The position numbers and the translations under genes are program-made. Source: Terriglobia bacterium (GTDB lineage: Bacteria; Acidobacteriota; Terriglobia; Acidiferrales; UBA7541). From it: a stretch of 64,000 nucleotides of DNA. How positions within the stretch are numbered: the first letter of the stretch is position 1; each line of letters starts with the position of its first letter. The notes below the pieces were generated by a model. The model saw only the letters and a program-made list of their open reading frames with translations, was not told where the DNA came from and did no database searches. Of the stretch, positions 1-64,000 are shown in pieces. The DNA is taken from assembly GCA_020072805.1 (NCBI GenBank), contig JAIQGC010000009.1:62001-126000 (forward strand), read 5' to 3'.

Positions 1-1
1 T

Positions 2-901
2 CAGGCCATGCACAGCGGCTGCAATGAATACCTGGTGAAGCCCATCAACCGCGATCAACTCCTCAATGCTCTCGCTCGGGTCGGCGGCCGCAAAAAAGAA
101 AAGAAGGATCAGTTCAACGCCCAGATCCTCGCCTTCATCGGCGCCAAGGGCGGATGCGGCGTAACCACTCTGGTGACCCAGATGGGTGCTCTCCTCGCCA
201 AGACCTACTCCCGCAAAACCCTTCTGGTGGATCTCCATCCAGACTTCGGCGATGCCGCCCTCTACCTCGGATTGACCAAGTCCCGTTATCACTCCTTGGA
301 ACTCCTGGAAAACACCGACCGGCTGGATGCCGAACTTCTACAGGGCTTCATATCTCCCCACTCCAGCGGCTTGAGCCTGATCCCCGCGCCGGAAGGCAGC
401 GAGGCGGCGCGGCATGTCTCGCCCGGAGCGGTGGCCCATACGTTTGATTTTCTTCGGCTGCGCAGCGAATTTATTCTCGTCGATCTGCCGCCGGGGCTGA
501 ATGATCAGAACCTGGAGTTGCTTCAGTACTGCGACCAGCTCTACCTGGTCACCGTTGCGGAGGTCTCCGCGCTCCGCAACGTTACCAGGCTGGTCGACTA
601 TTTCACCCGCAAAGGCATGCCCCAGGACAAGCTGCGCGTGGTCCTCAACCGCCATCAGAAGAATTCCCCGATTTCCGATGCCCAGATCGAAAAAGCCATC
701 CGCCAGAAGATCCACTGGAAAGTTCCCAACCAGTACGCCCACGTCGTTAAGACCATCAACGAGGGCGATCCTCTCGCGCACCTTTCCCGTTCCGACGTCA
801 TGCGCAACCTCAGCGAATGGGCGGGGACGATCGGGCGCAAGCCGGGAACGGAATACAAAAAAGAGGAAAGTCACGGTCTTTTGGGTTTTTTGAACCGATG
901 A
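2..901 (+). CDS. cpaE: CpaE/TadZ-like pilus assembly ATPase, 5' end missing
   Basis: This is the C-terminal part of a receiver-plus-ParA/MinD ATPase protein of the Tad (Flp) pilus system, which positions the assembly machine at the membrane. The reading frame is open to the window edge, so the start lies upstream. The first visible residues (CNEYLVKPINRDQLLNAL) are the end of a receiver-like domain. The ATPase domain follows with a deviant P-loop, GAKGGCGVTT, then LLVDLHPDFGDAALYLGL and a FILVDLPPG segment. It is 27 bases upstream of cpaF in the same direction, as in tad operons. TadZ-type ATPases often have degenerate receiver domains, and the part that would show this is not in the window. 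Confidence 0.88.
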   Translation, partial: QAMHSGCNEYLVKPINRDQLLNALARVGGRKKEKKDQFNAQILAFIGAKGGCGVTTLVTQMGALLAKTYSRKTLLVDLHPDFGDAALYLGLTKSRYHSLELLENTDRLDAELLQGFISPHSSGLSLIPAPEGSEAARHVSPGAVAHTFDFLRLRSEFILVDLPPGLNDQNLELLQYCDQLYLVTVAEVSALRNVTRLVDYFTRKGMPQDKLRVVLNRHQKNSPISDAQIEKAIRQKIHWKVPNQYAHVVKTINEGDPLAHLSRSDVMRNLSEWAGTIGRKPGTEYKKEESHGLLGFLNR

Positions 902-928
902 GATTAGCTGTCTGCCAGGGGAGCCTTC

Positions 929-2287
929 ATGGGTGATTTCAACCAGGTCACGACGCCGGTGAACAATTCGAGCCCGTCCTCGCTCGGAAGCAATGCCCGC
1001 CGCGCCGGGCTCAACTTTGCCGCCTATCAGGAATTGAAATCCACGGTCCATCGGGATCTCCTGAGCCGCGTGGACCTGGAAAAAATCGCCACCGCCCGGG
1101 ACGGGCGCATCCGCGGCCAGGTTCTGGCCGTCATTCAGGACCTCGTCTCCAATCTCAAGACGCCCATGAGCGGCCCCGAGAAGGAGCGCCTGTGCCTGGA
1201 GGTTTTGGACGAAGTCTTCGGCCTGGGGCCGCTCGAACCGCTGTTGCAAGACCCCACCATCAACGACATCCTGGTCAACGGCCACAAGCACGTGTACGTG
1301 GAGCGCGCCGGCATCCTCGAAGAAACCAAGATTATGTTCAAGGATGATGCGCACCTCATGCACATCATCGACAAGATCGTTTCCGCCGTCGGCCGCCGCG
1401 TGGACGATTCTTCCCCAATGGTGGACGCCCGCCTGCCGGATGGCTCGCGCGTCAACGTCATCATTCCTCCCCTGGCCGTTGATGGCCCGCATCTCTCCAT
1501 TCGCCGCTTCGGCCATGTCCCCTTGACTGACGAGGACCTCCTCGCCAACAAGACCCTCACTCGGCCCATGCTCGAACTGATCAAGGGCGCCGTGCAGTCG
1601 CGCATCAATATCGTCATCTCCGGCGGAACCGGAGCCGGCAAGACCACCCTGCTGAACGTTCTTTCCGGTTATATTTCCGACCGCGAGCGCATTGTCACCA
1701 TCGAAGACTCCGCTGAGTTGCAGCTCAAGCAGCGCCACGTGGTGCGCCTCGAGTGCCGCCCCGCCAACGTGGAAGGCAAGGGCACCTTCATGCAGCGCCA
1801 ACTGCTGATCAACAGCCTGCGCATGCGCCCCAACCGCATCATCGTCGGCGAAGTGCGCGGCGAGGAGGCTCTGGACATGCTCCAGGCCATGAATACCGGT
1901 CACGACGGCTCCCTCACCACCATTCACGCCAACAGTCCCCGCGACGCCATCGCCCGCATGGAAACCATGGCCATGATGGCCAGCCTGAATCTCCCCGAAA
2001 ACGCCATTCGCCGCCAGATTGCTTCGGCCATCAGCATCGTCATCCAGATCTCGCGTTTCAGTGACGGCACCCGCCGCGTAACCCATCTCACTGAGATCAC
2101 CGGCATGGACGACGATATTGTCAGCATGCAGGACGTGTTTGTGTTCCAAAAACAGGGGATCACCCCCGAGGGGAAGGTCACCGGGACGTTTACCCCCACG
2201 GGCATCCGCCCCAAATTTGCTGAACAATTGAAGGCCTCCGGCATCAACCTGCCGGCGTCCTTCTTTGAACATTCCATGAGTGTCTGA
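929..2287 (+). CDS. cpaF: Tad/Flp pilus secretion ATPase CpaF (TadA)
   Basis: Hexameric type II/IV secretion ATPase that powers Flp pilus assembly at the cytoplasmic face of the inner membrane. At 452 residues it has the usual family length. An N-terminal helical region (to about residue 100) precedes the conserved block [16 protein letters not shown]. The Walker A motif GGTGAGKTT is near residue 232. The Asp box region [12 protein letters not shown], a Walker B-like [15 protein letters not shown] and the His box [13 protein letters not shown] follow in canonical order. ATG 929 is preceded by a strong AGGGGAG ribosome site. The gene sits between the cpaE fragment and tadB. Confidence 0.96.
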
Positions 2288-2302
2288 GGCCGGGAGAACC
2301 AC

Positions 2303-3259
2303 ATGTCACCCATGCTTCTATTCGCCCTGCTCCTGCTGCTGACCTTTGCGGCTCTCCTTTTCTTCCTGAAGCCGACGCGGGAAGAATCCGCCGTGCAACG
2401 CCATCTGAAGGAGATTGAAGTCACTCGCGTGGAAGACCTCGGCGGCGCGACCATCCTTAAGCGCGAGCCCTTCAGCTCCATCCCCTGGCTTGATGACCTC
2501 CTGCGCCGGGCTCCCGGAACCTGGTCCCTCATGCGCCTGCTGAAGCAGGCCGGCAGTCCCTGGCGCGTCAGCACCGTCATCACCCTGTCGCTGCTGGCTT
2601 TTTTCCTGGTCTGGCAGGTGGCCTATCTGATGCTGTCCCGTCTCGGACTGAGCGCCGTCCCGGGGGTGGCCGCTTCCTTCTCCCCCTTCCTCTATCTCTT
2701 GATTCTGCGCGATGCCCGCTTCCGGCGCTGCGACGCGCTGCTGCCGGAGGCCGTAGACCTCATGGCCCGGGCCTTGCGCGCCGGACACGCCGTTACGGCA
2801 GCGCTGGAAATGGTCGGCCAGGAAATTGCCGAACCTCTCGCCGGAGAATTCCGCACCGTTCATGAGGAGCAGAGTTTCGGTCTCCCCATGCGCGAAGCCA
2901 TCCTCAATCTGGCCGACCGCCTGCCCCGCGACGACGTGCGCTTCCTGGCTACCGCCATTCTCGTCCAGAAGGAAACGGGCGGAAACCTCGCGCAAATTCT
3001 CGACAAAACCGCCGCGGTCATGCGCGAACGCGTCCGCTTGCGCGGCCAGTTGCGCATTTACACCGCCCAAGGGCGCTTGACCGGATGGATTCTCAGTTTC
3101 ATGCCCTTTGTCATGTTTGCGCTGATCAGCATGATCAATCACGACTACGAAAGCATTTTGTTCACCGACCCTCTGGGCATCCGCGTGGTGATTGCCGGTC
3201 TGATCATGATGGTCCTTGGCGTTCTGGCCATCCGCAGGATCATCGACATAAAGGTCTGA
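2303..3259 (+). CDS. tadB: Tad pilus inner-membrane platform protein TadB
   Basis: Type II secretion F-like (T2SSF) membrane protein forming half of the Tad pilus platform. It is 318 residues long with an N-terminal membrane segment (about 3-22), a central hydrophobic pair (about 90-140) and a C-terminal hairpin (about 260-310). The cytoplasmic T2SSF core between them contains the family-typical LPEAVDLMARALRAGHAV stretch and a QKETGGNLAQILDKTA motif. GGGAG precedes ATG 2303. It starts 15 bases after cpaF and ends 4 bases before tadC, so co-translation is likely. Confidence 0.94.
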   Translation: MSPMLLFALLLLLTFAALLFFLKPTREESAVQRHLKEIEVTRVEDLGGATILKREPFSSIPWLDDLLRRAPGTWSLMRLLKQAGSPWRVSTVITLSLLAFFLVWQVAYLMLSRLGLSAVPGVAASFSPFLYLLILRDARFRRCDALLPEAVDLMARALRAGHAVTAALEMVGQEIAEPLAGEFRTVHEEQSFGLPMREAILNLADRLPRDDVRFLATAILVQKETGGNLAQILDKTAAVMRERVRLRGQLRIYTAQGRLTGWILSFMPFVMFALISMINHDYESILFTDPLGIRVVIAGLIMMVLGVLAIRRIIDIKV

Positions 3260-3263
3260 ACCT

Positions 3264-4175
3264 ATGGAACTGACCGCCACACTCGCCGGCTTAGTTCTCT
3301 TCCTGGGAATCTTCCTGGTCGCCTTCCTGGTGCTCGTGCGTCCCTCGGCGGAAAGCGCCTTACTGGAAAAGGTAACGCAACAGTCCCGCCGTGAGGAGGC
3401 CGCCGCCGCTCAGAGCATCCCTTCTTTTCTCAGCGTCGACCAACTAGCCAAGCCTTTCTCTTTCTTCCGCCGCCTTTTCTCCGCGGAACCCGACGCCACG
3501 CTTGTTCGCCGGCTTATGCTGGCCGGCTACCGCAAATCCGCTCATGCCGATCTCTTCCTCGGCGCCCGCCTGGCACTTCCCGCATTCCTGGGATTCGCCG
3601 TCGCCTTTCTGGTCAGCGAGAACACCCTGCTATTTTTCATTCTGGCTCTCGTTCTGGGTTTCTTTGCCCCGGATTTCTGGCTCTCTCATGCCGTCAACGC
3701 CAGGCGCGACCGCATCCGCTTCAGTCTCCCCGACGGCCTGGACCTGCTGGCCATCTGCATGGAAGCCGGACTGGGGCTGGATCAGGCCATCGTGCGAGTC
3801 GGGCAGGAACTCCGCCTGAGCCATCGCGAATTGAGTGAAGAACTGCTGCAGATCAATCTCGAGCAGCGCGCCGGTTCCCCGCGCATTACCGCCTGGAAGG
3901 ACTTCGCCGACCGCGCCAATGTGGAAAGTGTCCGCTCTTTCGTGGCCATGCTCATCCAGACCGACCGCTTTGGAACTCCTATTTCCAAATCCTTGAGCGT
4001 TTTTTCCGACAGCCTGCGCACCCAGCGGAGGCAGCAGGCCGAAGAAATTGCCGCAAAGACAACGATCAAACTCGTGCCTCCCCTGGTGTTTTTTATTTTT
4101 CCGGCGATTTTTATCGTCACGGTGGCGCCCGCGGTCATCACCGTCATGCGCAACATGGCGCGTTTAGGACAATGA
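3264..4175 (+). CDS. tadC: Tad pilus inner-membrane platform protein TadC
   Basis: Second T2SSF-domain platform protein, paralogous to tadB and 303 residues long. A signal-anchor-like segment (about 7-27) is followed by a hydrophobic pair (about 95-135). The T2SSF core carries LPDGLDLLAICMEAGLGLDQAI, which is typical of TadC. A C-terminal membrane segment (LVPPLVFFIFPAIFIVTVAPAV) ends the protein. The order cpaE-cpaF-tadB-tadC matches classical tad loci. No pilin, prepilin peptidase or secretin gene is visible downstream; those would be upstream of the window or elsewhere. Confidence 0.94.
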   Translation: MELTATLAGLVLFLGIFLVAFLVLVRPSAESALLEKVTQQSRREEAAAAQSIPSFLSVDQLAKPFSFFRRLFSAEPDATLVRRLMLAGYRKSAHADLFLGARLALPAFLGFAVAFLVSENTLLFFILALVLGFFAPDFWLSHAVNARRDRIRFSLPDGLDLLAICMEAGLGLDQAIVRVGQELRLSHRELSEELLQINLEQRAGSPRITAWKDFADRANVESVRSFVAMLIQTDRFGTPISKSLSVFSDSLRTQRRQQAEEIAAKTTIKLVPPLVFFIFPAIFIVTVAPAVITVMRNMARLGQ

Positions 4176-4207
4176 GCTTGCAACAACATTTTACGGAGAG
4201 GTAAACT

Positions 4208-4306
4208 ATGGACAACGTTACTTTGATTCGCGTGATTTCGGGGCTGCTGGCCGTGGCTGTTTTGGCGATCCTGATCTATCGCATGAGGATGAAGGCTCCC
4301 AAGTAA
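4208..4306 (+). CDS. 32-residue membrane microprotein, copy 1
   Basis: Tiny reading frame starting MDNVTLIRVISGLLAVAVL and ending in a basic tail RMRMKAPK. It has a single predicted membrane helix at about residues 6-24, with a short acidic N-terminus and a positively charged C-terminus, so the tail probably faces the cytoplasm. A GGAGAGG ribosome site lies just upstream of ATG 4208. It starts 32 bases after tadC and is followed by a near-identical copy at 4339. Conservation of the protein, with synonymous differences between the copies, supports real coding. No function is recognised. Association with Tad pilus assembly is inferred only from position. Confidence 0.72.
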   Translation: MDNVTLIRVISGLLAVAVLAILIYRMRMKAPK

Positions 4307-4338
4307 GGCGGGCAACCCCCGCAAAGGAGAAGCACAAC

Positions 4339-4437
4339 ATGGACAACGTTACACTAATCCGCGTGATATCCGGCGTGCTCGCTGTGGCCGTGCTCTGCAT
4401 CCTGATCTACCGGATGAAAAAGACTGCTCCGAAGTAG
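4339..4437 (+). CDS. 32-residue membrane microprotein, copy 2
   Basis: Tandem paralogue of the microprotein at 4208, of the same length, with 26 of 32 residues identical by my count. It starts MDNVTLIRVISGVLAVAVLC and ends RMKKTAPK. Substitutions are conservative and mostly in the tail. Many codons differ silently (for example ACT/ACA, TTG/CTA, ATT/ATC), which indicates selection on the peptide. An AAGGAG ribosome site lies 9 bases before ATG 4339. The stop codon abuts an in-frame ATG of the next gene at 4438. Confidence 0.72.
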   Translation: MDNVTLIRVISGVLAVAVLCILIYRMKKTAPK

Positions 4438-4476
4438 ATGGCCCTTGGCCGGGCAGGCCGGAAAGAAGAGTTCGTA

Positions 4477-4911
4477 ATGTCTGAAAAAGGCCGCGATGTG
4501 TTTGTGTACAACCGGACGAAAGAGACCTTTTTGGCCTTTCGCGTTCAGGTGGCCGATTCATTCCTCAGCCGCTTGATCGGGCTGCTGGGCAGAAGATCGC
4601 TCCAACCCGACAGCGGCGTGTGGATTGTCCCGGCGAACGCGATTCACACCATTGGCATGCTCTTTTCCTTTGACCTGGTGCTGATCGACAAGGAATTCAA
4701 AGTCGTGGGCCTGCGCGAACTCGTCCGGCCTTTTTCCGTCACGCGTCCCAATCTCCGCGCCGAGAGCGTGATCGAGCTCCCCGCGCACACCGTCTTCAAG
4801 AGCCGCACGGAAATCGGCGATCAATTGCTCATTGAACGTTACGGAGCCAAGCATCTTCCCAAACCGCCCGCCGAAACGCTCGAGGCCGAACTGACTCACC
4901 AGGGCTCTTGA
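4477..4911 (+). CDS. DUF192 family protein
   Basis: Small beta-rich DUF192 protein, 144 residues from ATG 4477. The family core is visible: SRLIGLLGRRSL, then a GVWIVPANAIHTIGMLFSFDLVLID block and VVGLRELVRPFSV. The family has no agreed function, but it is often encoded next to tad or type II secretion genes, as here. The start at 4477 is chosen because GGAAAGAAG lies just upstream. An in-frame ATG at 4438 directly abuts the preceding stop codon and would add 13 residues. No signal peptide is evident. Confidence 0.85.
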   Translation: MSEKGRDVFVYNRTKETFLAFRVQVADSFLSRLIGLLGRRSLQPDSGVWIVPANAIHTIGMLFSFDLVLIDKEFKVVGLRELVRPFSVTRPNLRAESVIELPAHTVFKSRTEIGDQLLIERYGAKHLPKPPAETLEAELTHQGS

Positions 4912-5034
4912 CGCGTTTCCCTGCTCCCCGCGCTGGTGCGGCGCTGTGCCCAAGACAGCCTTCACCCTGCGCTGCAAACGATGTACTCTATCCCGGTGAT
5001 TCGAAACATATTCAGCATGCCCGAAGGAGTCCCT

Positions 5035-7257
5035 GTGAATACCAAGGTTCTCGATCGCCGCGCTTTTCTTCGCGTGTCCGCCTTGAGTGGCGGGGGAGTT
5101 TTGCTGGCCTACTATGTCGAACCGGTTGCGCAAGCGTTCGCGCCGGGCCCGCAAGGAGCGCCCTTGGCGACATTTGCAGCCAGCGCCTTCATCCGCATCC
5201 TGCCGGATGGCTCCGTGACCATCATGGCCAAGAACCCCGAGATTGGGCAGGGCGTAAAGACCCACCTGCCGATGATCATCGCCGAAGAACTGGACGTTGA
5301 CTGGAAGGACGTGCGCATCGAGCAGGCTGATCTGGATGAATCAAAATATGGTCCGCAACGCGCCGGGGGAAGCACGGCCACGCCCATCAACTGGGATCCC
5401 CTGCGGCAGGTGGGCGCCGCCGGGAGAAAATTATTCGTGATGGCGGCGGCGCAGACCTGGGGAGTGCCCGAGGCCGAGTGCCAGACGGCGTCGGGGCGCG
5501 TGATGCATTTGCTCAGCAAGCGCAGCGCACGCTACGGCCAACTGGCGGCCACGGCGGCCACGCTGACTCCGCCTGATCTCAATACCGTCCCGCTCAAGGA
5601 TCCCAAGGATTACAAAATCATCGGGCAGCCCACGCCGGGCGTGGACAACGCCCGCATTGTGGCCGGGCAGCCGGTGCACAGCATCGACTTCCGCGTGCCG
5701 GGCATGCTGTGGGCCGCGTATGAAAAATGCCCCGTCTTCGCGGGAAAGGTATTGAGCGCCAATGTGGAGGAGATCAAGGCCCTGCCGGGGGTGCGGCATG
5801 CCTTCGTGATCGAGGGCACGCAGGAATTGCTCGGGCTGCACCCCGGCGTAGCCATTGTCGCCGACAGTTGGTGGCAGGCGCAGATGGCGCGAAGGAAGTT
5901 GCAGGTGAAGTGGGACGAGGGGCCGGTCGCGGAACAGAGCAGCGCAGGCTTTGCGCGACGCGCCGAAGAAATTTCGCGGCAAGCGCCGGCTTTTGCTCTG
6001 CGCAGCGATGGCGACAGTGACGCGGCCTTGCAGTCCGCCGCGAAGGTCGTCGAAGGGGCTTACGCTTACCCGTTCATCGCGCATGCGCCGCTCGAACCGG
6101 AAAACTGCCTGGCGCATTACCAGGACGGCAAAATCGAGTTCTGGTCGCCGAGCCAGACGCCGGAATCCGGCCGCCAGCAGGTCGCCAAGATGCTGGGCAT
6201 TCCCCCGGGCAAAATCACCATCCACCTCATGCGCGCCGGGGGCGGATTCGGCCGGCGCCTGACGAATGACTACATGCTGGAGGTTGCGGCCATCGCCAAA
6301 GTCGTGGGCGTTCCGGTCAAACTCCTGTGGACGCGCCAGGATGATTTTCACCACGATCACTACCGCCCGGCGGGATTTCATTTCATCAAAGGCGGACTGG
6401 ACGCTTCGGGCAAACTCATCGCCTGGCGAAATCATTTCGTGAGTTTTGGCGAAGGCCGGGAGTTTGCTCCGCACGCTTTCATTCCTGCCAACGAGTTCCC
6501 GGGAACCTTCCTGCCGAACTTCCTGTTCGCGGCCACGCTGATGCCCCTGCGCGTGCCCACGTACGCCCTGCGCGCTCCCCGTAGCAATGCCTACTCCTGG
6601 GTGTTTCAATCGTTCATCGACGAACTGGCGCACGCGGCGGGAAAGGATCCAGTCCAGTTCCGACTGGAGTTGTTAAGCCAGCCGCGCGTGGCCAATCCTA
6701 ATGTGAAGCCCGATCCTTTCTCCTTCGACCTCGACGCTGCCCGCATGCGCGGCGTTCTGGAATTCGTGGCGGAGAAGTCCGCCTGGGGCTCGCGCAAGCT
6801 GCCGAAGGACACCGGGCTGGGCGTGGCCTTTCAATTCTCTCACCGCGGTTACTTTGCCGAGGTGGCCGAGGTTCGCGTGGACGCCAACGGCGGAGTCAAA
6901 GTGAACAAGGTTTGGGTGGCCGGCGACATCGGCAGCCAGATCATCAATCCCAGCAACGCGGTGAATATGGTGCAGGGTGCGGTCATCGAAGGGCTGAGCT
7001 CGGTCATGAGTTACGAAATTACGATTGACCGCGGCCGCGCCCTGCAAAGCAATTTCCACGAATACAAGCCCGTGCGCATGCACCAGACGCCCGCGGATAT
7101 CGAAGTGCACTTTCTGCGCACGAACAATCCGCCCACCGGACTGGGCGAACCGGCCCTGCCACCGGTCCTGGCCGCCGTATGCAACGCGATTTATGCCGTG
7201 ACGGGGAAGCGAATCCGCTCGCTGCCGCTCGCCAAACATGGATTCCGCTGGGCATAA
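5035..7257 (+). CDS. Xanthine dehydrogenase-family molybdopterin-binding subunit (IorB-like), Tat-exported
   Basis: Large catalytic subunit of the molybdenum hydroxylase family, most like isoquinoline 1-oxidoreductase beta subunits and aldehyde dehydrogenases, 740 residues. A twin-arginine signal ([15 protein letters not shown], about residues 7-21) indicates periplasmic export with cofactor already bound. Molybdopterin-binding motifs include GGGFGRRL near 401 and the terminal [10 protein letters not shown], whose Glu is the usual catalytic base. GTG 5035 is chosen because AAGGAG lies 7 bases upstream and the Tat motif falls at the right distance. Longer frames from ATG 4936 or 4981 are possible but would bury the signal. 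The usual small 2Fe-2S partner gene is absent from both sides. Confidence 0.87.
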
Positions 7258-7288
7258 AAAAGACCGCGCCCGTCAGTGCCTGCACTGC

Positions 7289-7849
7289 TCACCGCGGCCA
7301 CGCATGACAGGTGACGCAAGCCGTCTTGGCATTGTGCTGCTGGTGGCAAGCGATGCAAACCCCCATCGTCGTTACGCTGGTGACCTCCGCCATGGCTTCC
7401 ATTTCAGAAACTGCCCCGTGGCACATCTCGCATTTCATGCCCGCTCCTAGATGCTGGCGATGGCTCCACGATACTCCCGGCAGAACGGAATAGACGCGCA
7501 CCCAGGGAATCGGCTTCGCGGACTTCGCAAATTCGGCCAGCTTCCGGATGGCCGGCTTGTTCTTTCCCACCGTGGCATGGCACTTCATGCACGTGCTGGT
7601 GGCCGCGAACATCATCAGTCTGCCGGGGTCGGGATTCGTATGGCAGAACTGGCACTGCAAGCCCATGGCCACGTGTGTTTTGTGACTATAGGGCAGAGGT
7701 TGCGTTGGAGCCGCGGACTTTAACGGGTTATCCGGCACCCTCTGCATGGCCGCCTGGGGCGGCGCGGCCTGCGGAGCCGCAACGTGGAAAGCCAGAAGCA
7801 GAAGAGCCACGGCCAATGGAGGAACAAACATTACCGATTGTTTTTTCAC
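7289..7849 (-). CDS. Exported pentahaem cytochrome c
   Basis: Periplasmic multihaem c-type cytochrome, 186 residues, resembling the class III/c7 group. It has an N-terminal signal peptide (about 1-30). Five CXXCH haem-attachment motifs follow: CQFCH, CMKCH, CEMCH, CIACH and CVTCH. Additional His residues (SHKTH, SHRQH) spaced as in c3/c7 proteins are likely distal axial ligands. The start is GTG 7849, supported by AGGAGGG just upstream. It is convergent with the molybdopterin oxidoreductase gene. Its partner is unknown; accepting electrons from a neighbouring periplasmic oxidase is an inference. Confidence 0.9.
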   Translation of the reverse strand: MKKQSVMFVPPLAVALLLLAFHVAAPQAAPPQAAMQRVPDNPLKSAAPTQPLPYSHKTHVAMGLQCQFCHTNPDPGRLMMFAATSTCMKCHATVGKNKPAIRKLAEFAKSAKPIPWVRVYSVLPGVSWSHRQHLGAGMKCEMCHGAVSEMEAMAEVTSVTTMGVCIACHQQHNAKTACVTCHAWPR

Positions 7850-7868
7850 AAGCCCTCCTCTGCGTTTT

Positions 7869-9539
7869 TCATTTCCTGCTCGTCTTCACTACTTCTTCGA
7901 TGCTGGTGCCAAAATCCTTGAGCATGACCATCGCCGCATTACGCCCTGGCGCTCCCGTGACCGAACCTCCCGGATGCGTTGTGGCTCCGGTTTGATATAA
8001 GCCGGGAATGGGCATGCGGTGTTGGGCCCAGCCGGGCATCGGGCGCAAAGCTCCGGACTGCGCCGGGCCCTGCGAACCGGCGTGAACCGCGCCGTGCCAG
8101 TTATGGGGATTCTGGCGTTCGATGTCGAGCGGGCTTTCCACGACTTTTGCGAGGATCTTATCGTCGGTCAGATTGGGCGAAAACTGGCGGAAGTACTTCA
8201 GATTTGCTTCGGAAACCTGCTCCTTGATTTCGTCCCAATGGTGCGGGCCTTCTTTCAGATCATAGGGCTGATAACCCAGAAGTTTGAGCGTGTGCATACC
8301 CGCAGGGGCTCGGGTCGGGTCCGCGACGCTGCAGCAGATCACATGCAGCGGCGGGTTCTCGATATTGGCCGCCCCGATGGCATAGTCGAATGCAAAACGG
8401 AGTGCCCGTTCGGGACCAGCCAATAAGCTGGCATGAACGGGCGAGAGAGTTCCGCCCGCAACGGAAAATTGGGGCGGTTCCGTGACTGCATAGTTTGTAA
8501 CAAAGACCTGACAATCCGCCTGCCACGATTCGACACCGTCAACAAAGTCTTGCCCCCACATCTCGCGGGGCGCCATATCCACCAGGTGTTTGATGTGGAT
8601 GGTCGAAAGTACCGCCTTTTCGCCGCGAAAGGAGCTGCCGTCCGCGCACTCCACACCCGTGCACTTGCCGTTCTCCACGATGAGCCGGACCACTGGCTTA
8701 TTTGTAAGGATCACGCCACCGTGGGCTTCGATCAGCCGCGCCAGCGCCTCCGCCAATTTTCCGGAGCCACCTTTGGGCAGGGGGCGGCCGGTGGTGAGCT
8801 GGTTGCACGACGCGTAGGCCAGCCTGCCGGTCATCGGATTTTGCGCGGGCTGGTTCGCCCATGGGCTTGTCAGCATGAACGCGCGGCAGTGGTCATCTTC
8901 GAAATTGTCGCGAATGATCTCCCACTGGGACATGGCCAGGCGGCGCTGCCAGAACTTGCCTTTGGAGTGCTCGGCTAAACGGTCGTTTAACGGTTTTCCG
9001 AAACCCACCGGCGAGAAAGCGACGGCCTGAAAAATGTGTTTAACCGATTCGTAGTCGGCATACATGCGCCGGTACATAGCCGCATCTCTTTTGGAAAACT
9101 TGGCGAACTCCGCGCAAGTTCGGTCCAGGTCGCGCCACTGGGTGAGATAGCTGCCGTCCGCAAAGGGCATGTGGATGATGGGATCGGGATCAATGTACTC
9201 CAGCCCATACTCGCGCAGGCCGAGTTCGTCATCCCGCAACAAGGGATTATCGTAGAGGCCGCTATGAGAAGACGAGCATGTGTCGTGTTTGAATCCGCGC
9301 AATGTAAATTCGGCGGTCTTGACTCCGCCGCCGACCTTGGGCCGACCATCGAGCACCAGGCAGCGATAGCCGGCTTTTGCCAGGTAAGCGGCAGTGATCA
9401 AACTATTGTGGCCGGCGCCGGCGACAACAATATCGAAATGATCGGCAGGAATTGCTTTCTGCCCCAACGAGAGGGATTTAACAGCCAAAGGCGCTAACGC
9501 TGCCACCTGTACAAATCCGCGCCGTGACATCGAGCTCAT
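7869..9539 (-). CDS. Tat-signal FAD-dependent oxidoreductase, phytoene desaturase/PYROXD2-like
   Basis: Flavoprotein of the CrtI/amine-oxidase type, 556 residues. A Tat-like signal (SRRGFVQVAALAPLAV) precedes the dinucleotide fold (DIVVAGAGHNSLITAAYLAKAG), then a second FAD contact (LDGRPKVGGGVKT). The C-terminal HPGGSVTGAPGRNAA segment is typical of CrtI-like desaturases. ATG 9539 has AGGAGG 6 bases upstream; a longer frame to 9569 exists. It ends 19 bases before the pentahaem cytochrome start on the same strand, so they likely form a two-gene unit. The substrate cannot be read from sequence, and there is no carotenoid gene nearby. Confidence 0.85.
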   Translation of the reverse strand: MSSMSRRGFVQVAALAPLAVKSLSLGQKAIPADHFDIVVAGAGHNSLITAAYLAKAGYRCLVLDGRPKVGGGVKTAEFTLRGFKHDTCSSSHSGLYDNPLLRDDELGLREYGLEYIDPDPIIHMPFADGSYLTQWRDLDRTCAEFAKFSKRDAAMYRRMYADYESVKHIFQAVAFSPVGFGKPLNDRLAEHSKGKFWQRRLAMSQWEIIRDNFEDDHCRAFMLTSPWANQPAQNPMTGRLAYASCNQLTTGRPLPKGGSGKLAEALARLIEAHGGVILTNKPVVRLIVENGKCTGVECADGSSFRGEKAVLSTIHIKHLVDMAPREMWGQDFVDGVESWQADCQVFVTNYAVTEPPQFSVAGGTLSPVHASLLAGPERALRFAFDYAIGAANIENPPLHVICCSVADPTRAPAGMHTLKLLGYQPYDLKEGPHHWDEIKEQVSEANLKYFRQFSPNLTDDKILAKVVESPLDIERQNPHNWHGAVHAGSQGPAQSGALRPMPGWAQHRMPIPGLYQTGATTHPGGSVTGAPGRNAAMVMLKDFGTSIEEVVKTSRK

Positions 9540-9828
9540 CCGATCCCTCCTGTTCAGCGCACAAATCACGCAACTGTGGTTTGCAGACTATCATTTCCAC
9601 GGAGTTCGGGGAAAATACATTTGGCAGCACGGATCCCGGATTTACGGGACATGCTCTCCTACAAGCGGTGTTCAATTTCATGCCGCGCGGCTGCGATCGC
9701 CCAACCCTGGACGAACATTCCGAAATCGTGCGATGATGCCGGTCACATTGCGGTGTGCAATACTAGCGCAGCATAGGGACCATCCCAACAGTTCGCGCGG
9801 CGGGGATGCTCTCGTTCAGGGGAAATCC

Positions 9829-10722
9829 ATGAAACGCTTCGGCGCTATTTATCTCGTTATGGGCATACTGGCTGCTGGCGCAATTGCTGTGATGACCGGC
9901 CAGCCTGTTGCCGCTGCCGAGGAAGAGCAGGCGGTTCTTCAGGTGGATCACGCTTTGGTGGAAGCTCTCGGAAAGGCGGACAGCGCAGCGGCGGGCGCGC
10001 TCCTGGACGACAACTTCGAATGGACGGACACGGCGGGGAAGACACAGAACAAGGCAGAGGCCCTTCAGAATATCACCGCCCTCGCTAAGGACAGCGAAGG
10101 CGACACGGACCTGAAAACACACTCCTACAGCGAACTGGTGATTATCTTCGGTTTCCATCACGATGCTCGCTTTACGCGCATTTGGGTGAAGCGTCAGGCT
10201 GGCTGGAGAGCTCTCATTTATCTGGACACCCTAAGACCCAAACAGGCCCCGGCAACAGCCCCGCCCGCCGCAAGCATCGGGAACCCGGGAGACTGCGAGA
10301 ATCCCTGCAGAATCCTGCCCTTCACCCCAACCACGCCTGCCGACAAGGCCGTCATTGCGGAGTGGCAAAAAACCAAAATGGACGAATGGCATCCGGATGC
10401 ATCGGACTGGGCTACTCACATTGCCGACGAATTTCTGATTATCAACGACCGCGCCGAGCGCAACAAGGAGCAGCGTGTCGCACTCGCCCGGAAGTGGCAG
10501 GAGGCGGGAATCAGCATGCCGGGCGATCCAATTCTCTCCATGACTATGTCCGACTTCGGCGACGCCGTGGTGATGATTTCCCGCCACGCTCCCTATAACG
10601 GCGGCAAACCCTATTACAACGCCCGCGTCTTTGTGCATCGCGACGGCCATTGGCTCATCGCCTGGAGCCAGCAGACCACCATACAGGATGCCCCGGCTGT
10701 ACCCGCCGTGTCTGACAAATAA
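9829..10722 (+). CDS. Exported protein with two NTF2-like (DUF4440-type) domains
   Basis: Predicted secreted protein of 297 residues. An N-terminal signal peptide (MKRFGAIYLVMGILAAGAIA, cleavage near AAA) is followed by two domains that each resemble the NTF2-like/DUF4440 fold. The first (about 33-140) contains ALLDDNFEWTDTAGKTQNK and ends TRIWVKRQAGWRALIYLDT. The second (about 180-290) contains HIADEFLIINDRAERNKEQ and ends ARVFVHRDGHWLIAWSQQTT. A Pro/Ala linker separates them. ATG 9829 is preceded by AGGGGAAAT; an in-frame ATG lies at 9733 without a ribosome site. Function unknown; the family often binds small ligands. Confidence 0.8.
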   Translation: MKRFGAIYLVMGILAAGAIAVMTGQPVAAAEEEQAVLQVDHALVEALGKADSAAAGALLDDNFEWTDTAGKTQNKAEALQNITALAKDSEGDTDLKTHSYSELVIIFGFHHDARFTRIWVKRQAGWRALIYLDTLRPKQAPATAPPAASIGNPGDCENPCRILPFTPTTPADKAVIAEWQKTKMDEWHPDASDWATHIADEFLIINDRAERNKEQRVALARKWQEAGISMPGDPILSMTMSDFGDAVVMISRHAPYNGGKPYYNARVFVHRDGHWLIAWSQQTTIQDAPAVPAVSDK

Positions 10723-10802
10723 CCGGTGCGCGCCGCCATGCGCCGCGAGAAGATAGCGCGAAAGCGCCTCTGCCCGGACTTCTTCCGGCCTGCTCATAAT
10801 CG

Positions 10803-10831
10803 TTGACAATTTATTCCTCGCGGAGTAATAA
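10803..10831 (+). promoter_or_regulatory. Sigma70-type promoter of the formate dehydrogenase operon
   Basis: A perfect TTGACA at 10803-10808 is separated by 17 bases from TAATAA at 10826-10831. Expected transcription start is near 10838, leaving a leader of about 47 bases to fdnG. This is the best housekeeping-type promoter seen in the window. Confidence 0.7.
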
Positions 10832-10884
10832 AAGGCGATGCCGCCGCCTGCCGCGGCACCTTCTTCCAGAAAGAGGAGCGCCTC

Positions 10885-13800
10885 ATGCATCCCTCTCGCC
10901 GAGACTTCCTGAAGATCGGCACCATCGGTGGCTTGGCCGCGTCCGTTCTCGGCTTTGATCTCGCTCCGGCCTACGCGCAACTCCGCACACTTAAAATCGC
11001 CCGGGCCACAGAGACGCGCTCGACCTGCCCCTACTGCTCGGTGAGCTGCGGCGTGCTTATCTATTCCATCGGCGACAAGGCCAAGAACGTCACCCCGCAG
11101 GTGATTCACGTCGAAGGCGATCCGGACCATCCCATCAATCGCGGCACGCTCTGCCCCAAGGGCGCTTCCCTCGAACAGGATATTTTGAACGAGCGGCGAA
11201 TCACCAAGCCGCAGGTGCGCCGCCCCGGCTCCGATCATTGGGAAGACATCGGCTGGGACGACGCCATGAACGAGATCGCCCAGCGCGTGAAGAAGACGCG
11301 CGATGCCACGTTCATCGAAAAAGACGCCGCCGGGCACAGCGTCAACCGCCTGGAATCGATTGCCTGGACCGGCGGATGCACGGACACCAACGAATTCAAC
11401 TATCTCGTCGTCAAGGCCATGCGCAGCCTTGGCGTGGTGCATTTAGAAAACCAGGCCAGAGTTTGACACGGCCCCACGGTCTCAAGTTTGGGACCAACGT
11501 TCGGACGGGGCGCGATGACCAATGGCTGGGTGGACATCAAGAACACCGACTTGATGCTCATCATGGGCGGCAACCCAGCCGAAAACCATCCCTGCGGATT
11601 CAAATGGGCGCTGGAAGCCAAGCGCAACCGCAACGCCAAAATGATCGTGGTGGACCCGCGCTTCACCCGCACCGCCTCGACCGCCGATCTTTTCTGCCAG
11701 ATTCGCGCCGGCGCGGACATCGCTTTCCTAGGTGGGCTCATCCACTACGCTCTCGAAAACAACCGCATCGCCAAAGACTACCTGCTGCACTACACCAACG
11801 CCGCCTTTGTCGTAAAGGACGGCTTCAAGCTTCCCGAGGACGGCGTGTTTTCCGGCTTCGACGCCAAAACCCAGTCCTACGATAAATCCAGCTGGAACTA
11901 CGCCACCGGCGACGCCGCCGGCCATGCCCTTAAGGAACCCCACGCCGCCGCTGCCGCCCCGGGCGCGCCACCTGCGCCGCCCCCGTCCATGCCGGAAAAG
12001 GTCGCTTACGACTTCACGCTGCAAAATCCCAGCTGCGTCTACCAGCTTCTGCGCAAGCACTATTCGCGTTACACCCCGGAGATGGTCGCGCGCATCACCG
12101 GCATCCCCGCGGCGGACTTTGTGAAGGCCGCGGAGATGTTCACCTCCATCCGCAAGGACGGCGACATGAAAAAAGTCGCCACCGTCATTTATGCGGTGGG
12201 CTGGACGCACCATTCCTTCGGCACGCAGATTATCCGCACCGCCGCGATCCTGCAACTGCTTCTTGGCAACGTGGGCCGCGCCGGCGGCGGCGTCAACGCC
12301 CTGCGCGGACATTCCAATATTCAGGGCGCCACGGACATGGCCGGGATTTTCGATGTGCTCCCCGGCTATCTCAAGGTTCCCACGCCCGCCGACGGTTCCT
12401 TCGACGGCTGGATGAAACGGCTCACGCCCAAGCCCGCCAAGCCCGGACAGTGGGACTCCTTCAACTATTGGAGCAACACGCCGAAATTCGCGGTGAGCTT
12501 CCTCAAAGCCCTCTATGGCGACGCGGCCACCAAGAATAACGACTGGGCCTACGACTATCTTCCCAAAGTCGACCGCAATTTCTCCTGGGTCTATCTCTGG
12601 GACAACATGTACAACGGCATCGTCAAAGGCATCTTCGCCTTCGGCATGAACGGCGTGGCCATCGGCCCGGACAGCAGCAAAAACATCGACGCCCTGAAAA
12701 AAGCCGACTGGCTGGTCGTCGGCGAAATCTATCCCGATGAAACCAGCGAGTTCTGGAAGGCCCCCGGCACCACCGCCGAGGAAATGAAAAAGATTCAGAC
12801 CACCGTCTATCGCCTGCCCTGCGCGGGATTCGCGGAAAAGGATGGCTCCTTCACCAACTCGGCCCGCTGGCTGCAGTGGAAGAATGCGGCGCTGCCCGTG
12901 CCGCTGGGCTGCCGTCTGGACCAGGCCATCGTCGCGCAAATTTTCCTGAAGGTGCGCGATCTCTACAAGAAAGAGGGCGGCAAGTTTCCCGATCCCATCC
13001 TCAAGCTTTCCTGGAACTACACCGACCCGGCGAATCCGTCGCTCAGCGAAGTATTAAAGGAAATCAACGGCAAAGCGCTGGCCGATCTCGCTGATCCCAA
13101 GACCAAGCAGGAGATCAAGACCGGCCAGCAGCTCCCCGGTTTCGCCTGGCTCAAGGACGACGGCACCACCGCCTGCGGCAACTGGATTTACTCCGGCTCC
13201 TTCACCGAAGCCGGCAATCTCACCATGCGCCGCGGCACCGAAGATCCTTCCGGCATGGGCGTCTATCCCAACTGGGCCTGGTCCTGGCCGGCCAACCGCC
13301 GCGTCCTCTATAATCGCGCTTCCTGCGATCTCGAAGGCAAGCCGTGGGACCCCTCGCGCCGCCAGGTGTGGTGGAGCGAAGCCGCGCAGAAGTGGGCCGG
13401 CAACGATGTGCCGGACTTCAAAGTGGACTCCGCGCCCAAGGACCACATGGGCCCGTTCATCATGAATCCCGAAGGCGTCGGGCGCATCTTTGCCCCGCTC
13501 GGCGCTTTCGCCGATGGCCCGCTGCCCGAATTCTACGAGCCCATGGAGAGCCCCATCGACAATCCGCTGCATCCGCAGCAGACCCACAACCCCGTGGTCA
13601 AGCGCTTCAAGACGCCTGCGGACAAGTACGGCTCGCCCAAGGACGGCTACACCATTGTCTGTACCACCTATCGCCTCACCGAGCACTACCACTACTGGAC
13701 CAAGAACAATCCGGTGAACGTGCAACTGGTGCCCGAGCCGTTCGTGGAAATCCCCGTGGAGCTGGCCAACGATCTGGGACTGCGCGGAGGCGAGAAAATC

Positions 13801-14055
13801 AAGGTGAGCAGCGCGCGCGGAGAATACATCGCCAAAGCCATGGTCACCCGGCGCATCAAGCCCATGCTCATCGACGGCAAGAAAACCTATCAGATCGGCA
13901 TCCCCATTCACTGGGGCTACCGCGGCATCGCCGAGGATGCCGGGAAGACCGCCCTGAAACTGGCCAATCTTCTTTCGCCGACCGTCGTTGACCCCAACGC
14001 GCACACCCCAGAATTCAAGGGCTTCATCGTCAAAGTGGAAAGGGTCCAGGCATGA
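10885..14055 (+). CDS. fdnG: Formate dehydrogenase-N/O alpha subunit, selenoprotein (UGA = Sec194)
   Basis: Catalytic molybdenum/tungsten-bisMGD subunit oxidising formate to CO2 in the periplasm, 1056 residues when the in-frame TGA at 11464-11466 is read as selenocysteine. A Tat signal (SRRDFLKIGTIGG) starts the protein. The 4Fe-4S motif CPYCSVSCGV is followed by a later CPKG. The context ENQARV-[TGA]-HGPTVSSLGPTFGRGAMTN matches the selenocysteine site of enterobacterial FdnG/FdoG, and the same frame continues to 14055. A SECIS hairpin lies 11 bases after the TGA. ATGA couples it to the beta subunit. It requires selA/B/C/D elsewhere in the genome. Treating it as two separate genes would be wrong. 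Confidence 0.95.
11464..11495 (+). promoter_or_regulatory. Selenocysteine UGA codon and bacterial SECIS hairpin
   Basis: UGA at 11464-11466 is followed after 11 bases by a hairpin: GGTCTCA (11478-11484), loop AGTT (11485-11488), TGGGACC (11489-11495). The 11-base spacing equals that of E. coli fdhF as I recall it, and the loop keeps the G-U pair of bases that SelB contacts. The bulged U of the E. coli hairpin is replaced here by a C-G pair. Confidence 0.85.
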
Positions 14056-14942
14056 GCCAGGCCACACTGCGCATTCAGAAAATGTCCGGCCACGCCGGGC
14101 CGGTGCCTGGCGAAGGCACACAGCGCGAATTGCAGGTCTGCAAGCTGATTGACGTCACCACCTGCATCGGCTGCAAAGCTTGCGAAGTCGCCTGCCTCGA
14201 ATGGAACGGACTTCCCTACCGCGAGACGATGTTCGAAAACACCTACCAGACCATGCCGGATACGGCGTGGAACTTCTGGAACGTGATCAAGTTCAACGAG
14301 TACGAGCGGCCCGACGGCTCGCTCATGTGGTTGATGCGCAAGGACCAGTGCATGCACTGCGCCGAGCCCGGCTGCCTCGCCGCTTGCCCCGCCGACGCCG
14401 CCATCGTCCAATACGCCAACGGCGTCGTGGACTTCCAGCAGGACCATTGCATAGGCTGCGGCTATTGCATCAGCGGCTGCCCCTTCAATATTCCCAAGTT
14501 CAACTCCGCCACCAAAAAAGTTTTCAAGTGCACGCTGTGCTCCGACCGCATCTCCGAAGGCCTCGAACCCGCCTGCATCAAGGCCTGTCCCAGCGGCTGC
14601 CTGCACTTCGGCACCAAGGACGATATGAAAGAGCTGGCGGAAAAGCGCGCGGGACAGTTGCGCGACCATTTCGGCTTCGCCAACGCCGGCGTCTATGATC
14701 CCCCCGGCGTGGGCGGCACCGGAGTCATCTACGTCCTCCATGACGCCACCAACCCCGAAGAATATGGCGGCCTGCCCAAAAATCCCACCATTCCCTGGGT
14801 CGTCAAGCTCTGGAAGGGCCCCGTCAAGTGGCTCGGCAACCTGGCCATCGCCGGCGGCATCATCGCCGTCACCCTGCACTATCTGCGTTACGGCGCCAAG
14901 ACCGTCAAGGAAGACAACCGCGCGGAAGGAGGCCAGCCATGA
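14052..14942 (+). CDS. fdnH: Formate dehydrogenase iron-sulfur beta subunit
   Basis: Electron-transfer subunit with four 4Fe-4S clusters passing electrons from FdnG to the cytochrome b subunit, 296 residues. Ferredoxin-type motifs are visible: CIGCKACEVAC, CMHCAEPGCLAACP, CIGCGYCISGCP and CTLCSDRISEGLEPACIKACP. A single C-terminal transmembrane helix (about 256-280, LGNLAIAGGIIAVTLHYL) anchors it, as in FdnH. The start overlaps the fdnG stop (ATGA) and its stop overlaps the next start in the same way. Confidence 0.95.
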   Translation: MSQATLRIQKMSGHAGPVPGEGTQRELQVCKLIDVTTCIGCKACEVACLEWNGLPYRETMFENTYQTMPDTAWNFWNVIKFNEYERPDGSLMWLMRKDQCMHCAEPGCLAACPADAAIVQYANGVVDFQQDHCIGCGYCISGCPFNIPKFNSATKKVFKCTLCSDRISEGLEPACIKACPSGCLHFGTKDDMKELAEKRAGQLRDHFGFANAGVYDPPGVGGTGVIYVLHDATNPEEYGGLPKNPTIPWVVKLWKGPVKWLGNLAIAGGIIAVTLHYLRYGAKTVKEDNRAEGGQP

Positions 14943-15619
14943 GCAGCGGCCGCGCTCTGCCTCTGAACTCTGCCGCCGGCGCATCCGGCCAGCGCCTGCT
15001 GCGCTACACCCTCGCCGAGCGTGTCAACCACTGGATCGCCACCCTCTCCTACATCTATCTCCTCCTCACCGGCCTGGCTTTCTGGTCTCCCTATCTCTTC
15101 TGGCTGGTGATTTTTTCCGGCGGCGGACCCACGGCCCGCTTCTGGCATCCCTGGGTAGGTCTCCTCTTCACCGCCTCGGTCCTCTATATGTATGCGTTGT
15201 GGCGTGGCGACATGTTGCTCACCCCCGCCGACCTCGTCTGGCGCCGCTCCCTGCTGAACTACATCCGCAACGAGGACGAGAACCTTCCGCCCGTTGGCCG
15301 CTTCAACATGGGCCAGAAGCAGTTCTTCTGGCTGATGCTGGGCGGTGGCATCCTCCTGGCTCTCTCCGGCTTCGGGCTCTGGTTCGCCGACGCGCTGCCT
15401 TGGAGCCTTCGCTATCTCCGCTACCTCGCGATCTTCCTCCACGTGGTCTTCGCCCTGGCCACAATCGGGGGCTTCATCATCCACGTCTATATGGGCACCG
15501 CGGTCGTGCGCGGCGGCTTCACTTCCATTATTCGCGGCGAAGTCTCGGCGGGGTGGGCTAGGCTGCATCATCGCCTCTGGTACGACCAGGTCACCGGCGG
15601 CTCCCCGCGGAAAAAATGA
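14939..15619 (+). CDS. fdnI: Formate dehydrogenase cytochrome b556 gamma subunit
   Basis: Membrane di-haem cytochrome b that hands electrons to quinone, 226 residues. Four hydrophobic helices are seen (near 38-60, 72-90, 132-152 and 165-190). Family haem-ligand candidates include His in RVNHWIATLSYIYLLLTGLAF, in FWHPWVGLLF and in FLHVVFALATIGGFIIHVYMG. ATG 14939 is chosen from the ATGA overlap with fdnH; the frame is open further upstream to 14828 but there it would overlap conserved fdnH sequence. Together with fdnGH it forms a respiratory, proton-motive formate:quinone oxidoreductase. Confidence 0.92.
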   Translation: MSSGRALPLNSAAGASGQRLLRYTLAERVNHWIATLSYIYLLLTGLAFWSPYLFWLVIFSGGGPTARFWHPWVGLLFTASVLYMYALWRGDMLLTPADLVWRRSLLNYIRNEDENLPPVGRFNMGQKQFFWLMLGGGILLALSGFGLWFADALPWSLRYLRYLAIFLHVVFALATIGGFIIHVYMGTAVVRGGFTSIIRGEVSAGWARLHHRLWYDQVTGGSPRKK

Positions 15620-16417
15620 AAAAGTTCTCCTGGGACGCGCGCCTGCGCCGTGCCGAACAACTCGCTTCGGCGTACCTCTTCGCCGCGGAAATCCTGCGCT
15701 TTTATCTCCCTCTGGCGCGCTTTCAGAAAGAGCTCGACAGGCACCTGCGCGCTTCCTGCAAACCCGCGGCAAATTCCGTGGAAAACTCCGCGCTGCGGCA
15801 GCCGCTCGATCTTCCTCTCCTGCTTCCCCGCTTTTCTCCTTTTCTCTCGGTCATCGCCAGCGCCGCGCCCAGCCCGCTCGCGCAACTCTCCCGCGATCTC
15901 CTCCAGGAAGGCAGCGGCGCGTGGAGCGTGCTCCTGGCGGACTATTGGAAGACCGGTCAGCGCAGCGAATCGATGGCCGAAAATCCCCGCCTCTTCTTCC
16001 CTCGTGCTTTCCTGCAGCCCTACGCCGAATTCCTCGCCGAGCACACGGCGGCTTCCGTGACTGGTCCCGCGCCGCGCCTCTGTCCCGTCTGCGGCGGTCT
16101 GCCGCAGTGCGGCGTCCTGCGCCAGGAAGGTGACGGAGCCAAGCGCTCGCTGCTCTGTTCGCTTTGCGCCACCGAATGGGACTACCGCCGCATCGTCTGT
16201 CCCGCCTGCGAAAAAGCTGGCCGTCTATACCGCCGCCGAATTCAAACACCTTCGCCTGGAAGCCTGCGACACCTGCCGCGCCTGCATCATCACCGTGGAT
16301 CTCACCCGGGACGGCTTCGCCGTTCCCGCCGTCGATGAACTGGCCGCCCTGCCGCTGAGCATGTGGGCGCACGAAAACAATTACGTCAAATTGCAGCCCA
16401 ATCTTTTGGGTACTTGA
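15616..16417 (+). pseudogene. fdhE: Formate dehydrogenase accessory protein FdhE, frameshifted
   Basis: FdhE is a rubredoxin-like cytoplasmic protein needed to activate respiratory formate dehydrogenases. The N-terminal 200 residues are in frame from ATG 15616 (ATGA overlap with fdnI) and include the metal site Cys pairs CPVCGG and CSLCATEW then CPAC. At about 16211-16215, a run of five A, the family continues only in the next frame: LAVYTAAEFKHLRLEACDTCRACI and a VDELAALPLSMWA block ending KLQPNLLGT at 16417. Removing one A restores E-K-L-A. The joint is a few residues shorter than usual, so a small deletion is also possible. Sequencing error, true inactivation or slippage cannot be separated here. 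Confidence 0.8.
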
Positions 16418-16451
16418 ATTTCCAGGTCGCGACCCGCCGGAGAAAAAATCA

Positions 16452-16949
16452 ATGTCCCCCACTCCCACCGCAACTTACGATTTCCTGCTGCAGACCTACG
16501 AGACCGAGATCCTGAAAATCACCGGCATCTGGGCCGCCTTTCCCGACGGCGGCTTGGATTTCCGCCCCAGCCCCAAATCCCGCACCATCCTCGAACAGTT
16601 CGAGCATCAGGTGCAGTCCGAAGGGCGCTGGATGGCGGCCATGCTGGGCATTGATACCGGCGACCCCAACCCCGCCGAAAAGAGCAGGCGTGCCTACATA
16701 GAAATATACTCCGCCGACGCGCGCCGCCGTCTGGCGCTGCTGCGCGGCAAGCCGGACGAGTGGTGGCGCGAAGAAGTGAGTTTCTTCGATGTGCCGCGTT
16801 CGCGCGCCTGGGTGCTCACCCGCCGCATCGCTCACTCCGCGCACCATCGTGGCCAGCTGATCATCTATTTGCGGCTGCTCGGCCTTCCCGTTCCCTCGGT
16901 TTACGGCCCCACCGCCGACACCGGCGGCAAAGTTCTCTATTCTTTTTGA
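16452..16949 (+). CDS. DinB-like metal-binding family protein
   Basis: Four-helix-bundle DinB/YfiT-type protein of 165 residues. The likely metal-binding histidines are in ILEQFEHQVQSEGRW and in the C-terminal RRIAHSAHHRGQLIIYLRLLG, which is the most recognisable family motif. Such proteins include thiol-dependent transferases and stress proteins; this one cannot be assigned a substrate. GGAG lies upstream of ATG 16452. It follows fdhE by 34 bases and may be co-transcribed, but a functional link to formate oxidation is not evident. Confidence 0.85.
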   Translation: MSPTPTATYDFLLQTYETEILKITGIWAAFPDGGLDFRPSPKSRTILEQFEHQVQSEGRWMAAMLGIDTGDPNPAEKSRRAYIEIYSADARRRLALLRGKPDEWWREEVSFFDVPRSRAWVLTRRIAHSAHHRGQLIIYLRLLGLPVPSVYGPTADTGGKVLYSF

Positions 16950-17017
16950 GGCCATTGCGCCGCCCGCGCGAGTTCGGCTCACCCGCGAACGGCCCTGTCC
17001 TCTCCACCGAGAAAATC

Positions 17018-17046
17018 CGGACAATCTATCCCGCAGCGCTTATAAT
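17018..17046 (+). promoter_or_regulatory. Sigma70-type promoter upstream of the RidA-family gene
   Basis: A perfect TATAAT at 17041-17046 is preceded at 17 bases by CGGACA (17018-17023), a partial match to TTGACA. It lies 29 bases upstream of ATG 17076. Confidence 0.55.
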
Positions 17047-17075
17047 CGCACCGCACGGAACAATCCGGCGGGAGG

Positions 17076-17531
17076 ATGAAGATGAAGAGAATGATGGGAC
17101 TGTTTATGGCGCTGGCCATCATCGCGGCGGTGACGCTGGCGAGTCCCCAGCAGAAAACCGAACGGCGCTATATTCTGCTGAACCCCGATTCCAAGCTGCC
17201 CTTCAGCAATGGCGTGCTGGTTGGAAATACTCTCTACATCGCCGGGAGTATCGGACTGGACCCCAAAACCGGCCGCCCCCCGGCTGACGTTGAGGAGGAG
17301 GCGCGTCTGGCGCTGGATTCCATACGCGCGACGCTGGCCAAAGCCGAGATTACCATGGATGATCTGGTGGCCGTGGAAGTCCATTGCCCGGACGTGGCTC
17401 ACTACGATAAATTCAACGGCGTTTACCGCACCTATTTCAAAGGCAACTTTCCCGCGCGGGCCTTTTTGGGCTCCGGGCCGCTGCTCTTCGGCGCGCGCTT
17501 TGAAGTCAAAGGCATCGCCGTAAAGCGCTAG
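17076..17531 (+). CDS. RidA/YjgF-family protein with N-terminal export signal
   Basis: RidA-fold protein of 151 residues. Cytosolic RidA hydrolyses reactive enamine/imine intermediates; this copy begins with a hydrophobic signal-like segment (MKRMMGLFMALAIIAAVTLA), so it is probably periplasmic. The family core is present: FSNGVLVGNTLYIAGSIGLD, then ALDSIRATLAKAEITMDDLV and the C-terminal PARAFLGSGPLLFGARFEVKGIA. The Arg and Glu that define active RidA deaminases are not both obvious (the last motif has FEVKGIA rather than VEIEAIA), so enzymatic activity is uncertain. GGGAGG lies upstream of ATG 17076. Confidence 0.85.
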   Translation: MKMKRMMGLFMALAIIAAVTLASPQQKTERRYILLNPDSKLPFSNGVLVGNTLYIAGSIGLDPKTGRPPADVEEEARLALDSIRATLAKAEITMDDLVAVEVHCPDVAHYDKFNGVYRTYFKGNFPARAFLGSGPLLFGARFEVKGIAVKR

Positions 17532-17554
17532 CCGGGCTGTTGCTCCGGCGCCGG

Positions 17555-18046
17555 TCAGCCGCTCGATTCCGCGCGGAACATCTCTGCTCCGTCGAAGCTG
17601 CGCAGTTTCTCGGCGCGTACCACCAGAATCACCCGGTCAGGACTGAGGAAGCGGCGTGTTTCGCTCTCGCGCTGCTCCGGGGTCAGCGGGCGGTCCCACC
17701 CATCCAGATGCGCGGCAACCCAGCGCTGCACGAGTTGCGGATCGGAAGAAACCTCGGCCCGTCCGCGGAGGGTTACCTGCCGCAATCCGCGGTGAAAGCA
17801 GAGAGAAACCGCGGGGTTGCGGCGAAGCGCCTTGACCTTGTCGCGGTTCGCGGTCGAGGTCAGCAGGACGCAGCCGTCCAGCACCACGTAAGCCATCGCG
17901 CAGCAGACCGGCGCGGGCTCCCGGGTGACCCACGAAAAAACACAGTAAAACGGCGGGCTCTCGATCAGCTTCCACGCCTCCGCATCACTCAGCCGGTAAG
18001 GCTCGATGTGCTGGCGGTGCCACCAGGCAGGTTTTTCGCTCATCAT
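17555..18046 (-). CDS. Pyridoxamine 5'-phosphate oxidase-related FMN-binding protein
   Basis: Split-barrel flavin-binding family protein of 163 residues. It carries the PNPOx-like core: PPFYCVFSWVTREPAPVCCAMAYVV, LLTSTANRDKVKALRRNPAVSLCF and VTLRGRAEVSSDP. Such proteins bind FMN, F420 or haem; the ligand cannot be told from sequence alone. ATG 18046 (alternatively 18043) is chosen over an upstream frame to 18106, which encodes Arg/Pro-rich sequence unlike the family and lacks a ribosome site; GGGGAAAAG precedes 18046. It is convergent with the RidA gene. Confidence 0.8.
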   Translation of the reverse strand: MMSEKPAWWHRQHIEPYRLSDAEAWKLIESPPFYCVFSWVTREPAPVCCAMAYVVLDGCVLLTSTANRDKVKALRRNPAVSLCFHRGLRQVTLRGRAEVSSDPQLVQRWVAAHLDGWDRPLTPEQRESETRRFLSPDRVILVVRAEKLRSFDGAEMFRAESSG

Positions 18047-18236
18047 TCTTTTCCCCGCCCGCCGGCATGCTCGCGGGCTCGGAAGCCGGGCCGGGATGCA
18101 CAGCATATGGCTTCAGACACAAGTTTAACCTGATTCCCGAAATTGGCGGGTGCTGCCTTGCGCAACTGTTTTTTTTGTTTTCTATGCCGCAAAAAGTCAA
18201 TTTCTCGGATTTCAGGCGCGGCTCGCGGCGGCTGCT

Positions 18237-18596
18237 TCAGCGCTGGGTTTTGCCTGTCGCAACCCATCTTCGCAAAATGGCGTGCGATGATTCATCCAGG
18301 TCCAGAAATTCGATTCCCATTCCCACCCGGTCTTTGACCGAGCGCACCACAGCCAGAATTTCGACCCGCTCGCTCTTCTGGCTCAGGAAGGCCCGCACCC
18401 GGCAGCCGCGGGATAAGGGGCGCTCCGTGGTAACAAAACATCCGCCCAGGGAAATATCCGTGGTGGCTCCCTTGAGGCGTTTTCCTGTCTCCAGATTCAG
18501 GATTTCAGCTTCCGCCGAAATCGGAATGCGGATGGCATAGCGACGGTCATACATCGTCAAGTGCTTCGTTGCGCGCTTGTCGTCCGTCAAGCTCAT
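18237..18596 (-). CDS. Single-domain PilZ protein, probable c-di-GMP receptor
   Basis: PilZ domain protein of 119 residues. Both c-di-GMP binding motifs are visible: the RxxxR box in DRRYAIRIPI and the D/NxSxxG box in TTDISLGGCF, with the expected beta-barrel continuation (VRAFLSQKSERVEILAVVRSV, then VGMGIEFLDLD). ATG 18596 is chosen for its GGAAGAA site and the domain border; an open frame extends to 18662. It is divergent from the double-PilZ gene at 18756 and close to the chemosensory operon, so it may link c-di-GMP to motility or pilus output. Confidence 0.87.
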   Translation of the reverse strand: MSLTDDKRATKHLTMYDRRYAIRIPISAEAEILNLETGKRLKGATTDISLGGCFVTTERPLSRGCRVRAFLSQKSERVEILAVVRSVKDRVGMGIEFLDLDESSHAILRRWVATGKTQR

Positions 18597-18755
18597 ATTT
18601 CTTCCGATCCTCCGTGAAAAGTAACCGGGAGTGGAGTTCCGCTCCACCCCCGGGCCCGCCATTGCACAATAGACAAATTTACCGCCGCTTTCCCTGCCCA
18701 GCCCGCAAATTCATGCTAGGCTTTCCGAGGTACTTCTCTCTCGGCAAAAAAACGC

Positions 18756-19598
18756 ATGAGCCCATCCGCCAAAGACAGGCAGAGCGACCGCATCAGCCTT
18801 CAAGTTCCCGTTGAAGCTTCCTGGACCGATTCTCAGGGCCAGGCCATTTCCCAAACCGTCGAAACCTTTCTGGTCAGCCGCAACGGCGCCGTCCTGAAAC
18901 TCGCTGAAACTCTCTCCATGGGACAGGAACTGGTCCTGCGCCGCAGCGTTTCCGGCAGCCAATGGAAGACGGTGCGCGCCCACATTGTCGCCGAGATCGA
19001 CCGCGACCCCAGCGGATTCCTCTATGCCATCGCTCTGCACGAATCCCGCCCCGACTTCTGGGATATTGATTTCCCTTCCCCGGTGCAGGCCCAGGACGCG
19101 CTGGCGCGCATGCTCATGGAATGCAGCTTCTGCCAGAAGCGCGAGGTGGTCTACCTCAACGAACTGGAACTCAAATCCTTCGTGGCACGCCGCTGCGTCG
19201 CCCGTCTCTGCAACCTTTGCAGCGCTCCTTCCATCTGGATCGAGGCGCGCCCGGCAGCGCCCGGCGCCGATACCCGCCCGGACGCCGCGAACCTCAATGA
19301 TCTCCAGAATCGCATTCAGCCCTCCCGCAACCGCGCCCGCGTCAAAGCCCGCGTGCTGGCTTGCATCCGCCAGCGCGGATTCCAGGAGGAAGTGGCGGTC
19401 TGCGAGGACCTCTCCCGCGGAGGCATCGCTTTCCGCAGCCGCAACCAGTATGCTGAGGGCGCCCGCTTGGAAGTCGCCGTTCCCTACACCCCGGGCAGCA
19501 GCGCCATCTTCGTGCCGATTCGCATCGTTTCTTCCCGCCCGATTCCTTCCGCTGGCCTGTACCGTCATGGAGCCGCCTACATTAAACCTGGAGAATGA
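18756..19598 (+). CDS. Protein with two PilZ-like domains around a cysteine-rich centre
   Basis: Protein of 280 residues. The N-terminal domain (about 8-105) looks like a degenerate PilZ barrel (RQSDRISLQVPVEASW, then VSRNGAVLKL, with no intact DxSxxG). A central segment (about 120-155) holds four closely spaced cysteines (CSFC, then CVARLCNLC), suggesting a zinc knuckle. The C-terminal domain (about 188-280) is a clearer PilZ: SRNRARVKARVLA and CEDLSRGGIAFRSR. Thus one domain could bind c-di-GMP and the other not. It is transcribed away from the single-PilZ gene and convergently with cheX. ATG 18756 has no strong ribosome site. Confidence 0.75.
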   Translation: MSPSAKDRQSDRISLQVPVEASWTDSQGQAISQTVETFLVSRNGAVLKLAETLSMGQELVLRRSVSGSQWKTVRAHIVAEIDRDPSGFLYAIALHESRPDFWDIDFPSPVQAQDALARMLMECSFCQKREVVYLNELELKSFVARRCVARLCNLCSAPSIWIEARPAAPGADTRPDAANLNDLQNRIQPSRNRARVKARVLACIRQRGFQEEVAVCEDLSRGGIAFRSRNQYAEGARLEVAVPYTPGSSAIFVPIRIVSSRPIPSAGLYRHGAAYIKPGE

Positions 19599-19609
19599 TT
19601 CCGGTATCA

Positions 19610-20113
19610 TCAATCCGCTGCCGGTGACGTTTCGCGTTCCTGCCGCCGCCGGTGCAGATAATGCATCGCGATATTCAGATAAATATCTCCGTACGGCGTC
19701 TCCATGCTCAAGACCATCGCTTCCGTGTCCCGGTTGCTCCCAATCCCTTCCTGGCTGGTATGAATCTCGGGCGGATGAATTTTGAATTTGAATCCCTTGT
19801 CATTCAGCAATGTGACCGAGTTGCCGATGACCATATTGGCCAGCTCGCACACTGCCTCGGTCTCAATCTGTTCCCCCTCCACCGCTTCGCCGCCGGAGAG
19901 ATGGCTGGCCATTTTCCTGGCGGCCTCCCTGCCCACATCCAGAATGACCCGCCCCTCGATTTCCCCTTCAATGCGGATCAAGGCCGCCACGCCCTTCAGC
20001 CGGTAACTTTCCTCATCCATGGTCATGTCCCCGATTTTCGTGGGCGACTGAAAGGCTTCCGAAAATACCGCGTCCGCGGCATTGATGAACGGCTGAATCA
20101 GCTCGATCTTCAT
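19610..20113 (-). CDS. cheX: CheX-like CheY-phosphate phosphatase
   Basis: CheC/CheX-family protein of 167 residues, expected to dephosphorylate CheY-P. The signature ExxN pair is visible in TEAVCELANMVIGNSVT, and the family N-terminus (FINAADAVFSEAF) and C-terminal DIYLNIAMHYL are present. It is the last gene of the minus-strand che operon, overlapping cheY by ATGA. Having a phosphatase beside cheY suggests that the single receiver upstream is its substrate. Confidence 0.85.
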   Translation of the reverse strand: MKIELIQPFINAADAVFSEAFQSPTKIGDMTMDEESYRLKGVAALIRIEGEIEGRVILDVGREAARKMASHLSGGEAVEGEQIETEAVCELANMVIGNSVTLLNDKGFKFKIHPPEIHTSQEGIGSNRDTEAMVLSMETPYGDIYLNIAMHYLHRRRQERETSPAAD

Positions 20114-20565
20114 TGCACGTCATCCTTCCCCGCGCTCACCGGCAAGGGCTGTGACGATCCCGCCTCATCGCTCAGCACATAGCGAAGAATTTCGTACAAC
20201 CCTTCGGGCTTGACTGGCTTCTGCACGAAGTGCTTGGCGCCTTTCTGCAAGGCCGCCAGGATGTTTTCCTGATACCCCACCGACGACACCATGATGATCC
20301 GCGCTTGAGGGTGCTGCCGAATGATGCGCTCGACCGCCTCGATCCCCTCCATCTGTGGCATGGTGATGTCCATCAGGACGATATCCGGCAGGGCGCGGTT
20401 GAATTCCGCGATGGCCGTCAGGCCGTCTCCGGCTTCCCCGGCCACCTCTCCGCCGAACGTCTCGATCATCTTGATGATGTTCTTCCTGGCGAAGACGGAA
20501 TCGTCCACCACCAGGTAGCGAACCGGCTGATTGTCTTTCCGAAGTAATGCGGCAAATTGGGCCAT
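20110..20565 (-). CDS. cheY: CheY-like response regulator, che cluster 1
   Basis: Single-domain receiver, 151 residues. It keeps the acidic pair and phospho-acceptor (VDDS and DIVLMDITMPQMEG), the conserved Ser (IIMVSSVGYQ) and Lys (FVQKPVKPEGL). A 12-residue N-terminal extension and a flexible tail are unlike classical CheY. ATG 20565 is chosen because AGGAAGGAGAAGG lies directly upstream; the longer frame to 20793 runs into cheB. It overlaps cheX by ATGA. Confidence 0.9.
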   Translation of the reverse strand: MAQFAALLRKDNQPVRYLVVDDSVFARKNIIKMIETFGGEVAGEAGDGLTAIAEFNRALPDIVLMDITMPQMEGIEAVERIIRQHPQARIIMVSSVGYQENILAALQKGAKHFVQKPVKPEGLYEILRYVLSDEAGSSQPLPVSAGKDDVQ

Positions 20566-20594
20566 GGCCTTCTCCTTCCTCTTCCGCCATCTCT

Positions 20595-21606
20595 TCAATT
20601 GCGCGGCGAGGAAACAGGTGTCCTTTCCTTTACTTCTTGTTTTTCTGCCAAACTTTTCCGTTCCATCTGTTCGGTCCCTTCCCGCTCGCCGCTGCACTGG
20701 CTCACAAGAAACGCCCCGATTTTCTCGAGATGCACGACGTGCGACGCATATCCCTTCAGGATCGCCGCGCGGGGCATTCCGCTTACCACGCAACTCTCCT
20801 CGCTCTGCGCAATCGTCGTCCCTCCCGAATTCCTGACCGCTCCCAGTCCATCCGCCCCGTCTTCGCCCATCCCGGTCATCAGCACCGCGATGGAACTGGG
20901 GCCGAATTCCTGCGCCACCGAATGAAACAGCACGTCCACCGAAGGACGGTGCCCGTTGACCGGCGCGCTATCCGTCAGCACCGTGACGTCTCCCCGCGGC
21001 ATTCGCCTCGCCATCATGTGGCGGTTCCCCGGAGCAATCAATGCGCGCCCCGCCAGCAGAATATCGCCCGAACGCGCTTCGGCTACATCGATCTCGCAAC
21101 AGTCATCCAGCCGCTTGGCGAGCATTTCCGTAAATCCCTCCGGCATGTGCTGCACCACCAGCAACGCCGCCGGAAAATCAGCCGGAATCTGCGAAAGCAC
21201 GTACTGCAGGGCGTTGGGCCCCCCGGTCGAAACGCCCAGGGCCACCACGCGATTCGGCTGTCGCGCCACCCGCGGCCCGCCCTTCGTAACCGTTTTTGGC
21301 TCCGCACTGACCTTGGTCGTATTCCGTTGCCGTCCCACGCGCCCGGCCACCAGAATCTTCTGCACCAGCTCCCCGGCGATCGGGTCCAGGCTTCCCGCCG
21401 CGGCATCTCCCGGTTTGGCTACGAAATCGATGGCTCCCAGGGCCAGGGCCTTGAATGTCGTATACGCCGATCTTCTTCAGCGCAAACGCGCCGTCCATGG
21501 CCGTTCCCACCACCTCGATCGACGGATGCTTCTCCAGCATGCGCGGTATCAGCTTGCGCATCAGCGCCGAATCATCCACCACCAGCACTCGGAGGCGCTC
21601 GCTCAT
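20595..21606 (-). pseudogene. cheB: CheB methylesterase, receiver domain broken by internal deletion and frameshift
   Basis: ATG 21606 overlaps the cheA stop (ATGA) and opens a normal receiver start: RLRVLVVDDSALMRKLIPRML, then VVGTAMDGAFALKKI. At about 21458 this frame leaves the family. The next recognisable piece, FKALALGAIDFVAKPGD, is the end of the same receiver in another frame. Roughly 40 residues, including the phospho-acceptor Asp and the following strand and helix, are missing compared with the intact CheB at 41584. The methylesterase domain downstream is complete: GVSTGGPNAL (Ser), VVQHMPEGFTEMLAKRL (His) and MTGMGEDGADG (Asp). If the sequence is right, regulation by phosphorylation is lost; internal initiation at GTG 21365 could still give a catalytic fragment. 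Confidence 0.8.
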
Positions 21607-23711
21607 GCGCTGGCCTCCATCAAGGGCGTCCGGCTCAGCCGGCTGACCACCGCGTTCACGTTCAAAATCAGCACCACGGACCCATCCCCCAGCACCGATG
21701 CCCCGGTCACCAGATCGCCGCATGCCAGATCGGCCGGCAGCGCTTTGATCACCAGCTCTTCTTCGCCCGCAAGGCTGTCCACCAGCAGGCCGAATTTCTT
21801 TTCCGCCACGCCAATGACGATCACAAACGACCGCTTGCTTTTTCCAACCGCGTGGATGCGATTAAGCCGGCTCAGACGCACCACCGGCAGCACCCGGTCG
21901 CGCAATTGCAGCACTTCCTTCTGGTCCACCCGGCGAATCTCCGGCTCCGTCACTCGCGTGATTTCCAGCACCGCTGACAGCGGCACCGCATACATCCGGC
22001 CGCCCACGTGGAATAGCAGCGTCTGAATGCTGGCCAGCGTCAGCGGCATCCGCAATTGGAACGTTGTGCCCTTCCCCGGCTGCGAACTGACTTCCACCGT
22101 TCCCTTCAGCCGTTCCAGCACCGTGCGCACGATATCCAGCCCCACTCCACGCCCGGAGATCTCCGTCACTTCCGCCGCCGTACTGAATCCCGGCGCAAAA
22201 ATCATATTTAACACTTCGCGGTCGTTTAGCTTGTCCGCTTCCTGCTGAGAAAGAATTCCTCGCGCAACCACCTTTGCGCGAACCTTCTCCGCCTGGATTC
22301 CGCCGCCGTCATCGCGCACTTCCACCACAACCTGCGTTCCCTGGTGGTACGCGTTCAGATACAGCGTCCCGCGCGCCGGCTTCCCTGCGGCAATCCGCGC
22401 CTCGGCCGGCTCGATACCATGATCGACCGCGTTTCTCACCAGATGCGCCAGCGGCTCCCCCAGCGTATCCAGCACTCCCTTGTCCAGGTCCGTGCTCTCG
22501 CCGCTCAGTTCCAGCGCCACGTCCTTCTTGCATTGCTTGGCCACATCCCGCACCACGCGGGGAAACCGGCGGAACAACTGCTCCACCGGAACCATGCGAA
22601 TCTTCACCACCGACTTCTGCAATTCCTCGAGAATCCGGGATTGGAACGACAGCGCATCGCTCAGTTTTCCGTGCAGCGGGTCGCGCGAATATTTCTGCCC
22701 AAATTCCATAATGGCGCGATGCAGCATGGACTTCCCGATGATCAATTCACCCACCAGATTCATCACCGAATCAATCCGCGACGCTTCCACGCGCAGCATG
22801 CTCTCGGCCACTGCGGTGGCTACCGCGTTCTTCTCCTGCACGGCCGGTGCGGCTATCGCCGCCGCGGAAGGACCCTCCGCCGCCCGCGCCGCCGCCGCGG
22901 CCTGCGCTTCCAGAATGTCCCCGATCATTTCATGTTCAGGCGACTCGATCGCTTTCACGCGGACGACTTGCACGTCCTTGACGATCGAGGGAATCTTGCA
23001 GCGCCGCACGACCCCTTCCGCCGTTTCCGTGCAGGATAGCGACGCTTCGATCAAATCCACATTCGCCGCGCCCGCATTATCCTCAGGGCGCAGGGCAATC
23101 AGCGTGCCCGCCCCATGCAGCACGTTTCTCACCAGCTGGAACGCCGCCGCCCGCATGGCGCTCTGCGGATCGATGCGCAGCGCGATGTTATATACCATTT
23201 CACCGCGGTGCAGCGCCTCCGCCACCATCAGCTGCTCATATTCCGTCCACGCAAATTGCGCCTCGCAGCCGCTTCCCGCCGGCGCCCCCGCCCGGACTGC
23301 GGTCTTGGGTTCCGCGCCTTCCCCGCTTTCCAATAGTTCGCGAATCTGTTTTCTTACGGCGTCCGTCGAGGGAATATCGGCGTTCTTCTTGTAGGCGCCC
23401 AGGAGCAACTCAAACGTGTCGGCGACGGAAAGCACTACCTCCGCCAGCCGGCCCCCCTCCCGCTGCCCGACGCTGGGCGAAAGAACATCCTCGAGTTCGT
23501 GCGCCAGTTCGCTCAGGGACTGGTATCCGCAGGCGGCCGAATCGCCTTTCAAGGTGTGCACGGCCCGCCGCACGCTCCGCAGAATCTCCTCGTCCGCGGG
23601 ATTCGCTTCCAGAGCCAGCCCTGATTCGTTCAGCGACTGCAATAGCTCATACGCACTCTCAAAGAAGAGATTGCGCAGTTCGTCGCCGCGTTCGTCTTTC
23701 TTTCGGCTCAA
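21603..23711 (-). CDS. cheA: Chemotaxis histidine kinase CheA, che cluster 1
   Basis: Sensor kinase of 702 residues. The P1 phosphotransfer domain has His52 in AVHTLKGDSAACGYQSL. A middle region (about 150-260) resembles a P2-like substrate-docking segment. The P3 dimerisation helix pair (about 318-400, VGELIIGKSMLHRAI) follows. The P4 ATPase is intact (LVRNAVDHGIEPAEAR, DDGGGI, GRGVGLDIVRT). The C-terminal P5 CheW-like domain ends the protein. The start overlaps the cheR stop and the stop overlaps the cheB start, both ATGA. Confidence 0.95.
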   Translation of the reverse strand: MSRKKDERGDELRNLFFESAYELLQSLNESGLALEANPADEEILRSVRRAVHTLKGDSAACGYQSLSELAHELEDVLSPSVGQREGGRLAEVVLSVADTFELLLGAYKKNADIPSTDAVRKQIRELLESGEGAEPKTAVRAGAPAGSGCEAQFAWTEYEQLMVAEALHRGEMVYNIALRIDPQSAMRAAAFQLVRNVLHGAGTLIALRPEDNAGAANVDLIEASLSCTETAEGVVRRCKIPSIVKDVQVVRVKAIESPEHEMIGDILEAQAAAAARAAEGPSAAAIAAPAVQEKNAVATAVAESMLRVEASRIDSVMNLVGELIIGKSMLHRAIMEFGQKYSRDPLHGKLSDALSFQSRILEELQKSVVKIRMVPVEQLFRRFPRVVRDVAKQCKKDVALELSGESTDLDKGVLDTLGEPLAHLVRNAVDHGIEPAEARIAAGKPARGTLYLNAYHQGTQVVVEVRDDGGGIQAEKVRAKVVARGILSQQEADKLNDREVLNMIFAPGFSTAAEVTEISGRGVGLDIVRTVLERLKGTVEVSSQPGKGTTFQLRMPLTLASIQTLLFHVGGRMYAVPLSAVLEITRVTEPEIRRVDQKEVLQLRDRVLPVVRLSRLNRIHAVGKSKRSFVIVIGVAEKKFGLLVDSLAGEEELVIKALPADLACGDLVTGASVLGDGSVVLILNVNAVVSRLSRTPLMEASA

Positions 23712-24613
23712 ACTCCCACCTCGATACGCTGATAAGCCGTGCCGTTGTTCTCATGAATCATCTTGAACTTCGTGCTCAGCCCAAACAGGCTTTCCGCATG
23801 CCCGACGAAGAGATATCCCCCCGGATTCAGGCAGTGGTAGAACTTTTCGATCAGCCGCTTCTGCTCGGCTTCGTCGAAATAAATCATCACGTTGCGGCAC
23901 AGGATAATGTCGTTGCGCCGCGGCAGAAATTCCGTCTTCAAATTATGGAAATCGAACTGCACCATATCCTTCAGCGGCTGCTTTACCGCGTATTTTTCCC
24001 CCATTTTCTCGAAATACCGCAGCCGGCTGGTGTAATCCACCGGCTCCATTTGCGCGTCCGTATATTGCCCTTCCGCGCCCGAACGCAGGCTCGCATAGCT
24101 GATATCCGAGGCCAGAATCTCCAGCTTCCACGGAGGAGGAATCAGCGGCTTGGGTGAAGGCATATCGAATGGCAGGGGGTTCCGCAGATAGTAATAAGCC
24201 AGCGCATCGCAGATCAGGATGGCCACGGAATATGCCTCCTGCCCCGAGGAGCAGCCCGCGCTCCATACCCGCATCGTCCAATCGCGCCGTTCCTGCTTTC
24301 GGCGCAGGAGTTCATCCAGCACCGACTTCTGCAGCAAATCCAGCTGCGGCTTATTCCGGAAGAAACTCGTCTCGTTGACCGTCAGATTTTCCAGCAGCAC
24401 GGCCATTTCCGCCTTGCCCTCGCGGCTGGTCAGCAGGCGGTAGTAGTTATAGAAGGAATCCAGCTGACAGGCCTTGAGCCTCCGCTGCAAGCGGTCCTTC
24501 AAGAAGTGCGCGCGCCGCTCATCAAAATACATCCCGCATTCCTGGTAGACCAGTGTTTGCAGGAGCTTCAGTTCCGCTTCCGTCAGGTTAATCTGTGCTG
24601 TCAGAGCTTCCAT
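23708..24613 (-). CDS. cheR: MCP glutamate methyltransferase CheR, che cluster 1
   Basis: SAM-dependent methyltransferase of 301 residues adding methyl groups to receptor glutamates. It has an N-terminal helical domain (about 1-85), then the SAM site RVWSAGCSSGQEAYSVAIL, an EILASDISYASL segment, ILCRNVMIYFD and GGYLFVGHAESLFGL. ATG 24613 fits the family's usual N-terminus. An in-frame TTG at 24655, 15 bases after cheW and behind GGGAAG, would add 14 residues and is a real alternative. Coupled to cheA by ATGA. Confidence 0.93.
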   Translation of the reverse strand: MEALTAQINLTEAELKLLQTLVYQECGMYFDERRAHFLKDRLQRRLKACQLDSFYNYYRLLTSREGKAEMAVLLENLTVNETSFFRNKPQLDLLQKSVLDELLRRKQERRDWTMRVWSAGCSSGQEAYSVAILICDALAYYYLRNPLPFDMPSPKPLIPPPWKLEILASDISYASLRSGAEGQYTDAQMEPVDYTSRLRYFEKMGEKYAVKQPLKDMVQFDFHNLKTEFLPRRNDIILCRNVMIYFDEAEQKRLIEKFYHCLNPGGYLFVGHAESLFGLSTKFKMIHENNGTAYQRIEVGV

Positions 24614-24670
24614 GGAAAGATAGTTGCGCGGCAACGCCGGGTATCGCAGGGGCAATGCGGAAATTCTTCC

Positions 24671-25147
24671 CTAGCGGGTGCTTCCGGCGAATTCCGCGGC
24701 CTCCTCGATGCGTTTATAATCCTGGCGCAGCAATAGCTTGGCGATATCCAGCAGAATAATGAGCCTGCCTTTGAGCTTTCCCACTCCTGTCACATACCCG
24801 GACTCCCCGTCGGAAAACATACTGGCGGGCGGCTCCACCTCCGACGAAGGAATCTTCAACACCTCGGAAGCCGAATTCACAAAGAGCCCCAGCAGCCGGT
24901 TTTCCAGGTCCACCACCAGAATGCGGCTCTTCTTGTCCGCATGCAGTTCTCCCAGCCCGAATCTCTTGCGCAAGTCCATCACCGGCACAATTTTTCCGCG
25001 CAGATTGATGACCCCCAGGATTGTCTCCGGGGCGTTTGGAACCGCGGTGATGTTCGGAACCCGGACAATCTCCCGCACCATCGAAATCGGAATCCCGTAG
25101 GACTCCTCTCCGATTCGAAAACCGATTACATGGAAATCATTTGCCAT
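24671..25147 (-). CDS. cheW: Chemotaxis coupling protein CheW, che cluster 1
   Basis: Adaptor of 158 residues linking receptors to CheA. The typical fold is seen in HVIGFRIGEESYGIPISMVREIV, ITAVPNAPETILGVINLRGKIVPVMDLRKRFGL and GKLKGRLIILLDIAKLL. It is placed 16 bases downstream of the receptor gene and 57 bases upstream of the cheR start. It is one of four CheW-like genes in the window and the most canonical of them. Confidence 0.94.
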   Translation of the reverse strand: MANDFHVIGFRIGEESYGIPISMVREIVRVPNITAVPNAPETILGVINLRGKIVPVMDLRKRFGLGELHADKKSRILVVDLENRLLGLFVNSASEVLKIPSSEVEPPASMFSDGESGYVTGVGKLKGRLIILLDIAKLLLRQDYKRIEEAAEFAGSTR

Positions 25148-25163
25148 CCACGGACTCCCCGTC

Positions 25164-27218
25164 CTAGAGACGCGCCATTTCGGCGTATTCTACTTTGTTG
25201 GCCCCGCGCTCATTGCCCTCGCGCCCATTGCCATCGCGTCCGTTGCCATCCCGCCGTGGCGATGTCGAAGGATGCGAAATCTGGCTGCGCCGCGGCTGCA
25301 CCTCGCGATCCAGCACGAACCGGTCCATCGAATCAATCAGCTGCCGCGAAAGCTTGAGCATCTGGTCCGCCGCCGCCGATAGTTCCGTCGAACCCGAAGA
25401 GGACTGCTGCACCATCTCCCTCATCTTGTCCATGGCCCGCACAACCGCCTGGGCCCCGGAGGCCTGCTCTTCCACCGCAGAATTGATCTCCTGGGTGATT
25501 TCCATCAGCCGGCTGGTGGCCCGCGCAATCTGCGATGACCCCGCCGATTGCTCGTTGGTGGCCGCCCCGATTTCCTGGGAAAGCTTGTACACCTCGATCA
25601 CCACGTTGGATATCTTGTTCAGCGCCACTCCCATTTCGTTCCCAAGCGACAGGCCTTCTTCCACCGACTTGGTGCTCAGCTCCATGTTGGACACGGCTTG
25701 CCGCGCCTCGCGCTGAATGCTCTGGATCAGGTCCGCGATTTCCTTGGTGGACTGCGTGGACTTTTCCGCCAGCTTCCTCACTTCGTCCGCCACCACCGCA
25801 AATCCCAGTCCGTGTTCCCCCGCACGGGCCGCCTCGATGGCCGCATTGAGCGCCAGCAGGTTGGTCTGCTCCGCGAGGTCGTCAATCACTTCCACGATCT
25901 TTCCGATGTCATCCGCGCGATTCCCCAGCACATTGATAATCTCCGCCGACGATTGAATCGACTGGTTCGTGCGGCTCAATCCGCTGGTCGCCTTCTCCAT
26001 CGTGGAGATGCCGTTCATCACCTCTTCCCGGGAGCGGTTGGCGATGTCCAGCAGGAGCTTTGCGGTATCCGCAACTCGCTGGATGGATGCTACCATCTCA
26101 TCAATTGACGATGATGTCTCCGCCACGCTCGAGGCCTGCACCTGCGTGTTTTTCACCACATTCTGCACGTTGATGCTCATCTCGTGCATCGTGCTGGTTA
26201 CTTCCTCGATGGCCGATGATGCCTGCACACTGATCTTGGCCGATTCGTCCGCCGCCTGTGCCACCTGGCTCGACCCCGCCGAAACCTGCGACGCTCCATC
26301 GCGCACTTGCCGGACCAACTGCGTCAGTCCTTGCGACATCTGCAGGAACGCGTTTGCCAGCGTGTCCCGCTTGGACCGCGGCACCACTTCCACGCTCAAG
26401 TCGCCTTCCGCGACGGCCATGGACACTTCCGCCATCTCCTTCAGATAGGCCACCAGATTATTGAATGTCGTCGCCAGCGCCCCGATTTCATCGCTGCGGT
26501 GCAAATTGATGTTTTGGTCCAGATCCCCGGAGTCCCCGATCTCCCGCGCCACAAGGATCAGGTGCTGCAGCGGCTCGGAGATGGATTTCACCGTTCCCAT
26601 GGCCACCCAGACCCCCATACACAGTGTGATAATCGTCCCCATCGTCGTAATCCACGTCGCCACTATACTCGCCGTGTCGGACGCCGCCGTGGCTTCCTGC
26701 AGGTGCTTGGCAATCTGCTGGGTTACCTCGTCAAGCACTACCGACGATTTCTTCAGCCAGGAACTGGGGTCCTTCTGCAGGTAAAAAATCTGCAAATCGG
26801 ATACGGTCGCATCCCCGGAGTCCACCTGGTGGCGCTTGGCCAGCAACGGCTTGGCAAAGCTTTCCGCCCAGCCCTGCTCCGTGGCTTCCACTTGAATCAA
26901 CGCCTTGCGCAAATCTTCGCTTCCTGCCTCCATTTCACTCCGCTTGAGCAATTCGGCCATCTCGGCAAACCCCCGAGTGACTTTTTCCTCGTCGTTCGGA
27001 TCTCCGCTCAGCAGGAAGTTGTTCAGATTCACTCGGCTGGACATGATGTCGAAGCGCACTTTCTCGATGATTCTGTAGCTGCTAAGCGCCGCCGAAGCAT
27101 CCGCACGCGTCGAGCGGGCCTTGACCGCCGCCCCCACGTTCACCAGGAACAGGATGAACAGAACCGCCAGGATGGCTCCGAACCCAAGGTAGATTTTTTT
27201 TCCTATCGTCATATCCAT
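25164..27218 (-). CDS. Methyl-accepting chemotaxis protein, transmembrane
   Basis: Receptor of 684 residues. A first membrane helix (about 9-31) and a second (about 186-210) enclose an all-helical periplasmic sensor domain of about 155 residues. A HAMP domain (about 212-265) and a long cytoplasmic coiled coil follow. The CheA/CheW-binding hairpin tip, [23 protein letters not shown], is canonical. The tail (about 655-675) contains Gly-Asn-Gly-Arg-Asp pentad repeats encoded by a 15-base tandem (about 25203-25256), then NKVEYAEMARL; it may be a flexible tether. ATG 27218 is chosen; an in-frame ATG lies two codons later. First strictly chemotactic gene of the operon. Confidence 0.94.
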   Translation of the reverse strand: MDMTIGKKIYLGFGAILAVLFILFLVNVGAAVKARSTRADASAALSSYRIIEKVRFDIMSSRVNLNNFLLSGDPNDEEKVTRGFAEMAELLKRSEMEAGSEDLRKALIQVEATEQGWAESFAKPLLAKRHQVDSGDATVSDLQIFYLQKDPSSWLKKSSVVLDEVTQQIAKHLQEATAASDTASIVATWITTMGTIITLCMGVWVAMGTVKSISEPLQHLILVAREIGDSGDLDQNINLHRSDEIGALATTFNNLVAYLKEMAEVSMAVAEGDLSVEVVPRSKRDTLANAFLQMSQGLTQLVRQVRDGASQVSAGSSQVAQAADESAKISVQASSAIEEVTSTMHEMSINVQNVVKNTQVQASSVAETSSSIDEMVASIQRVADTAKLLLDIANRSREEVMNGISTMEKATSGLSRTNQSIQSSAEIINVLGNRADDIGKIVEVIDDLAEQTNLLALNAAIEAARAGEHGLGFAVVADEVRKLAEKSTQSTKEIADLIQSIQREARQAVSNMELSTKSVEEGLSLGNEMGVALNKISNVVIEVYKLSQEIGAATNEQSAGSSQIARATSRLMEITQEINSAVEEQASGAQAVVRAMDKMREMVQQSSSGSTELSAAADQMLKLSRQLIDSMDRFVLDREVQPRRSQISHPSTSPRRDGNGRDGNGREGNERGANKVEYAEMARL

Positions 27219-27292
27219 TTCCCGAACCCTCCGCCCGTTGCTGCAAACTTTTTACGCGCCGAGCCTTTTGAAATCGATTCCCCGTTACCGAC

Positions 27293-27649
27293 CTACCCCT
27301 CGTTCAAACGAAATGTGAATTCCACCAGTACCGTGCTCTCTTCTGCGGCCGGTTCAAACTTCCATCCCTTCACTGCTTCCTGGGCCGACTTCGCCAGCAG
27401 CGGATGCCCGCCGAGAATCCGGCTGAGCCGCACATTACCCTCCGGGCTGACCACCACTTCCAGCTTCACTTTCCCGCTGACGTACATCCTCCTCGCCAGA
27501 TCGGGATAGATCGCCGCGCTCTTGCTCCGAACCTTCCTCTTCCCTTCTTCTACTGTTCCTTCCTGAGCAAATGCGCTTGCGCTGACCGCCAATGCCAGCA
27601 GCAATCCCGCAACAGTGATACGCGCTTGATAGCTCAGTCCCACTCGCAT
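27293..27649 (-). CDS. Short exported TonB C-terminal domain protein
   Basis: Protein of 118 residues with a signal peptide (about 10-34, ending ASAFAQ) followed directly by a TonB C-terminal domain: YPDLARRMYVSGKVKLEVVV, SPEGNVRLSRILGGHPLL and AVKGWKFEPA. It lacks the membrane anchor and Pro-rich spacer of an energy-transducing TonB, so it is probably a periplasmic or surface domain protein. ATG 27649 follows TTGGAG; an open frame continues to 27700. Only 74 bases separate its stop from the receptor start on the same strand, so it is likely the first gene of che operon 1, transcribed from the sigma54-like promoter at 27722-27735. Confidence 0.82.
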   Translation of the reverse strand: MRVGLSYQARITVAGLLLALAVSASAFAQEGTVEEGKRKVRSKSAAIYPDLARRMYVSGKVKLEVVVSPEGNVRLSRILGGHPLLAKSAQEAVKGWKFEPAAEESTVLVEFTFRLNEG

Positions 27650-27721
27650 CTCCAACCGACCTCTTTCCGTCTCATCGGTAACAAAAAACAGTAGTGGCAA
27701 ACGGAACCCAACAGGAAGAAG

Positions 27722-27735
27722 GCACGTTCGATGCC
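27722..27735 (-). promoter_or_regulatory. Sigma54-type promoter (-24/-12) of che operon 1
   Basis: Read on the minus strand, TGGCA-N7-GTGCC gives GG at 27735-27734 and GC at 27723-27722, ten bases apart as sigma54 requires. Expected transcription start is near 27710, about 60 bases before ATG 27649. The block is nearly palindromic, so a plus-strand reading (AGGCACG, then ATGCC) also fits the consensus. The minus-strand reading is preferred because the dyad sites lie on its upstream side. Confidence 0.6.
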
Positions 27736-27855
27736 AGGCCTGAAAAAGAAATCTATTTCTCTCGATGGCTGCCGAAAAGCTTCACACCGCATTCATTCTA
27801 TTGATTTTAAGTTTTTGTGGATTTTCAAGTACCCGCCGGCCTGCCATCCCTGTTC

Positions 27856-28010
27856 GTCTCAACCGCTCCGTAATTCCCGCCTCTAAATCTCACTCTGAGA
27901 TGTTTGCGACTTTTGCCGAGGGTTGCTCATAGGACAACGCCCATTCCATCCATCTTGACTCAAACTGAGAAAACCCGATACGGTTACACTGCAACGGTTC
28001 AAATTGAGAC
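27856..28010. promoter_or_regulatory. Cluster of activator dyad sites upstream of che operon 1
   Basis: Four related elements: GTCTCA half-site (27856-27861), TCTCA-CTC-TGAGA (27888-27900), CTCA-AAC-TGAG (27959-27969) and TTCA-AAT-TGAGAC (27998-28010). They lie about 120-275 bp upstream of the -24 element, a normal distance for sigma54 activators. All match the model GTCTCA-N3-TGAGAC, whose perfect copy is at 35017. Confidence 0.62.
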
Positions 28011-28125
28011 ACACGCTGCCCCCGACCCCTTGCGTGTCACTAAAAAATCGTCTTCGTCACGTCCTTCTGCCCTCTCAGGAGTTCCTCGAGGTGTACGTCA
28101 ACCCTCCGCTCGCGCGGAAGAATTG

Positions 28126-30396
28126 ATGGACCTGGCTCTCGACGCCGCTCAGGCCAGGAGTCTCCCCGATTTTCTTCGCAACTTTGCGGGACGCGCGGGC
28201 CGCATGCTGGACGCGCAATGGTCCGCTGTGGCGGTTTACGGTCAGGATGAAACGCAGCTTTATTCCAACGCTCCCAGGCAAACCGGCACGCTTCCTGCCG
28301 GAGACTTCTTCGCCAAGGCCATTCTCGACGTCGCCGCCAAATCCCAGGAGGAAATCTTTATCCTCCCCTTTGACGCTCCGGAATTCTCTCCACAGGGCTC
28401 GTCCGGCCAGCATCTGGAAGCCATCGTCGTGCGCATCGATTCGAGTGAAGGCGAGCGCCTGGGCTGCATCTGCCTTCTACGCAAGCCCCAGCCGGTCGAG
28501 GAAGCCGATCGCCGTCTGCTCCAGGCCCTGGCCAGCCATGCGGCTCTTTCCCTCGTCAATTTCCGCCGTTTTTCTCAACTCGAACACTCCAAACGGCAAT
28601 GGGTCGAGGACATTGACGCCATCACCGACTATATTGTGGTCCACGACCGTTCCTGGCGCATTCTCCGCACCAACCGTTCTCTTTCTCTCGTCCTGGGCGC
28701 TGAACCCGCGGCTCTTGTCGGCCAGCCCATGAACCGCCTGCGGGCCATTTCTGGCAGCGGCAGTTCGCTCCCCTGCCCACTGTGCCGCGACCCCCACCGG
28801 GCCCACGAAGAGTTCATGTTCACCGCGGATCAGAGCACTTTTCTCGTCTCCACTTCCCGCACCTCTCACTCCGCGGAAAAAGACGAACGCACCATTCACG
28901 TCCTCAAGGACATCACCGACCGGCTGGAAGCCGAGCGCCGCTATCGCGATCTCTTTAACAGCATTCAGGAGGGGCTGTTCTTCGCCACCCCCGAAGGCCG
29001 CTTCGTCGACGTCAACGAAGCCATGGTGAGCATGCTCGGCTACGGCTCCCGCCGCGAACTCCTGCTCGCCGACGTCAGCAACCATCTCTATCCCGATCCC
29101 GGCTCGCGCAAGCGCGTCCTCCAGGCCCTCGCCCATGGCGGAGTGCTCCGCAATCATGAAGAAACCCTGCGCCGCAAGGACGGTTCTCTCCTCCATACCC
29201 TTCAGAATCTCACCGCGGTGCTCACCCCCCGAGGAGAAATCTTGCAAATTCGCGGGCTCATGCTGGATGTCACCGAACAGCGCCTCTTTCAAGCCCAGTT
29301 GCAGCGCGAGCGCGACTTCAACCAGAAAATCCTGAACACCACCCAAAGCATGATTCTCGTTCTGGATACCGCCGGTTTGATTGCCTATGCCAACCGCCGC
29401 TGCTACGACGTTGGTTACCGGGAAAGTGATCTCATCGGCCATCGCCTTGTCGAATGGGTCGAACCCAATCAGCGCAGGGAATTCGATGAAGCCCTGCGGC
29501 TCACCGCCCAGGGCCACCAGATGGAAAATATCGAAATCCGCCTTCGCCGCAGCGATGCCTCCCTGGGCCACTTCTCCGTCAGCTTCAGCCCCATGCGCGA
29601 TGAACAGGCCGTCGTCAACAACATCGTCGTGGTCATGACCGACATTACCGACGCTACCATTCTCCACGCCAAACTCGCTCATTCCGAGAAAATGGCCACT
29701 CTCGGCCAGTTGGTCTCCGGCGTGGCCCACGAGGTCAATAATCCCCTCGCCGCCATTCTCGGCTTTACCGACCTCCTTCTTGAAAACCCCGCAATTCCCG
29801 AGGATGCCCGCGGAGAATTGCGCATCATTCTCCAGGAAACTCAGCGCACCAAGGTCATCGTGCAGGACTTGCTCAGCTTCGCCCGCCAGCGCCCCGCCCG
29901 CCGCGAACCGGTTCAGCTGAATGCCGTGCTCCGGCAGACCATCAAGCTGCGCAACTACGATTTTGAAAGCCACGGCGTTGAACTCATCGAATCCCTCCAG
30001 GACAACCTGGGCTCCGTCCTCGGCGACCCCCAGCAGCTTCAGCAGGTTTTCCTTAACATCCTGAATAACGCCTATGACGCCGTTCAGGAAGCCGCGCGCC
30101 CCGGCCGCATCGAAGTCCGTTCTTCGCAGATCGGCCAGGAAATCGAAATTACGGTCACCGACAATGGCAGCGGCGTCGCCGACCCCGTGCGCATTTTCGA
30201 CCCCTTTTACACCACCAAGCCTCCGGGCAAGGGCACCGGCCTGGGCCTCAGCATCTGCTACGGCATTATGAAGGCGCATAACGGCGAGATTCTCTGCTGG
30301 AATAACACCGCCGGCGCAGGCTGCACCTTCGTGGTCCGCATTCCCGTCTCTGCCGAGCCCGCTACCGCCTCCGCCGCGATGGAGGCAGGCCGTTGA
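28126..30396 (+). CDS. GAF/PAS sensor histidine kinase
   Basis: Cytoplasmic-looking kinase of 756 residues with no membrane helix. Order: GAF domain (about 5-145), three PAS domains (about 150-270, 280-390 and 400-520), HisKA with His535 in SGVAHEVNNPLAAIL, and an HATPase with LNILNNAYDAVQ, DNGSGV and GKGTGLGLSI. The second cysteine-containing PAS (SLPCPLCRDPHRAHEE) could bind a metal or cofactor. ATG 28126 is chosen because GGAAGAA lies 5 bases upstream; the frame stays open back to TTG 27904 through the dyad-site region. It couples directly to the receiver gene and NtrC-type regulator downstream, which are its likely partners. Confidence 0.9.
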   Translation: MDLALDAAQARSLPDFLRNFAGRAGRMLDAQWSAVAVYGQDETQLYSNAPRQTGTLPAGDFFAKAILDVAAKSQEEIFILPFDAPEFSPQGSSGQHLEAIVVRIDSSEGERLGCICLLRKPQPVEEADRRLLQALASHAALSLVNFRRFSQLEHSKRQWVEDIDAITDYIVVHDRSWRILRTNRSLSLVLGAEPAALVGQPMNRLRAISGSGSSLPCPLCRDPHRAHEEFMFTADQSTFLVSTSRTSHSAEKDERTIHVLKDITDRLEAERRYRDLFNSIQEGLFFATPEGRFVDVNEAMVSMLGYGSRRELLLADVSNHLYPDPGSRKRVLQALAHGGVLRNHEETLRRKDGSLLHTLQNLTAVLTPRGEILQIRGLMLDVTEQRLFQAQLQRERDFNQKILNTTQSMILVLDTAGLIAYANRRCYDVGYRESDLIGHRLVEWVEPNQRREFDEALRLTAQGHQMENIEIRLRRSDASLGHFSVSFSPMRDEQAVVNNIVVVMTDITDATILHAKLAHSEKMATLGQLVSGVAHEVNNPLAAILGFTDLLLENPAIPEDARGELRIILQETQRTKVIVQDLLSFARQRPARREPVQLNAVLRQTIKLRNYDFESHGVELIESLQDNLGSVLGDPQQLQQVFLNILNNAYDAVQEAARPGRIEVRSSQIGQEIEITVTDNGSGVADPVRIFDPFYTTKPPGKGTGLGLSICYGIMKAHNGEILCWNNTAGAGCTFVVRIPVSAEPATASAAMEAGR

Positions 30397-30793
30397 AGCC
30401 AATCCCCGCGAAAGCAATGCAAGAGCCAACCCGCATCCTGCTCATCGAGGACGAGCCTTCCGTCACCGCTTTCCTCTGCGCCGCTCTCGAACGTTCCGGC
30501 TACCGCGTCGAACCGGCCCACTCCGGCGCGGAAGGAATCGAGCGCCTGGCCTCCGGCAACTTCGGCGGAGTCATCTCCGACATCCGCATGCCCGGCAATG
30601 TCAATGGCGCGGACGTGCAAAGCTGGATTCAGCGCCACCGCCCGGACATGTGCAAGCGCTTGATCCTCATCAGCGGCGATACCGCCAACCTCGAAACGCA
30701 GGAGCTGCTCGCCCGCTGCGGCGCGCCCTTTATCGAGAAACCCTTTCGAGTCCAGCATTTACTTTCCATCGTGGAGAAAACCTTCGGAAAACC

Positions 30794-30797
<4 letters not shown>
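30393..30797 (+). CDS. Single-domain response regulator between kinase and sigma54 activator
   Basis: Receiver protein of 134 residues: acidic pair in LLIEDEPSV, phospho-acceptor Asp63 in GVISDIRMPGN, Thr/Ser region LILISGDTA and Lys in FIEKPFRV. No output domain. The start is TTG 30393, overlapping the kinase stop (TTGA) with GGAGG 7 bases upstream; ATG 30417 is an alternative without a clear ribosome site. It overlaps the next gene by ATGA. It may act as a phosphate sink or relay partner competing with the NtrC-type receiver. Confidence 0.88.
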
Positions 30798-32230
<1,433 letters not shown>

Positions 32231-32282
32231 TTGTTCTCTTGGAATTGCCCGGCAACTCTCCATCGGGGCAGGCGTGCGTATC

Positions 32283-32361
32283 CCAAATTGAGACGGCCGA
32301 GATTCTCGCGCATCCCTTCCGCGAGACAGTTTCGTGAGACAATCCTGTGTCACCCTGAGAC
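32283..32361. promoter_or_regulatory. Activator dyad sites upstream of the 32.55-kb operon
   Basis: Two dyads, CCA-AAT-TGAGAC (32283-32294) and GTGTCA-CCC-TGAGAC (32347-32361), plus a half-site TGAGAC at 32335-32340. They lie 85-163 bp upstream of the -24 element at 32446, in the gap after the NtrC-type gene. Confidence 0.62.
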
Positions 32362-32445
32362 GGGCGTATCTGTCAAGTTCCCACCCTCGTCCTTAACCCT
32401 CTATTTTTCAGTACCCTAACATCTCCCTCTCCTGATCTTCCCTTT

Positions 32446-32459
32446 GGCTCCCAGCGTGC
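32446..32459 (+). promoter_or_regulatory. Sigma54-type promoter of the 32.55-kb operon
   Basis: TTTGGCTCCCAGCGTGCTTG contains GG at 32446-32447 and GC at 32458-32459 with ten bases between. Expected start is near 32470, about 80 bases before GTG 32552. The -12 core CGTGCT matches the promoter at 35151. Confidence 0.62.
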
Positions 32460-32551
32460 TTGTTTCCCTGTGGGATCTATCCGTTCATCCTGCTCCGCTT
32501 CCCTGCGGGCGGGAGACCTGGAAGATCCACACATACGGGACGAGAAACCGA

Positions 32552-32902
32552 GTGAAACCAACGGGTGAAGCGGTCGTAGCAGGCCGGGAGCCAGCATGCA
32601 CCGAACAACTGGTGCGCTTCTTCCCGCAAGCCGTCGCGCTGCGGGTTGCGGTGCAGGTAACCGCACTGCGTCCGGGCAGAACCAGGCTTTCCGAGCGCAC
32701 CATCATTGAATACGGCTCCTCGGACAACGCCATTTTTCTCAGCAATTTGCCGCTCGAATTTGATGACCGCGTTTTGATCGAATGCAATCCCGGCCCGGGG
32801 CGCAACAAGGCCGCCGTGATTGCCGTGCAGTACCACGAGGGAAAAAAAGCCGTCGCCGTTCGTTTCCTCGATGGATCTCGTGACTGGATAATGCAACCGT
32901 GA
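32552..32902 (+). CDS. Small PilZ-like barrel protein
   Basis: Protein of 116 residues whose second half looks like a degenerate PilZ-type barrel: RTIIEYGSSDNAIFLSNLPL, then DRVLIECNPGPGRNKAAVIAV and KKAVAVRFLDGSRDW. The RxxxR and D/NxSxxG c-di-GMP motifs are not intact, so ligand binding is doubtful. GTG 32552 is chosen as it lies downstream of the predicted sigma54 start; the open frame upstream (to 32444) would lie inside the promoter. The stop overlaps the next start (GTGA). First gene of an operon with two further unfamiliar genes. Confidence 0.68.
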   Translation: MKPTGEAVVAGREPACTEQLVRFFPQAVALRVAVQVTALRPGRTRLSERTIIEYGSSDNAIFLSNLPLEFDDRVLIECNPGPGRNKAAVIAVQYHEGKKAVAVRFLDGSRDWIMQP

Positions 32903-34335
32903 CCACCCTATCAAAAACCGCCCTTCCTCCAAACGTCAAGCCCACGCAGCGCCCCAACCCGCAGTGGGTGGAAGCGCGCTCCGTCTTTCCAATTTACCTG
33001 GCCATCGCCAAGCAGGTTGGTGCTCCCATCCCAGTGGGCGCCGACAAGAAACCTCTTCCGGAAATTCCCAGCGCGGAGCTCTTCGGCCAGGTTCGCACCT
33101 GGCTGGACAAAATCGACCAGATCGTCCAGCCTCATCAACTGCGCCAGCTGCTCCAGGTCACCATGCTCAACGCCAGCGAGGGCGGATTGCGCGCCATGAT
33201 CCTCCGCTACCTGCGCAAGACGGCCAAGGAGACCCTGGATCGCGACAAGATCGATTTCCTGCTGGTGCAGTACTTCGTCCTCTGCGCTCCCCCGCAGGTT
33301 TACCATGACGCTCTCGGCCTGGAAACCGTGGCTCAGGTCATGCGCCCGGTCCTCGGTTCCGTCGACCCCACGCCCCTGGAATGGTGCGCCCCGCTGGAAA
33401 CGATGATTGCCTCGATGCAGGCCTGCCGCAGTCTTCGCGACATGCTCAAGACCAGCTTCATCCTGGAAGGCCGCCGCGTGAAAGAAAAAGCCGGAGGGAT
33501 GTTCTATGACCCCACGGCCCTGCTGTCTTTCATCCGCTTTAACTTTTTGGTCCGCCGCACACTGATCGAGCTGATGCACGCCGATTTGCAGGCCATTCGC
33601 ACGGCCCTGGGCGCTCTCTCCGACGCGCACGTAAAATCCCTGGACTGCAAACCCGCCGGCCTTTCTTCCGCCGAGCCGATTCAGAAAATCCTGCAAATCA
33701 CCAAGGAATGGAAACAGCCGTTCCAGGGCGAATACAACGAGCGCACCGTCAGCTCCGCTTTCGATAAACTCCTGGCCCTGCGCAGCATTGCTGAACAGGC
33801 CGTTCAATCTCTTCGCGCCGGCCCGCCCAAGAGCGCCCCCGCCGCCACAAAGCCCGCGGCCGCTCAGAAACAGCAGACCCCGTCTGCCTCTCCCGCTCCC
33901 GCCGCTAAACCGAAAGCCGCGGCGCCCCCGGCCCAGATTGATATCGAAGGCAGCATGGAAAAACTCTGGGAACAGCTCATCGCCTCTCCCCCCGAACGTG
34001 GCCGCTCGATGACCTCCGTGGAACTCGGCTCCGCCCGCATTCTCCTTTCCTCCTGGGAAGTTGTCGCTTTCATCAGCGCCGACAGCGCCACCGGCGAAGA
34101 TCTGCGCCGCGCCGTTGCCGCTCGGGCTATTGTCGCCGCCGCCGTGGACGCCGCAAAAAAATCGGGCAAGAAGACTGGCCTGCCTCCGGTCCTTGCCGGC
34201 GCTCGCGCCGAAGTCACCCGTTTGCAGGGCCGCGTGGAAGTCGCCAAGCAATCGAAGGACACCGAAGCCGCCGTCAATCTGGGTATTAGCATCAAGCGCT
34301 TGGCCTCTTCCATTGACGAGGCCGAAAAGGCTTAA
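32899..34335 (+). CDS. Unrecognised 478-residue helical protein
   Basis: I do not recognise this family. The protein is soluble, with no signal or membrane segment. Residues 1-300 are largely helical and rich in Leu (for example QPHQLRQLLQVTMLNASEGG and ACRSLRDMLKTSFILEGRR). A Pro/Ala/Lys linker occupies about 310-352. A second helical domain (about 353-478) ends in an Ala-rich coiled-coil-like stretch (RLQGRVEVAKQSKDTEAAVN). GTG 32899 overlaps the preceding stop. The two-domain plus flexible-linker layout and the location between chemosensory operons suggest a scaffold or adaptor, which is inference. Confidence 0.75.
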   Translation: MTTLSKTALPPNVKPTQRPNPQWVEARSVFPIYLAIAKQVGAPIPVGADKKPLPEIPSAELFGQVRTWLDKIDQIVQPHQLRQLLQVTMLNASEGGLRAMILRYLRKTAKETLDRDKIDFLLVQYFVLCAPPQVYHDALGLETVAQVMRPVLGSVDPTPLEWCAPLETMIASMQACRSLRDMLKTSFILEGRRVKEKAGGMFYDPTALLSFIRFNFLVRRTLIELMHADLQAIRTALGALSDAHVKSLDCKPAGLSSAEPIQKILQITKEWKQPFQGEYNERTVSSAFDKLLALRSIAEQAVQSLRAGPPKSAPAATKPAAAQKQQTPSASPAPAAKPKAAAPPAQIDIEGSMEKLWEQLIASPPERGRSMTSVELGSARILLSSWEVVAFISADSATGEDLRRAVAARAIVAAAVDAAKKSGKKTGLPPVLAGARAEVTRLQGRVEVAKQSKDTEAAVNLGISIKRLASSIDEAEKA

Positions 34336-34384
34336 AGTCAGCGCCGCCGGATATTGTCCGGCGTACCTTGGGGAGCAGCTTGTT

Positions 34385-35068
34385 TTGCGACACACGAATG
34401 TCATTGTTCTTACGGACGAAACCGAGTTCGCTCGCCTGCTGACCGCTTGCTGGCAGGCCGAACGCCACGTCCCGGCCATTGCCGTCCTCAATAGCGAACT
34501 TTGGCTTCGCCAACAGCATCTGCCTTGCGATCTCCTGGTCGTCGGCCCCATTCAGGATGGTCTTCTCCCCTCCATTCTTATCGCCCTCGACCCTTCCATC
34601 GCCGTCATTCTCTGCGCTCACGCCGATCATCGCGAATACTCCGACCTGCGCTCCCGCTATCCGCGCTTTACTCACATTCCCCTGCGCGAAGACTGGGCGC
34701 AAACCCTGCTCCTCGTCGCCGGCGAATCTCTGCGCCGCGTAAAAGCCATACAGTTGGCTCGCAACGCTCAGGAAGAAGCCGCCCAGAATGCTCGCGACGC
34801 CGTCCTCGGGAAATATATGGCCAACATGCAGAACGGCATCAACAACGCCCTGACCAGCGTTTTGGGTAACGCCGAACTTCTCTTGCTCGAACCCGGGCAG
34901 CTCTCCGCGCAGTCCCGCGACCAGGTCAAAACCATTCACAGCATGGCCCTGCGCATCAATGAGGTCATGCAGCGATTCTCATCACTGGTCAGCGAGATGC
35001 GCAGCGCTGAGACGGAGTCTCACAGTGAGACGTTAGACGCCCCTGCAATCACTTTGGACGGAGGGTGA
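34385..35068 (+). CDS. Degenerate receiver fused to a HisKA-like helix pair lacking the phospho-His
   Basis: Protein of 227 residues. Residues 1-120 have a receiver-like alternation (TNVIVLTDETEFARLLTACW, LLVVGPI, AVILCAHADH) but no phospho-acceptor in the usual context. Residues 135-205 resemble a kinase dimerisation domain (GKYMANMQNGINNALTSVLG, then a SLVSEMR end) in which the expected His is replaced (Gln-Asn). No ATPase domain follows. The start is uncertain: TTG 34385 behind GGGGAG is preferred; the frame is open back to 34061 inside the preceding gene. Its last codons contain the perfect dyad at 35017-35031. Probably a non-catalytic dimeric adaptor. Confidence 0.62.
   Translation: MRHTNVIVLTDETEFARLLTACWQAERHVPAIAVLNSELWLRQQHLPCDLLVVGPIQDGLLPSILIALDPSIAVILCAHADHREYSDLRSRYPRFTHIPLREDWAQTLLLVAGESLRRVKAIQLARNAQEEAAQNARDAVLGKYMANMQNGINNALTSVLGNAELLLLEPGQLSAQSRDQVKTIHSMALRINEVMQRFSSLVSEMRSAETESHSETLDAPAITLDGG
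35017..35031. promoter_or_regulatory. Perfect activator dyad upstream of che operon 2
   Basis: GTCTCAC-A-GTGAGAC is a perfect 7-bp inverted repeat, 120 bp upstream of the -24 element at 35151. A further TGAGAC half-site is at 35008-35013. It sits inside the end of the preceding coding region, so it is constrained by both roles. Confidence 0.65.
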
Positions 35069-35088
35069 AAATTTTAATGCCGGATGTT

Positions 35089-35109
35089 AGTTACTTGTTT
35101 TCAGTAACT
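35089..35109. other. AT-rich hairpin between gene at 34385 and che operon 2
   Basis: AGTTACT (35089-35095) and AGTAACT (35103-35109) can pair around a 7-base loop TGTTTTC. There is no U tract, so it is a weak terminator candidate; it could alternatively be an architectural (IHF-like bend) region between activator site and promoter. Confidence 0.4.
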
Positions 35110-35150
35110 TGAAGTTAGGCCGAACGTTTTGCCAAGGGAACCGGGAAGCT

Positions 35151-35164
35151 GGACACATACGTGC
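35151..35164 (+). promoter_or_regulatory. Sigma54-type promoter of che operon 2
   Basis: CTGGACACATACGTGCTTC has GG at 35151-35152 and GC at 35163-35164, ten bases apart. Expected start is near 35175, 28 bases before GTG 35203. It overlaps an upstream GTG at 35161, which argues that 35161 is not the translation start. Confidence 0.62.
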
Positions 35165-35202
35165 TTCTCTATCCCGTGGAAGAGTCTGTGGAGCTTGGTA
35201 GC

Positions 35203-35565
35203 GTGGACAAGATCATACTGATTGTTGACGATTCACCATCGCAGGTCCGGCTGATGCAGGACCTGTTATCGCACGAAGGCTATCATCCCGTGGGCCTGAA
35301 CGATCCCCTGCGCGTCGAGGAAACCATTACTTCCGAGCGGCCCTGCATGATTCTGCTGGATGTGGTCATGCCCGTGAAAAACGGATTCCAGCTTTGCCGG
35401 GAATTGAAGGGCAATTCGGATTTCAAGGCCATCCCGGTCATCCTGGTGACTTCCAAGAACACCGAGAGCGACAAATTCTGGGGCCAGCAGCAGGGCGCGG
35501 ACGGCTACATCACCAAACCGTTCACCCGCGATGAACTGCTGCGCGCCGTGCGGAGGTTCGTATGA
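35203..35565 (+). CDS. CheY/PilH-like response regulator, che cluster 2
   Basis: Receiver of 120 residues with VDDS, phospho-acceptor Asp53 in CMILLDVVMPVKNG, a conserved Thr in VILVTSKNTES and Lys in GYITKPFTRDEL. This is the PilG/PilH type found at the head of Pil-Chp-like clusters. GTG 35203 is chosen because it is downstream of the predicted transcription start and gives the family N-terminus; the frame is open from GTG 35161. It overlaps the CheW-like gene by ATGA. Confidence 0.88.
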   Translation: MDKIILIVDDSPSQVRLMQDLLSHEGYHPVGLNDPLRVEETITSERPCMILLDVVMPVKNGFQLCRELKGNSDFKAIPVILVTSKNTESDKFWGQQQGADGYITKPFTRDELLRAVRRFV

Positions 35566-36119
35566 GTCCTCTTCCCGGCAAGTTCAATCAGGCCATTGAC
35601 GATTTCCAGTTGTCCGCCGTCAATAGCGAGACCGATGCCCACCTGGAAAAAGAAAATGCCGGCCCGGCCCGCCACGCCTCGCCCGATAAACAGTTTTGCG
35701 TCTTTCGCTGCGGCCGCGAACGCTTCTGCCTTCCCGTCCTCGACGTGGAAGAAGTTGTCGAGTGGCCCCTGCTCACCAGGATCCCTCTCTCTTCCGCTTA
35801 TCTCATGGGCATTTTTAACCTGCGCGGCACCATTGTCCCCCTCGTGGACATTGCCATGACCGAAGGCCGCCGCCCCGGACTCTTGCCCAAGCACGTTGTC
35901 GTCGCCTCCTATCACGAAGGCGAACATCACGATGACATGCGCGTGGGCATCGCCGCCGACGAGGTAATTGGCACTTTTTCTGTGACCTCGGATGCCATGC
36001 TGGAACAGGGGCCGGACAACGTCCCCCACTGCGTGGGCATGCTTCGTCACGATGACCGGCTGGCGCTGATGATCGATCTTCGGCGCTTGCTGGAGGTTTT
36101 TCCGGGCCCTGCGATTTAA
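35562..36119 (+). CDS. CheW-like coupling protein (PilI type), che cluster 2
   Basis: Coupling protein of 185 residues with a 40-residue leader before the CheW fold: CVFRCGRERFCLPVLDVEEVV, then SSAYLMGIFNLRGTIVPLVDIAM and a C-terminal DDRLALMIDLRRLLEVF. It would link the receptor at 36208 to the hybrid CheA at 38597. The start overlaps the receiver stop. An 11-bp hairpin follows in the gap to the receptor gene. Confidence 0.88.
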   Translation: MSPLPGKFNQAIDDFQLSAVNSETDAHLEKENAGPARHASPDKQFCVFRCGRERFCLPVLDVEEVVEWPLLTRIPLSSAYLMGIFNLRGTIVPLVDIAMTEGRRPGLLPKHVVVASYHEGEHHDDMRVGIAADEVIGTFSVTSDAMLEQGPDNVPHCVGMLRHDDRLALMIDLRRLLEVFPGPAI

Positions 36120-36136
36120 CCGTGAACGGTAACACC

Positions 36137-36162
36137 CATCCCCGGCCGGGGGGCCGGGGATG
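36137..36162 (+). other. Strong GC hairpin inside che operon 2
   Basis: CATCCCCGGCC (36137-36147) and GGCCGGGGATG (36152-36162) are perfect complements around a GGGG loop. It lies 18 bases after the CheW-like stop and 46 bases before the receptor start. No U tract follows, so it looks like an RNA-processing or stability element, or a partial attenuator, rather than a full terminator. Confidence 0.6.
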
Positions 36163-36207
36163 AGTTGAGGATGAACTGATGATGAGCATTCGAAACTGGA
36201 GGAAGTC

Positions 36208-37662
36208 ATGAAAGCGAGACTGAGTTCCACAATCTGGGCGTTGGTCATGTGGAACGCTACTGCATTTTTCCTGATTCTGGCGCTGGCCTATTACGCCGGC
36301 CACGCCGTCGGCGGGGCCGCCGACTTCGGGTCCGCTTCCGGATCCGCGAAAGGAGCTCTCGCGGCAGCGGGGGTTCTCGCGCTGATTTCCATATTTACCG
36401 CCTTCAGCACCCTCAGCAAGCGCATCCTGCAGCCCGTCGAGGAGCTTTCCAACTTCTCCGAACGCCTGGCTGCCGGCGACCCGCGCGCCCGCGCCGATGT
36501 CAGCACCGGCGACGACCTCGGCTACATCGCGGACAATCTCAACCGCGCCGTCGTCAAGGTGGCCAAGGCCGCCTCCAACCAGGAAGCCAGCGAAGTTCTC
36601 CAGCGCAGCATTACCGAACTGCTGGCCGTCATCAACCAGGTGGCCCGCGGCGACCTCAGCCAGCGCGGCAAGGTCACCAACGACGCCCTCGGCAATGTCG
36701 TGGACTCCATCAACTTCATGCTCGACAACTTTTCCAAGGTTCTCGAGCGCGTCCGCAAGGCCGCTATGGAAGTCAACGGCAGCGCCAACAACATTCTCCT
36801 CGCCGCCGACGAAATGCAGGCCGGCGCCACCCAGCAGGACCAGGAAATCACCAACACCTCTTCCGCCGTGGAAGAGCTTACGGTTTCCATGAAACAGGTT
36901 TCCAATAACGCCGAAGCCAGCGCCGAAGCCGCGCGCCGCGCCCTCGACGCCGCCGAACAGGGCAACCGCGCCGTGCGCGACACCCTGGAAGGCATGCAGC
37001 GCATCCGCGCCTCGGTGCAGGCCACCGCCAAGAAGATCAAGTCTCTCGGCGACCGCTCTCTGGAAATTTCCGAAATCATCAACGTGATTAACGACATCAC
37101 CGAGCAGACCAACTTGCTGGCCCTCAACGCCGCCATCGAAGCGGCCCGCGCCGGAGAAGCCGGCCGCGGTTTCGCCGTCGTCGCCGACGAAGTCCGCAAA
37201 CTGGCCGAACATTCCCGCAGCGCCACCAAGGACATCGCCGCGCTCATCAAGGCCATTCAGGCCGAGACCAACGAGGCCGTCGTGGTCATGGAAGAAGGCA
37301 CCAAGGAAGTTGAAGGCGGCGCCCAACTGGCCGATCAGGCCGGACGCGCCCTCGACGCGATTTCCAGCGTCGTTCGCCAGTCCGCCGAACTCGTCCAGGA
37401 AATCTCTCTCGCTTCCAAACAACAGGTGCGCGGCACGGAAGGTGTCGCCCACGCCATGCAGATCATCTCCGGCATCACCCGGCAAACCTCGCAAGGCGTT
37501 CGCCAGACCGTGGGCACGGTCAGCCAGCTGGTCAAGCTCTCCGATCAGTTGAACGAAGCCCTGGCTCAATTCCGCGCCTTGTCCAAGCCTGGTTCCCCCG
37601 ATGCCAGTGACAATTCCACGGCCGCCCAGCACCTCCCGGTTCCGGCCGGAGCAGTCCGCTAA
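36208..37662 (+). CDS. Methyl-accepting chemotaxis protein (PilJ-like), che cluster 2
   Basis: Receptor of 484 residues with two membrane helices close together (about 10-30 and 46-66) and almost no periplasmic sensor domain, then HAMP-like region(s) (about 68-180) and a signalling coiled coil. The tip [23 protein letters not shown] is canonical. With only about 15 residues between the helices, it probably senses membrane, pilus or cytoplasmic cues rather than an external ligand. GGAGGAAG lies directly upstream of ATG 36208. Confidence 0.93.
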
Positions 37663-37706
37663 AAAAGCAGGAACTCAGGCCCCGGTGAAATGATCGGCGC
37701 GGAAAA

Positions 37707-38600
37707 ATGGGCACGATGAACGAAAACGAACGAAGGACGGCGGAAGTCACCGAGCGGGATCTTTCGGAGGTTCGCAAATTGATTGAAGAGCGCACCGGCA
37801 TTCTCTTTGACCAATCGCGCGAGCGCTTCTTCTCCACTCGTGTGCGCGAACACGCCAGGGAAAAGGGCTTTGCCAGCGGCGCCGAACTGCTCAAGGCCAT
37901 GCTCCGCGCCAACACCGAATACGAAGCCATGCTCGAAAAGCTCCTCACCCAGGAGACTTCCTTCTTTCGTTATCCGGCCGTCTACCAGGCCCTTGAAAAG
38001 CGCATCCTCCCCGAATTGCAGATCAAAAAATTCTGGAACAACCCCCGCACCCTGCGCATTTGGAGCGCCGGCTGTTCCACCGGCGAGGAACCCTATTCCA
38101 TCGCCATCACCCTGCTCGACACTCTTTCCCTGGCCGACGCCTGGAATATCGAAATTCTGGCCACCGATGTCGGCCGCCAGGCCCTCAAAATCGCCGAAGC
38201 CGCCACCTACTCCGCCCAGCGCACTCTTAGCGTCAGCGAAGCCCAGTTCGCCAGTTATTTCACCAAAGTGAATGAGGGCCAGCAGGTTAAGCCGCGCATC
38301 CGCAAGATGATCACCTTCGCCCAGATGAATCTCGCTCAGGCCGTCTATATGGGCCGCATGGACCTGATCTTCTGCATGAACGTGCTCATCTATTTCTCCG
38401 AGGAAAAGCGCAACGCCCTCATTCAGCGCTTTTATGACACCCTCGAACCAGGCGGCTACCTCCTTCTCGGACATTCCGAATCCTTGTCCAAGGTGCCCGT
38501 AAAATTCCAGGCCATCGTTCTCAACGAATGCATTCTTTACCGCAAGCCGCTTCCCGGTGATCTTCAGCAGCCGGAGCTTGTCACGGAGGGCCGCGCTTGA
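37707..38600 (+). CDS. cheR: CheR-type methyltransferase (PilK-like), che cluster 2
   Basis: SAM-dependent methyltransferase of 297 residues. The N-terminal helical part contains RTGILFDQSRERFFSTRV. The catalytic part has ETSFFRYP, the SAM site RIWSAGCSTGEEPYSIAI, EILATDVGRQAL, LIFCMNVLIYFSEE and GGYLLLGHSESLSKV. ATG 37707 or 37716 could be the start. It overlaps the CheA hybrid by TTGA and is the second CheR in the window, presumably specific to the PilJ-like receptor. Confidence 0.93.
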   Translation: MGTMNENERRTAEVTERDLSEVRKLIEERTGILFDQSRERFFSTRVREHAREKGFASGAELLKAMLRANTEYEAMLEKLLTQETSFFRYPAVYQALEKRILPELQIKKFWNNPRTLRIWSAGCSTGEEPYSIAITLLDTLSLADAWNIEILATDVGRQALKIAEAATYSAQRTLSVSEAQFASYFTKVNEGQQVKPRIRKMITFAQMNLAQAVYMGRMDLIFCMNVLIYFSEEKRNALIQRFYDTLEPGGYLLLGHSESLSKVPVKFQAIVLNECILYRKPLPGDLQQPELVTEGRA

Positions 38601-41584
38601 GCCTTCCGAGCCAAGAAGCCGTCAGCGTCTTCCTCCAGGAAGCCTCCGAGCACCTGCAATATCTGCGGGAGTACTCGGGCATCCTGGCGGAATCCGGCGC
38701 TCCTCGCGAGGATCTCGACCGGCTCTTTATCGCCGCGCACACCCTCTCCGGCTCATCGGCCAGTTACGGCTTTCCCCGCTTCTCCGAAATTTCCGGCAAG
38801 CTCGCCCACATTTTTCAATACGTTCTCAATGCCCCGTTCAACGCCGACCTTCACGGCCCCCTCACGGAATTCATCTCCGACGGCATTTCCGTGCTCGAGA
38901 GCAACCTCCTCGAGATCAGCGACACCGGCAAGGAACTCATCGACGATATCGAAGCCTTCAAGGAACGCTACACCTTCGCCTTCCCCGCCGAGGCCCCGCA
39001 ACCTCCGATTTCCCTCCCGCAATCTCCCGCCGAAGCGGAGCCCGAGTTCGCTCCGGAGACCGGCGCCGCCACGGGTTCGTACTTCGACGCCATGCCCGCC
39101 GACGACGACGTTCCCGGCGAAATCCTGGAATTTTTCCTTCCCGAAGCCGAGGAGCATCTGCAGGTCGTCAGCGACTGCCTCCTCGCTCTCGAGGGCTCCA
39201 ACGACCCCGAAGTCATCAACAAACTTTTCCGCTCCATTCACACGGTCAAGGGCTCCGCCGCGCAAGTCGGCCTGAAGCGCCTTGGCGCAATCGCCCACCG
39301 CATCGAGGACATGATCGGCCGCATGCGCGAGGGACTCTTGCAGCCCTCCCCGGACGTCGTGGATGTCTGCCTGGAATCCATGGACGTCTTGAAAAAGTGC
39401 GTCCACCGCCAGTGGAAAGACGACGCCGAAATGCGCGTCTCCGTCGATTCCCTTCTCGCCCGCATCGCCGAATACGCTCCCACCGACCCCGAGGACGGCG
39501 AGGAATCTCCCGCCCAGGCTCCCCAGGCGCTGCCGGATGCCTCCGGCGAGGAACCGCAGCACGCCGAAACCGCGCACCTCGCGCGCAATACTTCCGCTCC
39601 CTCCGCGCAGCCTCAATCCAAGTCCGTGCGCATCTCCCTGAACCGTCTCGACCGCATGATGAACAACGTCGGCGAGCTGGTGATCAATCGCACCCGCATG
39701 GTTGGCCGCGTCGCCGAACTGCGCAAGCTGATTGACACTCTTACCTTTTCGAAAGAGCGCCTGGCCGGCAAGGTCTCCGAATTTCAGGACAAATACGAAT
39801 ACAGCCGCGTCAGCGGCACCCGCTTCACCCCCGCTCCCGCAGAGAATAAATGGAAAGAGTCTCCTTCCGCTCCGGCCCTCACCTCCAGCGCCGCCACCGG
39901 CGACGCCACCCTGTGGTCCGATTTCAGCGAACTTGAAATGGACCGCTACGATGACTTCAGCATTCTTTCCCGCTCCATGACCGAAATTTCCGCCGACGTT
40001 ACCGAAGTTCTCACCCAACTCGGCGCCTTCACCGGCCGCGTCCAGAGCGATATCGACGAATTCACCAAGCTGGCCCATCGCCTTCAGGATCAGATCACCG
40101 CCGCGCGCATGGTTCCCATCGGCACCCTCTACTCCCGCCTCACCCGCGCCGTTCGCGACGCCGGCAAATCCTCCGGCAAGCAGGTCGACGTGGATCTCCA
40201 GGGCGGCGACACCGAACTCGACAACAACATCATTCAGCAGATCGGCGATCCTCTCGTCCACCTCGTGCGCAACGCCGTGGCCCACGGCCTGGAATCCCCC
40301 GAAGGCCGCGCCGCCGCGGGCAAGCCGGCCCTCGGCAAAGTCACCATGCGCGCCTATCACCGCGGCAACCATATCTACATTGAAGTCGAGGATGACGGCG
40401 GCGGAATCAATTACGCGCGCGTCAAGCAGACCGCGCTCGACCGCGGCCTCGTCTCCGTCGATTCCGCCGATCGCCTTACCGAACGCGATCTCCGCGAAAT
40501 GCTTTTTCATCCCGGCTTCTCCACCGCCCCGTCCAAGACGGAACTGGCCGGCCGCGGCGTGGGTCTCGACGTCGTGCGCGCCAATTTGCAGGCTCTCAAC
40601 GGTGAAATTGAAATCAATAGCCGCTCCGGCGAAGGCACCCGCTTCACCCTCAAGGTTCCCCTGACTCTGATCATCTCCCCCGCTTTGTTTGTCCGCTGCG
40701 GCGATTCCACCTTCGCTCTTCCCCTCGGCATCGTCGAGGAAATCCGCCGCCTGCGCGCCGATGAAATCGAGGACGTCGGAGGAAAACTTCTCACCAAGGT
40801 CCGCGACATCGTCACGGAAGTCGTGCGCCTCGATTCCTATCTCGGTTTGCCTCCTCTTGAAGCCGTCAACGGTTATTACCGCATGATCGTCGCCAATATC
40901 GGCGATCGCCAGATCGGCCTGGTCGTCGAGGAAGTCCTCGGCAAGGACGAAATCGTCATCAAGAACCTCGGCGAATATCTCCGCCGCGTAAAACTCTTTC
41001 CCGGCACCACCATCGCTCCTGATGGCAGCCTGATTCTCTTGATCGACCTCAACCGCATGGTCTCCAGCGAGCCCGGCGAGCGCCGCGCCATTCAGGCCAA
41101 CGCCAGCGCCGCGCGCATCTTCGCCCCCGGCTCCGCCGCCGTCGCCCGCGGCAGCATTCCCACCGAGGCCATTGACCGCGTTCAGCAGGACCGCGTCGTG
41201 GTTGTCGTCGACGATTCCATCAGCGTCCGCAAATTCGTCGGCCGCATGATCGAAAAGGCCGGCTACCGCGTCAAGATGGCTTCCGACGGCCTCGAAGCCG
41301 CTGAACTCATCGCCCAACAGGGCTGCCATCTGGTCATTACCGACCTGGAGATGCCCCGCATGACCGGCTACGAATTGATGGCCCAGTTGCGGCAGAGTCC
41401 CGCCACCCGGCGCATTCCCGTGATGGTGGTCACTTCCCGCGCCGGCGCAAAACATCGCGACCGCGCCATGAAGGAAGGGGCGGTGGCTTTCTTGACCAAG
41501 CCCGTGCAAGAGGACCAGTTGATTAACGCAGTGGAACAATTGATCGGCGCGGAAGCCGGAACCCTCACCGCGCCGGTGGTGTGA
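38597..41584 (+). CDS. Hybrid CheA kinase with two HPt domains and C-terminal receiver (ChpA/PilL-like)
   Basis: Protein of 995 residues. The first HPt-like domain has His48 in FIAAHTLSGSSASYG; a second canonical HPt has His215 in SIHTVKGSAAQVG. A Glu/Ala/Pro-rich linker, the dimerisation region with NNVGELVINRTRMVG, the ATPase (LVRNAVAHGLESPEGR, DDGGGI, GRGVGLDVVRANL), a CheW-like domain, and a receiver with Asp916 in HLVITDLEMPRMTG follow. The TTG start (38597) overlaps the cheR stop. The layout is that of Pil-Chp/Frz-type kinases that control twitching or other non-flagellar outputs. The stop overlaps the cheB start region. Confidence 0.94.
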   Translation: MSLPSQEAVSVFLQEASEHLQYLREYSGILAESGAPREDLDRLFIAAHTLSGSSASYGFPRFSEISGKLAHIFQYVLNAPFNADLHGPLTEFISDGISVLESNLLEISDTGKELIDDIEAFKERYTFAFPAEAPQPPISLPQSPAEAEPEFAPETGAATGSYFDAMPADDDVPGEILEFFLPEAEEHLQVVSDCLLALEGSNDPEVINKLFRSIHTVKGSAAQVGLKRLGAIAHRIEDMIGRMREGLLQPSPDVVDVCLESMDVLKKCVHRQWKDDAEMRVSVDSLLARIAEYAPTDPEDGEESPAQAPQALPDASGEEPQHAETAHLARNTSAPSAQPQSKSVRISLNRLDRMMNNVGELVINRTRMVGRVAELRKLIDTLTFSKERLAGKVSEFQDKYEYSRVSGTRFTPAPAENKWKESPSAPALTSSAATGDATLWSDFSELEMDRYDDFSILSRSMTEISADVTEVLTQLGAFTGRVQSDIDEFTKLAHRLQDQITAARMVPIGTLYSRLTRAVRDAGKSSGKQVDVDLQGGDTELDNNIIQQIGDPLVHLVRNAVAHGLESPEGRAAAGKPALGKVTMRAYHRGNHIYIEVEDDGGGINYARVKQTALDRGLVSVDSADRLTERDLREMLFHPGFSTAPSKTELAGRGVGLDVVRANLQALNGEIEINSRSGEGTRFTLKVPLTLIISPALFVRCGDSTFALPLGIVEEIRRLRADEIEDVGGKLLTKVRDIVTEVVRLDSYLGLPPLEAVNGYYRMIVANIGDRQIGLVVEEVLGKDEIVIKNLGEYLRRVKLFPGTTIAPDGSLILLIDLNRMVSSEPGERRAIQANASAARIFAPGSAAVARGSIPTEAIDRVQQDRVVVVVDDSISVRKFVGRMIEKAGYRVKMASDGLEAAELIAQQGCHLVITDLEMPRMTGYELMAQLRQSPATRRIPVMVVTSRAGAKHRDRAMKEGAVAFLTKPVQEDQLINAVEQLIGAEAGTLTAPVV

Positions 41585-42702
41585 TGACGATGAGCGCTAG
41601 CGACAACAAGAAGATCCGCGTCCTGGTTGTGGATGATTCCGCCTTCATGCGCAAGGTCCTCGAAGGCATTTTCAATAACGACCCCCAGTTCCAGGTCGTG
41701 GGCATGGCCAAGGACGGCAATGAAGCCATCTCCCTGGCCGAATCCCTCAAGCCCGATGTCATCACCATGGACATCAACATGCCCCACCTGAACGGCATTC
41801 AGGCCACCGAACAGATCATGACGCGCAATCCCCGTCCCATCGTCGTCGTCAGTTCCGAATCCCGCGAAGGCGCCGATGGCGCTCTCCGCGCTCTTGAACT
41901 GGGCGCCATCGAATTTGTTTCCAAGCCCGCCAACGCCGTTGATCTGGACATGAAAAATGTTCAGGAAGACCTCGTTCGCAAGGTGCGCATGGCCTCCAAG
42001 GTCCGCGTCGTCCGCACCGCCGGCCGCCCAAGCGCCCCGCTCCCCAAAGCGGCTCCCGCTTCTTCCGGTGCAATCCGCGCCGCCGCTCCCGCCGAACCCG
42101 ATCAGCGCTTTCCCATCGTTGTCATTGGCGCCTCCACCGGCGGCCCCGCCACGGTCATGCGCCTGGCCCCGGGCTTCACCCGTGAATTCCCCGCTGCCGT
42201 GCTCCTGGTCCAGCACATGCCGGGAACCTTCACCGGACAGTACGCCACGCAACTCAGCGAATTCACCGGTCTTACCGTGAAGGAAGCCGTGCATCACGAA
42301 CGCCTGCTTCCCGGTACCTTGTATATTTGTCCCGGTTCACAGCACATGCGCATCCTTCCTCCCGGCCGCATCGAACTGGATAACAGCGGGCGCATCGCCG
42401 GCTATATCCCCAATATTGATGTCACTCTCGAATCCGTCGCCGCTTTCGCCGGTCCCAATTCTATTTGCGCCATCCTCACCGGCATGGGCAACGACGGCGC
42501 CAAGGGCGCCCGCGCCATCAAGAACGCCGGCGGCATGGTCATCGCCCAGGACGAAGCCACCTCCGTCATCTTCGGCATGCCTTCGGAAGCCATCAAGACC
42601 GGCGCCGTGGACCACATTCTTGCCCTGGACGATATTTACGGCGCCATCGAAAAACGCGTTCTCTCTCTTTCCCGTTCCATGCCCGCGGGAGTCCGTGGAT
42701 GA
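41584..42702 (+). CDS. cheB: CheB methylesterase/deamidase, intact, che cluster 2
   Basis: Receiver plus methylesterase, 372 residues. The receiver is complete: VVDDSAFMRKVLEGIF, Asp63 in DVITMDINMPHLNG, VVVSSESREGADG and EFVSKPANA. After a Pro/Ala linker, the catalytic domain shows GASTGGPATVMRLAP (Ser), VQHMPGTFTGQYA (His) and LTGMGNDGAKGARA (Asp). ATG 41584 overlaps the cheA stop by one base; ATG 41590 is an alternative. It serves as the intact reference for the damaged CheB at 20595-21606. Confidence 0.94.
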   Translation: MTMSASDNKKIRVLVVDDSAFMRKVLEGIFNNDPQFQVVGMAKDGNEAISLAESLKPDVITMDINMPHLNGIQATEQIMTRNPRPIVVVSSESREGADGALRALELGAIEFVSKPANAVDLDMKNVQEDLVRKVRMASKVRVVRTAGRPSAPLPKAAPASSGAIRAAAPAEPDQRFPIVVIGASTGGPATVMRLAPGFTREFPAAVLLVQHMPGTFTGQYATQLSEFTGLTVKEAVHHERLLPGTLYICPGSQHMRILPPGRIELDNSGRIAGYIPNIDVTLESVAAFAGPNSICAILTGMGNDGAKGARAIKNAGGMVIAQDEATSVIFGMPSEAIKTGAVDHILALDDIYGAIEKRVLSLSRSMPAGVRG

Positions 42703-43232
42703 GATTCGCCGCACAACCAGCCGCCGCGGCCGGACGCTCCGAGCAGATGATTCTCTTCCGCATCGGCCAGCAGGTCTTTGCCCTTTCCGCCAGTTCCGTG
42801 CAGGAAATTCGCAGCGCCGATGCTTTTTCCGGGCTATCCGCTCAAGCGGCCGATCCCAGCCTCCGCAAGGTCTCCTTCGTGGCGCGCCGCGGCCGTCCGC
42901 CCCTTTATATCGTCCATGGCGGATTGCATTTCGGCCTCTCTCTCCCCCAGGGATCTCTCGTCTTTCTTCTGCGCAACCGCCGTTCCGCCCTGCGCGTCGA
43001 TTCCATCGAGCGCATGGCCGCCTTTTCCCGCCTCATGGCCCTCCCCAGCGCCTTCTGCGGCGATGAACGCAATTGGTACCGCGGTTTCGTGGCTCTCGAT
43101 GACGGCATCGTCCCCGTAGTCAATCCCGATGGCCTGCTTCGTCAGGACGAACTCGAACTGCTGGACGCGCTCACTTCCGTTGCGCCTCCCGCTCCCGAAC
43201 ATCTTCTGGAGGAATCTCTCGGCACCCTATGA
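42699..43232 (+). CDS. CheW-like domain protein, first of tandem pair
   Basis: Divergent CheW-like protein of 177 residues: ILFRIGQQVFALSASSVQEIR, then FVARRGRPPLYIVHGGLHFGL and GFVALDDGIVPVVNPDGLL. ATG 42699 overlaps the cheB stop (ATGA). It is less conserved than a functional adaptor usually is in the CheA-binding face (no NLRG motif), so it may occupy receptor arrays without activating the kinase. Confidence 0.78.
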   Translation: MRFAAQPAAAAGRSEQMILFRIGQQVFALSASSVQEIRSADAFSGLSAQAADPSLRKVSFVARRGRPPLYIVHGGLHFGLSLPQGSLVFLLRNRRSALRVDSIERMAAFSRLMALPSAFCGDERNWYRGFVALDDGIVPVVNPDGLLRQDELELLDALTSVAPPAPEHLLEESLGTL

Positions 43233-43708
43233 GCGAATTGCTTGAACTCGAATTGCAGACCTTCGTGCTCCTGCAGATCGGCGAGCGCAAATTCGCTGTG
43301 CCCTCCCAGCGTATTGCCGAACTCGTGCCCCTGGCTCACGTTCATCATTTCCCGCATCGGACCGAGCGCGTCGAAGGCGTCCTTCTCCGCCGCGGCAGGC
43401 TTGTTCCCGTTTGTGACGTTTCCGAGGAATTGATCGGGCAGCGCCTGCTGGCACGCCGTTTCTATCTTTTCACCCTCCGCCATTTCCTCACCGGCATGGA
43501 GCCCGTGGCCATTCCCGTCACCGGCGAATGCGAACTCATCAACGCCGAAATGACGCCCGCCGGCGCCGACCATCCTCCCCATGTGCAGGGCTGGATCTCC
43601 AACGCCGGCAATGTCATCGAAGTCCTCGACCTCGACCACCTGATCCCCGGGCCCGAGCCTTCCATCTCTCCCCTCCTGGATGCCACCGTTCGCGAGGTGC
43701 GCTCATGA
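43229..43708 (+). CDS. CheW-like domain protein, second of tandem pair
   Basis: CheW-like protein of 159 residues: FVLLQIGERKFAVPSQRIAEL, then RTERVEGVLLRRGRLVPVCDV and a C-terminal GWISNAGNVIEVLDLDHLIPG. It overlaps both neighbours by ATGA. Together with 35562 and 42699 it gives cluster 2 three CheW-type adaptors plus the CheW domain of the CheA hybrid. Confidence 0.82.
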   Translation: MSELLELELQTFVLLQIGERKFAVPSQRIAELVPLAHVHHFPHRTERVEGVLLRRGRLVPVCDVSEELIGQRLLARRFYLFTLRHFLTGMEPVAIPVTGECELINAEMTPAGADHPPHVQGWISNAGNVIEVLDLDHLIPGPEPSISPLLDATVREVRS

Positions 43709-44478
43709 CCCAGCCCGGCCGCGCCTCCAAAATCCTGCTCATTGACAGCAACGTGCTTTTCGCCAAGCGCCTCGGCGAAGCTCTCAAACGCGAAGGCTTC
43801 GAAGTGGTCATCAGCGCCCAGGCCGCCTTTGGCCTCACCACTCTCGAATACGACACCCCCGCCGCCATTCTCTGCGGTATGAACATGCGCGAGATGGGCG
43901 CCCTCGATCTCGCTCCCATTGTCCATGCCGACCCCAAAAACGCCTCTTTGCCCGTCATCGCCATCGGGGACGGCAACCAGCGCGCCCTCATGGAAGCCTT
44001 TCAAGCCGGTTGCGAGGACTATGTCGACCGCCGCACCGACCCCGCCGTCATTGCCGCTCATATCCGCGGCATTGTCATCAGCAAGCGCGACGGCTTCCGT
44101 CCCACCCAAATGCTCCAGCAATCCGAGACCACTCTCACCGGCAGCCTTTCTCACCAGGATTTGCCTGGCGTCGTCCAGCTTCTCCAGCAGGCCCGCCAGA
44201 CCGGCGCACTGCACATCAACGCCATGGATCTTGATGCCGTTATGTTCTTCGATGGCGGCGAAATCGCCCATGCCGAAACCGGAAATCTTTTCGGCGACGA
44301 AGCTGTAATCTACATTTTGAAAACCTGCACCCAGCTGGGCACGGGCGTCTACAAATTCAACTACGGCTCCGCCTCCCCGCAACGCACCGTTTTACGCTCC
44401 TCAACCGATCTTATGCTCGACGCCATGCGCGAAATCGATGAATCCCAGCGCGACATGGCAGATAAGGAAGCGCTATGA
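43705..44478 (+). CDS. DUF4388 (PATAN) protein with phosphorylation-dead receiver domain
   Basis: Protein of 257 residues. The receiver-like domain (1-120) begins KILLIDSNVLFAKRLGEAL but the phospho-acceptor position is Gly58 (AAILCGMNMREMG), so it cannot be phosphorylated in the usual way. Residues about 140-230 form a DUF4388/PATAN domain: GSLSHQDLPGVVQLLQQARQ, TGALHI, VMFFDGGEIAHAETG and YKFNYG. In cyanobacteria PATAN-type regulators contact pilus motor proteins and control phototactic motility, so it is a plausible output of this Pil-Chp-like operon. ATG 43705 overlaps the preceding stop. Confidence 0.85.
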   Translation: MTQPGRASKILLIDSNVLFAKRLGEALKREGFEVVISAQAAFGLTTLEYDTPAAILCGMNMREMGALDLAPIVHADPKNASLPVIAIGDGNQRALMEAFQAGCEDYVDRRTDPAVIAAHIRGIVISKRDGFRPTQMLQQSETTLTGSLSHQDLPGVVQLLQQARQTGALHINAMDLDAVMFFDGGEIAHAETGNLFGDEAVIYILKTCTQLGTGVYKFNYGSASPQRTVLRSSTDLMLDAMREIDESQRDMADKEAL

Positions 44479-45668
44479 CCGACACATTTCGGATGCCTCC
44501 CTTCGATGACGATCTGCAGGCAGATCTCACCTCCAGCGGCTCGGGTGAACCCGCCAGCTCGGTTACCGACCCCTTCTCCGCCGACAGCTTCAGTTTCGAG
44601 CCGGACCCGCTCCCTGTCTCCGAACCGGAACCCGAAGTGGCCCCGACCTCTGAACCGGAACCGGAAACGGCCCAGGCTTTTGAGCCCGAACCCTCTCACG
44701 AATTCGCCTCTGCGCAGGAAGACGCCGCGGACTTCAACTCTCTTGCTCCTCCTCAGCCCGCGCCGCCCGCGGCCGCCATTCCCCCTCCCCCGCCTCCTCC
44801 GCCGGCCGTTGTGCTTGCGCCGCCCGCCGCGGCTCCCGCGCCCCAACAGGCTGCGACGCCCCAACCGGCTGCAACGCCCCACCAGGGCCCGGTCATCTAC
44901 TTCATTGACGACAGCGCCACCATGCGCGAAGTCATGAAAATCGCCTTCCGCAAGGAGAAGCTCAGCCTCATCGCCTGCTCCGATGCGGCCTCGGCTCTTT
45001 CCCAATTCGATTTCAATCCCCCGGATGTCGTCATCACCGACGTCATCATGCCCGATCAGGACGGCTACACCGTTTGCAGCCAGATCAAGCAGAATCCCCG
45101 TTTCAGCTCCACCCCCGTTCTGCTGATGTCCGGTGTAGTCAATAAAAGCGTCGCCGACCGCGCCGTCGCCGTGCATGCCGATGAGTTGATTCGCAAACCG
45201 TTTCAGCCCAACGAACTTATCGCTCGCGTGCGCACTTTCCTGCATCCCAAAGCTCCTGCTCCGCATTCTCCTCCGCCGGCCCCCGCCCGCGTTCCGGCTC
45301 TCCCTCCCGCCAGTTCCCTGGGGGGTATTTTTGCTCCTCCCGCGGCTACGGCCCGTCCGCCTGCTCCCCTTCCACCGGCTGCGGGCGAATCGGCCTGGCC
45401 CCGCGCGCTTGCGGAAGCTTTTTCCCCGCCGCAGCAACAGGCTCCGCAGCAGCAGGCTCCGCCCCCGCCGCAAATGCCCCAGCGTCCCATGCATCCCGCC
45501 GCGCCCGCCCGCCCGGCGGCCGCGCCCTCGGCGGACATCCAGAAATATCGTGCCGAAATTCTACGTCTCGAATTGCTCGTCAAGAAGCTTCAGACCGAAT
45601 TGCAGATCGAACGCGAATACACCCAAACCCTGGAAGTTCACTGCCGCACCCTTCAAGGCACGGAGTAA
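44475..45668 (+). CDS. Response regulator with Pro/Ala-rich arms and C-terminal coiled coil
   Basis: Protein of 397 residues. A long acidic-to-Pro-rich disordered N-terminus (1-136) precedes a complete receiver (about 137-255): YFIDDSATMREVM, Asp189 in DVVITDVIMPDQDG, VLLMSGVVNK and LIRKPFQPNEL. A second Pro/Gln/Ala-rich arm (about 256-350) leads to a terminal coiled coil (about 355-397, YRAEILRLELLVKKLQTELQ). This is the last gene of che operon 2 and overlaps its neighbour by ATGA. The layout suggests a regulator that docks to a scaffold or pole through the coiled coil. Confidence 0.85.
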   Translation: MTDTFRMPPFDDDLQADLTSSGSGEPASSVTDPFSADSFSFEPDPLPVSEPEPEVAPTSEPEPETAQAFEPEPSHEFASAQEDAADFNSLAPPQPAPPAAAIPPPPPPPPAVVLAPPAAAPAPQQAATPQPAATPHQGPVIYFIDDSATMREVMKIAFRKEKLSLIACSDAASALSQFDFNPPDVVITDVIMPDQDGYTVCSQIKQNPRFSSTPVLLMSGVVNKSVADRAVAVHADELIRKPFQPNELIARVRTFLHPKAPAPHSPPPAPARVPALPPASSLGGIFAPPAATARPPAPLPPAAGESAWPRALAEAFSPPQQQAPQQQAPPPPQMPQRPMHPAAPARPAAAPSADIQKYRAEILRLELLVKKLQTELQIEREYTQTLEVHCRTLQGTE

Positions 45669-45672
45669 GCCT

Positions 45673-45892
45673 CATTTCTCACAAGCTCCACCGTAGGGCG
45701 GGGCTTGCCTGCCCCGGACAGCAGTCGGGGCGCCGCCCTCTGTCCCATCAGCATGATTGCCTCTTCCGCCACACGCCTCGCAGCGTAGTCTTAACTCCCG
45801 CCAGAAAAATTGCCAACATTCTGTAGCCGCCCTCTTTAGAGGGCGGGCCTTTCCACCCCGACACCGCAGACCTGCCTTCCTCGTGAGAAATG
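45673..45892. repeat. Dispersed palindromic repeat, copy 1 (MITE-like)
   Basis: Bounded by perfect 10-bp inverted ends CATTTCTCAC (45673-45682) and GTGAGAAATG (45883-45892). It carries the family core CTGTAGCCGCCCTCTTTAGA from 45821, continuing GGGCGGG, which folds into a perfect 9-bp stem. No coding capacity. It starts 4 bases after the stop codon of the Pro-rich regulator. Confidence 0.85.
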
Positions 45893-46176
45893 CAGGCTAA
45901 CTCCAAAATCAAATTTCCGGTTCCACGCCACCTGCTTGCGTCCTGACGCAAACGGCCGCCTGCCACCACAATCCGTGTGCTTACTGTGTTTTCCACGAGT
46001 CACCAGTCACGAATCACGAGCCACTTTCACGCCTGCAAGCCCATTGCCCCCTCTTTTTCAAGAGAGTTGTCTCGAAGAGTTCACCCCCCTGTCCCTTTGT
46101 CCGGTTGACCCGCATCCCGCGATTCAGTAGCCTTTCGCTACGGGACTAAAATTGCGCCACTTTGGAGGTTCCTGCC
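45893..46176. other. Intergenic gap, nothing recognised
   Basis: A 284-base stretch between repeat copy 1 and the next gene. I see no open frame with a ribosome site, no RNA gene and no convincing promoter. It includes a short direct repetition of cacgagtcac-type words near 45994-46020. Confidence 0.5.
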
Positions 46177-46599
46177 ATGCCCGATGATCGCGAACCAGAC
46201 GGCCCGGTGAAAGGCCGCTCCATCTCCCGCCGCCAGTTCGCCTTGCGCGCGGCTCTGGCTTCCGCCGCCACCTCTTTGGCCCCCGGCGCTCTGCTGGACG
46301 CTACAGCGTCCCCTGCGCCTATCCCTCAGCAGCCCGCTGGCTCTCAGGCGCTATCCTCGGTGAGCCAGGCCGAAGTCGAAGCCCGCGTTCAATCCATTCT
46401 GGGGCGCTACGGCAGCCGTTTCTCCGACGAGCAAAAATCGGAAATCCGCCGCCTGGCCACCGCCCTCCAGGCGCCTCTCGATTCCGTTCGCGCCTATCCC
46501 CTGGACAACGCCGCTTCCCCGGCTCTCTATCTCAAGCCCCTGGTCGAGCGCGAAAAGCGTCCCGCGCCGCCCCAGCCGGCCGCGAAGCCCAAGTCTTGA
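46177..46599 (+). CDS. Small Tat-signal protein of unknown function
   Basis: Protein of 140 residues. A twin-arginine signal (SISRRQFALRAALASAATSLA) begins about residue 16. The mature part is helical and ends in a Pro/Ala/Lys tail. ATG 46177 follows TTGGAGG at good spacing. No family recognised. It ends 16 bases before the amidase gene in the same direction, so a functional pair is likely, perhaps an exported subunit that accompanies an amidase-type enzyme. Confidence 0.75.
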   Translation: MPDDREPDGPVKGRSISRRQFALRAALASAATSLAPGALLDATASPAPIPQQPAGSQALSSVSQAEVEARVQSILGRYGSRFSDEQKSEIRRLATALQAPLDSVRAYPLDNAASPALYLKPLVEREKRPAPPQPAAKPKS

Positions 46600-46615
46600 A
46601 AGGACAGGCGCTCTA

Positions 46616-48031
46616 ATGCTCGGCGAAGAAATTCTCTACCTTCCGCTTTCCGAACTGGCACGGCGCATCGAATCCAAGAAGCTTTCTCCGGTCGAATTGA
46701 CCGAGAGTTATCTCGCTCGCAGCCAGAAATTCGGCCCGGCCCTCAATGCCTATGCTCTGCTGACCCCGGAAATCGCCCTTGAACAGGCCCACAAGGCCGA
46801 AAAGGAGATTCGCGGCGGCCATTATCGCGGCGCCCTCCACGGCATGCCCTTTGCCGCAAAGGATCTTCTTGCCGTCAAGGGACTTCCCACCACCTGGGGC
46901 GCCCAGCCCTATGCTTCCCAGGTCTTCGACTACGATTCCGCCGTCATCACCAATCTCAAGCGCGCCGGCGCCGTCATGCTCGGTAAGTCCGCCATGATCG
47001 AACTTGCCGGAGGTTCGAGCTACCGCTTCGCCTCCGCTTCCCTTACCGGCGCCGCCAAAAATCCCTGGAATACTTCCTGCTGGACCTGCGGCTCCTCTTC
47101 CGGCTCCGGCGCGATCATGGCCGCCGGCCTGGCCGCCTTCACCCTCGGCTCCGAAACCTGGGGTTCGATTCTCTGCCCCGCGGCCTTCTGCGGCGTGAGC
47201 GGCCTGCGCCCCACCTACGGGCGCGTCAGCCGCTTTGGCGCCATGGCCCTGGCCTATTCCATGGATAAGATCGGTCCCCTCTGCCGCACCGCGGAGGACT
47301 GCGCGCGGGTCTTTGCCGTTATTGCCGGCCACGATCTGCGCGACCGCGCCACTCTCCCCCTCGATAAAGCCGCCTTCACCTACTCCCCGGCCACCGAGCG
47401 CCGCCCTCCCTCGCGCATTGGCCTGCTCAGTAACGCCTGGAAAACTCTTCCGCCGGAAATGGCCGCGCTTCTCGCGGATGCCAGAAAAATTCTTCGCCGC
47501 TCGTTTCCCTTCATCGGCAGCGCGGCGCTCCCCACCGGCCCCTTCGAGGACGCTGCAACCATCATCCTGAACGTCGAATGCGCTTCCGCCTTTGCCACTC
47601 TTCTCCGCTCCGGCGCCGCCGCGCAACTTGCCGACCCCCTGGAACAACTCGCTGGCTACGTCAGCGAAACCATTCCCGGCAGCGACTACGTCTCCGCCCT
47701 GCGAATCCGCGAGCAGCTCCAGAACAAAATGGAAGAGCTATTCGACTCCTTCGACATCCTGGTGACCGTCTCACAGCCGGTCACCGCCAGCAAGCTGGAC
47801 CTGAATCTGGAAACCGGATTGAGCTTCCCCGATCCCCTCGGCGCCATCGGCAATCTTTGCGGCCTCCCGGCCATCTCCGTTCCTTGCGGCTTTGCGCCGG
47901 ACGGCCTGCCCGTGGGATTGCAGTTCGTGGGCCGCGCCGGAAACGACCTGGGCGTGATTCAAGCGGCGCGCGCCTATCAGAAGTACACCAACTGGCACAA
48001 AAAACGCCCCAAGCTGGCCGAAGCCGTCTGA
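46616..48031 (+). CDS. Amidase signature family enzyme
   Basis: Ser-Ser-Lys amidase of 471 residues, related to GatA. The catalytic Lys is in GMPFAAKDLLAVKG, and the Gly/Ser-rich signature is CGSSSGSGAIMAAGLAAFTL with the following ETWGSILCPAAFCGVSGLRP. GatA-type tRNA amidotransferase is unlikely because gatB and gatC are absent here and the C-terminal region (FDILVTVSQPVTASKLD, LCGLPAISVPCGF) is of the general amidase type. No signal peptide. Substrate unknown. It pairs with the Tat-signal protein upstream. Confidence 0.88.
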   Translation: MLGEEILYLPLSELARRIESKKLSPVELTESYLARSQKFGPALNAYALLTPEIALEQAHKAEKEIRGGHYRGALHGMPFAAKDLLAVKGLPTTWGAQPYASQVFDYDSAVITNLKRAGAVMLGKSAMIELAGGSSYRFASASLTGAAKNPWNTSCWTCGSSSGSGAIMAAGLAAFTLGSETWGSILCPAAFCGVSGLRPTYGRVSRFGAMALAYSMDKIGPLCRTAEDCARVFAVIAGHDLRDRATLPLDKAAFTYSPATERRPPSRIGLLSNAWKTLPPEMAALLADARKILRRSFPFIGSAALPTGPFEDAATIILNVECASAFATLLRSGAAAQLADPLEQLAGYVSETIPGSDYVSALRIREQLQNKMEELFDSFDILVTVSQPVTASKLDLNLETGLSFPDPLGAIGNLCGLPAISVPCGFAPDGLPVGLQFVGRAGNDLGVIQAARAYQKYTNWHKKRPKLAEAV

Positions 48032-48164
48032 ATCTGAATGCCGAAATTGGGCAGAAGCTAGCAAACTTATGCTGCCTTCTTTCATTCTCTTACCAAGTGA
48101 AAATAAAACTTCGCCGAAGTTGGGTTCTTTCCCTGTCCCCACCAACATTGTCATTCCGACCGGA

Positions 48165-48186
48165 GGGACGGCGTTTTTGCCGTCCC
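48165..48186. terminator. GC hairpin between convergent genes, terminator-like
   Basis: GGGACGGC (48165-48172) pairs perfectly with GCCGTCCC (48179-48186) around a GTTTTT loop. It lies 134 bases after the amidase stop and 83 bases before the end of the convergent kinase gene. The flanks (tcattccg before, aggaatctctc after) look like a dispersed repeat. No U tract follows, so it may terminate weakly in both directions. Confidence 0.45.
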
Positions 48187-48268
48187 GGAGTGGAGGAATC
48201 TCTCTCCGGCTTCGGATTTCAGGCTGAAACCAGATTTTTTGCAGGTATACGGAAAGACCTATTGGATT

Positions 48269-50671
48269 CTAAAGCGGGCGGGAAATCATTTCGCGGATTG
48301 TTCGCAGCAATGTGGTCCGGCTAAAGGGCTTCGTCAGCAATTTCGAATGCTCTTCCTGTTCCTGGGCCTGCAAGGCGGCCTGCTCCGCATAGCCGGACAT
48401 ATACACCACGCGCGCGGTTCCGCCCTTCTGCCTCAACTGCACCGCCAGTTCCTGCCCGGTCATCCCCGGCATCACCATGTCCGTCACCAGCAGATCGATC
48501 GCGCCCTGGTGCTCCGCGGCCAGCTTCAGCGCCTCTTTGCCGTTCTTCGCTTCCAGCACGGTATAGCCTGCCGATTCCAGAAATTCCCGGGCCACCTCGC
48601 GCACATCCTGCTCGTCCTCGGCCAGCAGAATGGTCTCCGTCCCTCTCGGAATCTCCGTGGAAGTCTGTTTCTCGCCGCTCTTATCCGCCGGCGCATCCAG
48701 CCGCGGCAGATAAATCTTGAACGAAGTTCCCTTGCCCAATTCGCTGTACACCCAGATAAATCCGCCGCTCTGCTTCACCACTCCATACACCGTGGCCAGG
48801 CCCAGTCCCGTGCCCTTGCCTAGTTCCTTAGTCGTAAAAAACGGCTCAAAAATGTGCGCCTGCGTCTCCGCGTCCATGCCCATGCCCGTGTCCGTCACGG
48901 ACAACTGCACGTACCGCCCGGGATGCACGCTGGGATGCTTCGAATGGTAGCCCTCGTCCAATTCCGCGTTGCAGGTTTCGATGGTCAGCCGCCCTCCTGA
49001 GGGCATGGCATCGCGCGCATTCACCGCCAGATTCATCAGCACCTGCTCGATCTGGCTGGCGTCCGCGCGAATGGTGCCCAGCCCCGCGGCGGTGCGAATC
49101 ACCAGGTCGATGTCCTCGCCAATCATTCGCGGAAGCAGCTTGGCCATTTCCTCGACGATTTCGTTGAGCACCAGCATGCGCGGCTGAAGCACCTGCATGC
49201 GGCTGAAGGCCAGGAGTTGCCGCGTCAGGGAGACCGCGCGATCCGCCGCGCGGTCGATCTGCTCGATCTTGCGCAACTGCGGCATGCCTGCCAGGGAGCC
49301 CAGCAGAAGTTCCGTGTGCCCCTTCACCACCATCAGCAGGTTATTGAAATCGTGTGCCACCCCTCCCGCCAGCCGCCCTACCGCTTCCATTTTCTGCGCC
49401 TGGCGCAATTGCTGTTCCAGGGAAGACTGTTCGGTGATGTCGCGCGCCACCACCAGGCGCATGATCTTCCCGCCGGATTCGAATTCATGCGCATTGCTTT
49501 CCACTTCCATGATCTGGCCGTTCTTCTTTTTCTGCTTCCATTGCCCGGTAAAGCGGTTCTCCTTCCAGGCCTGCAAAATGACATCCTTTACCCGCTCCCA
49601 CTCCTCGGCCGAGCGGATGTCCTTGAGGGTCATGCCCAGGAACTCCTCGCGGGTATAGCCATAGAGCCGGATGGCGGCTTCATTCACCTCCACGAATCGC
49701 ATCGTGTCCTTCTCATAGACCCAGGTGGGCAGAGGATTGAGATCGAACAGCAGGCGGAAGGTGGATTCGCTCCTGCGCAGGGCGTCCTCGGCGCGGCGGC
49801 GTTCAATGGCCAGGGCGATGGTTCCTCCGACCGATTCCAGGAACTCCAGGTCACGCTGGCTGTAGACGTTTTCCTGCTCGTAATGCTGCACCACGAGCAC
49901 GCCGATGGTTTCTTTCGGAGTTTTCAGCGGCACGCCCAGCCAGTCCGGCGAAGGCGACCCCACCAGTTCCACCTCGCCCTGCTCCGCCAGGCGGTCGAAT
50001 TCCGTCTGCGAAATGATCCTGGCCCGGCCGGTTCGAAAGACGTAAGCCGTGCAACTGCGCCCGATTTTCTGCGGCGGAGGGGCAATATCGAATTTGTCGC
50101 GAAAGAACGGGAAGTAAAACATTCCCGTGCCGTGGTCATGCAGCACGATAAAGCAGTTCTCTGCGTAGAGAACCTGGCTCAGCGCCTCGTGAACTTTCGA
50201 AAGCAGTTCATCCAGGTTGCTGCTCTCGTTCAGAGCGTGAATGACACCGGAGATGACCCGGCTTTCCTTCTCCATGCGGTAGAGTTCGGTAATGTCCCGA
50301 AAACTGGCGGCGATGGCGCCCACGGCGGGGTCCTGGAGATGGCTCTTCACCACCGCTTCAAAGATCCGCCACGATCCGTCCTTGCAGCGCAGCCTGCTGC
50401 GCGACGTTTGCATTCCCCCCGGTTGCGTGGCCAGCACCTTCAGGAACTGCCGCGCATCTTCCGTCCCGGAAGGATGCACCAGGTCCATGATATTTGTTCC
50501 TATCAATTCTTCCGCGGGAATTGCCAGCGTGGAAACGAAGGCCGCATTGACATGCAGAATCGTGCCGTCGGCCGTGAGTAGCGCGGTCAGGTCCTGCGCA
50601 CATTCCACCAGCGCCTTCAGTTGGTCTGCTGTGGGTTGCATATTGACCGATACGGGAATCTGCTGTGCCAT
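48269..50671 (-). CDS. PAS-GAF-PAS hybrid sensor histidine kinase with receiver
   Basis: Soluble hybrid kinase of 800 residues. Order: PAS (about 15-130), GAF (about 150-290), PAS (about 300-415), HisKA with the phospho-His in GGVAHDFNNLLMVV, HATPase (LMNLAVNARDAMPSGG, DTGMGMD, GKGTGLGLATVYG) and a C-terminal receiver with Asp in DLLVTDMVMPGMTG. No membrane helix. It stands alone, with no partner regulator next to it. ATG 50671 is taken as start; the frame opens nearby with few alternatives. Confidence 0.92.
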   Translation of the reverse strand: MAQQIPVSVNMQPTADQLKALVECAQDLTALLTADGTILHVNAAFVSTLAIPAEELIGTNIMDLVHPSGTEDARQFLKVLATQPGGMQTSRSRLRCKDGSWRIFEAVVKSHLQDPAVGAIAASFRDITELYRMEKESRVISGVIHALNESSNLDELLSKVHEALSQVLYAENCFIVLHDHGTGMFYFPFFRDKFDIAPPPQKIGRSCTAYVFRTGRARIISQTEFDRLAEQGEVELVGSPSPDWLGVPLKTPKETIGVLVVQHYEQENVYSQRDLEFLESVGGTIALAIERRRAEDALRRSESTFRLLFDLNPLPTWVYEKDTMRFVEVNEAAIRLYGYTREEFLGMTLKDIRSAEEWERVKDVILQAWKENRFTGQWKQKKKNGQIMEVESNAHEFESGGKIMRLVVARDITEQSSLEQQLRQAQKMEAVGRLAGGVAHDFNNLLMVVKGHTELLLGSLAGMPQLRKIEQIDRAADRAVSLTRQLLAFSRMQVLQPRMLVLNEIVEEMAKLLPRMIGEDIDLVIRTAAGLGTIRADASQIEQVLMNLAVNARDAMPSGGRLTIETCNAELDEGYHSKHPSVHPGRYVQLSVTDTGMGMDAETQAHIFEPFFTTKELGKGTGLGLATVYGVVKQSGGFIWVYSELGKGTSFKIYLPRLDAPADKSGEKQTSTEIPRGTETILLAEDEQDVREVAREFLESAGYTVLEAKNGKEALKLAAEHQGAIDLLVTDMVMPGMTGQELAVQLRQKGGTARVVYMSGYAEQAALQAQEQEEHSKLLTKPFSRTTLLRTIREMISRPL

Positions 50672-51038
50672 AGAGTGGCGAAGTTTCTCCAGTCTCTCCC
50701 CGGCTGCGTGTCCGGTTCCATCCTTGGAGTCTCTTGCTCAGCCCGTCGAGAATCTTAATTCTAAACCGACTGCTTGCGCCCAGGGAACCGCCCCACACCA
50801 AGCTGATGGCTTTATAGTAGTCGTTTTTCTTAATTAGCGAGCACTAATCTGCCACTCTGTTATCAAACCGATACACTGCCCCGCTACGGGCCCTCGTGAG
50901 GGGCCGTGCGCCATTTTCCAGCCCTCTGCCTTCACGCCGCCGGGCTCTCATGCTAGGCTTTCCCGACAGCTTGCGCAGGCCTCCTCGGACGCCTGACGCC
51001 CGGATTTGTCCGTTCATCTCCCTGGAGGTAGTGAAGTT
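50672..51038. other. Divergent intergenic region
   Basis: A 367-base region between the hybrid kinase and the YetF-like gene, so it should hold both promoters. A 16-base word, TCATGCTAGGCTTTCC (50948-50963), also occurs upstream of the double-PilZ gene (18711-18726) and could be a shared promoter element. No small gene seen. Confidence 0.45.
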
Positions 51039-51623
51039 ATGGACGCAGCCCTCAGTCACATGTTCGTCCTGGGTCTTCCGATCATCGAGAAAATCGCGCG
51101 CCCGGTGATTGTCTACGCATTTCTGGTGATCAGCCTGCGCCTGGCCGGCAAGCGAGAACTGGCCCAGCTGAATCCCTTTGACCTGGTGGTTCTGCTGACA
51201 CTGTCCAATACGGTGCAGAACGCCATCATCGGGGACGATAACAGCGTGACCGGCGGAATCATCGGCGCCACCGCGTTGCTGCTGGTTAATGCTCTGGTGG
51301 TGCGCTTCCTCTATAACCACCGCAAGATCGATGAAATCGTTGAAGGGTCCCCTGATGTGCTCATCGAAGACGGCAAGGTGCGCACGCGGCACCTGCGCCG
51401 AGAACTAATCACCGTGAGCCAGATGGAAGTAGCGGCGCGCAGACAGGGTTTCGAATCCCTCGCCGATGTGCAGCAATGCATCCTGGAGCCCGGCGGAACA
51501 CTGGTGTTTATTGGGAAAAAACCCCTGCAGGATGAGAAGCGCCATCAAGAGTTGCTGGCGCGGCTGGATCAACTGGCGGCCGAAGTGGCGCGGCGCCGCG
51601 GCGGGGAGCCGGCTACGTCCTGA
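51039..51623 (+). CDS. DUF421/YetF-family membrane protein
   Basis: Protein of 194 residues. Three N-terminal membrane segments (about 10-35, 45-62 and 68-88) precede a conserved cytoplasmic DUF421 domain: GKRELAQLNPFDLVVLLTLS, VEGSPDVLIEDGKV and ELITVSQMEVAARRQGFESL. A terminal Gln/Arg-rich helix follows. YetF-type proteins are of unknown or spore-related roles elsewhere. ATG 51039 has GGAGG 9 bases upstream; the frame is open to TTG 51006. Its end overlaps the hemL end by 11 bases (convergent). Confidence 0.85.
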   Translation: MDAALSHMFVLGLPIIEKIARPVIVYAFLVISLRLAGKRELAQLNPFDLVVLLTLSNTVQNAIIGDDNSVTGGIIGATALLLVNALVVRFLYNHRKIDEIVEGSPDVLIEDGKVRTRHLRRELITVSQMEVAARRQGFESLADVQQCILEPGGTLVFIGKKPLQDEKRHQELLARLDQLAAEVARRRGGEPATS

Positions 51624-52929
51624 GCGCTTGCAGGCTTTCGCGCACGGCCGCGACAGTGGCGGCAATATCCTCCGGTGTGTGGGCCATGGATAGAAACATG
51701 GCCTCGAACTGCGCGGGAGACAGAAAAATTCCGCGGTTGAGCATTTCCCTGAAGAAATTGGCGTAGCGCGCCGTATCCGAGCGCTTGGCGTCGTCGTAGT
51801 TGCGCACCGGACCATCGCAGAAGAACAGCGTGGCCAGCGAGCCCTGCGCATTGATGTGCCCCGGTACGCCGCTCTTGGCCAGCACCTGCCGCAATTCTGT
51901 AACGAACTTTTCCGCGAGGGCATTCAGCGCCTCGTACTTCCCTGGCGCGCTAAGCGCTTCCAGCGTGGCGCAGCCCGCGCGCATCGCCAGAGGATTGCCG
52001 GCCAAGGTTCCGGCCTGGTACACCGCACCCAGCGGCGCTACGAGGTTCATGATTTCCGCGCGGCCGCCGTAGGCCGCCGCGGGCAGCCCCCCGCCGATAA
52101 TTTTTCCCATGGTCGTCAGGTCGCCCTCGACGCCCAGCAGGGTTTGCGCCGCGCCAAAGTGCAGCCGGAATCCGGTGATCACTTCATCGACGATGAGCAG
52201 CGCGCCGTTTTTGCGCGTGAGTTCGCGCAGGCCGGGGAGAAAGCCGGCCTCCGGTTGAACCACGCCCATGTTTGCGGCAATGGGCTCGACGATGACCGCG
52301 GCGATCTTCCCGCTGTGCAGGGCAAACAGGCGCTCCACCGCGTTCAGGTCGTTGTAGGGAGCGTTTAGCGTAAGTTCGGCCAGCGCCTGGGGCACGCCGG
52401 GGCACGCGGCGATGCCCAGTGTGGCCAGGCCCGAGCCGGCCTGCGAGAGGAAACTATCGGCGTGCCCGTGGTAGCACCCCTCGAACTTCACCACGAGATC
52501 GCGTTTGGTAAAGGCGCGCGCCAGGCGCAGAGCGCTCATGGTCGCTTCCGTACCGCTGGAGACGAAGCGGATTTTTTCGATGAAGGGAACGGCGCGGGTG
52601 ATGCGCGTGGCCAGCTCCACTTCCAGTTCGGTGGTGGCTCCGTAGCTGGTACCGCGCTGGGCCTGTTCCACAATCGCCGCGGTCACTGCCGGGTGCGCAT
52701 GCCCCAGCAGCATCGCCCCCCACGAGCCGATGTAATCCAGATACTCGTTGCCGTCCGCGTCGTAAATGCGCGCGCCCAGCCCGCGTTCCATCACCAGCGG
52801 ATCGCCGCCCACGGAGCGGAACGCCCGCACGGGGCTGTTCACTCCGCCCACCAGCACTTTTTCTCCGCGTTCGAAAATTTCCCGCGATTTCCGCCGTTCG
52901 CGATTCACTGCCGCTTTTGCCGTTCCCAT
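51613..52929 (-). CDS. hemL: Glutamate-1-semialdehyde 2,1-aminomutase
   Basis: PLP enzyme converting glutamate-1-semialdehyde to 5-aminolevulinate, 438 residues. Family motifs: NSPVRAFRSVGGDP, IGSWGAMLLGHAHP, FVSSGTEATMSALRLAR, the PLP-Asp region LLIVDEVITGFRLHFG, and the PLP-Lys in LTTMGKIIGGGLPAAAYGG. It starts 12 bases after hemB. Last gene of the minus-strand hemX-A-C-D-B-L operon, in the same order as the Bacillus subtilis hemAXCDBL operon apart from the A/X swap. Confidence 0.96.
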   Translation of the reverse strand: MGTAKAAVNRERRKSREIFERGEKVLVGGVNSPVRAFRSVGGDPLVMERGLGARIYDADGNEYLDYIGSWGAMLLGHAHPAVTAAIVEQAQRGTSYGATTELEVELATRITRAVPFIEKIRFVSSGTEATMSALRLARAFTKRDLVVKFEGCYHGHADSFLSQAGSGLATLGIAACPGVPQALAELTLNAPYNDLNAVERLFALHSGKIAAVIVEPIAANMGVVQPEAGFLPGLRELTRKNGALLIVDEVITGFRLHFGAAQTLLGVEGDLTTMGKIIGGGLPAAAYGGRAEIMNLVAPLGAVYQAGTLAGNPLAMRAGCATLEALSAPGKYEALNALAEKFVTELRQVLAKSGVPGHINAQGSLATLFFCDGPVRNYDDAKRSDTARYANFFREMLNRGIFLSPAQFEAMFLSMAHTPEDIAATVAAVRESLQALRT

Positions 52930-52941
52930 GATCTTCGCTCC

Positions 52942-53919
52942 TCAGCCCTGCTTGAGCCACCGCGCCGCATCCTTGGCGTGATACGTCATGATAATGCTTG
53001 CGCCCGCGCGCTGGATTCCCGTGAGCACTTCCAGCACCACGCGCTTTTCGTCCAGCCAGCCCCGGGCCGCCGCGGCCTTGACCATGGCATATTCGCCGCT
53101 GACGTTGTAGGCGGCCACGGGCACGTCGAATTTTTCGCGCACGCGATGGATGATGTCCAGATAGGGCAGCGCCGGCTTGACCATGACCATGTCCGCGCCT
53201 TCCTCGATATCCTGAGCCACTTCCTTTTCCGCTTCGCGCGCGTTGGCCGGGTCCATTTGGTAGCTGCGGCGGTCGCCGAATTGCGGCGTGGAATCGGCGG
53301 CCTCGCGGAAGGGGCCGTAAAAGCCGGAACAATACTTCGCGGCATAGGAAAGAATGGCCACGTCCAGAAACCCGTTTCCATCAAGCGACTGGCGGATGGC
53401 TCCCACCCGGCCGTCCATCATGTCCGAAGGAGCCACGATGTCGGCTCCGGCGCGGGCGTGGGAAACGGCCTGCTCGGCCAGGATGGGCAGCGTCGCGTCA
53501 TTGCACACTTCCCCGTCTTCAATCACGCCGCAATGGCCGTGATCGGTGTACTCGCACAGGCACACGTCGGTGATCACCAGCAGCTTGAGCTTGGCCTTGC
53601 GGATGGCCTCGATGGCCCGCTGCACCACTCCGGCATCTTCGAGCGAAGAGCGTCCGCGCGGATCTTTCGTCTCCGGCAGGCCGAAGAGAATCACCGCGGG
53701 CAGGCCCAGGCCCTCCATTTCGCGGCACTCTTCGACGATCTGGTCCACCGACTGCTGGTAGACGCCGGGCATCGAGCCCACTTCTTTTTTCACCTTGGTG
53801 CCAGGACAGACGAAGAGCGGATAGACCAGCCCCGCGGCGCTCAGCCGCGTCTCGCGGACGAGTCCCCGCAGCCCTTCGCTGCGGCGCAACCGCCTTGCAC
53901 GATGCCTCGGAAAACTCAT
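52942..53919 (-). CDS. hemB: Porphobilinogen synthase (ALA dehydratase)
   Basis: Condenses two 5-aminolevulinate molecules to porphobilinogen, 325 residues. The active-site lysines lie in [15 protein letters not shown] and [14 protein letters not shown]. The zinc-type cysteine cluster is present in [14 protein letters not shown], so this is a Zn-dependent form. ATG 53919 overlaps the hemD stop (ATGA); the longer open frame to 54027 lies inside hemD and encodes unrelated Arg/Gly-rich sequence. Confidence 0.96.
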
Positions 53920-54734
53920 GCCTGCCTCGCTCCCGCGCCAGATTTGGCCTCCCAAAAGCCGGCCAGCGCTTCCACGATACCCGCCACGCTCGCATCGCTT
54001 GCCACGACGGGCTCCGCAATTCCGCATTCGCGCAAAGCCGCCGCGGTCACCGGACCAATCGCCGCATACACGATGCGGCCCGCCTGCCTGCCCATGCGCT
54101 CCGCTCCCAGCAGGTCCCGCAAATGATGCACCGCCGAAGGGCTAAAGAGCAAAATGGCATCCACCGCGCAGTTCTCGATCACGCGGATCTTTTTTCGTTC
54201 GTCGCCCGTCTCCGCCAGCGTTCGGTAGGCGGTCACTTCGGTGACCTGCGCTCCCAGGCGCCGCAGCGCCTCCGGCAGAGCGGGATTGGCGCGATCGCTC
54301 CGCGGCAGGAGCACCGTTGCGCCCGCCACCTCGGCGCTCAATTCCTCGGCCAGGCCCACGCCGTGCTGCGCTGTGGCCACGTAGCTGACCTTCAGCCCAG
54401 CCTTCAGAGCGGCCTGCTCCGTCGCGGGTCCCACCACGGCGATGCGCGCTGCGGCGGCGGCTTGGGCCAGCGTCCGCCCCAGAGTCTCGCAGCGCTCGGC
54501 CATGGCGCGCACGGCGTTGGCGCTGGTCAGAAAAATCCAGCCGAATTTCGCCAGTTCGCCCAGCGCGGCATCCAGCGGCGCAAAATCCTCGGGCGGGCCG
54601 AACCGCACCAGCGGGAGAAGAATCACCTTGCATCCGCGCGATTCCAATTCCCGGCACAACTCGGCGCACTGTTCGGCGGCGCGCGTGACCACCACGCGCT
54701 TGCCCTCCAGCGCGCCCCGAGCTTTAGCCCGCAT
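53916..54734 (-). CDS. hemD: Uroporphyrinogen-III synthase
   Basis: Cyclises hydroxymethylbilane to uroporphyrinogen III, 272 residues, a poorly conserved family. Two similar lobes are seen: [20 protein letters not shown] at the N-terminus, [16 protein letters not shown] and later [18 protein letters not shown]. Genomic position between hemC and hemB supports the call. The ATG at 54734 lies inside the left inverted end of repeat copy 2 (GTGAGAAATGCGGGCTA), so the start codon and its ribosome site come from the repeat. No other in-frame start fits the family N-terminus. Confidence 0.9.
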
Positions 54735-54940
54735 TTCTCACGATCCTCACCCCGTAGGGGCCGGGCTTACCCGGCCCGCTGCCGACAAACCGCGATTGCA
54801 TGTTCCGCCGCGCGCATCGTCCTGTAGTCTTGTATTCCACCGCAAATTTCTCCCCAATTTCTGTAGCCGCCATCTTTAGAGGGCGGGCTTTCACCTCGCC
54901 TGCTCAGGCTGAATACTTCCTCCTGAGAAATCCGGGTTAG
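54725..54940. repeat. Dispersed palindromic repeat, copy 2, between hemC and hemD
   Basis: Imperfect inverted ends: TAGCCCGCATTTCTCAC (54725-54741) and CTGAGAAATCCGGGTTAG (54923-54940). The core CTGTAGCCGCCATCTTTAGA starts at 54861, with one mismatch in the stem. On the minus strand the right end gives hemC its TAA stop (54937-54939) and the left end gives hemD its ATG (54732-54734). Confidence 0.83.
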
Positions 54941-55860
54941 CCATGCCGCCCCGCCAGTTCCAGAATACGTCCGGCTCCGGCATCCAGCAGCCGCCGCGCA
55001 ATTTCGATTCCGAGCTCCTCGGCGCGCTCGGGCGGCATGCTGGCGCGCTCGCGGATGTATTCCTTGCCGTCCGGAGAGACCACGCAGGCCTCCATCACCA
55101 GTTCCTGGCGGTCCATGCGGGCCCAGGCGCCCAGCGGAACCTGGCAACCGCCCTGCAATTTGGCCAGCAGAGCGCGCTCGGCGAGGACGGCGACGCGCGT
55201 TTCTTCGTGATTGAGTTGGCGCAGCATCTCGGCAGTTTCCTGATCGGCGACGCGCGATTCGACGGATATGGCGCCCTGCCCCACGGCAGGCAGGCAGACT
55301 TCCGGGGAGAGGGCCTCGCTGATACGGTCGCTCCATCCCAGGCGGTCCAGTCCGGCCTTGGCCAGGACCACGGCCTCATATTCTCCGCTCTGGGCCTTGC
55401 GCAGTCGCGTGTCCACGTTGCCGCGCAGTTCGCGCAGGTCCAGGTCCGGGCGCACGTGCCGCAATTGCGCCTGCCGGCGCAGGCTTCCCGTGCCCACGCG
55501 CGCTCCGGCGCGCAGAGTGGCCAGAGATGCTCCGCTGGGGCCGACCAGGCAGTCGCGCACATCCTCTCGGCGCAGGAGAGCGGGAAAGAAGAGGCCCGCG
55601 GGTGTCTCCGTGGGCACGTCCTTGACGCTGTGCACGGCCAGGTCAATCTTGTTTTCCAGCAACGCCTCTTCCAGTTCCTTGATGAAGACGCCCTTGCCGC
55701 CGATGCGGGTGAGCGGGATGTTCTGGATTTTGTCTCCAGCGGTCTTGATGATGATCAGCTCGGCAGCCACTCCGCTGAGCTGAAAGAGAAGTTTGCGGAC
55801 ATGCTCGGCCTGCCATTTGGCCAGGAGGCTGCCGCGCGTGCCGATGCGCAGGGGCTTCAT
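54937..55860 (-). CDS. hemC: Hydroxymethylbilane synthase (porphobilinogen deaminase)
   Basis: Polymerises four porphobilinogens into hydroxymethylbilane, 307 residues. Motifs: IGTRGSLLAKWQAEHV at the N-terminus, HSVKDVPTETP, RREDVRDCLVG, GTGSLRRQAQL and the cofactor-attachment Cys in LQGGCQVPLGAW. ATG 55860 overlaps the hemA stop (ATGA). The TAA stop lies inside repeat copy 2, which separates hemC and hemD by about 200 bases in an otherwise tightly packed operon. Confidence 0.96.
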   Translation of the reverse strand: MKPLRIGTRGSLLAKWQAEHVRKLLFQLSGVAAELIIIKTAGDKIQNIPLTRIGGKGVFIKELEEALLENKIDLAVHSVKDVPTETPAGLFFPALLRREDVRDCLVGPSGASLATLRAGARVGTGSLRRQAQLRHVRPDLDLRELRGNVDTRLRKAQSGEYEAVVLAKAGLDRLGWSDRISEALSPEVCLPAVGQGAISVESRVADQETAEMLRQLNHEETRVAVLAERALLAKLQGGCQVPLGAWARMDRQELVMEACVVSPDGKEYIRERASMPPERAEELGIEIARRLLDAGAGRILELAGRHG

Positions 55861-57131
55861 GATTTGTCCCGCTCGGGGAGAAAGAGGTCGCGCAGCGCTT
55901 CGATGTTCTGGATCTTCCGGCGCAGGTTGCGTTCGCCGCGCAATTTCCCGGCGGGATTCATGACGATCTTCTTCAGCAAATCATCCATCAGGGCCTCGAT
56001 GCGTTCGCGGTCGGCCGCGCTCAGATGCCCCAGATGCTGCATGTGCGCGGCGAGGAAGGCGGCGCGTTCCGCGCGCATTTTGCCCTCGAGGGCCTCCAGC
56101 ACGCCGATCATCTCGACGCTGGCCTGCCAGGAGAGAAACTTGTCCACGTGCTCCTCGACAATGACCTGCGCCTTGGGCACTTCGCTCTCCCGCGCGCGGC
56201 GGTTCTGCTGCACGATGTCGGTCAGGTCGTCGATGTTGTAGAGGAAAACGTTGTAGAGTTTGGCCGCCGCGGGGTCCACGTTGCGCGGCACGCCCAGATC
56301 CATCAGCAGCAGCGCGCGGTTCTTGCGCGCGGACATGGCCCTGGCGACCACTTCCCCGCCGAGGACCGATTCCGCGGAGACCGAGGAGACCACGATGTCC
56401 GGCCCTTGCAGCGCAGCTTCCCACTCGGCCCAGGGAACCACCTCGCCGCCGTAGCGCCGGGCGACCTCTTCGGCGCGCTCGATCGAGCGGTTCATCACCA
56501 GCAAGTGGCCGATGCCGCGGTCGCGCAGCTGGCTGATGACCTGCTCGCTGATGGTGCCCGCGCCCAGCACCAGAGCGGTGTGCTTCTCCAGCTTGCCGAA
56601 GATGCGCTCGGCCAGCTTCATCCCCGCGGAGGCCACGGACATCGGCCTGGTGCCCAATTCGGTTTCGGTGCGCACGCGCTTGCCCACTTCTAGCGCCGCC
56701 TGAAAGAGGCGGTTCAGCACCGGCCCGGTGGCGCCGGATTCATGCGCCGCGCGGTAGGCTTCGCGCACCTGGCCCAGGATTTCGGCTTCGCCGAGGACCA
56801 TGGAATCCAGCCCGGCGGAGACTTGAAAGAGGTGCTCGACGGCGGAGCGGTCCTGATGGCGGTAGAGGGAACCGTTCAAGATATCGGCGCGCACTCCATG
56901 AAACGAGCTGAGATATTCGGAAAGCGCCGCGGCGGGCTCCGGGCGGCTCTCGGGAGGAACGCCGTAGACTTCACTGCGATTGCAGGTGGAGAGAATCATG
57001 GTTTCTTCGAAGATGCCCTGCGCGCGCAGATCCTCGGCGGCGCGGCGCGCCTGGTCCGCGGTAAACGACAGGCGCTCGCGCACCTCGACCGGTGCGGTGC
57101 GATGATTCAGGCCGACGAGAACGATTTCCAT
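55857..57131 (-). CDS. hemA: Glutamyl-tRNA reductase
   Basis: First enzyme of C5-pathway haem synthesis, reducing Glu-tRNA to glutamate-1-semialdehyde, 424 residues. The catalytic Cys is in MILSTCNRSEVYGV. The NADPH site is in KHTALVLGAGTISEQVI, and the C-terminal dimerisation helix follows (EALMDDLLKKIVMNPAG). ATG 57131 is chosen; GTG 57143 would add 4 residues and is plausible. It is preceded by hemX and coupled to hemC by ATGA. Confidence 0.95.
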   Translation of the reverse strand: MEIVLVGLNHRTAPVEVRERLSFTADQARRAAEDLRAQGIFEETMILSTCNRSEVYGVPPESRPEPAAALSEYLSSFHGVRADILNGSLYRHQDRSAVEHLFQVSAGLDSMVLGEAEILGQVREAYRAAHESGATGPVLNRLFQAALEVGKRVRTETELGTRPMSVASAGMKLAERIFGKLEKHTALVLGAGTISEQVISQLRDRGIGHLLVMNRSIERAEEVARRYGGEVVPWAEWEAALQGPDIVVSSVSAESVLGGEVVARAMSARKNRALLLMDLGVPRNVDPAAAKLYNVFLYNIDDLTDIVQQNRRARESEVPKAQVIVEEHVDKFLSWQASVEMIGVLEALEGKMRAERAAFLAAHMQHLGHLSAADRERIEALMDDLLKKIVMNPAGKLRGERNLRRKIQNIEALRDLFLPERDKS

Positions 57132-57147
57132 GCTACCCTGCACGCCC

Positions 57148-57960
57148 TTAGAAGTAACGATGAGCCCGAGTCAAGAAGAGGTTCACGACAGTCACACTCA
57201 GCAAAATCACGGCGAAATTGAAAACGCACAGCCTCGAGGCCCGGCCCCCGCGCCAGCTTGTCTGCCGCTCCAGATACAGGTAGGTGGCGTAAAGCCCAAC
57301 GATAGCCAGCGTCACCAGGTATTTCGGATCGAAATGCGAGACGGGAGTTTCCAGGCGGCGGACGGCCACGAATCCCAGCAGCGTGCCGGCCAGAATCGCG
57401 CCCATGCCCACCAGGACGCTGCTGCGGGTCATGCGCTCGAGCAGATCCAGCGCGGGAAAGCGCCACACGATGGTCCCCAGCCTGTGCCGGCGCAGCAGCG
57501 TCTCTTCCGCCAGGTACATCAGGCTCATCACAAAGGAAAGTCCGAAGGCCGCGTAGGCCAGCACGCTCAGCGTGACATGCAGCGCGAAGACTATTCCGTG
57601 TCCCGGCGGCGGTCCTGCAGGGACGCCCGGCCGGCCGAGCATTCCGGCGACGAGGATCAAAACGACAAAGGGAAGAAGAAAAGCGCCCAGGGTGCGCTGG
57701 CGGTGCACCATCTCGAGGCCAAAATAGGTCAGCGCCAGCAGCCAGGCAAACAGGGAGACGGCGCCGTATAAATCCTGATACGGGACTGCCTGCAGTTGGT
57801 GGGCGCGCTCCAGCAGGAAGAAATAGTGCAGCGCCAGACTGACCGCCAGCATCGCCGTGGCGGCCCGTCCGACAATTTTCTGGTCGGCATAGAGCAGGCG
57901 AAAATAGAGGCCCAGGCTCACGCCGTAGGCCAGAACGGTGAGAATCGCAAGGGGTTGCAT
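57148..57960 (-). CDS. hemX: HemX/CcsA-like membrane protein
   Basis: Integral membrane protein of the cytochrome c assembly (CcsA/ResC/HemX) family, 270 residues with about eight hydrophobic helices. The typical His is in VFALHVTLSVLAYAAFGLSF, and the end contains FDPKYLVTLAIVGLYATYLY in place of the Trp-rich WSWDPKE block of true CcsA, so HemX is preferred. In Bacillus HemX sits in the hem operon and lowers GtrR (HemA) level, which fits its position as first gene, 16 bases upstream of hemA. ATG 57960 is chosen; the open frame to 58098 crosses the promoter region. Confidence 0.85.
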   Translation of the reverse strand: MQPLAILTVLAYGVSLGLYFRLLYADQKIVGRAATAMLAVSLALHYFFLLERAHQLQAVPYQDLYGAVSLFAWLLALTYFGLEMVHRQRTLGAFLLPFVVLILVAGMLGRPGVPAGPPPGHGIVFALHVTLSVLAYAAFGLSFVMSLMYLAEETLLRRHRLGTIVWRFPALDLLERMTRSSVLVGMGAILAGTLLGFVAVRRLETPVSHFDPKYLVTLAIVGLYATYLYLERQTSWRGGRASRLCVFNFAVILLSVTVVNLFLTRAHRYF

Positions 57961-58127
57961 CACAAGCCGCCTGTCATTTGCATGGTCCCGCCCCACCAGA
58001 TTGCCGGAACGCAGGGCAATCCGCCCGGTTTGCTGATCGCCGTTTATTATAGCCCACTGCGGACTCCAGAACACCCCAAGCCTGCACTCGGCAATCAAAC
58101 CACACTAGTGTTATTCTTTAGCCGTGG
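57961..58127. promoter_or_regulatory. Divergent hem promoter region
   Basis: This 167-base gap must drive hemX (minus) and hemE (plus). Minus strand: a perfect TATAAT (58051-58046) lies 86 bases before the hemX start, without a clear -35. Plus strand: TGTTATTCT near 58109-58117 is an extended -10 candidate just upstream of hemE. No operator dyad found. Confidence 0.5.
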
Positions 58128-59225
58128 ATGGCAATGACCGCTAACACTGACGCATCCCCTATGCTCTCGGGCCTCACCCGCACGGAGTTGTTTCTCCGCG
58201 CTTGCCGCTGCGCGGAAGTTCCGCGCGTGCCCGTCTGGATGATGCGCCAGGCGGGGCGCTACCTGCCCGAATACCGGGCCTTGCGGGCCAAGCATCCGTT
58301 TCTCGAAGTCTGCAAGACGCCTGACCTGGCCGTGGAGGTTTCGCTGCAACCGTTCCGCCACGTGGGCGTGGATGCCGTCATCGTTTTTTCCGATATTCTC
58401 ATTCCCGCCGAGGCCATGGGGCTCCCGCTGGAACTGGGCGACGCTGGGCCGAATCTGCCCGAACCGGTGCGCAGCGCGGCGCACGTGGCGAAATTGCATA
58501 TTTTCGACCCGGAAAGCGAAACCGGCTTCCTGATGGAAGCGCTGCGCAGGCTCCGCCGGGAACTGGGTCCGGACGTGCCCCTGCTGGGATTCGCAGCGGC
58601 GCCCTGGACGCTGGCCTGCTACATGGTCGAAGGGCGCACGCGCGAGGGATTCGCCTCGGTGAAGAGTTTTCTCTACGAGGACCCCGCTAGCTTCCGCGCG
58701 CTGCTCGGCAAGATCGCTCAGGCCACCATCGGCTACCTGAAGGCGCAGATCGCCGCCGGGGCCACCGCCGTGCAGCTCTTCGACACCTGGTGCGGGGAAC
58801 TCAATCTCAGCGACTACCGGGAATTCGCCCTGCCCGCCACGCAGGAGATTATCCGCGCGGTGAAAACGGAAAAGACGCCGGTGATTCTCTACACCAAGGC
58901 GTCGCATCACCTGCTTCCCGCCGTGGTGCAGTCCGGCGCGGACGTTTTGAGCGTGGACTGGCGCGTCAGCCTGCGCGAATTGCGCGCGCTGGCCGGACCG
59001 CGCATCGCCATCCAGGGGAATATCGATCCGGCAGTGCTCTTCGCCCCCGCCGAAAAGATTCGCTCGGCCGTGGTGTCGGCCATCGCGGACTTGCAGGGCG
59101 CGGGGCACATCCTCAATCTGGGCCACGGAATTTTGCCCTCGACTCCGGTCGAGAACGCGCAGCTTTTCATCCGCACCGGGCAAAGCACCCCGATCCGCGG
59201 TGAACAGCAGGCCGTCAAGAGGTGA
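58128..59225 (+). CDS. hemE: Uroporphyrinogen decarboxylase
   Basis: Decarboxylates uroporphyrinogen III to coproporphyrinogen III, 365 residues. Motifs: PVWMMRQAGRYLPEYRALR, VFSDILIPAEAMG, GFAAAPWTLACYMVEG, LFDTWCGELN, ILYTKASHHLLPAV and NLGHGILPSTPVENAQ. ATG 58128 is used; a second Met follows two codons later. The stop overlaps the hemN start (GTGA). First gene of the plus-strand hemE-N-Y operon. Confidence 0.96.
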   Translation: MAMTANTDASPMLSGLTRTELFLRACRCAEVPRVPVWMMRQAGRYLPEYRALRAKHPFLEVCKTPDLAVEVSLQPFRHVGVDAVIVFSDILIPAEAMGLPLELGDAGPNLPEPVRSAAHVAKLHIFDPESETGFLMEALRRLRRELGPDVPLLGFAAAPWTLACYMVEGRTREGFASVKSFLYEDPASFRALLGKIAQATIGYLKAQIAAGATAVQLFDTWCGELNLSDYREFALPATQEIIRAVKTEKTPVILYTKASHHLLPAVVQSGADVLSVDWRVSLRELRALAGPRIAIQGNIDPAVLFAPAEKIRSAVVSAIADLQGAGHILNLGHGILPSTPVENAQLFIRTGQSTPIRGEQQAVKR

Positions 59226-60637
59226 ACGCCGTGTCTTCTTCCTCGATCGAACAGATGCGCCGCGAATTTCACGTCACGCCGGAATTGCTGGCGCGCTATG
59301 ACCAGCCCGGTCCGCGCTACACCAGCTATCCCACCGCGCCGGTGTGGAACGACAACTTCGGCCCCGGCGACCTGGAAGCGGCCCACGCCGACGCCGACCG
59401 CGCCGGCTCCCCCGTCTCGCTTTATTTTCACATTCCGTTCTGCACCAGCCTGTGCCTGTTCTGCGCCTGCAACGTGGTCATCCAGAAGGACAAGAGCGTT
59501 GCGCTTCCTTATCTCGATACGCTCAAAAAAGAAATCGAGCGCGTCAGCAGCGGCGTCTCCCGCAAGCGCGAAGTCGTGCAGTTCCACTGGGGCGGCGGCA
59601 CGCCCACCTATCTTTCTCCCGAGCAGCTCGAGGATCTTTTCGAATTCACCCGCGCGCGTTTCACCTTTGCCCCGGACTCCGAAATTGGCATTGAGGTGGA
59701 CCCTCGCGTCACCTCTTTTCAGCATCTGGAAGTCCTGCGCAAGCTGAATTTCAACCGCCTCAGCATGGGCATTCAGGATTTCCACCCCGAAGTCCAGAAG
59801 ACCATTCACCGCGTGCAGCCCTACGAGATGACCCGCGACATCATCGTGGAAGCCCGCCGCCTCGGTTTCGAAAGCATCAACGTGGACCTCATCTACGGAC
59901 TGCCCTACCAGACCCCCGAGCGCTTCGCCGCCACCGTGGACCAGATCCTGACGCTCAATCCCGACCGCATCGCTCTCTTCAGCTACGCGCATGTTCCCTG
60001 GCTCAAGAAGCAGCAAGGCTCCTTCGCGGTGCACCTGCCCGAAGGCTCCGAAAAATTTAGAATTTTCAGCACGGGCCTCACCAAATTCATCGAAGCCGGT
60101 TACTTCTATATTGGAATGGACCACTTCGCCCGCCCAACCGACGAACTCGCCGTGGCCCAGAAAAACCGCACGCTGCACCGCAACTTCCAGGGCTACACCA
60201 CCAAGGCCGGCGCGGACCTCTACGGCATGGGCGTCAGCGCCATCAGTTCGGTGCAGGACCGCTACGCGCAGAATCCCCGCGAAGTCCCCGAATATTCCAA
60301 GGCCGTCGCCGAACGCGGCATCGCCACCATGCGCGGCTATACGCTCACGCAGGAAGACCGCCTGCGCGGCTCGGTCATCAGCCGCCTGCTCTGCCACACG
60401 GTCATTCCCAAGGCCGAAGTCAGCAAGGAATTCGGCATCGATTTCGACCAGTACTTCGCGCCGGAACTGCAGCGCCTCGCTTCCATGCAGCAGGACGGCC
60501 TCGTCGTTCTCGGCAAGGACGAAATTCAAACCACCTGGCTCGGGCGCATTTTTATCCGCAACCTGGCCATGATTTTCGATCCCTATCTGGAAAAGCAGCG
60601 GCTGGCCGAGCGCCCGCTGTTTTCGAAAACGCTTTAA
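59222..60637 (+). CDS. hemN: Oxygen-independent coproporphyrinogen III dehydrogenase
   Basis: Radical SAM enzyme making protoporphyrinogen IX without oxygen, 471 residues. The true HemN N-terminus is present (YDQPGPRYTSYPTAPVW), distinguishing it from HemW. The cluster motif CTSLCLFCAC, HWGGGTPTYLSPEQL, SMGIQDFHPEVQK and NVDLIYGLPYQTPE follow. GTG 59222 overlaps the hemE stop. Having HemN together with oxygen-dependent HemY suggests haem synthesis under variable oxygen. Confidence 0.96.
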   Translation: MNAVSSSSIEQMRREFHVTPELLARYDQPGPRYTSYPTAPVWNDNFGPGDLEAAHADADRAGSPVSLYFHIPFCTSLCLFCACNVVIQKDKSVALPYLDTLKKEIERVSSGVSRKREVVQFHWGGGTPTYLSPEQLEDLFEFTRARFTFAPDSEIGIEVDPRVTSFQHLEVLRKLNFNRLSMGIQDFHPEVQKTIHRVQPYEMTRDIIVEARRLGFESINVDLIYGLPYQTPERFAATVDQILTLNPDRIALFSYAHVPWLKKQQGSFAVHLPEGSEKFRIFSTGLTKFIEAGYFYIGMDHFARPTDELAVAQKNRTLHRNFQGYTTKAGADLYGMGVSAISSVQDRYAQNPREVPEYSKAVAERGIATMRGYTLTQEDRLRGSVISRLLCHTVIPKAEVSKEFGIDFDQYFAPELQRLASMQQDGLVVLGKDEIQTTWLGRIFIRNLAMIFDPYLEKQRLAERPLFSKTL

Positions 60638-60660
60638 GATTTTTTCGGGAAGAATCGGCG

Positions 60661-62073
60661 ATGACCACATCCCATGCAGCGGTGGTGGTCGGAGGCGGAA
60701 TCTCCGGCCTGTCCTGCGCTTTCGCGCTGCGCCGCGCCGGTCTCGACGCCATCCTTCTGGAATCCGCCTCGCGTCCCGGCGGGGTCATTCGCTCCGAACG
60801 GCGCGATGGCTGGCTTTTCGAACACGGCCCGCAGAGTTTCACGGCCACCTCCGCGCTGCTGGAGATGATCCGCGAAATTGGCCTGGAATCCGAGGTCGCC
60901 CGCGCCGATTCCCGCGCTCCCCGCTTCGTCCTGGTGAACGGCGCTCTGGTGCCCGTTCCGCTCAGTCCTCCGGCCTTCTTCGCCAGTTCCCTGCTCGGCT
61001 GGAAAACAAAATTCAGCCTTCTCGGCGATCTCTTCAGCAGCAGCCGTCCGCCCGAGCCCGACGAATCCCTGGCCGATTTCATCCGCAGGAAATTCACGCC
61101 GGAACTTCTAGAAAAACTTGCGGGCCCCTTCGTCTCCGGCATCTACGCGGGCGATCCCGAACGCCTCAGCCTGCGCAGCGCCTTCCCCATGCTGCACGCC
61201 GCGGAAGCCGCCAAAGGCAGCCTGGTCCGCGGCATGTTCGCCGTGGCCAAAGTGGAAAAAGCAGCGCGGCCGCAAAAAGGGCCGCGCGAGAAGTCCGCTC
61301 TCATCAGTTTTCGCGGCGGCAACGACGCCCTTCCTCAGGCGCTTGGCCGCCATCTCGGCGACGCGCTCTGGCTCAATTCCGCTCTGCGCCAAATCGAGCA
61401 CACGCCACTTTCCCCGCAGCGCTTCTCCCTGCGCGTCCTGCGCGGCGACCGCGAAGAAACAATCCTCTGCGATCACCTGATCCTGGCCACGCCGCCGGAC
61501 CGCGCGGGCGAGCTGCTGGCGAATCTTGATCCGCAGTTCGCCCAGCATCTCGGCGCGATTGAATTCGCTTCCATCGCCGTCGTCTCGCTCGGCTATCAGA
61601 CCAGCCAGATTGCCCGCGCGATGACCGGCTTCGGCTTTCTGGTTCCCCGCTCGGCGGGATTGCGCCTGCTCGGCTCGGTGTGGAACTCCTCGCTCTTTCC
61701 CGGCCGCGCCCCCGAAGGCTCCGTGCTCTTCGCCAATTTCATGGGCGGCGCTTCCGACCCCGCCATCGCCAAACTCGACCCTAATGCGCTCATCGAGATT
61801 GCCCAGCGCGAACTTTCTCCTATCCTGGGAATTCAGGGGCCGCCGGTCTTTTCCGAAGTGCGCATCTATCCGCGGGCCATTCCCCAATACAATCTGGGAC
61901 ATTCCACCCGGCTGGCGGCCATCAACGCGCTGCGCGCGAAATTTCCCGGCCTGTGGATGGCCGGCAGCTATTGGAAGGGGCCGGCGGTCTATTCCTGCGC
62001 CGAATATGGCCTCGAAACCGCCGCAGCCGTGATTGCCGCGGCAAACCAGAACGCAACGCCCGCGAACTCCTGA
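60661..62073 (+). CDS. hemY: Protoporphyrinogen oxidase, HemY type
   Basis: FAD enzyme oxidising protoporphyrinogen IX (or coproporphyrinogen III) with oxygen, 470 residues. The dinucleotide fold AVVVGGGISGLSCAFALRRA, ESASRPGGVIRSER and GWLFEHGPQSF are typical, as are GPFVSGIYAGDPERLSLRSAFP and the C-terminal GLWMAGSYWKGPAVYSCAE. With HemN encoded just upstream the protoporphyrin-dependent route is the likely one, but ferrochelatase is not in the window. It starts 23 bases after hemN. Confidence 0.93.
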   Translation: MTTSHAAVVVGGGISGLSCAFALRRAGLDAILLESASRPGGVIRSERRDGWLFEHGPQSFTATSALLEMIREIGLESEVARADSRAPRFVLVNGALVPVPLSPPAFFASSLLGWKTKFSLLGDLFSSSRPPEPDESLADFIRRKFTPELLEKLAGPFVSGIYAGDPERLSLRSAFPMLHAAEAAKGSLVRGMFAVAKVEKAARPQKGPREKSALISFRGGNDALPQALGRHLGDALWLNSALRQIEHTPLSPQRFSLRVLRGDREETILCDHLILATPPDRAGELLANLDPQFAQHLGAIEFASIAVVSLGYQTSQIARAMTGFGFLVPRSAGLRLLGSVWNSSLFPGRAPEGSVLFANFMGGASDPAIAKLDPNALIEIAQRELSPILGIQGPPVFSEVRIYPRAIPQYNLGHSTRLAAINALRAKFPGLWMAGSYWKGPAVYSCAEYGLETAAAVIAAANQNATPANS

Positions 62074-62678
62074 TGCCCGCTCCGGCTCCATCCGCGCCCG
62101 CGCAAGGCTCTGCGTCTCAACCTGGGCAGCGCATCTCTCTTTTCTGGTTTTGGATTCTGGCCGCCGCTCTTCTGCTCGCGGGGCTGTACATCACCCATCG
62201 CGCCCGGCAACTCCAGCAGGAACTTGCGCAACTCGAGACGCAATATGCTGCCGCGCACGAGGATCGCCGCGAGATCCAGCGCAGCCTGGAGGAAACTCGC
62301 CAAACCACGCTCATCCTCAACGACCCCGCCTCGCGGCGGATCGCCTTGCTGCCGACCCCAGCTTCCCCCCACCGCGCCGTTCCCCCTTTGCACGCCTGGT
62401 GGCATCCCAAGCTGGGCCTCGTCGTCGCCGGAGTGAATATTCCGCTCCCCGCCGGAGACCGCGAGCTGCGCGTCTGGCTGCTCACCGCGGACCCCGGCGG
62501 CAACATGCTCCCGGCAGGCACGCTCCGGCCGCACCCTGACGGCACTCTGCTCCTGTTGTACGTGGAAAATCCACCGGCCTCGATCGAGGCCACCAAATCC
62601 ATCCTGGTCACCGAGGAGCCCGCCGGCGCGGGCGCTGCGCCGACATCCTCCCCGCTGTGGTCCGGTTCTCCCCGCTGA
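62073..62678 (+). CDS. Membrane-anchored anti-sigma-K (RskA) C-terminal-like domain protein
   Basis: Protein of 201 residues. One membrane helix (about 24-42), then a coiled coil (about 43-75, RQLQQELAQLETQYAAAHED), then an RskA-like extracellular domain: HPKLGLVVAGVNIPLPAGDR, ELRVWLLTADPGGNMLPAGTL and KSILVTEEPAGAGAAPTS. It lacks the zinc-binding anti-sigma domain that would face the cytoplasm, so it may not bind a sigma factor at all. ATG 62073 overlaps the hemY stop (TGATG). Repeat copy 3 begins 3 bases after its stop codon. Confidence 0.72.
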   Translation: MPAPAPSAPAQGSASQPGQRISLFWFWILAAALLLAGLYITHRARQLQQELAQLETQYAAAHEDRREIQRSLEETRQTTLILNDPASRRIALLPTPASPHRAVPPLHAWWHPKLGLVVAGVNIPLPAGDRELRVWLLTADPGGNMLPAGTLRPHPDGTLLLLYVENPPASIEATKSILVTEEPAGAGAAPTSSPLWSGSPR

Positions 62679-62680
62679 AC

Positions 62681-62962
62681 TAGCCCGCATTTCTCACAAG
62701 ACTCGCACAGTAGGGGCGGAGCTTGCCTGCCCCGGACAGCAGTCGGGGCCTCGCCCGCCCGATTGCCTGTTCCGCCGCGCGCGTAACACCGCGATCTTAA
62801 TCTCCCCTCCCAGTAGAATTAGCCTACAATCTGTAGCCGCCCTCTTCAGTCGCAAGACTCCGGGCAGCAGCCGGAGAGGGCGGGCCTTTCCTTTCCTTTC
62901 CTTCCCTTCCCTTTCCGTCCCGTCCGCGCAGACCCACCATTCCTCTTCAGAAATGCGCGTTA
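62681..62962. repeat. Dispersed palindromic repeat, copy 3, longest
   Basis: Left end TAGCCCGCATTTCTCAC (62681-62697), right end CAGAAATGCGCGTTA (62949-62962 region). The core begins at 62831 but its central hairpin loop carries an insertion (about 25 bases, itself a CTCCGGGCAGCAGCCGGAG hairpin). A CCTTT(C)-type simple repeat follows at 62888-62922. It lies between two convergent genes. Confidence 0.8.
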
Positions 62963-62981
62963 TATTCCACACGCACTCGCC

Positions 62982-63518
62982 TTACCTCTTCCCATAACGG
63001 TTCGCCAGGCGTATTTTGCGGCGCGCACCGGCGCCCAAAAATCTGCGGCGTTCCGCCGCCGTCTTCACGATCAGCGGCGGCACTTCCTTGGGTGCACCGG
63101 TGTGCTCATCAATGGCCACGAACGTGAGATACGCCGACGTCGTATGCGTCCGCTTTCCGGTCAGGTAATTTTCGGAAAAAACTTCGACGCCGATCTCCAT
63201 CGAAGTGTGAAACGCGCGGTTCACCTGGGAATTCAAGATCACGATCTCTCCCACGCTGACCGAATTGCGGAAGTCCAGATAATCCACCGACACGGTCATC
63301 ACCAGGCTGTTGGAATGGCGGTGCGCGGCCATGGCTGCCACGATGTCCACCAGGTGCATGATGTGTCCGCCCAGCAGTTTTCCCAGCGGATTCGTTTCGC
63401 TCGGCAGCACCATCTCGGTCATCTCTGAACAGGACGCGCTCACCGGCTTGCCCCGCCGCGTCTGCCCCTGCAGCGCTTCTCCGACGCCCTTCACCCGCCC
63501 GCTGTTCCTGCTCTTCAT
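62982..63518 (-). CDS. Hotdog-fold acyl-CoA thioesterase (YciA/BACH-like)
   Basis: Acyl-CoA hydrolase of 178 residues. The core is MVLPSETNPLGKLLGGHIMHLVD with the usual N-P-x-G-x-LxGG motif, then VSVDYLDFRNSVSVGEIVIL and EVFSENYLTGKRTHTTSAYLTFVA. Substrate chain length cannot be told. ATG 63518 is used, giving a 30-residue basic leader before the domain; an internal ATG at residue 33 (MTEMVLP) is an alternative start closer to the family N-terminus. Confidence 0.9.
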   Translation of the reverse strand: MKSRNSGRVKGVGEALQGQTRRGKPVSASCSEMTEMVLPSETNPLGKLLGGHIMHLVDIVAAMAAHRHSNSLVMTVSVDYLDFRNSVSVGEIVILNSQVNRAFHTSMEIGVEVFSENYLTGKRTHTTSAYLTFVAIDEHTGAPKEVPPLIVKTAAERRRFLGAGARRKIRLANRYGKR

Positions 63519-63558
63519 CGCTGCCTCGCTTCCTTCCCCATCTCTCCGTCCTTCTCCC

Positions 63559-63690
63559 TAACCCGCTTTTCTCACCAGCGTCAGCAGTGACGCTCCCGCG
63601 AGTAAAATCCCCCCGCACTCTGTAGCCGCCCTCTTTAGAGGGCGGGCCTTCCCACTCCACCCACACGCATCCTCTTGCTGAGAATTACCG
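63559..63690. repeat. Dispersed palindromic repeat, copy 4, shortest
   Basis: Left end TAACCCGCTTTTCTCAC (63559-63575), right end near CTGAGAATTACCGC (63678-63691). The core CTGTAGCCGCCCTCTTTAGA starts at about 63619. The interior left of the core is shorter than in copies 1-3. It lies between divergent genes. Confidence 0.8.
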
Positions 63691-63705
63691 CCCAACCCGT
63701 ATAAT
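63675..63705 (+). promoter_or_regulatory. Promoter with very short leader for the TPR gene
   Basis: Perfect TATAAT at 63700-63705 with TTGCTG at 63675-63680 (19-base spacing, slightly long). Expected start is within a base or two of ATG 63713, so the transcript may be leaderless. The -35-like element lies in the right end of repeat copy 4. Confidence 0.5.
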
Positions 63706-63712
63706 ACAAGCG

Positions 63713-64000
63713 ATGACCAACCAGCCTCCAAAGAAAACGCGCCGCCAGGCACTTGAAGAGATCGTCGCCGCGCAGCCCGCCGACGCCTTTGCCCGCTACG
63801 GCCTGGCGCTGGACTTCATGAACGCGGGAGAAGGCGCCGCTGCCGACGGCCATTTCCGCAAACTCATCGAACTCAATCCCGCCTACGTCCCCGCCTATCT
63901 CATGTACGCACAGTTGCTGATCCGCGAATCCCGCTCGGAGGACGCCCGCCAGATCCTGCAATCGGGCATCGCCGCCGCGATCGCGGCCGGCAACTCGCAT
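63713..64000 (+). CDS. TPR-like repeat protein, 3' end beyond window
   Basis: Open frame from ATG 63713 to the window edge, 96 codons with no stop. It begins MTNQPPKKTRRQALEEIVAA, and then shows two helical hairpins of TPR type (DAFARYGLALDFMNAGEGAA with HFRKLIELNPAYVPAYLMYA, then RSEDARQILQSGIAAA). No signal peptide. The full length and any further domain cannot be seen. It is divergent from the thioesterase gene, with repeat copy 4 in between. No ribosome site is visible, consistent with a leaderless message. Confidence 0.75.
   Translation, partial: MTNQPPKKTRRQALEEIVAAQPADAFARYGLALDFMNAGEGAAADGHFRKLIELNPAYVPAYLMYAQLLIRESRSEDARQILQSGIAAAIAAGNSH

Follow-up and report, generated by a model that had tools for sequence, protein, structure and literature searches.

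The three genes at 32552-35068 of the 64,000-nucleotide stretch of DNA analysed here (the window), which comes from the 4.0-Mb assembly of a soil acidobacterium whose relatives bearing names include 'Candidatus Acidiferrum', are supported by comparison of related genomes as a previously unnamed, conserved gene set that appears to be sigma54-driven and has no evident catalytic sites. No report of this gene set was found in the literature searched. We tentatively favour the reading that the trio is the direct output operon of the histidine kinase (HK)-REC-NtrC circuit encoded upstream and serves this circuit as a feedback or adaptor module, a proposal that we hold as plausible rather than probable. 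The three genes are:

32552..32902, + strand: PilZ-like protein, 116 aa, without RxxxR and D/NxSxxG, fold putative (alignment, hhalign)
32899..34335, + strand: P478, predicted to be mainly helical, of an unnamed acidobacterial family (alignment, profile, AF2, tree)
34385..35068, + strand: RecHisKA, with a receiver-like domain of putative alpha/beta fold and a HisKA-type helix pair (HisKA matches, alignments)

The PilZ-like reading frame starts with GTG at 32552, has its stop codon at 32900-32902 and overlaps the P478 gene (GTG 32899) by 4 nt; P478 ends at 34335 and is followed after 49 nt by RecHisKA, which starts with TTG at 34385 and ends at 35068. The tight spacing of the three genes given in the preliminary description of this DNA was thus borne out. 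The trio is located after the NtrC gene, which ends at 32230, and before a CheY-first che operon, with 134 nt between RecHisKA and the CheY start at 35203. The neighbouring features are:

27904..30396, + strand: sensor histidine kinase (PAS/HisKA/HATPase; NCBIfam kinase matches, synteny upstream of the trio, DHp likeness)
30417..30797, + strand: single receiver-domain protein, REC (Pfam Response_reg 1.4e-15, position conserved)
30794..32230, + strand: NtrC-type sigma54 activator with REC, Sigma54_activat (8.1e-69) and HTH_8 (1.9e-11) domains
35203..42702, + strand: che operon 2, coding for CheY, CheW, MCP, CheR, CheA (Hpt domains and a C-terminal REC) and CheB (Pfam)

The gene order HK-REC-NtrC-[trio]-CheY-CheW-MCP-CheR-CheA-CheB is the same in 16 of 16 long loci from the genus, and the trio is also found in other genera from two families (L181-L186, L188, L112 and L052), which argues that the grouping is more than chance. 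The three genes are therefore conserved together, which was one of the points on which the preliminary description had staked its proposal. The combination with che operon 2 recurs in L112 and L181-L185, although in L184 a separate REC gene was not called in the otherwise matching locus, and the trio occurs without che operon 2 in L052, L186, L187 and L188. Among 250 genomes of the class, the PilZ-like protein was found in 43 and RecHisKA in 44, with 40 genomes common to both, and in the inspected loci that have both genes a P478-type gene sits between them. Partial arrangements were also seen: RecHisKA lies directly 5' of an MCP gene, without PilZ-like and P478 genes, in L189 and L190, and L121 has a P478-like gene inside a che cluster in which no PilZ-like or RecHisKA gene was called. 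A scan of named genomes gave two loci, and a plasmid search found none.

The preliminary description had also assigned the trio its own sigma54-type promoter, which proved to be real. The predicted regulatory elements are:

32329-32340: imperfect palindrome copy GTTTCGTGAGAC, adjoining the 32347 site
32347..32361, no strand assigned: candidate activator-site palindrome GTGTCACCCTGAGAC (locus alignment, site search)
32444..32460, + strand: sigma54 -24/-12 promoter of the trio TTGGCTCCCAGCGTGCT (alignment of loci)
35017..35031, no strand assigned: second candidate activator-site palindrome GTCTCACAGTGAGAC, within the RecHisKA 3' end, which would serve the CheY operon
35149..35165, + strand: second sigma54 promoter CTGGACACATACGTGCT, upstream of CheY (alignment)

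A strict sigma54 consensus search of the window gave nothing above chance, and the trio promoter was identified by comparison of relatives: TTGG-N10-GC occupies the corresponding position in 31 of 31 loci, in the genus approximately 110 bp before the PilZ-like start, and the element at 32444-32460 is the only exact TTGGC-N6-CGTGCW within the window. The genome encodes RpoN (PF04552, E=8.4e-57). Upstream of the promoter lies a palindrome with the consensus GTNTCA-N3-TGAGAC (also given as GTNTCA-N3-TGANAC). Of the 16 genus loci, 15 have an exact copy upstream of the PilZ-like gene, 96-97 bp ahead of the -24 element (approximately 96 bp in the window), and in other genera the palindrome is found 80-107 bp upstream of the promoter where both could be located exactly. 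It likewise occurs upstream of the trio or of RecHisKA in L052, L112, L181, L182, L185, L186 and L188-L190. The NtrC proteins encoded at the genus loci are 78-85% identical. L187 counts against the favoured reading: its nearby NtrC shows only 41.5% identity, and even its best palindrome site carries one mismatch.

The whole genome contains four exact palindrome sites, two of which are those at 32347 and 35017. In the RecHisKA protein, the latter is visible as the conserved peptide SQxET. Of the 16 genus loci, 14 have a copy of this site, with no more than one mismatch, at -142 to -144 relative to CheY. As the second promoter, aligned as TGG-N10-GC in 17 of 17 loci, would contain the alternative CheY start at GTG 35161, this start is unlikely, and GTG 35203 is the most probable start codon of the operon-2 CheY. 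A third conserved palindrome lies ahead of the HK gene in relatives, with an exact copy at 15 of 16 genus loci; in the window this site is decayed, with a one-mismatch site at 27996, and the true start of the sensor kinase is probably near 28006-28126. In addition to the HK and PilZ sites, a recurring palindrome precedes a gene for a membrane diguanylate cyclase in nine relatives and in this genome. The GGDEF of this enzyme is intact (Pfam and NCBIfam matches), and no clear sigma54 element was established for its gene. Across 14 genus and three other genomes, the palindrome was counted 2-8 times per genome, compared with 0-6 times for a reversed control pattern, so that single unlinked sites mean little. 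The sites in L164, L167, L169 and L170 show no shared target and are probably due to chance, and the site at C27:2331, near an OmpR-type regulator, was not found as a shared target. Outside the window, at L138:6708-8616 (G000:C16 near 52707), the palindrome is followed by the membrane GGDEF diguanylate cyclase gene and then by a canonical PilZ gene. In two genus genomes (L160 and L166) it precedes a pair of genes that are RsbR/RsbS-like (stressosome) by sequence. The arrangement resembles known NtrC-family/sigma54 regulons in its candidate activator, -24/-12 promoters, upstream palindromic sites and RpoN. The literature searched yielded no description of the target operon, of the palindrome or of a regulon made up of a che operon, a diguanylate cyclase and the trio. 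The adjacent NtrC is the obvious candidate activator, and its binding to the palindrome is suggested by adjacency and conservation.

The steady neighbour of the trio is the kinase-REC-NtrC circuit, and RecHisKA offers a possible point of contact with it. HisKA (PF00512) matches 24 of 24 RecHisKA homologues, with a best value of 2e-6, indicating that a DHp helix pair is present; the window protein scores 25.6 bits, just under the gathering cut-off of 26.9. HATPase_c and Response_reg (PF00072) gave no match among the same 24 members. In the receiver-like half, an invariant Gly-Pro (54-55) is aligned with the position of the acceptor Asp, and the sole profile match, over residues 5-100, is the designed protein 6xeh (E=3.7e-4). 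With a profile built from the RecHisKA DHp region, 12 of 12 syntenic sensor kinases gave scores of 22.8-33.0 bits, and the other kinases, a small sample (n=6), did not exceed 13.7 bits. Of the kinases compared, the syntenic sensor kinase thus has the DHp that most resembles the RecHisKA one. Taken with the constant linkage and the shared control, these scores suggest that RecHisKA either contacts the syntenic sensor kinase or descends from it.

From this we infer how the circuit might operate. The activated NtrC-type regulator would bind the GTNTCA-N3-TGAGAC palindromes approximately 96 bp upstream of the sigma54 promoter and switch on the genes for the PilZ-like protein, P478 and RecHisKA; in the genus, its further targets would be che operon 2 (through the second sigma54 promoter), its own HK operon and the membrane diguanylate cyclase gene. 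The trio products would form a non-enzymatic adaptor, in which RecHisKA, a pseudo-receiver joined to a DHp pair, pairs up with the DHp of the initiating sensor kinase and damps or redirects the response. P478 could act as a helical scaffold that carries RecHisKA and the PilZ-like subunit and that couples the circuit to the chemosensory array where an array is co-expressed. A precedent for a response-regulator-like kinase inhibitor in a feedback loop, which we count in favour of this proposal, is Osp of Rhodobacter sphaeroides, a response-regulator-like protein that is expressed under CtrA and closes a negative feedback loop by inhibiting the CckA kinase directly (PMC9430884). RecHisKA is similar to the DivL/Osp regulators in being a receiver-like or DHp-bearing protein without full catalysis, and Osp, too, is made under the circuit that it inhibits. 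It differs in that a pseudo-receiver and a DHp pair are fused and in its sigma54-dependent co-expression with a PilZ-like and an unnamed helical protein. Pseudo-receivers are common and mostly unexplained (PMC12632262).

The less likely, though still credible, alternative is that the trio proteins bind the array formed by the operon-2 CheA hybrid and MCP and link it to pili or to positioning. In all genus loci, as well as in L112 and L181-L185, che operon 2 follows directly on the trio, and the two share regulator sites. Moreover, the trio adjoins a CheR gene in L052 and L188, and the position of RecHisKA directly before the MCP gene in L189 and L190 favours a receptor as its partner and thus counts against a kinase. 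These neighbourhoods keep the array adaptor in contention as a possibility that we rate below kinase feedback. However, G509 (one closed contig), G517, G525 and G142 keep the trio but gave no che-2 MCP orthologue at E 1e-60, and the CheA proteins present in these genomes are only 36-42% identical in the kinase region, which supports the conclusion that the trio is not tied to the che-2 MCP/CheA core. The placement between two che systems, as first described, is therefore correct for the window and does not extend to these four genomes, and the idea that the trio exists to link the operon-2 CheA hybrid to pili was not supported. The analysis yielded no evidence of contacts with TadZ, pili or DUF4388. 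Che system 1, at 19610-27218 (- strand), codes for MCP, CheW, CheR, CheA, a CheB-like protein, CheY and a CheX phosphatase and adjoins the HK gene in most loci.

One might further speculate, with rather less confidence, on an anti-kinase or adaptor complex in which RecHisKA and the kinase form mixed dimers, P478 serves as the scaffold and the PilZ-like protein provides a tuning that does not involve c-di-GMP, so that one sigma54 circuit would set the array, the diguanylate cyclase and its own kinase output.

The history of the RecHisKA histidine bears both on kinase feedback and on a further alternative. The family motif is LGRYMxxM(K/R)H(S/N/T/G)xNNALTSxLGNAELLLLEPG, and in the window protein the phospho-acceptor His is replaced by Asn (MQNGINNALTS). 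The preliminary description, which took RecHisKA to be a receiver-HisKA protein without the His and without an ATPase domain, was accurate for this copy, but the loss of the His is no family trait: the first comparison covered 34 other homologues, all of which have the His, and Asn is found only in this genome. In a wider set, the His is replaced by Pro in three g189 genomes (L181-L183) and by Ser in L187, and it is present in L184-L186 and L188-L190. Mutation or assembly error is an unlikely cause of the missing His, because both the Lys and the His codons differ from those of relatives and the His has been lost elsewhere too. As three separate lineages have lost the His and kept the NNALTSxLGN helix, it is the helix pair and not the phosphoryl group that selection appears to hold. 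This supports a non-catalytic adaptor, and this part of the original proposal stood, in line with the lack of evident catalytic sites, whereas the CheA hybrid-to-pili link suggested as the purpose of the adaptor was not supported. On the other hand, the retention of the His in most homologues means that phosphotransfer may be important there, which speaks against the feedback reading. RecHisKA could then be a phosphotransfer protein with a DHp and no kinase domain, similar to Spo0B or ChpT, that passes phosphate among HK, REC and NtrC. We regard this as improbable, since the gene and its helix motif persist in the window, the three g189 genomes and L187 with Asn, Pro and Ser, respectively, and an acidic residue following the His is absent in the aligned copies.

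For P478, no match above threshold was obtained in Pfam, NCBIfam, PADLOC or PDB with the protein, remote members or the family profile, in agreement with the original description of a 478-residue protein without a recognised family. Weak matches to DUF7463, Amuc_1100, DUF2935 and IMEF cargo had low scores, were not common to the members and were rejected. The family profile matches 48 of 297 genomes of the phylum, mostly outside chemosensory loci, and the neighbouring genes vary (hpt/RidA-like, recG-like and pilin-like genes, named by sequence recognition). In L124 and L125, from a distant acidobacterial family, the parent-family homologues adjoin pilin-like (FSLIELL) genes, and in L117 and L114 they are followed by genes that are FHA-domain-like by appearance. 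An alignment of 23 homologues revealed a conserved N-terminal domain (approximately residues 20-245), followed by a variable Ala/Pro-rich linker and a C-terminal domain, with L69, D73, R82, R115, K117, D119, R192, K195, P205 and L225 being invariant. A tree of 47 members groups the trio-type proteins in a single clade (17 rows, support 100/100) on a long stem of 1.37 changes per site, so that P478 is a specialised offshoot of a family that is older and has no name; one of the 17 rows, L118, is a second P478 copy outside a trio. That P478 instead carries over an activity of its own from its parent family, with the trio recruited for housekeeping or stress and not for signalling as an adaptor, seems very unlikely to us: the much wider distribution of the family, its varied contexts and the invariant charged residues R82, R115, K117, D119, R192 and K195 would fit this idea, but the trio-type proteins are a single, well-separated clade and all but one of them are found in a signalling context. 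Structure predictions were made from the window, L042 and L043 sequences only, and models from three rows are poor. The P478 model consists mostly of helices at low confidence (pLDDT 62.9) and gave no significant Foldseek match; the same is true of the Foldseek search with the PilZ-like model (pLDDT 50.7).

The PilZ-like protein is likely to be of PilZ ancestry, judged by profile alignment. None of 24 members matches PF07238, but hhalign against canonical PilZ domains encoded in the same genomes gives an in-register alignment of 85 columns (P=5.6e-4, probability 30%), so that the earlier label of a degenerate PilZ-like protein is best retained as provisional. The c-di-GMP motifs are missing from the alignment, with no RxxxR before the first strand and E(F/Y)(G/S)xxEHAIF in place of D/NxSxxG, and in contrast to the PilZ domain, c-di-GMP binding is not expected.

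In Pil-Chp systems, the gene order is pilG/H-pilI-pilJ-pilK-chpA-chpB-chpC. Che operon 2, with the order CheY-CheW-MCP-CheR-CheA-REC-CheB-CheW, is similar, and a degenerate PilZ protein is part of the Pil-Chp output too. To our knowledge, no P478 or RecHisKA homologue belongs to Pil-Chp, and the trio differs further in that it survives without the che operon. The components of this chemosensory system of type IV pili (Tfp) have been described (PMC12632253).

The comparisons provide a testable regulon logic, consisting of activator, sites, promoters and targets, for the little-studied and mostly uncultured Acidobacteriota, in which one sigma54 circuit appears to tie a chemosensory operon to a diguanylate cyclase. 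They also define an unnamed protein family, that of P478, which is spread through the phylum. Few mechanisms are understood for pseudo-receivers and DHp-only proteins, and a conserved operon beside its likely kinase turns their function into a testable question.

Two minor observations concern the window itself. The two CheW-like proteins, the receiver-DUF4388 protein and the further receiver protein encoded at 42699-45668, in the continuation of operon 2, are reminiscent of PatA/PixG-type outputs. Lastly, the P478 branch of the window measures 0.43 in the tree and is approximately twice as long as those of its genus neighbours (0.16-0.23); because this long branch coincides with the lost RecHisKA His and the decayed HK site, selection on the trio module may have been relaxed or altered in this genome.
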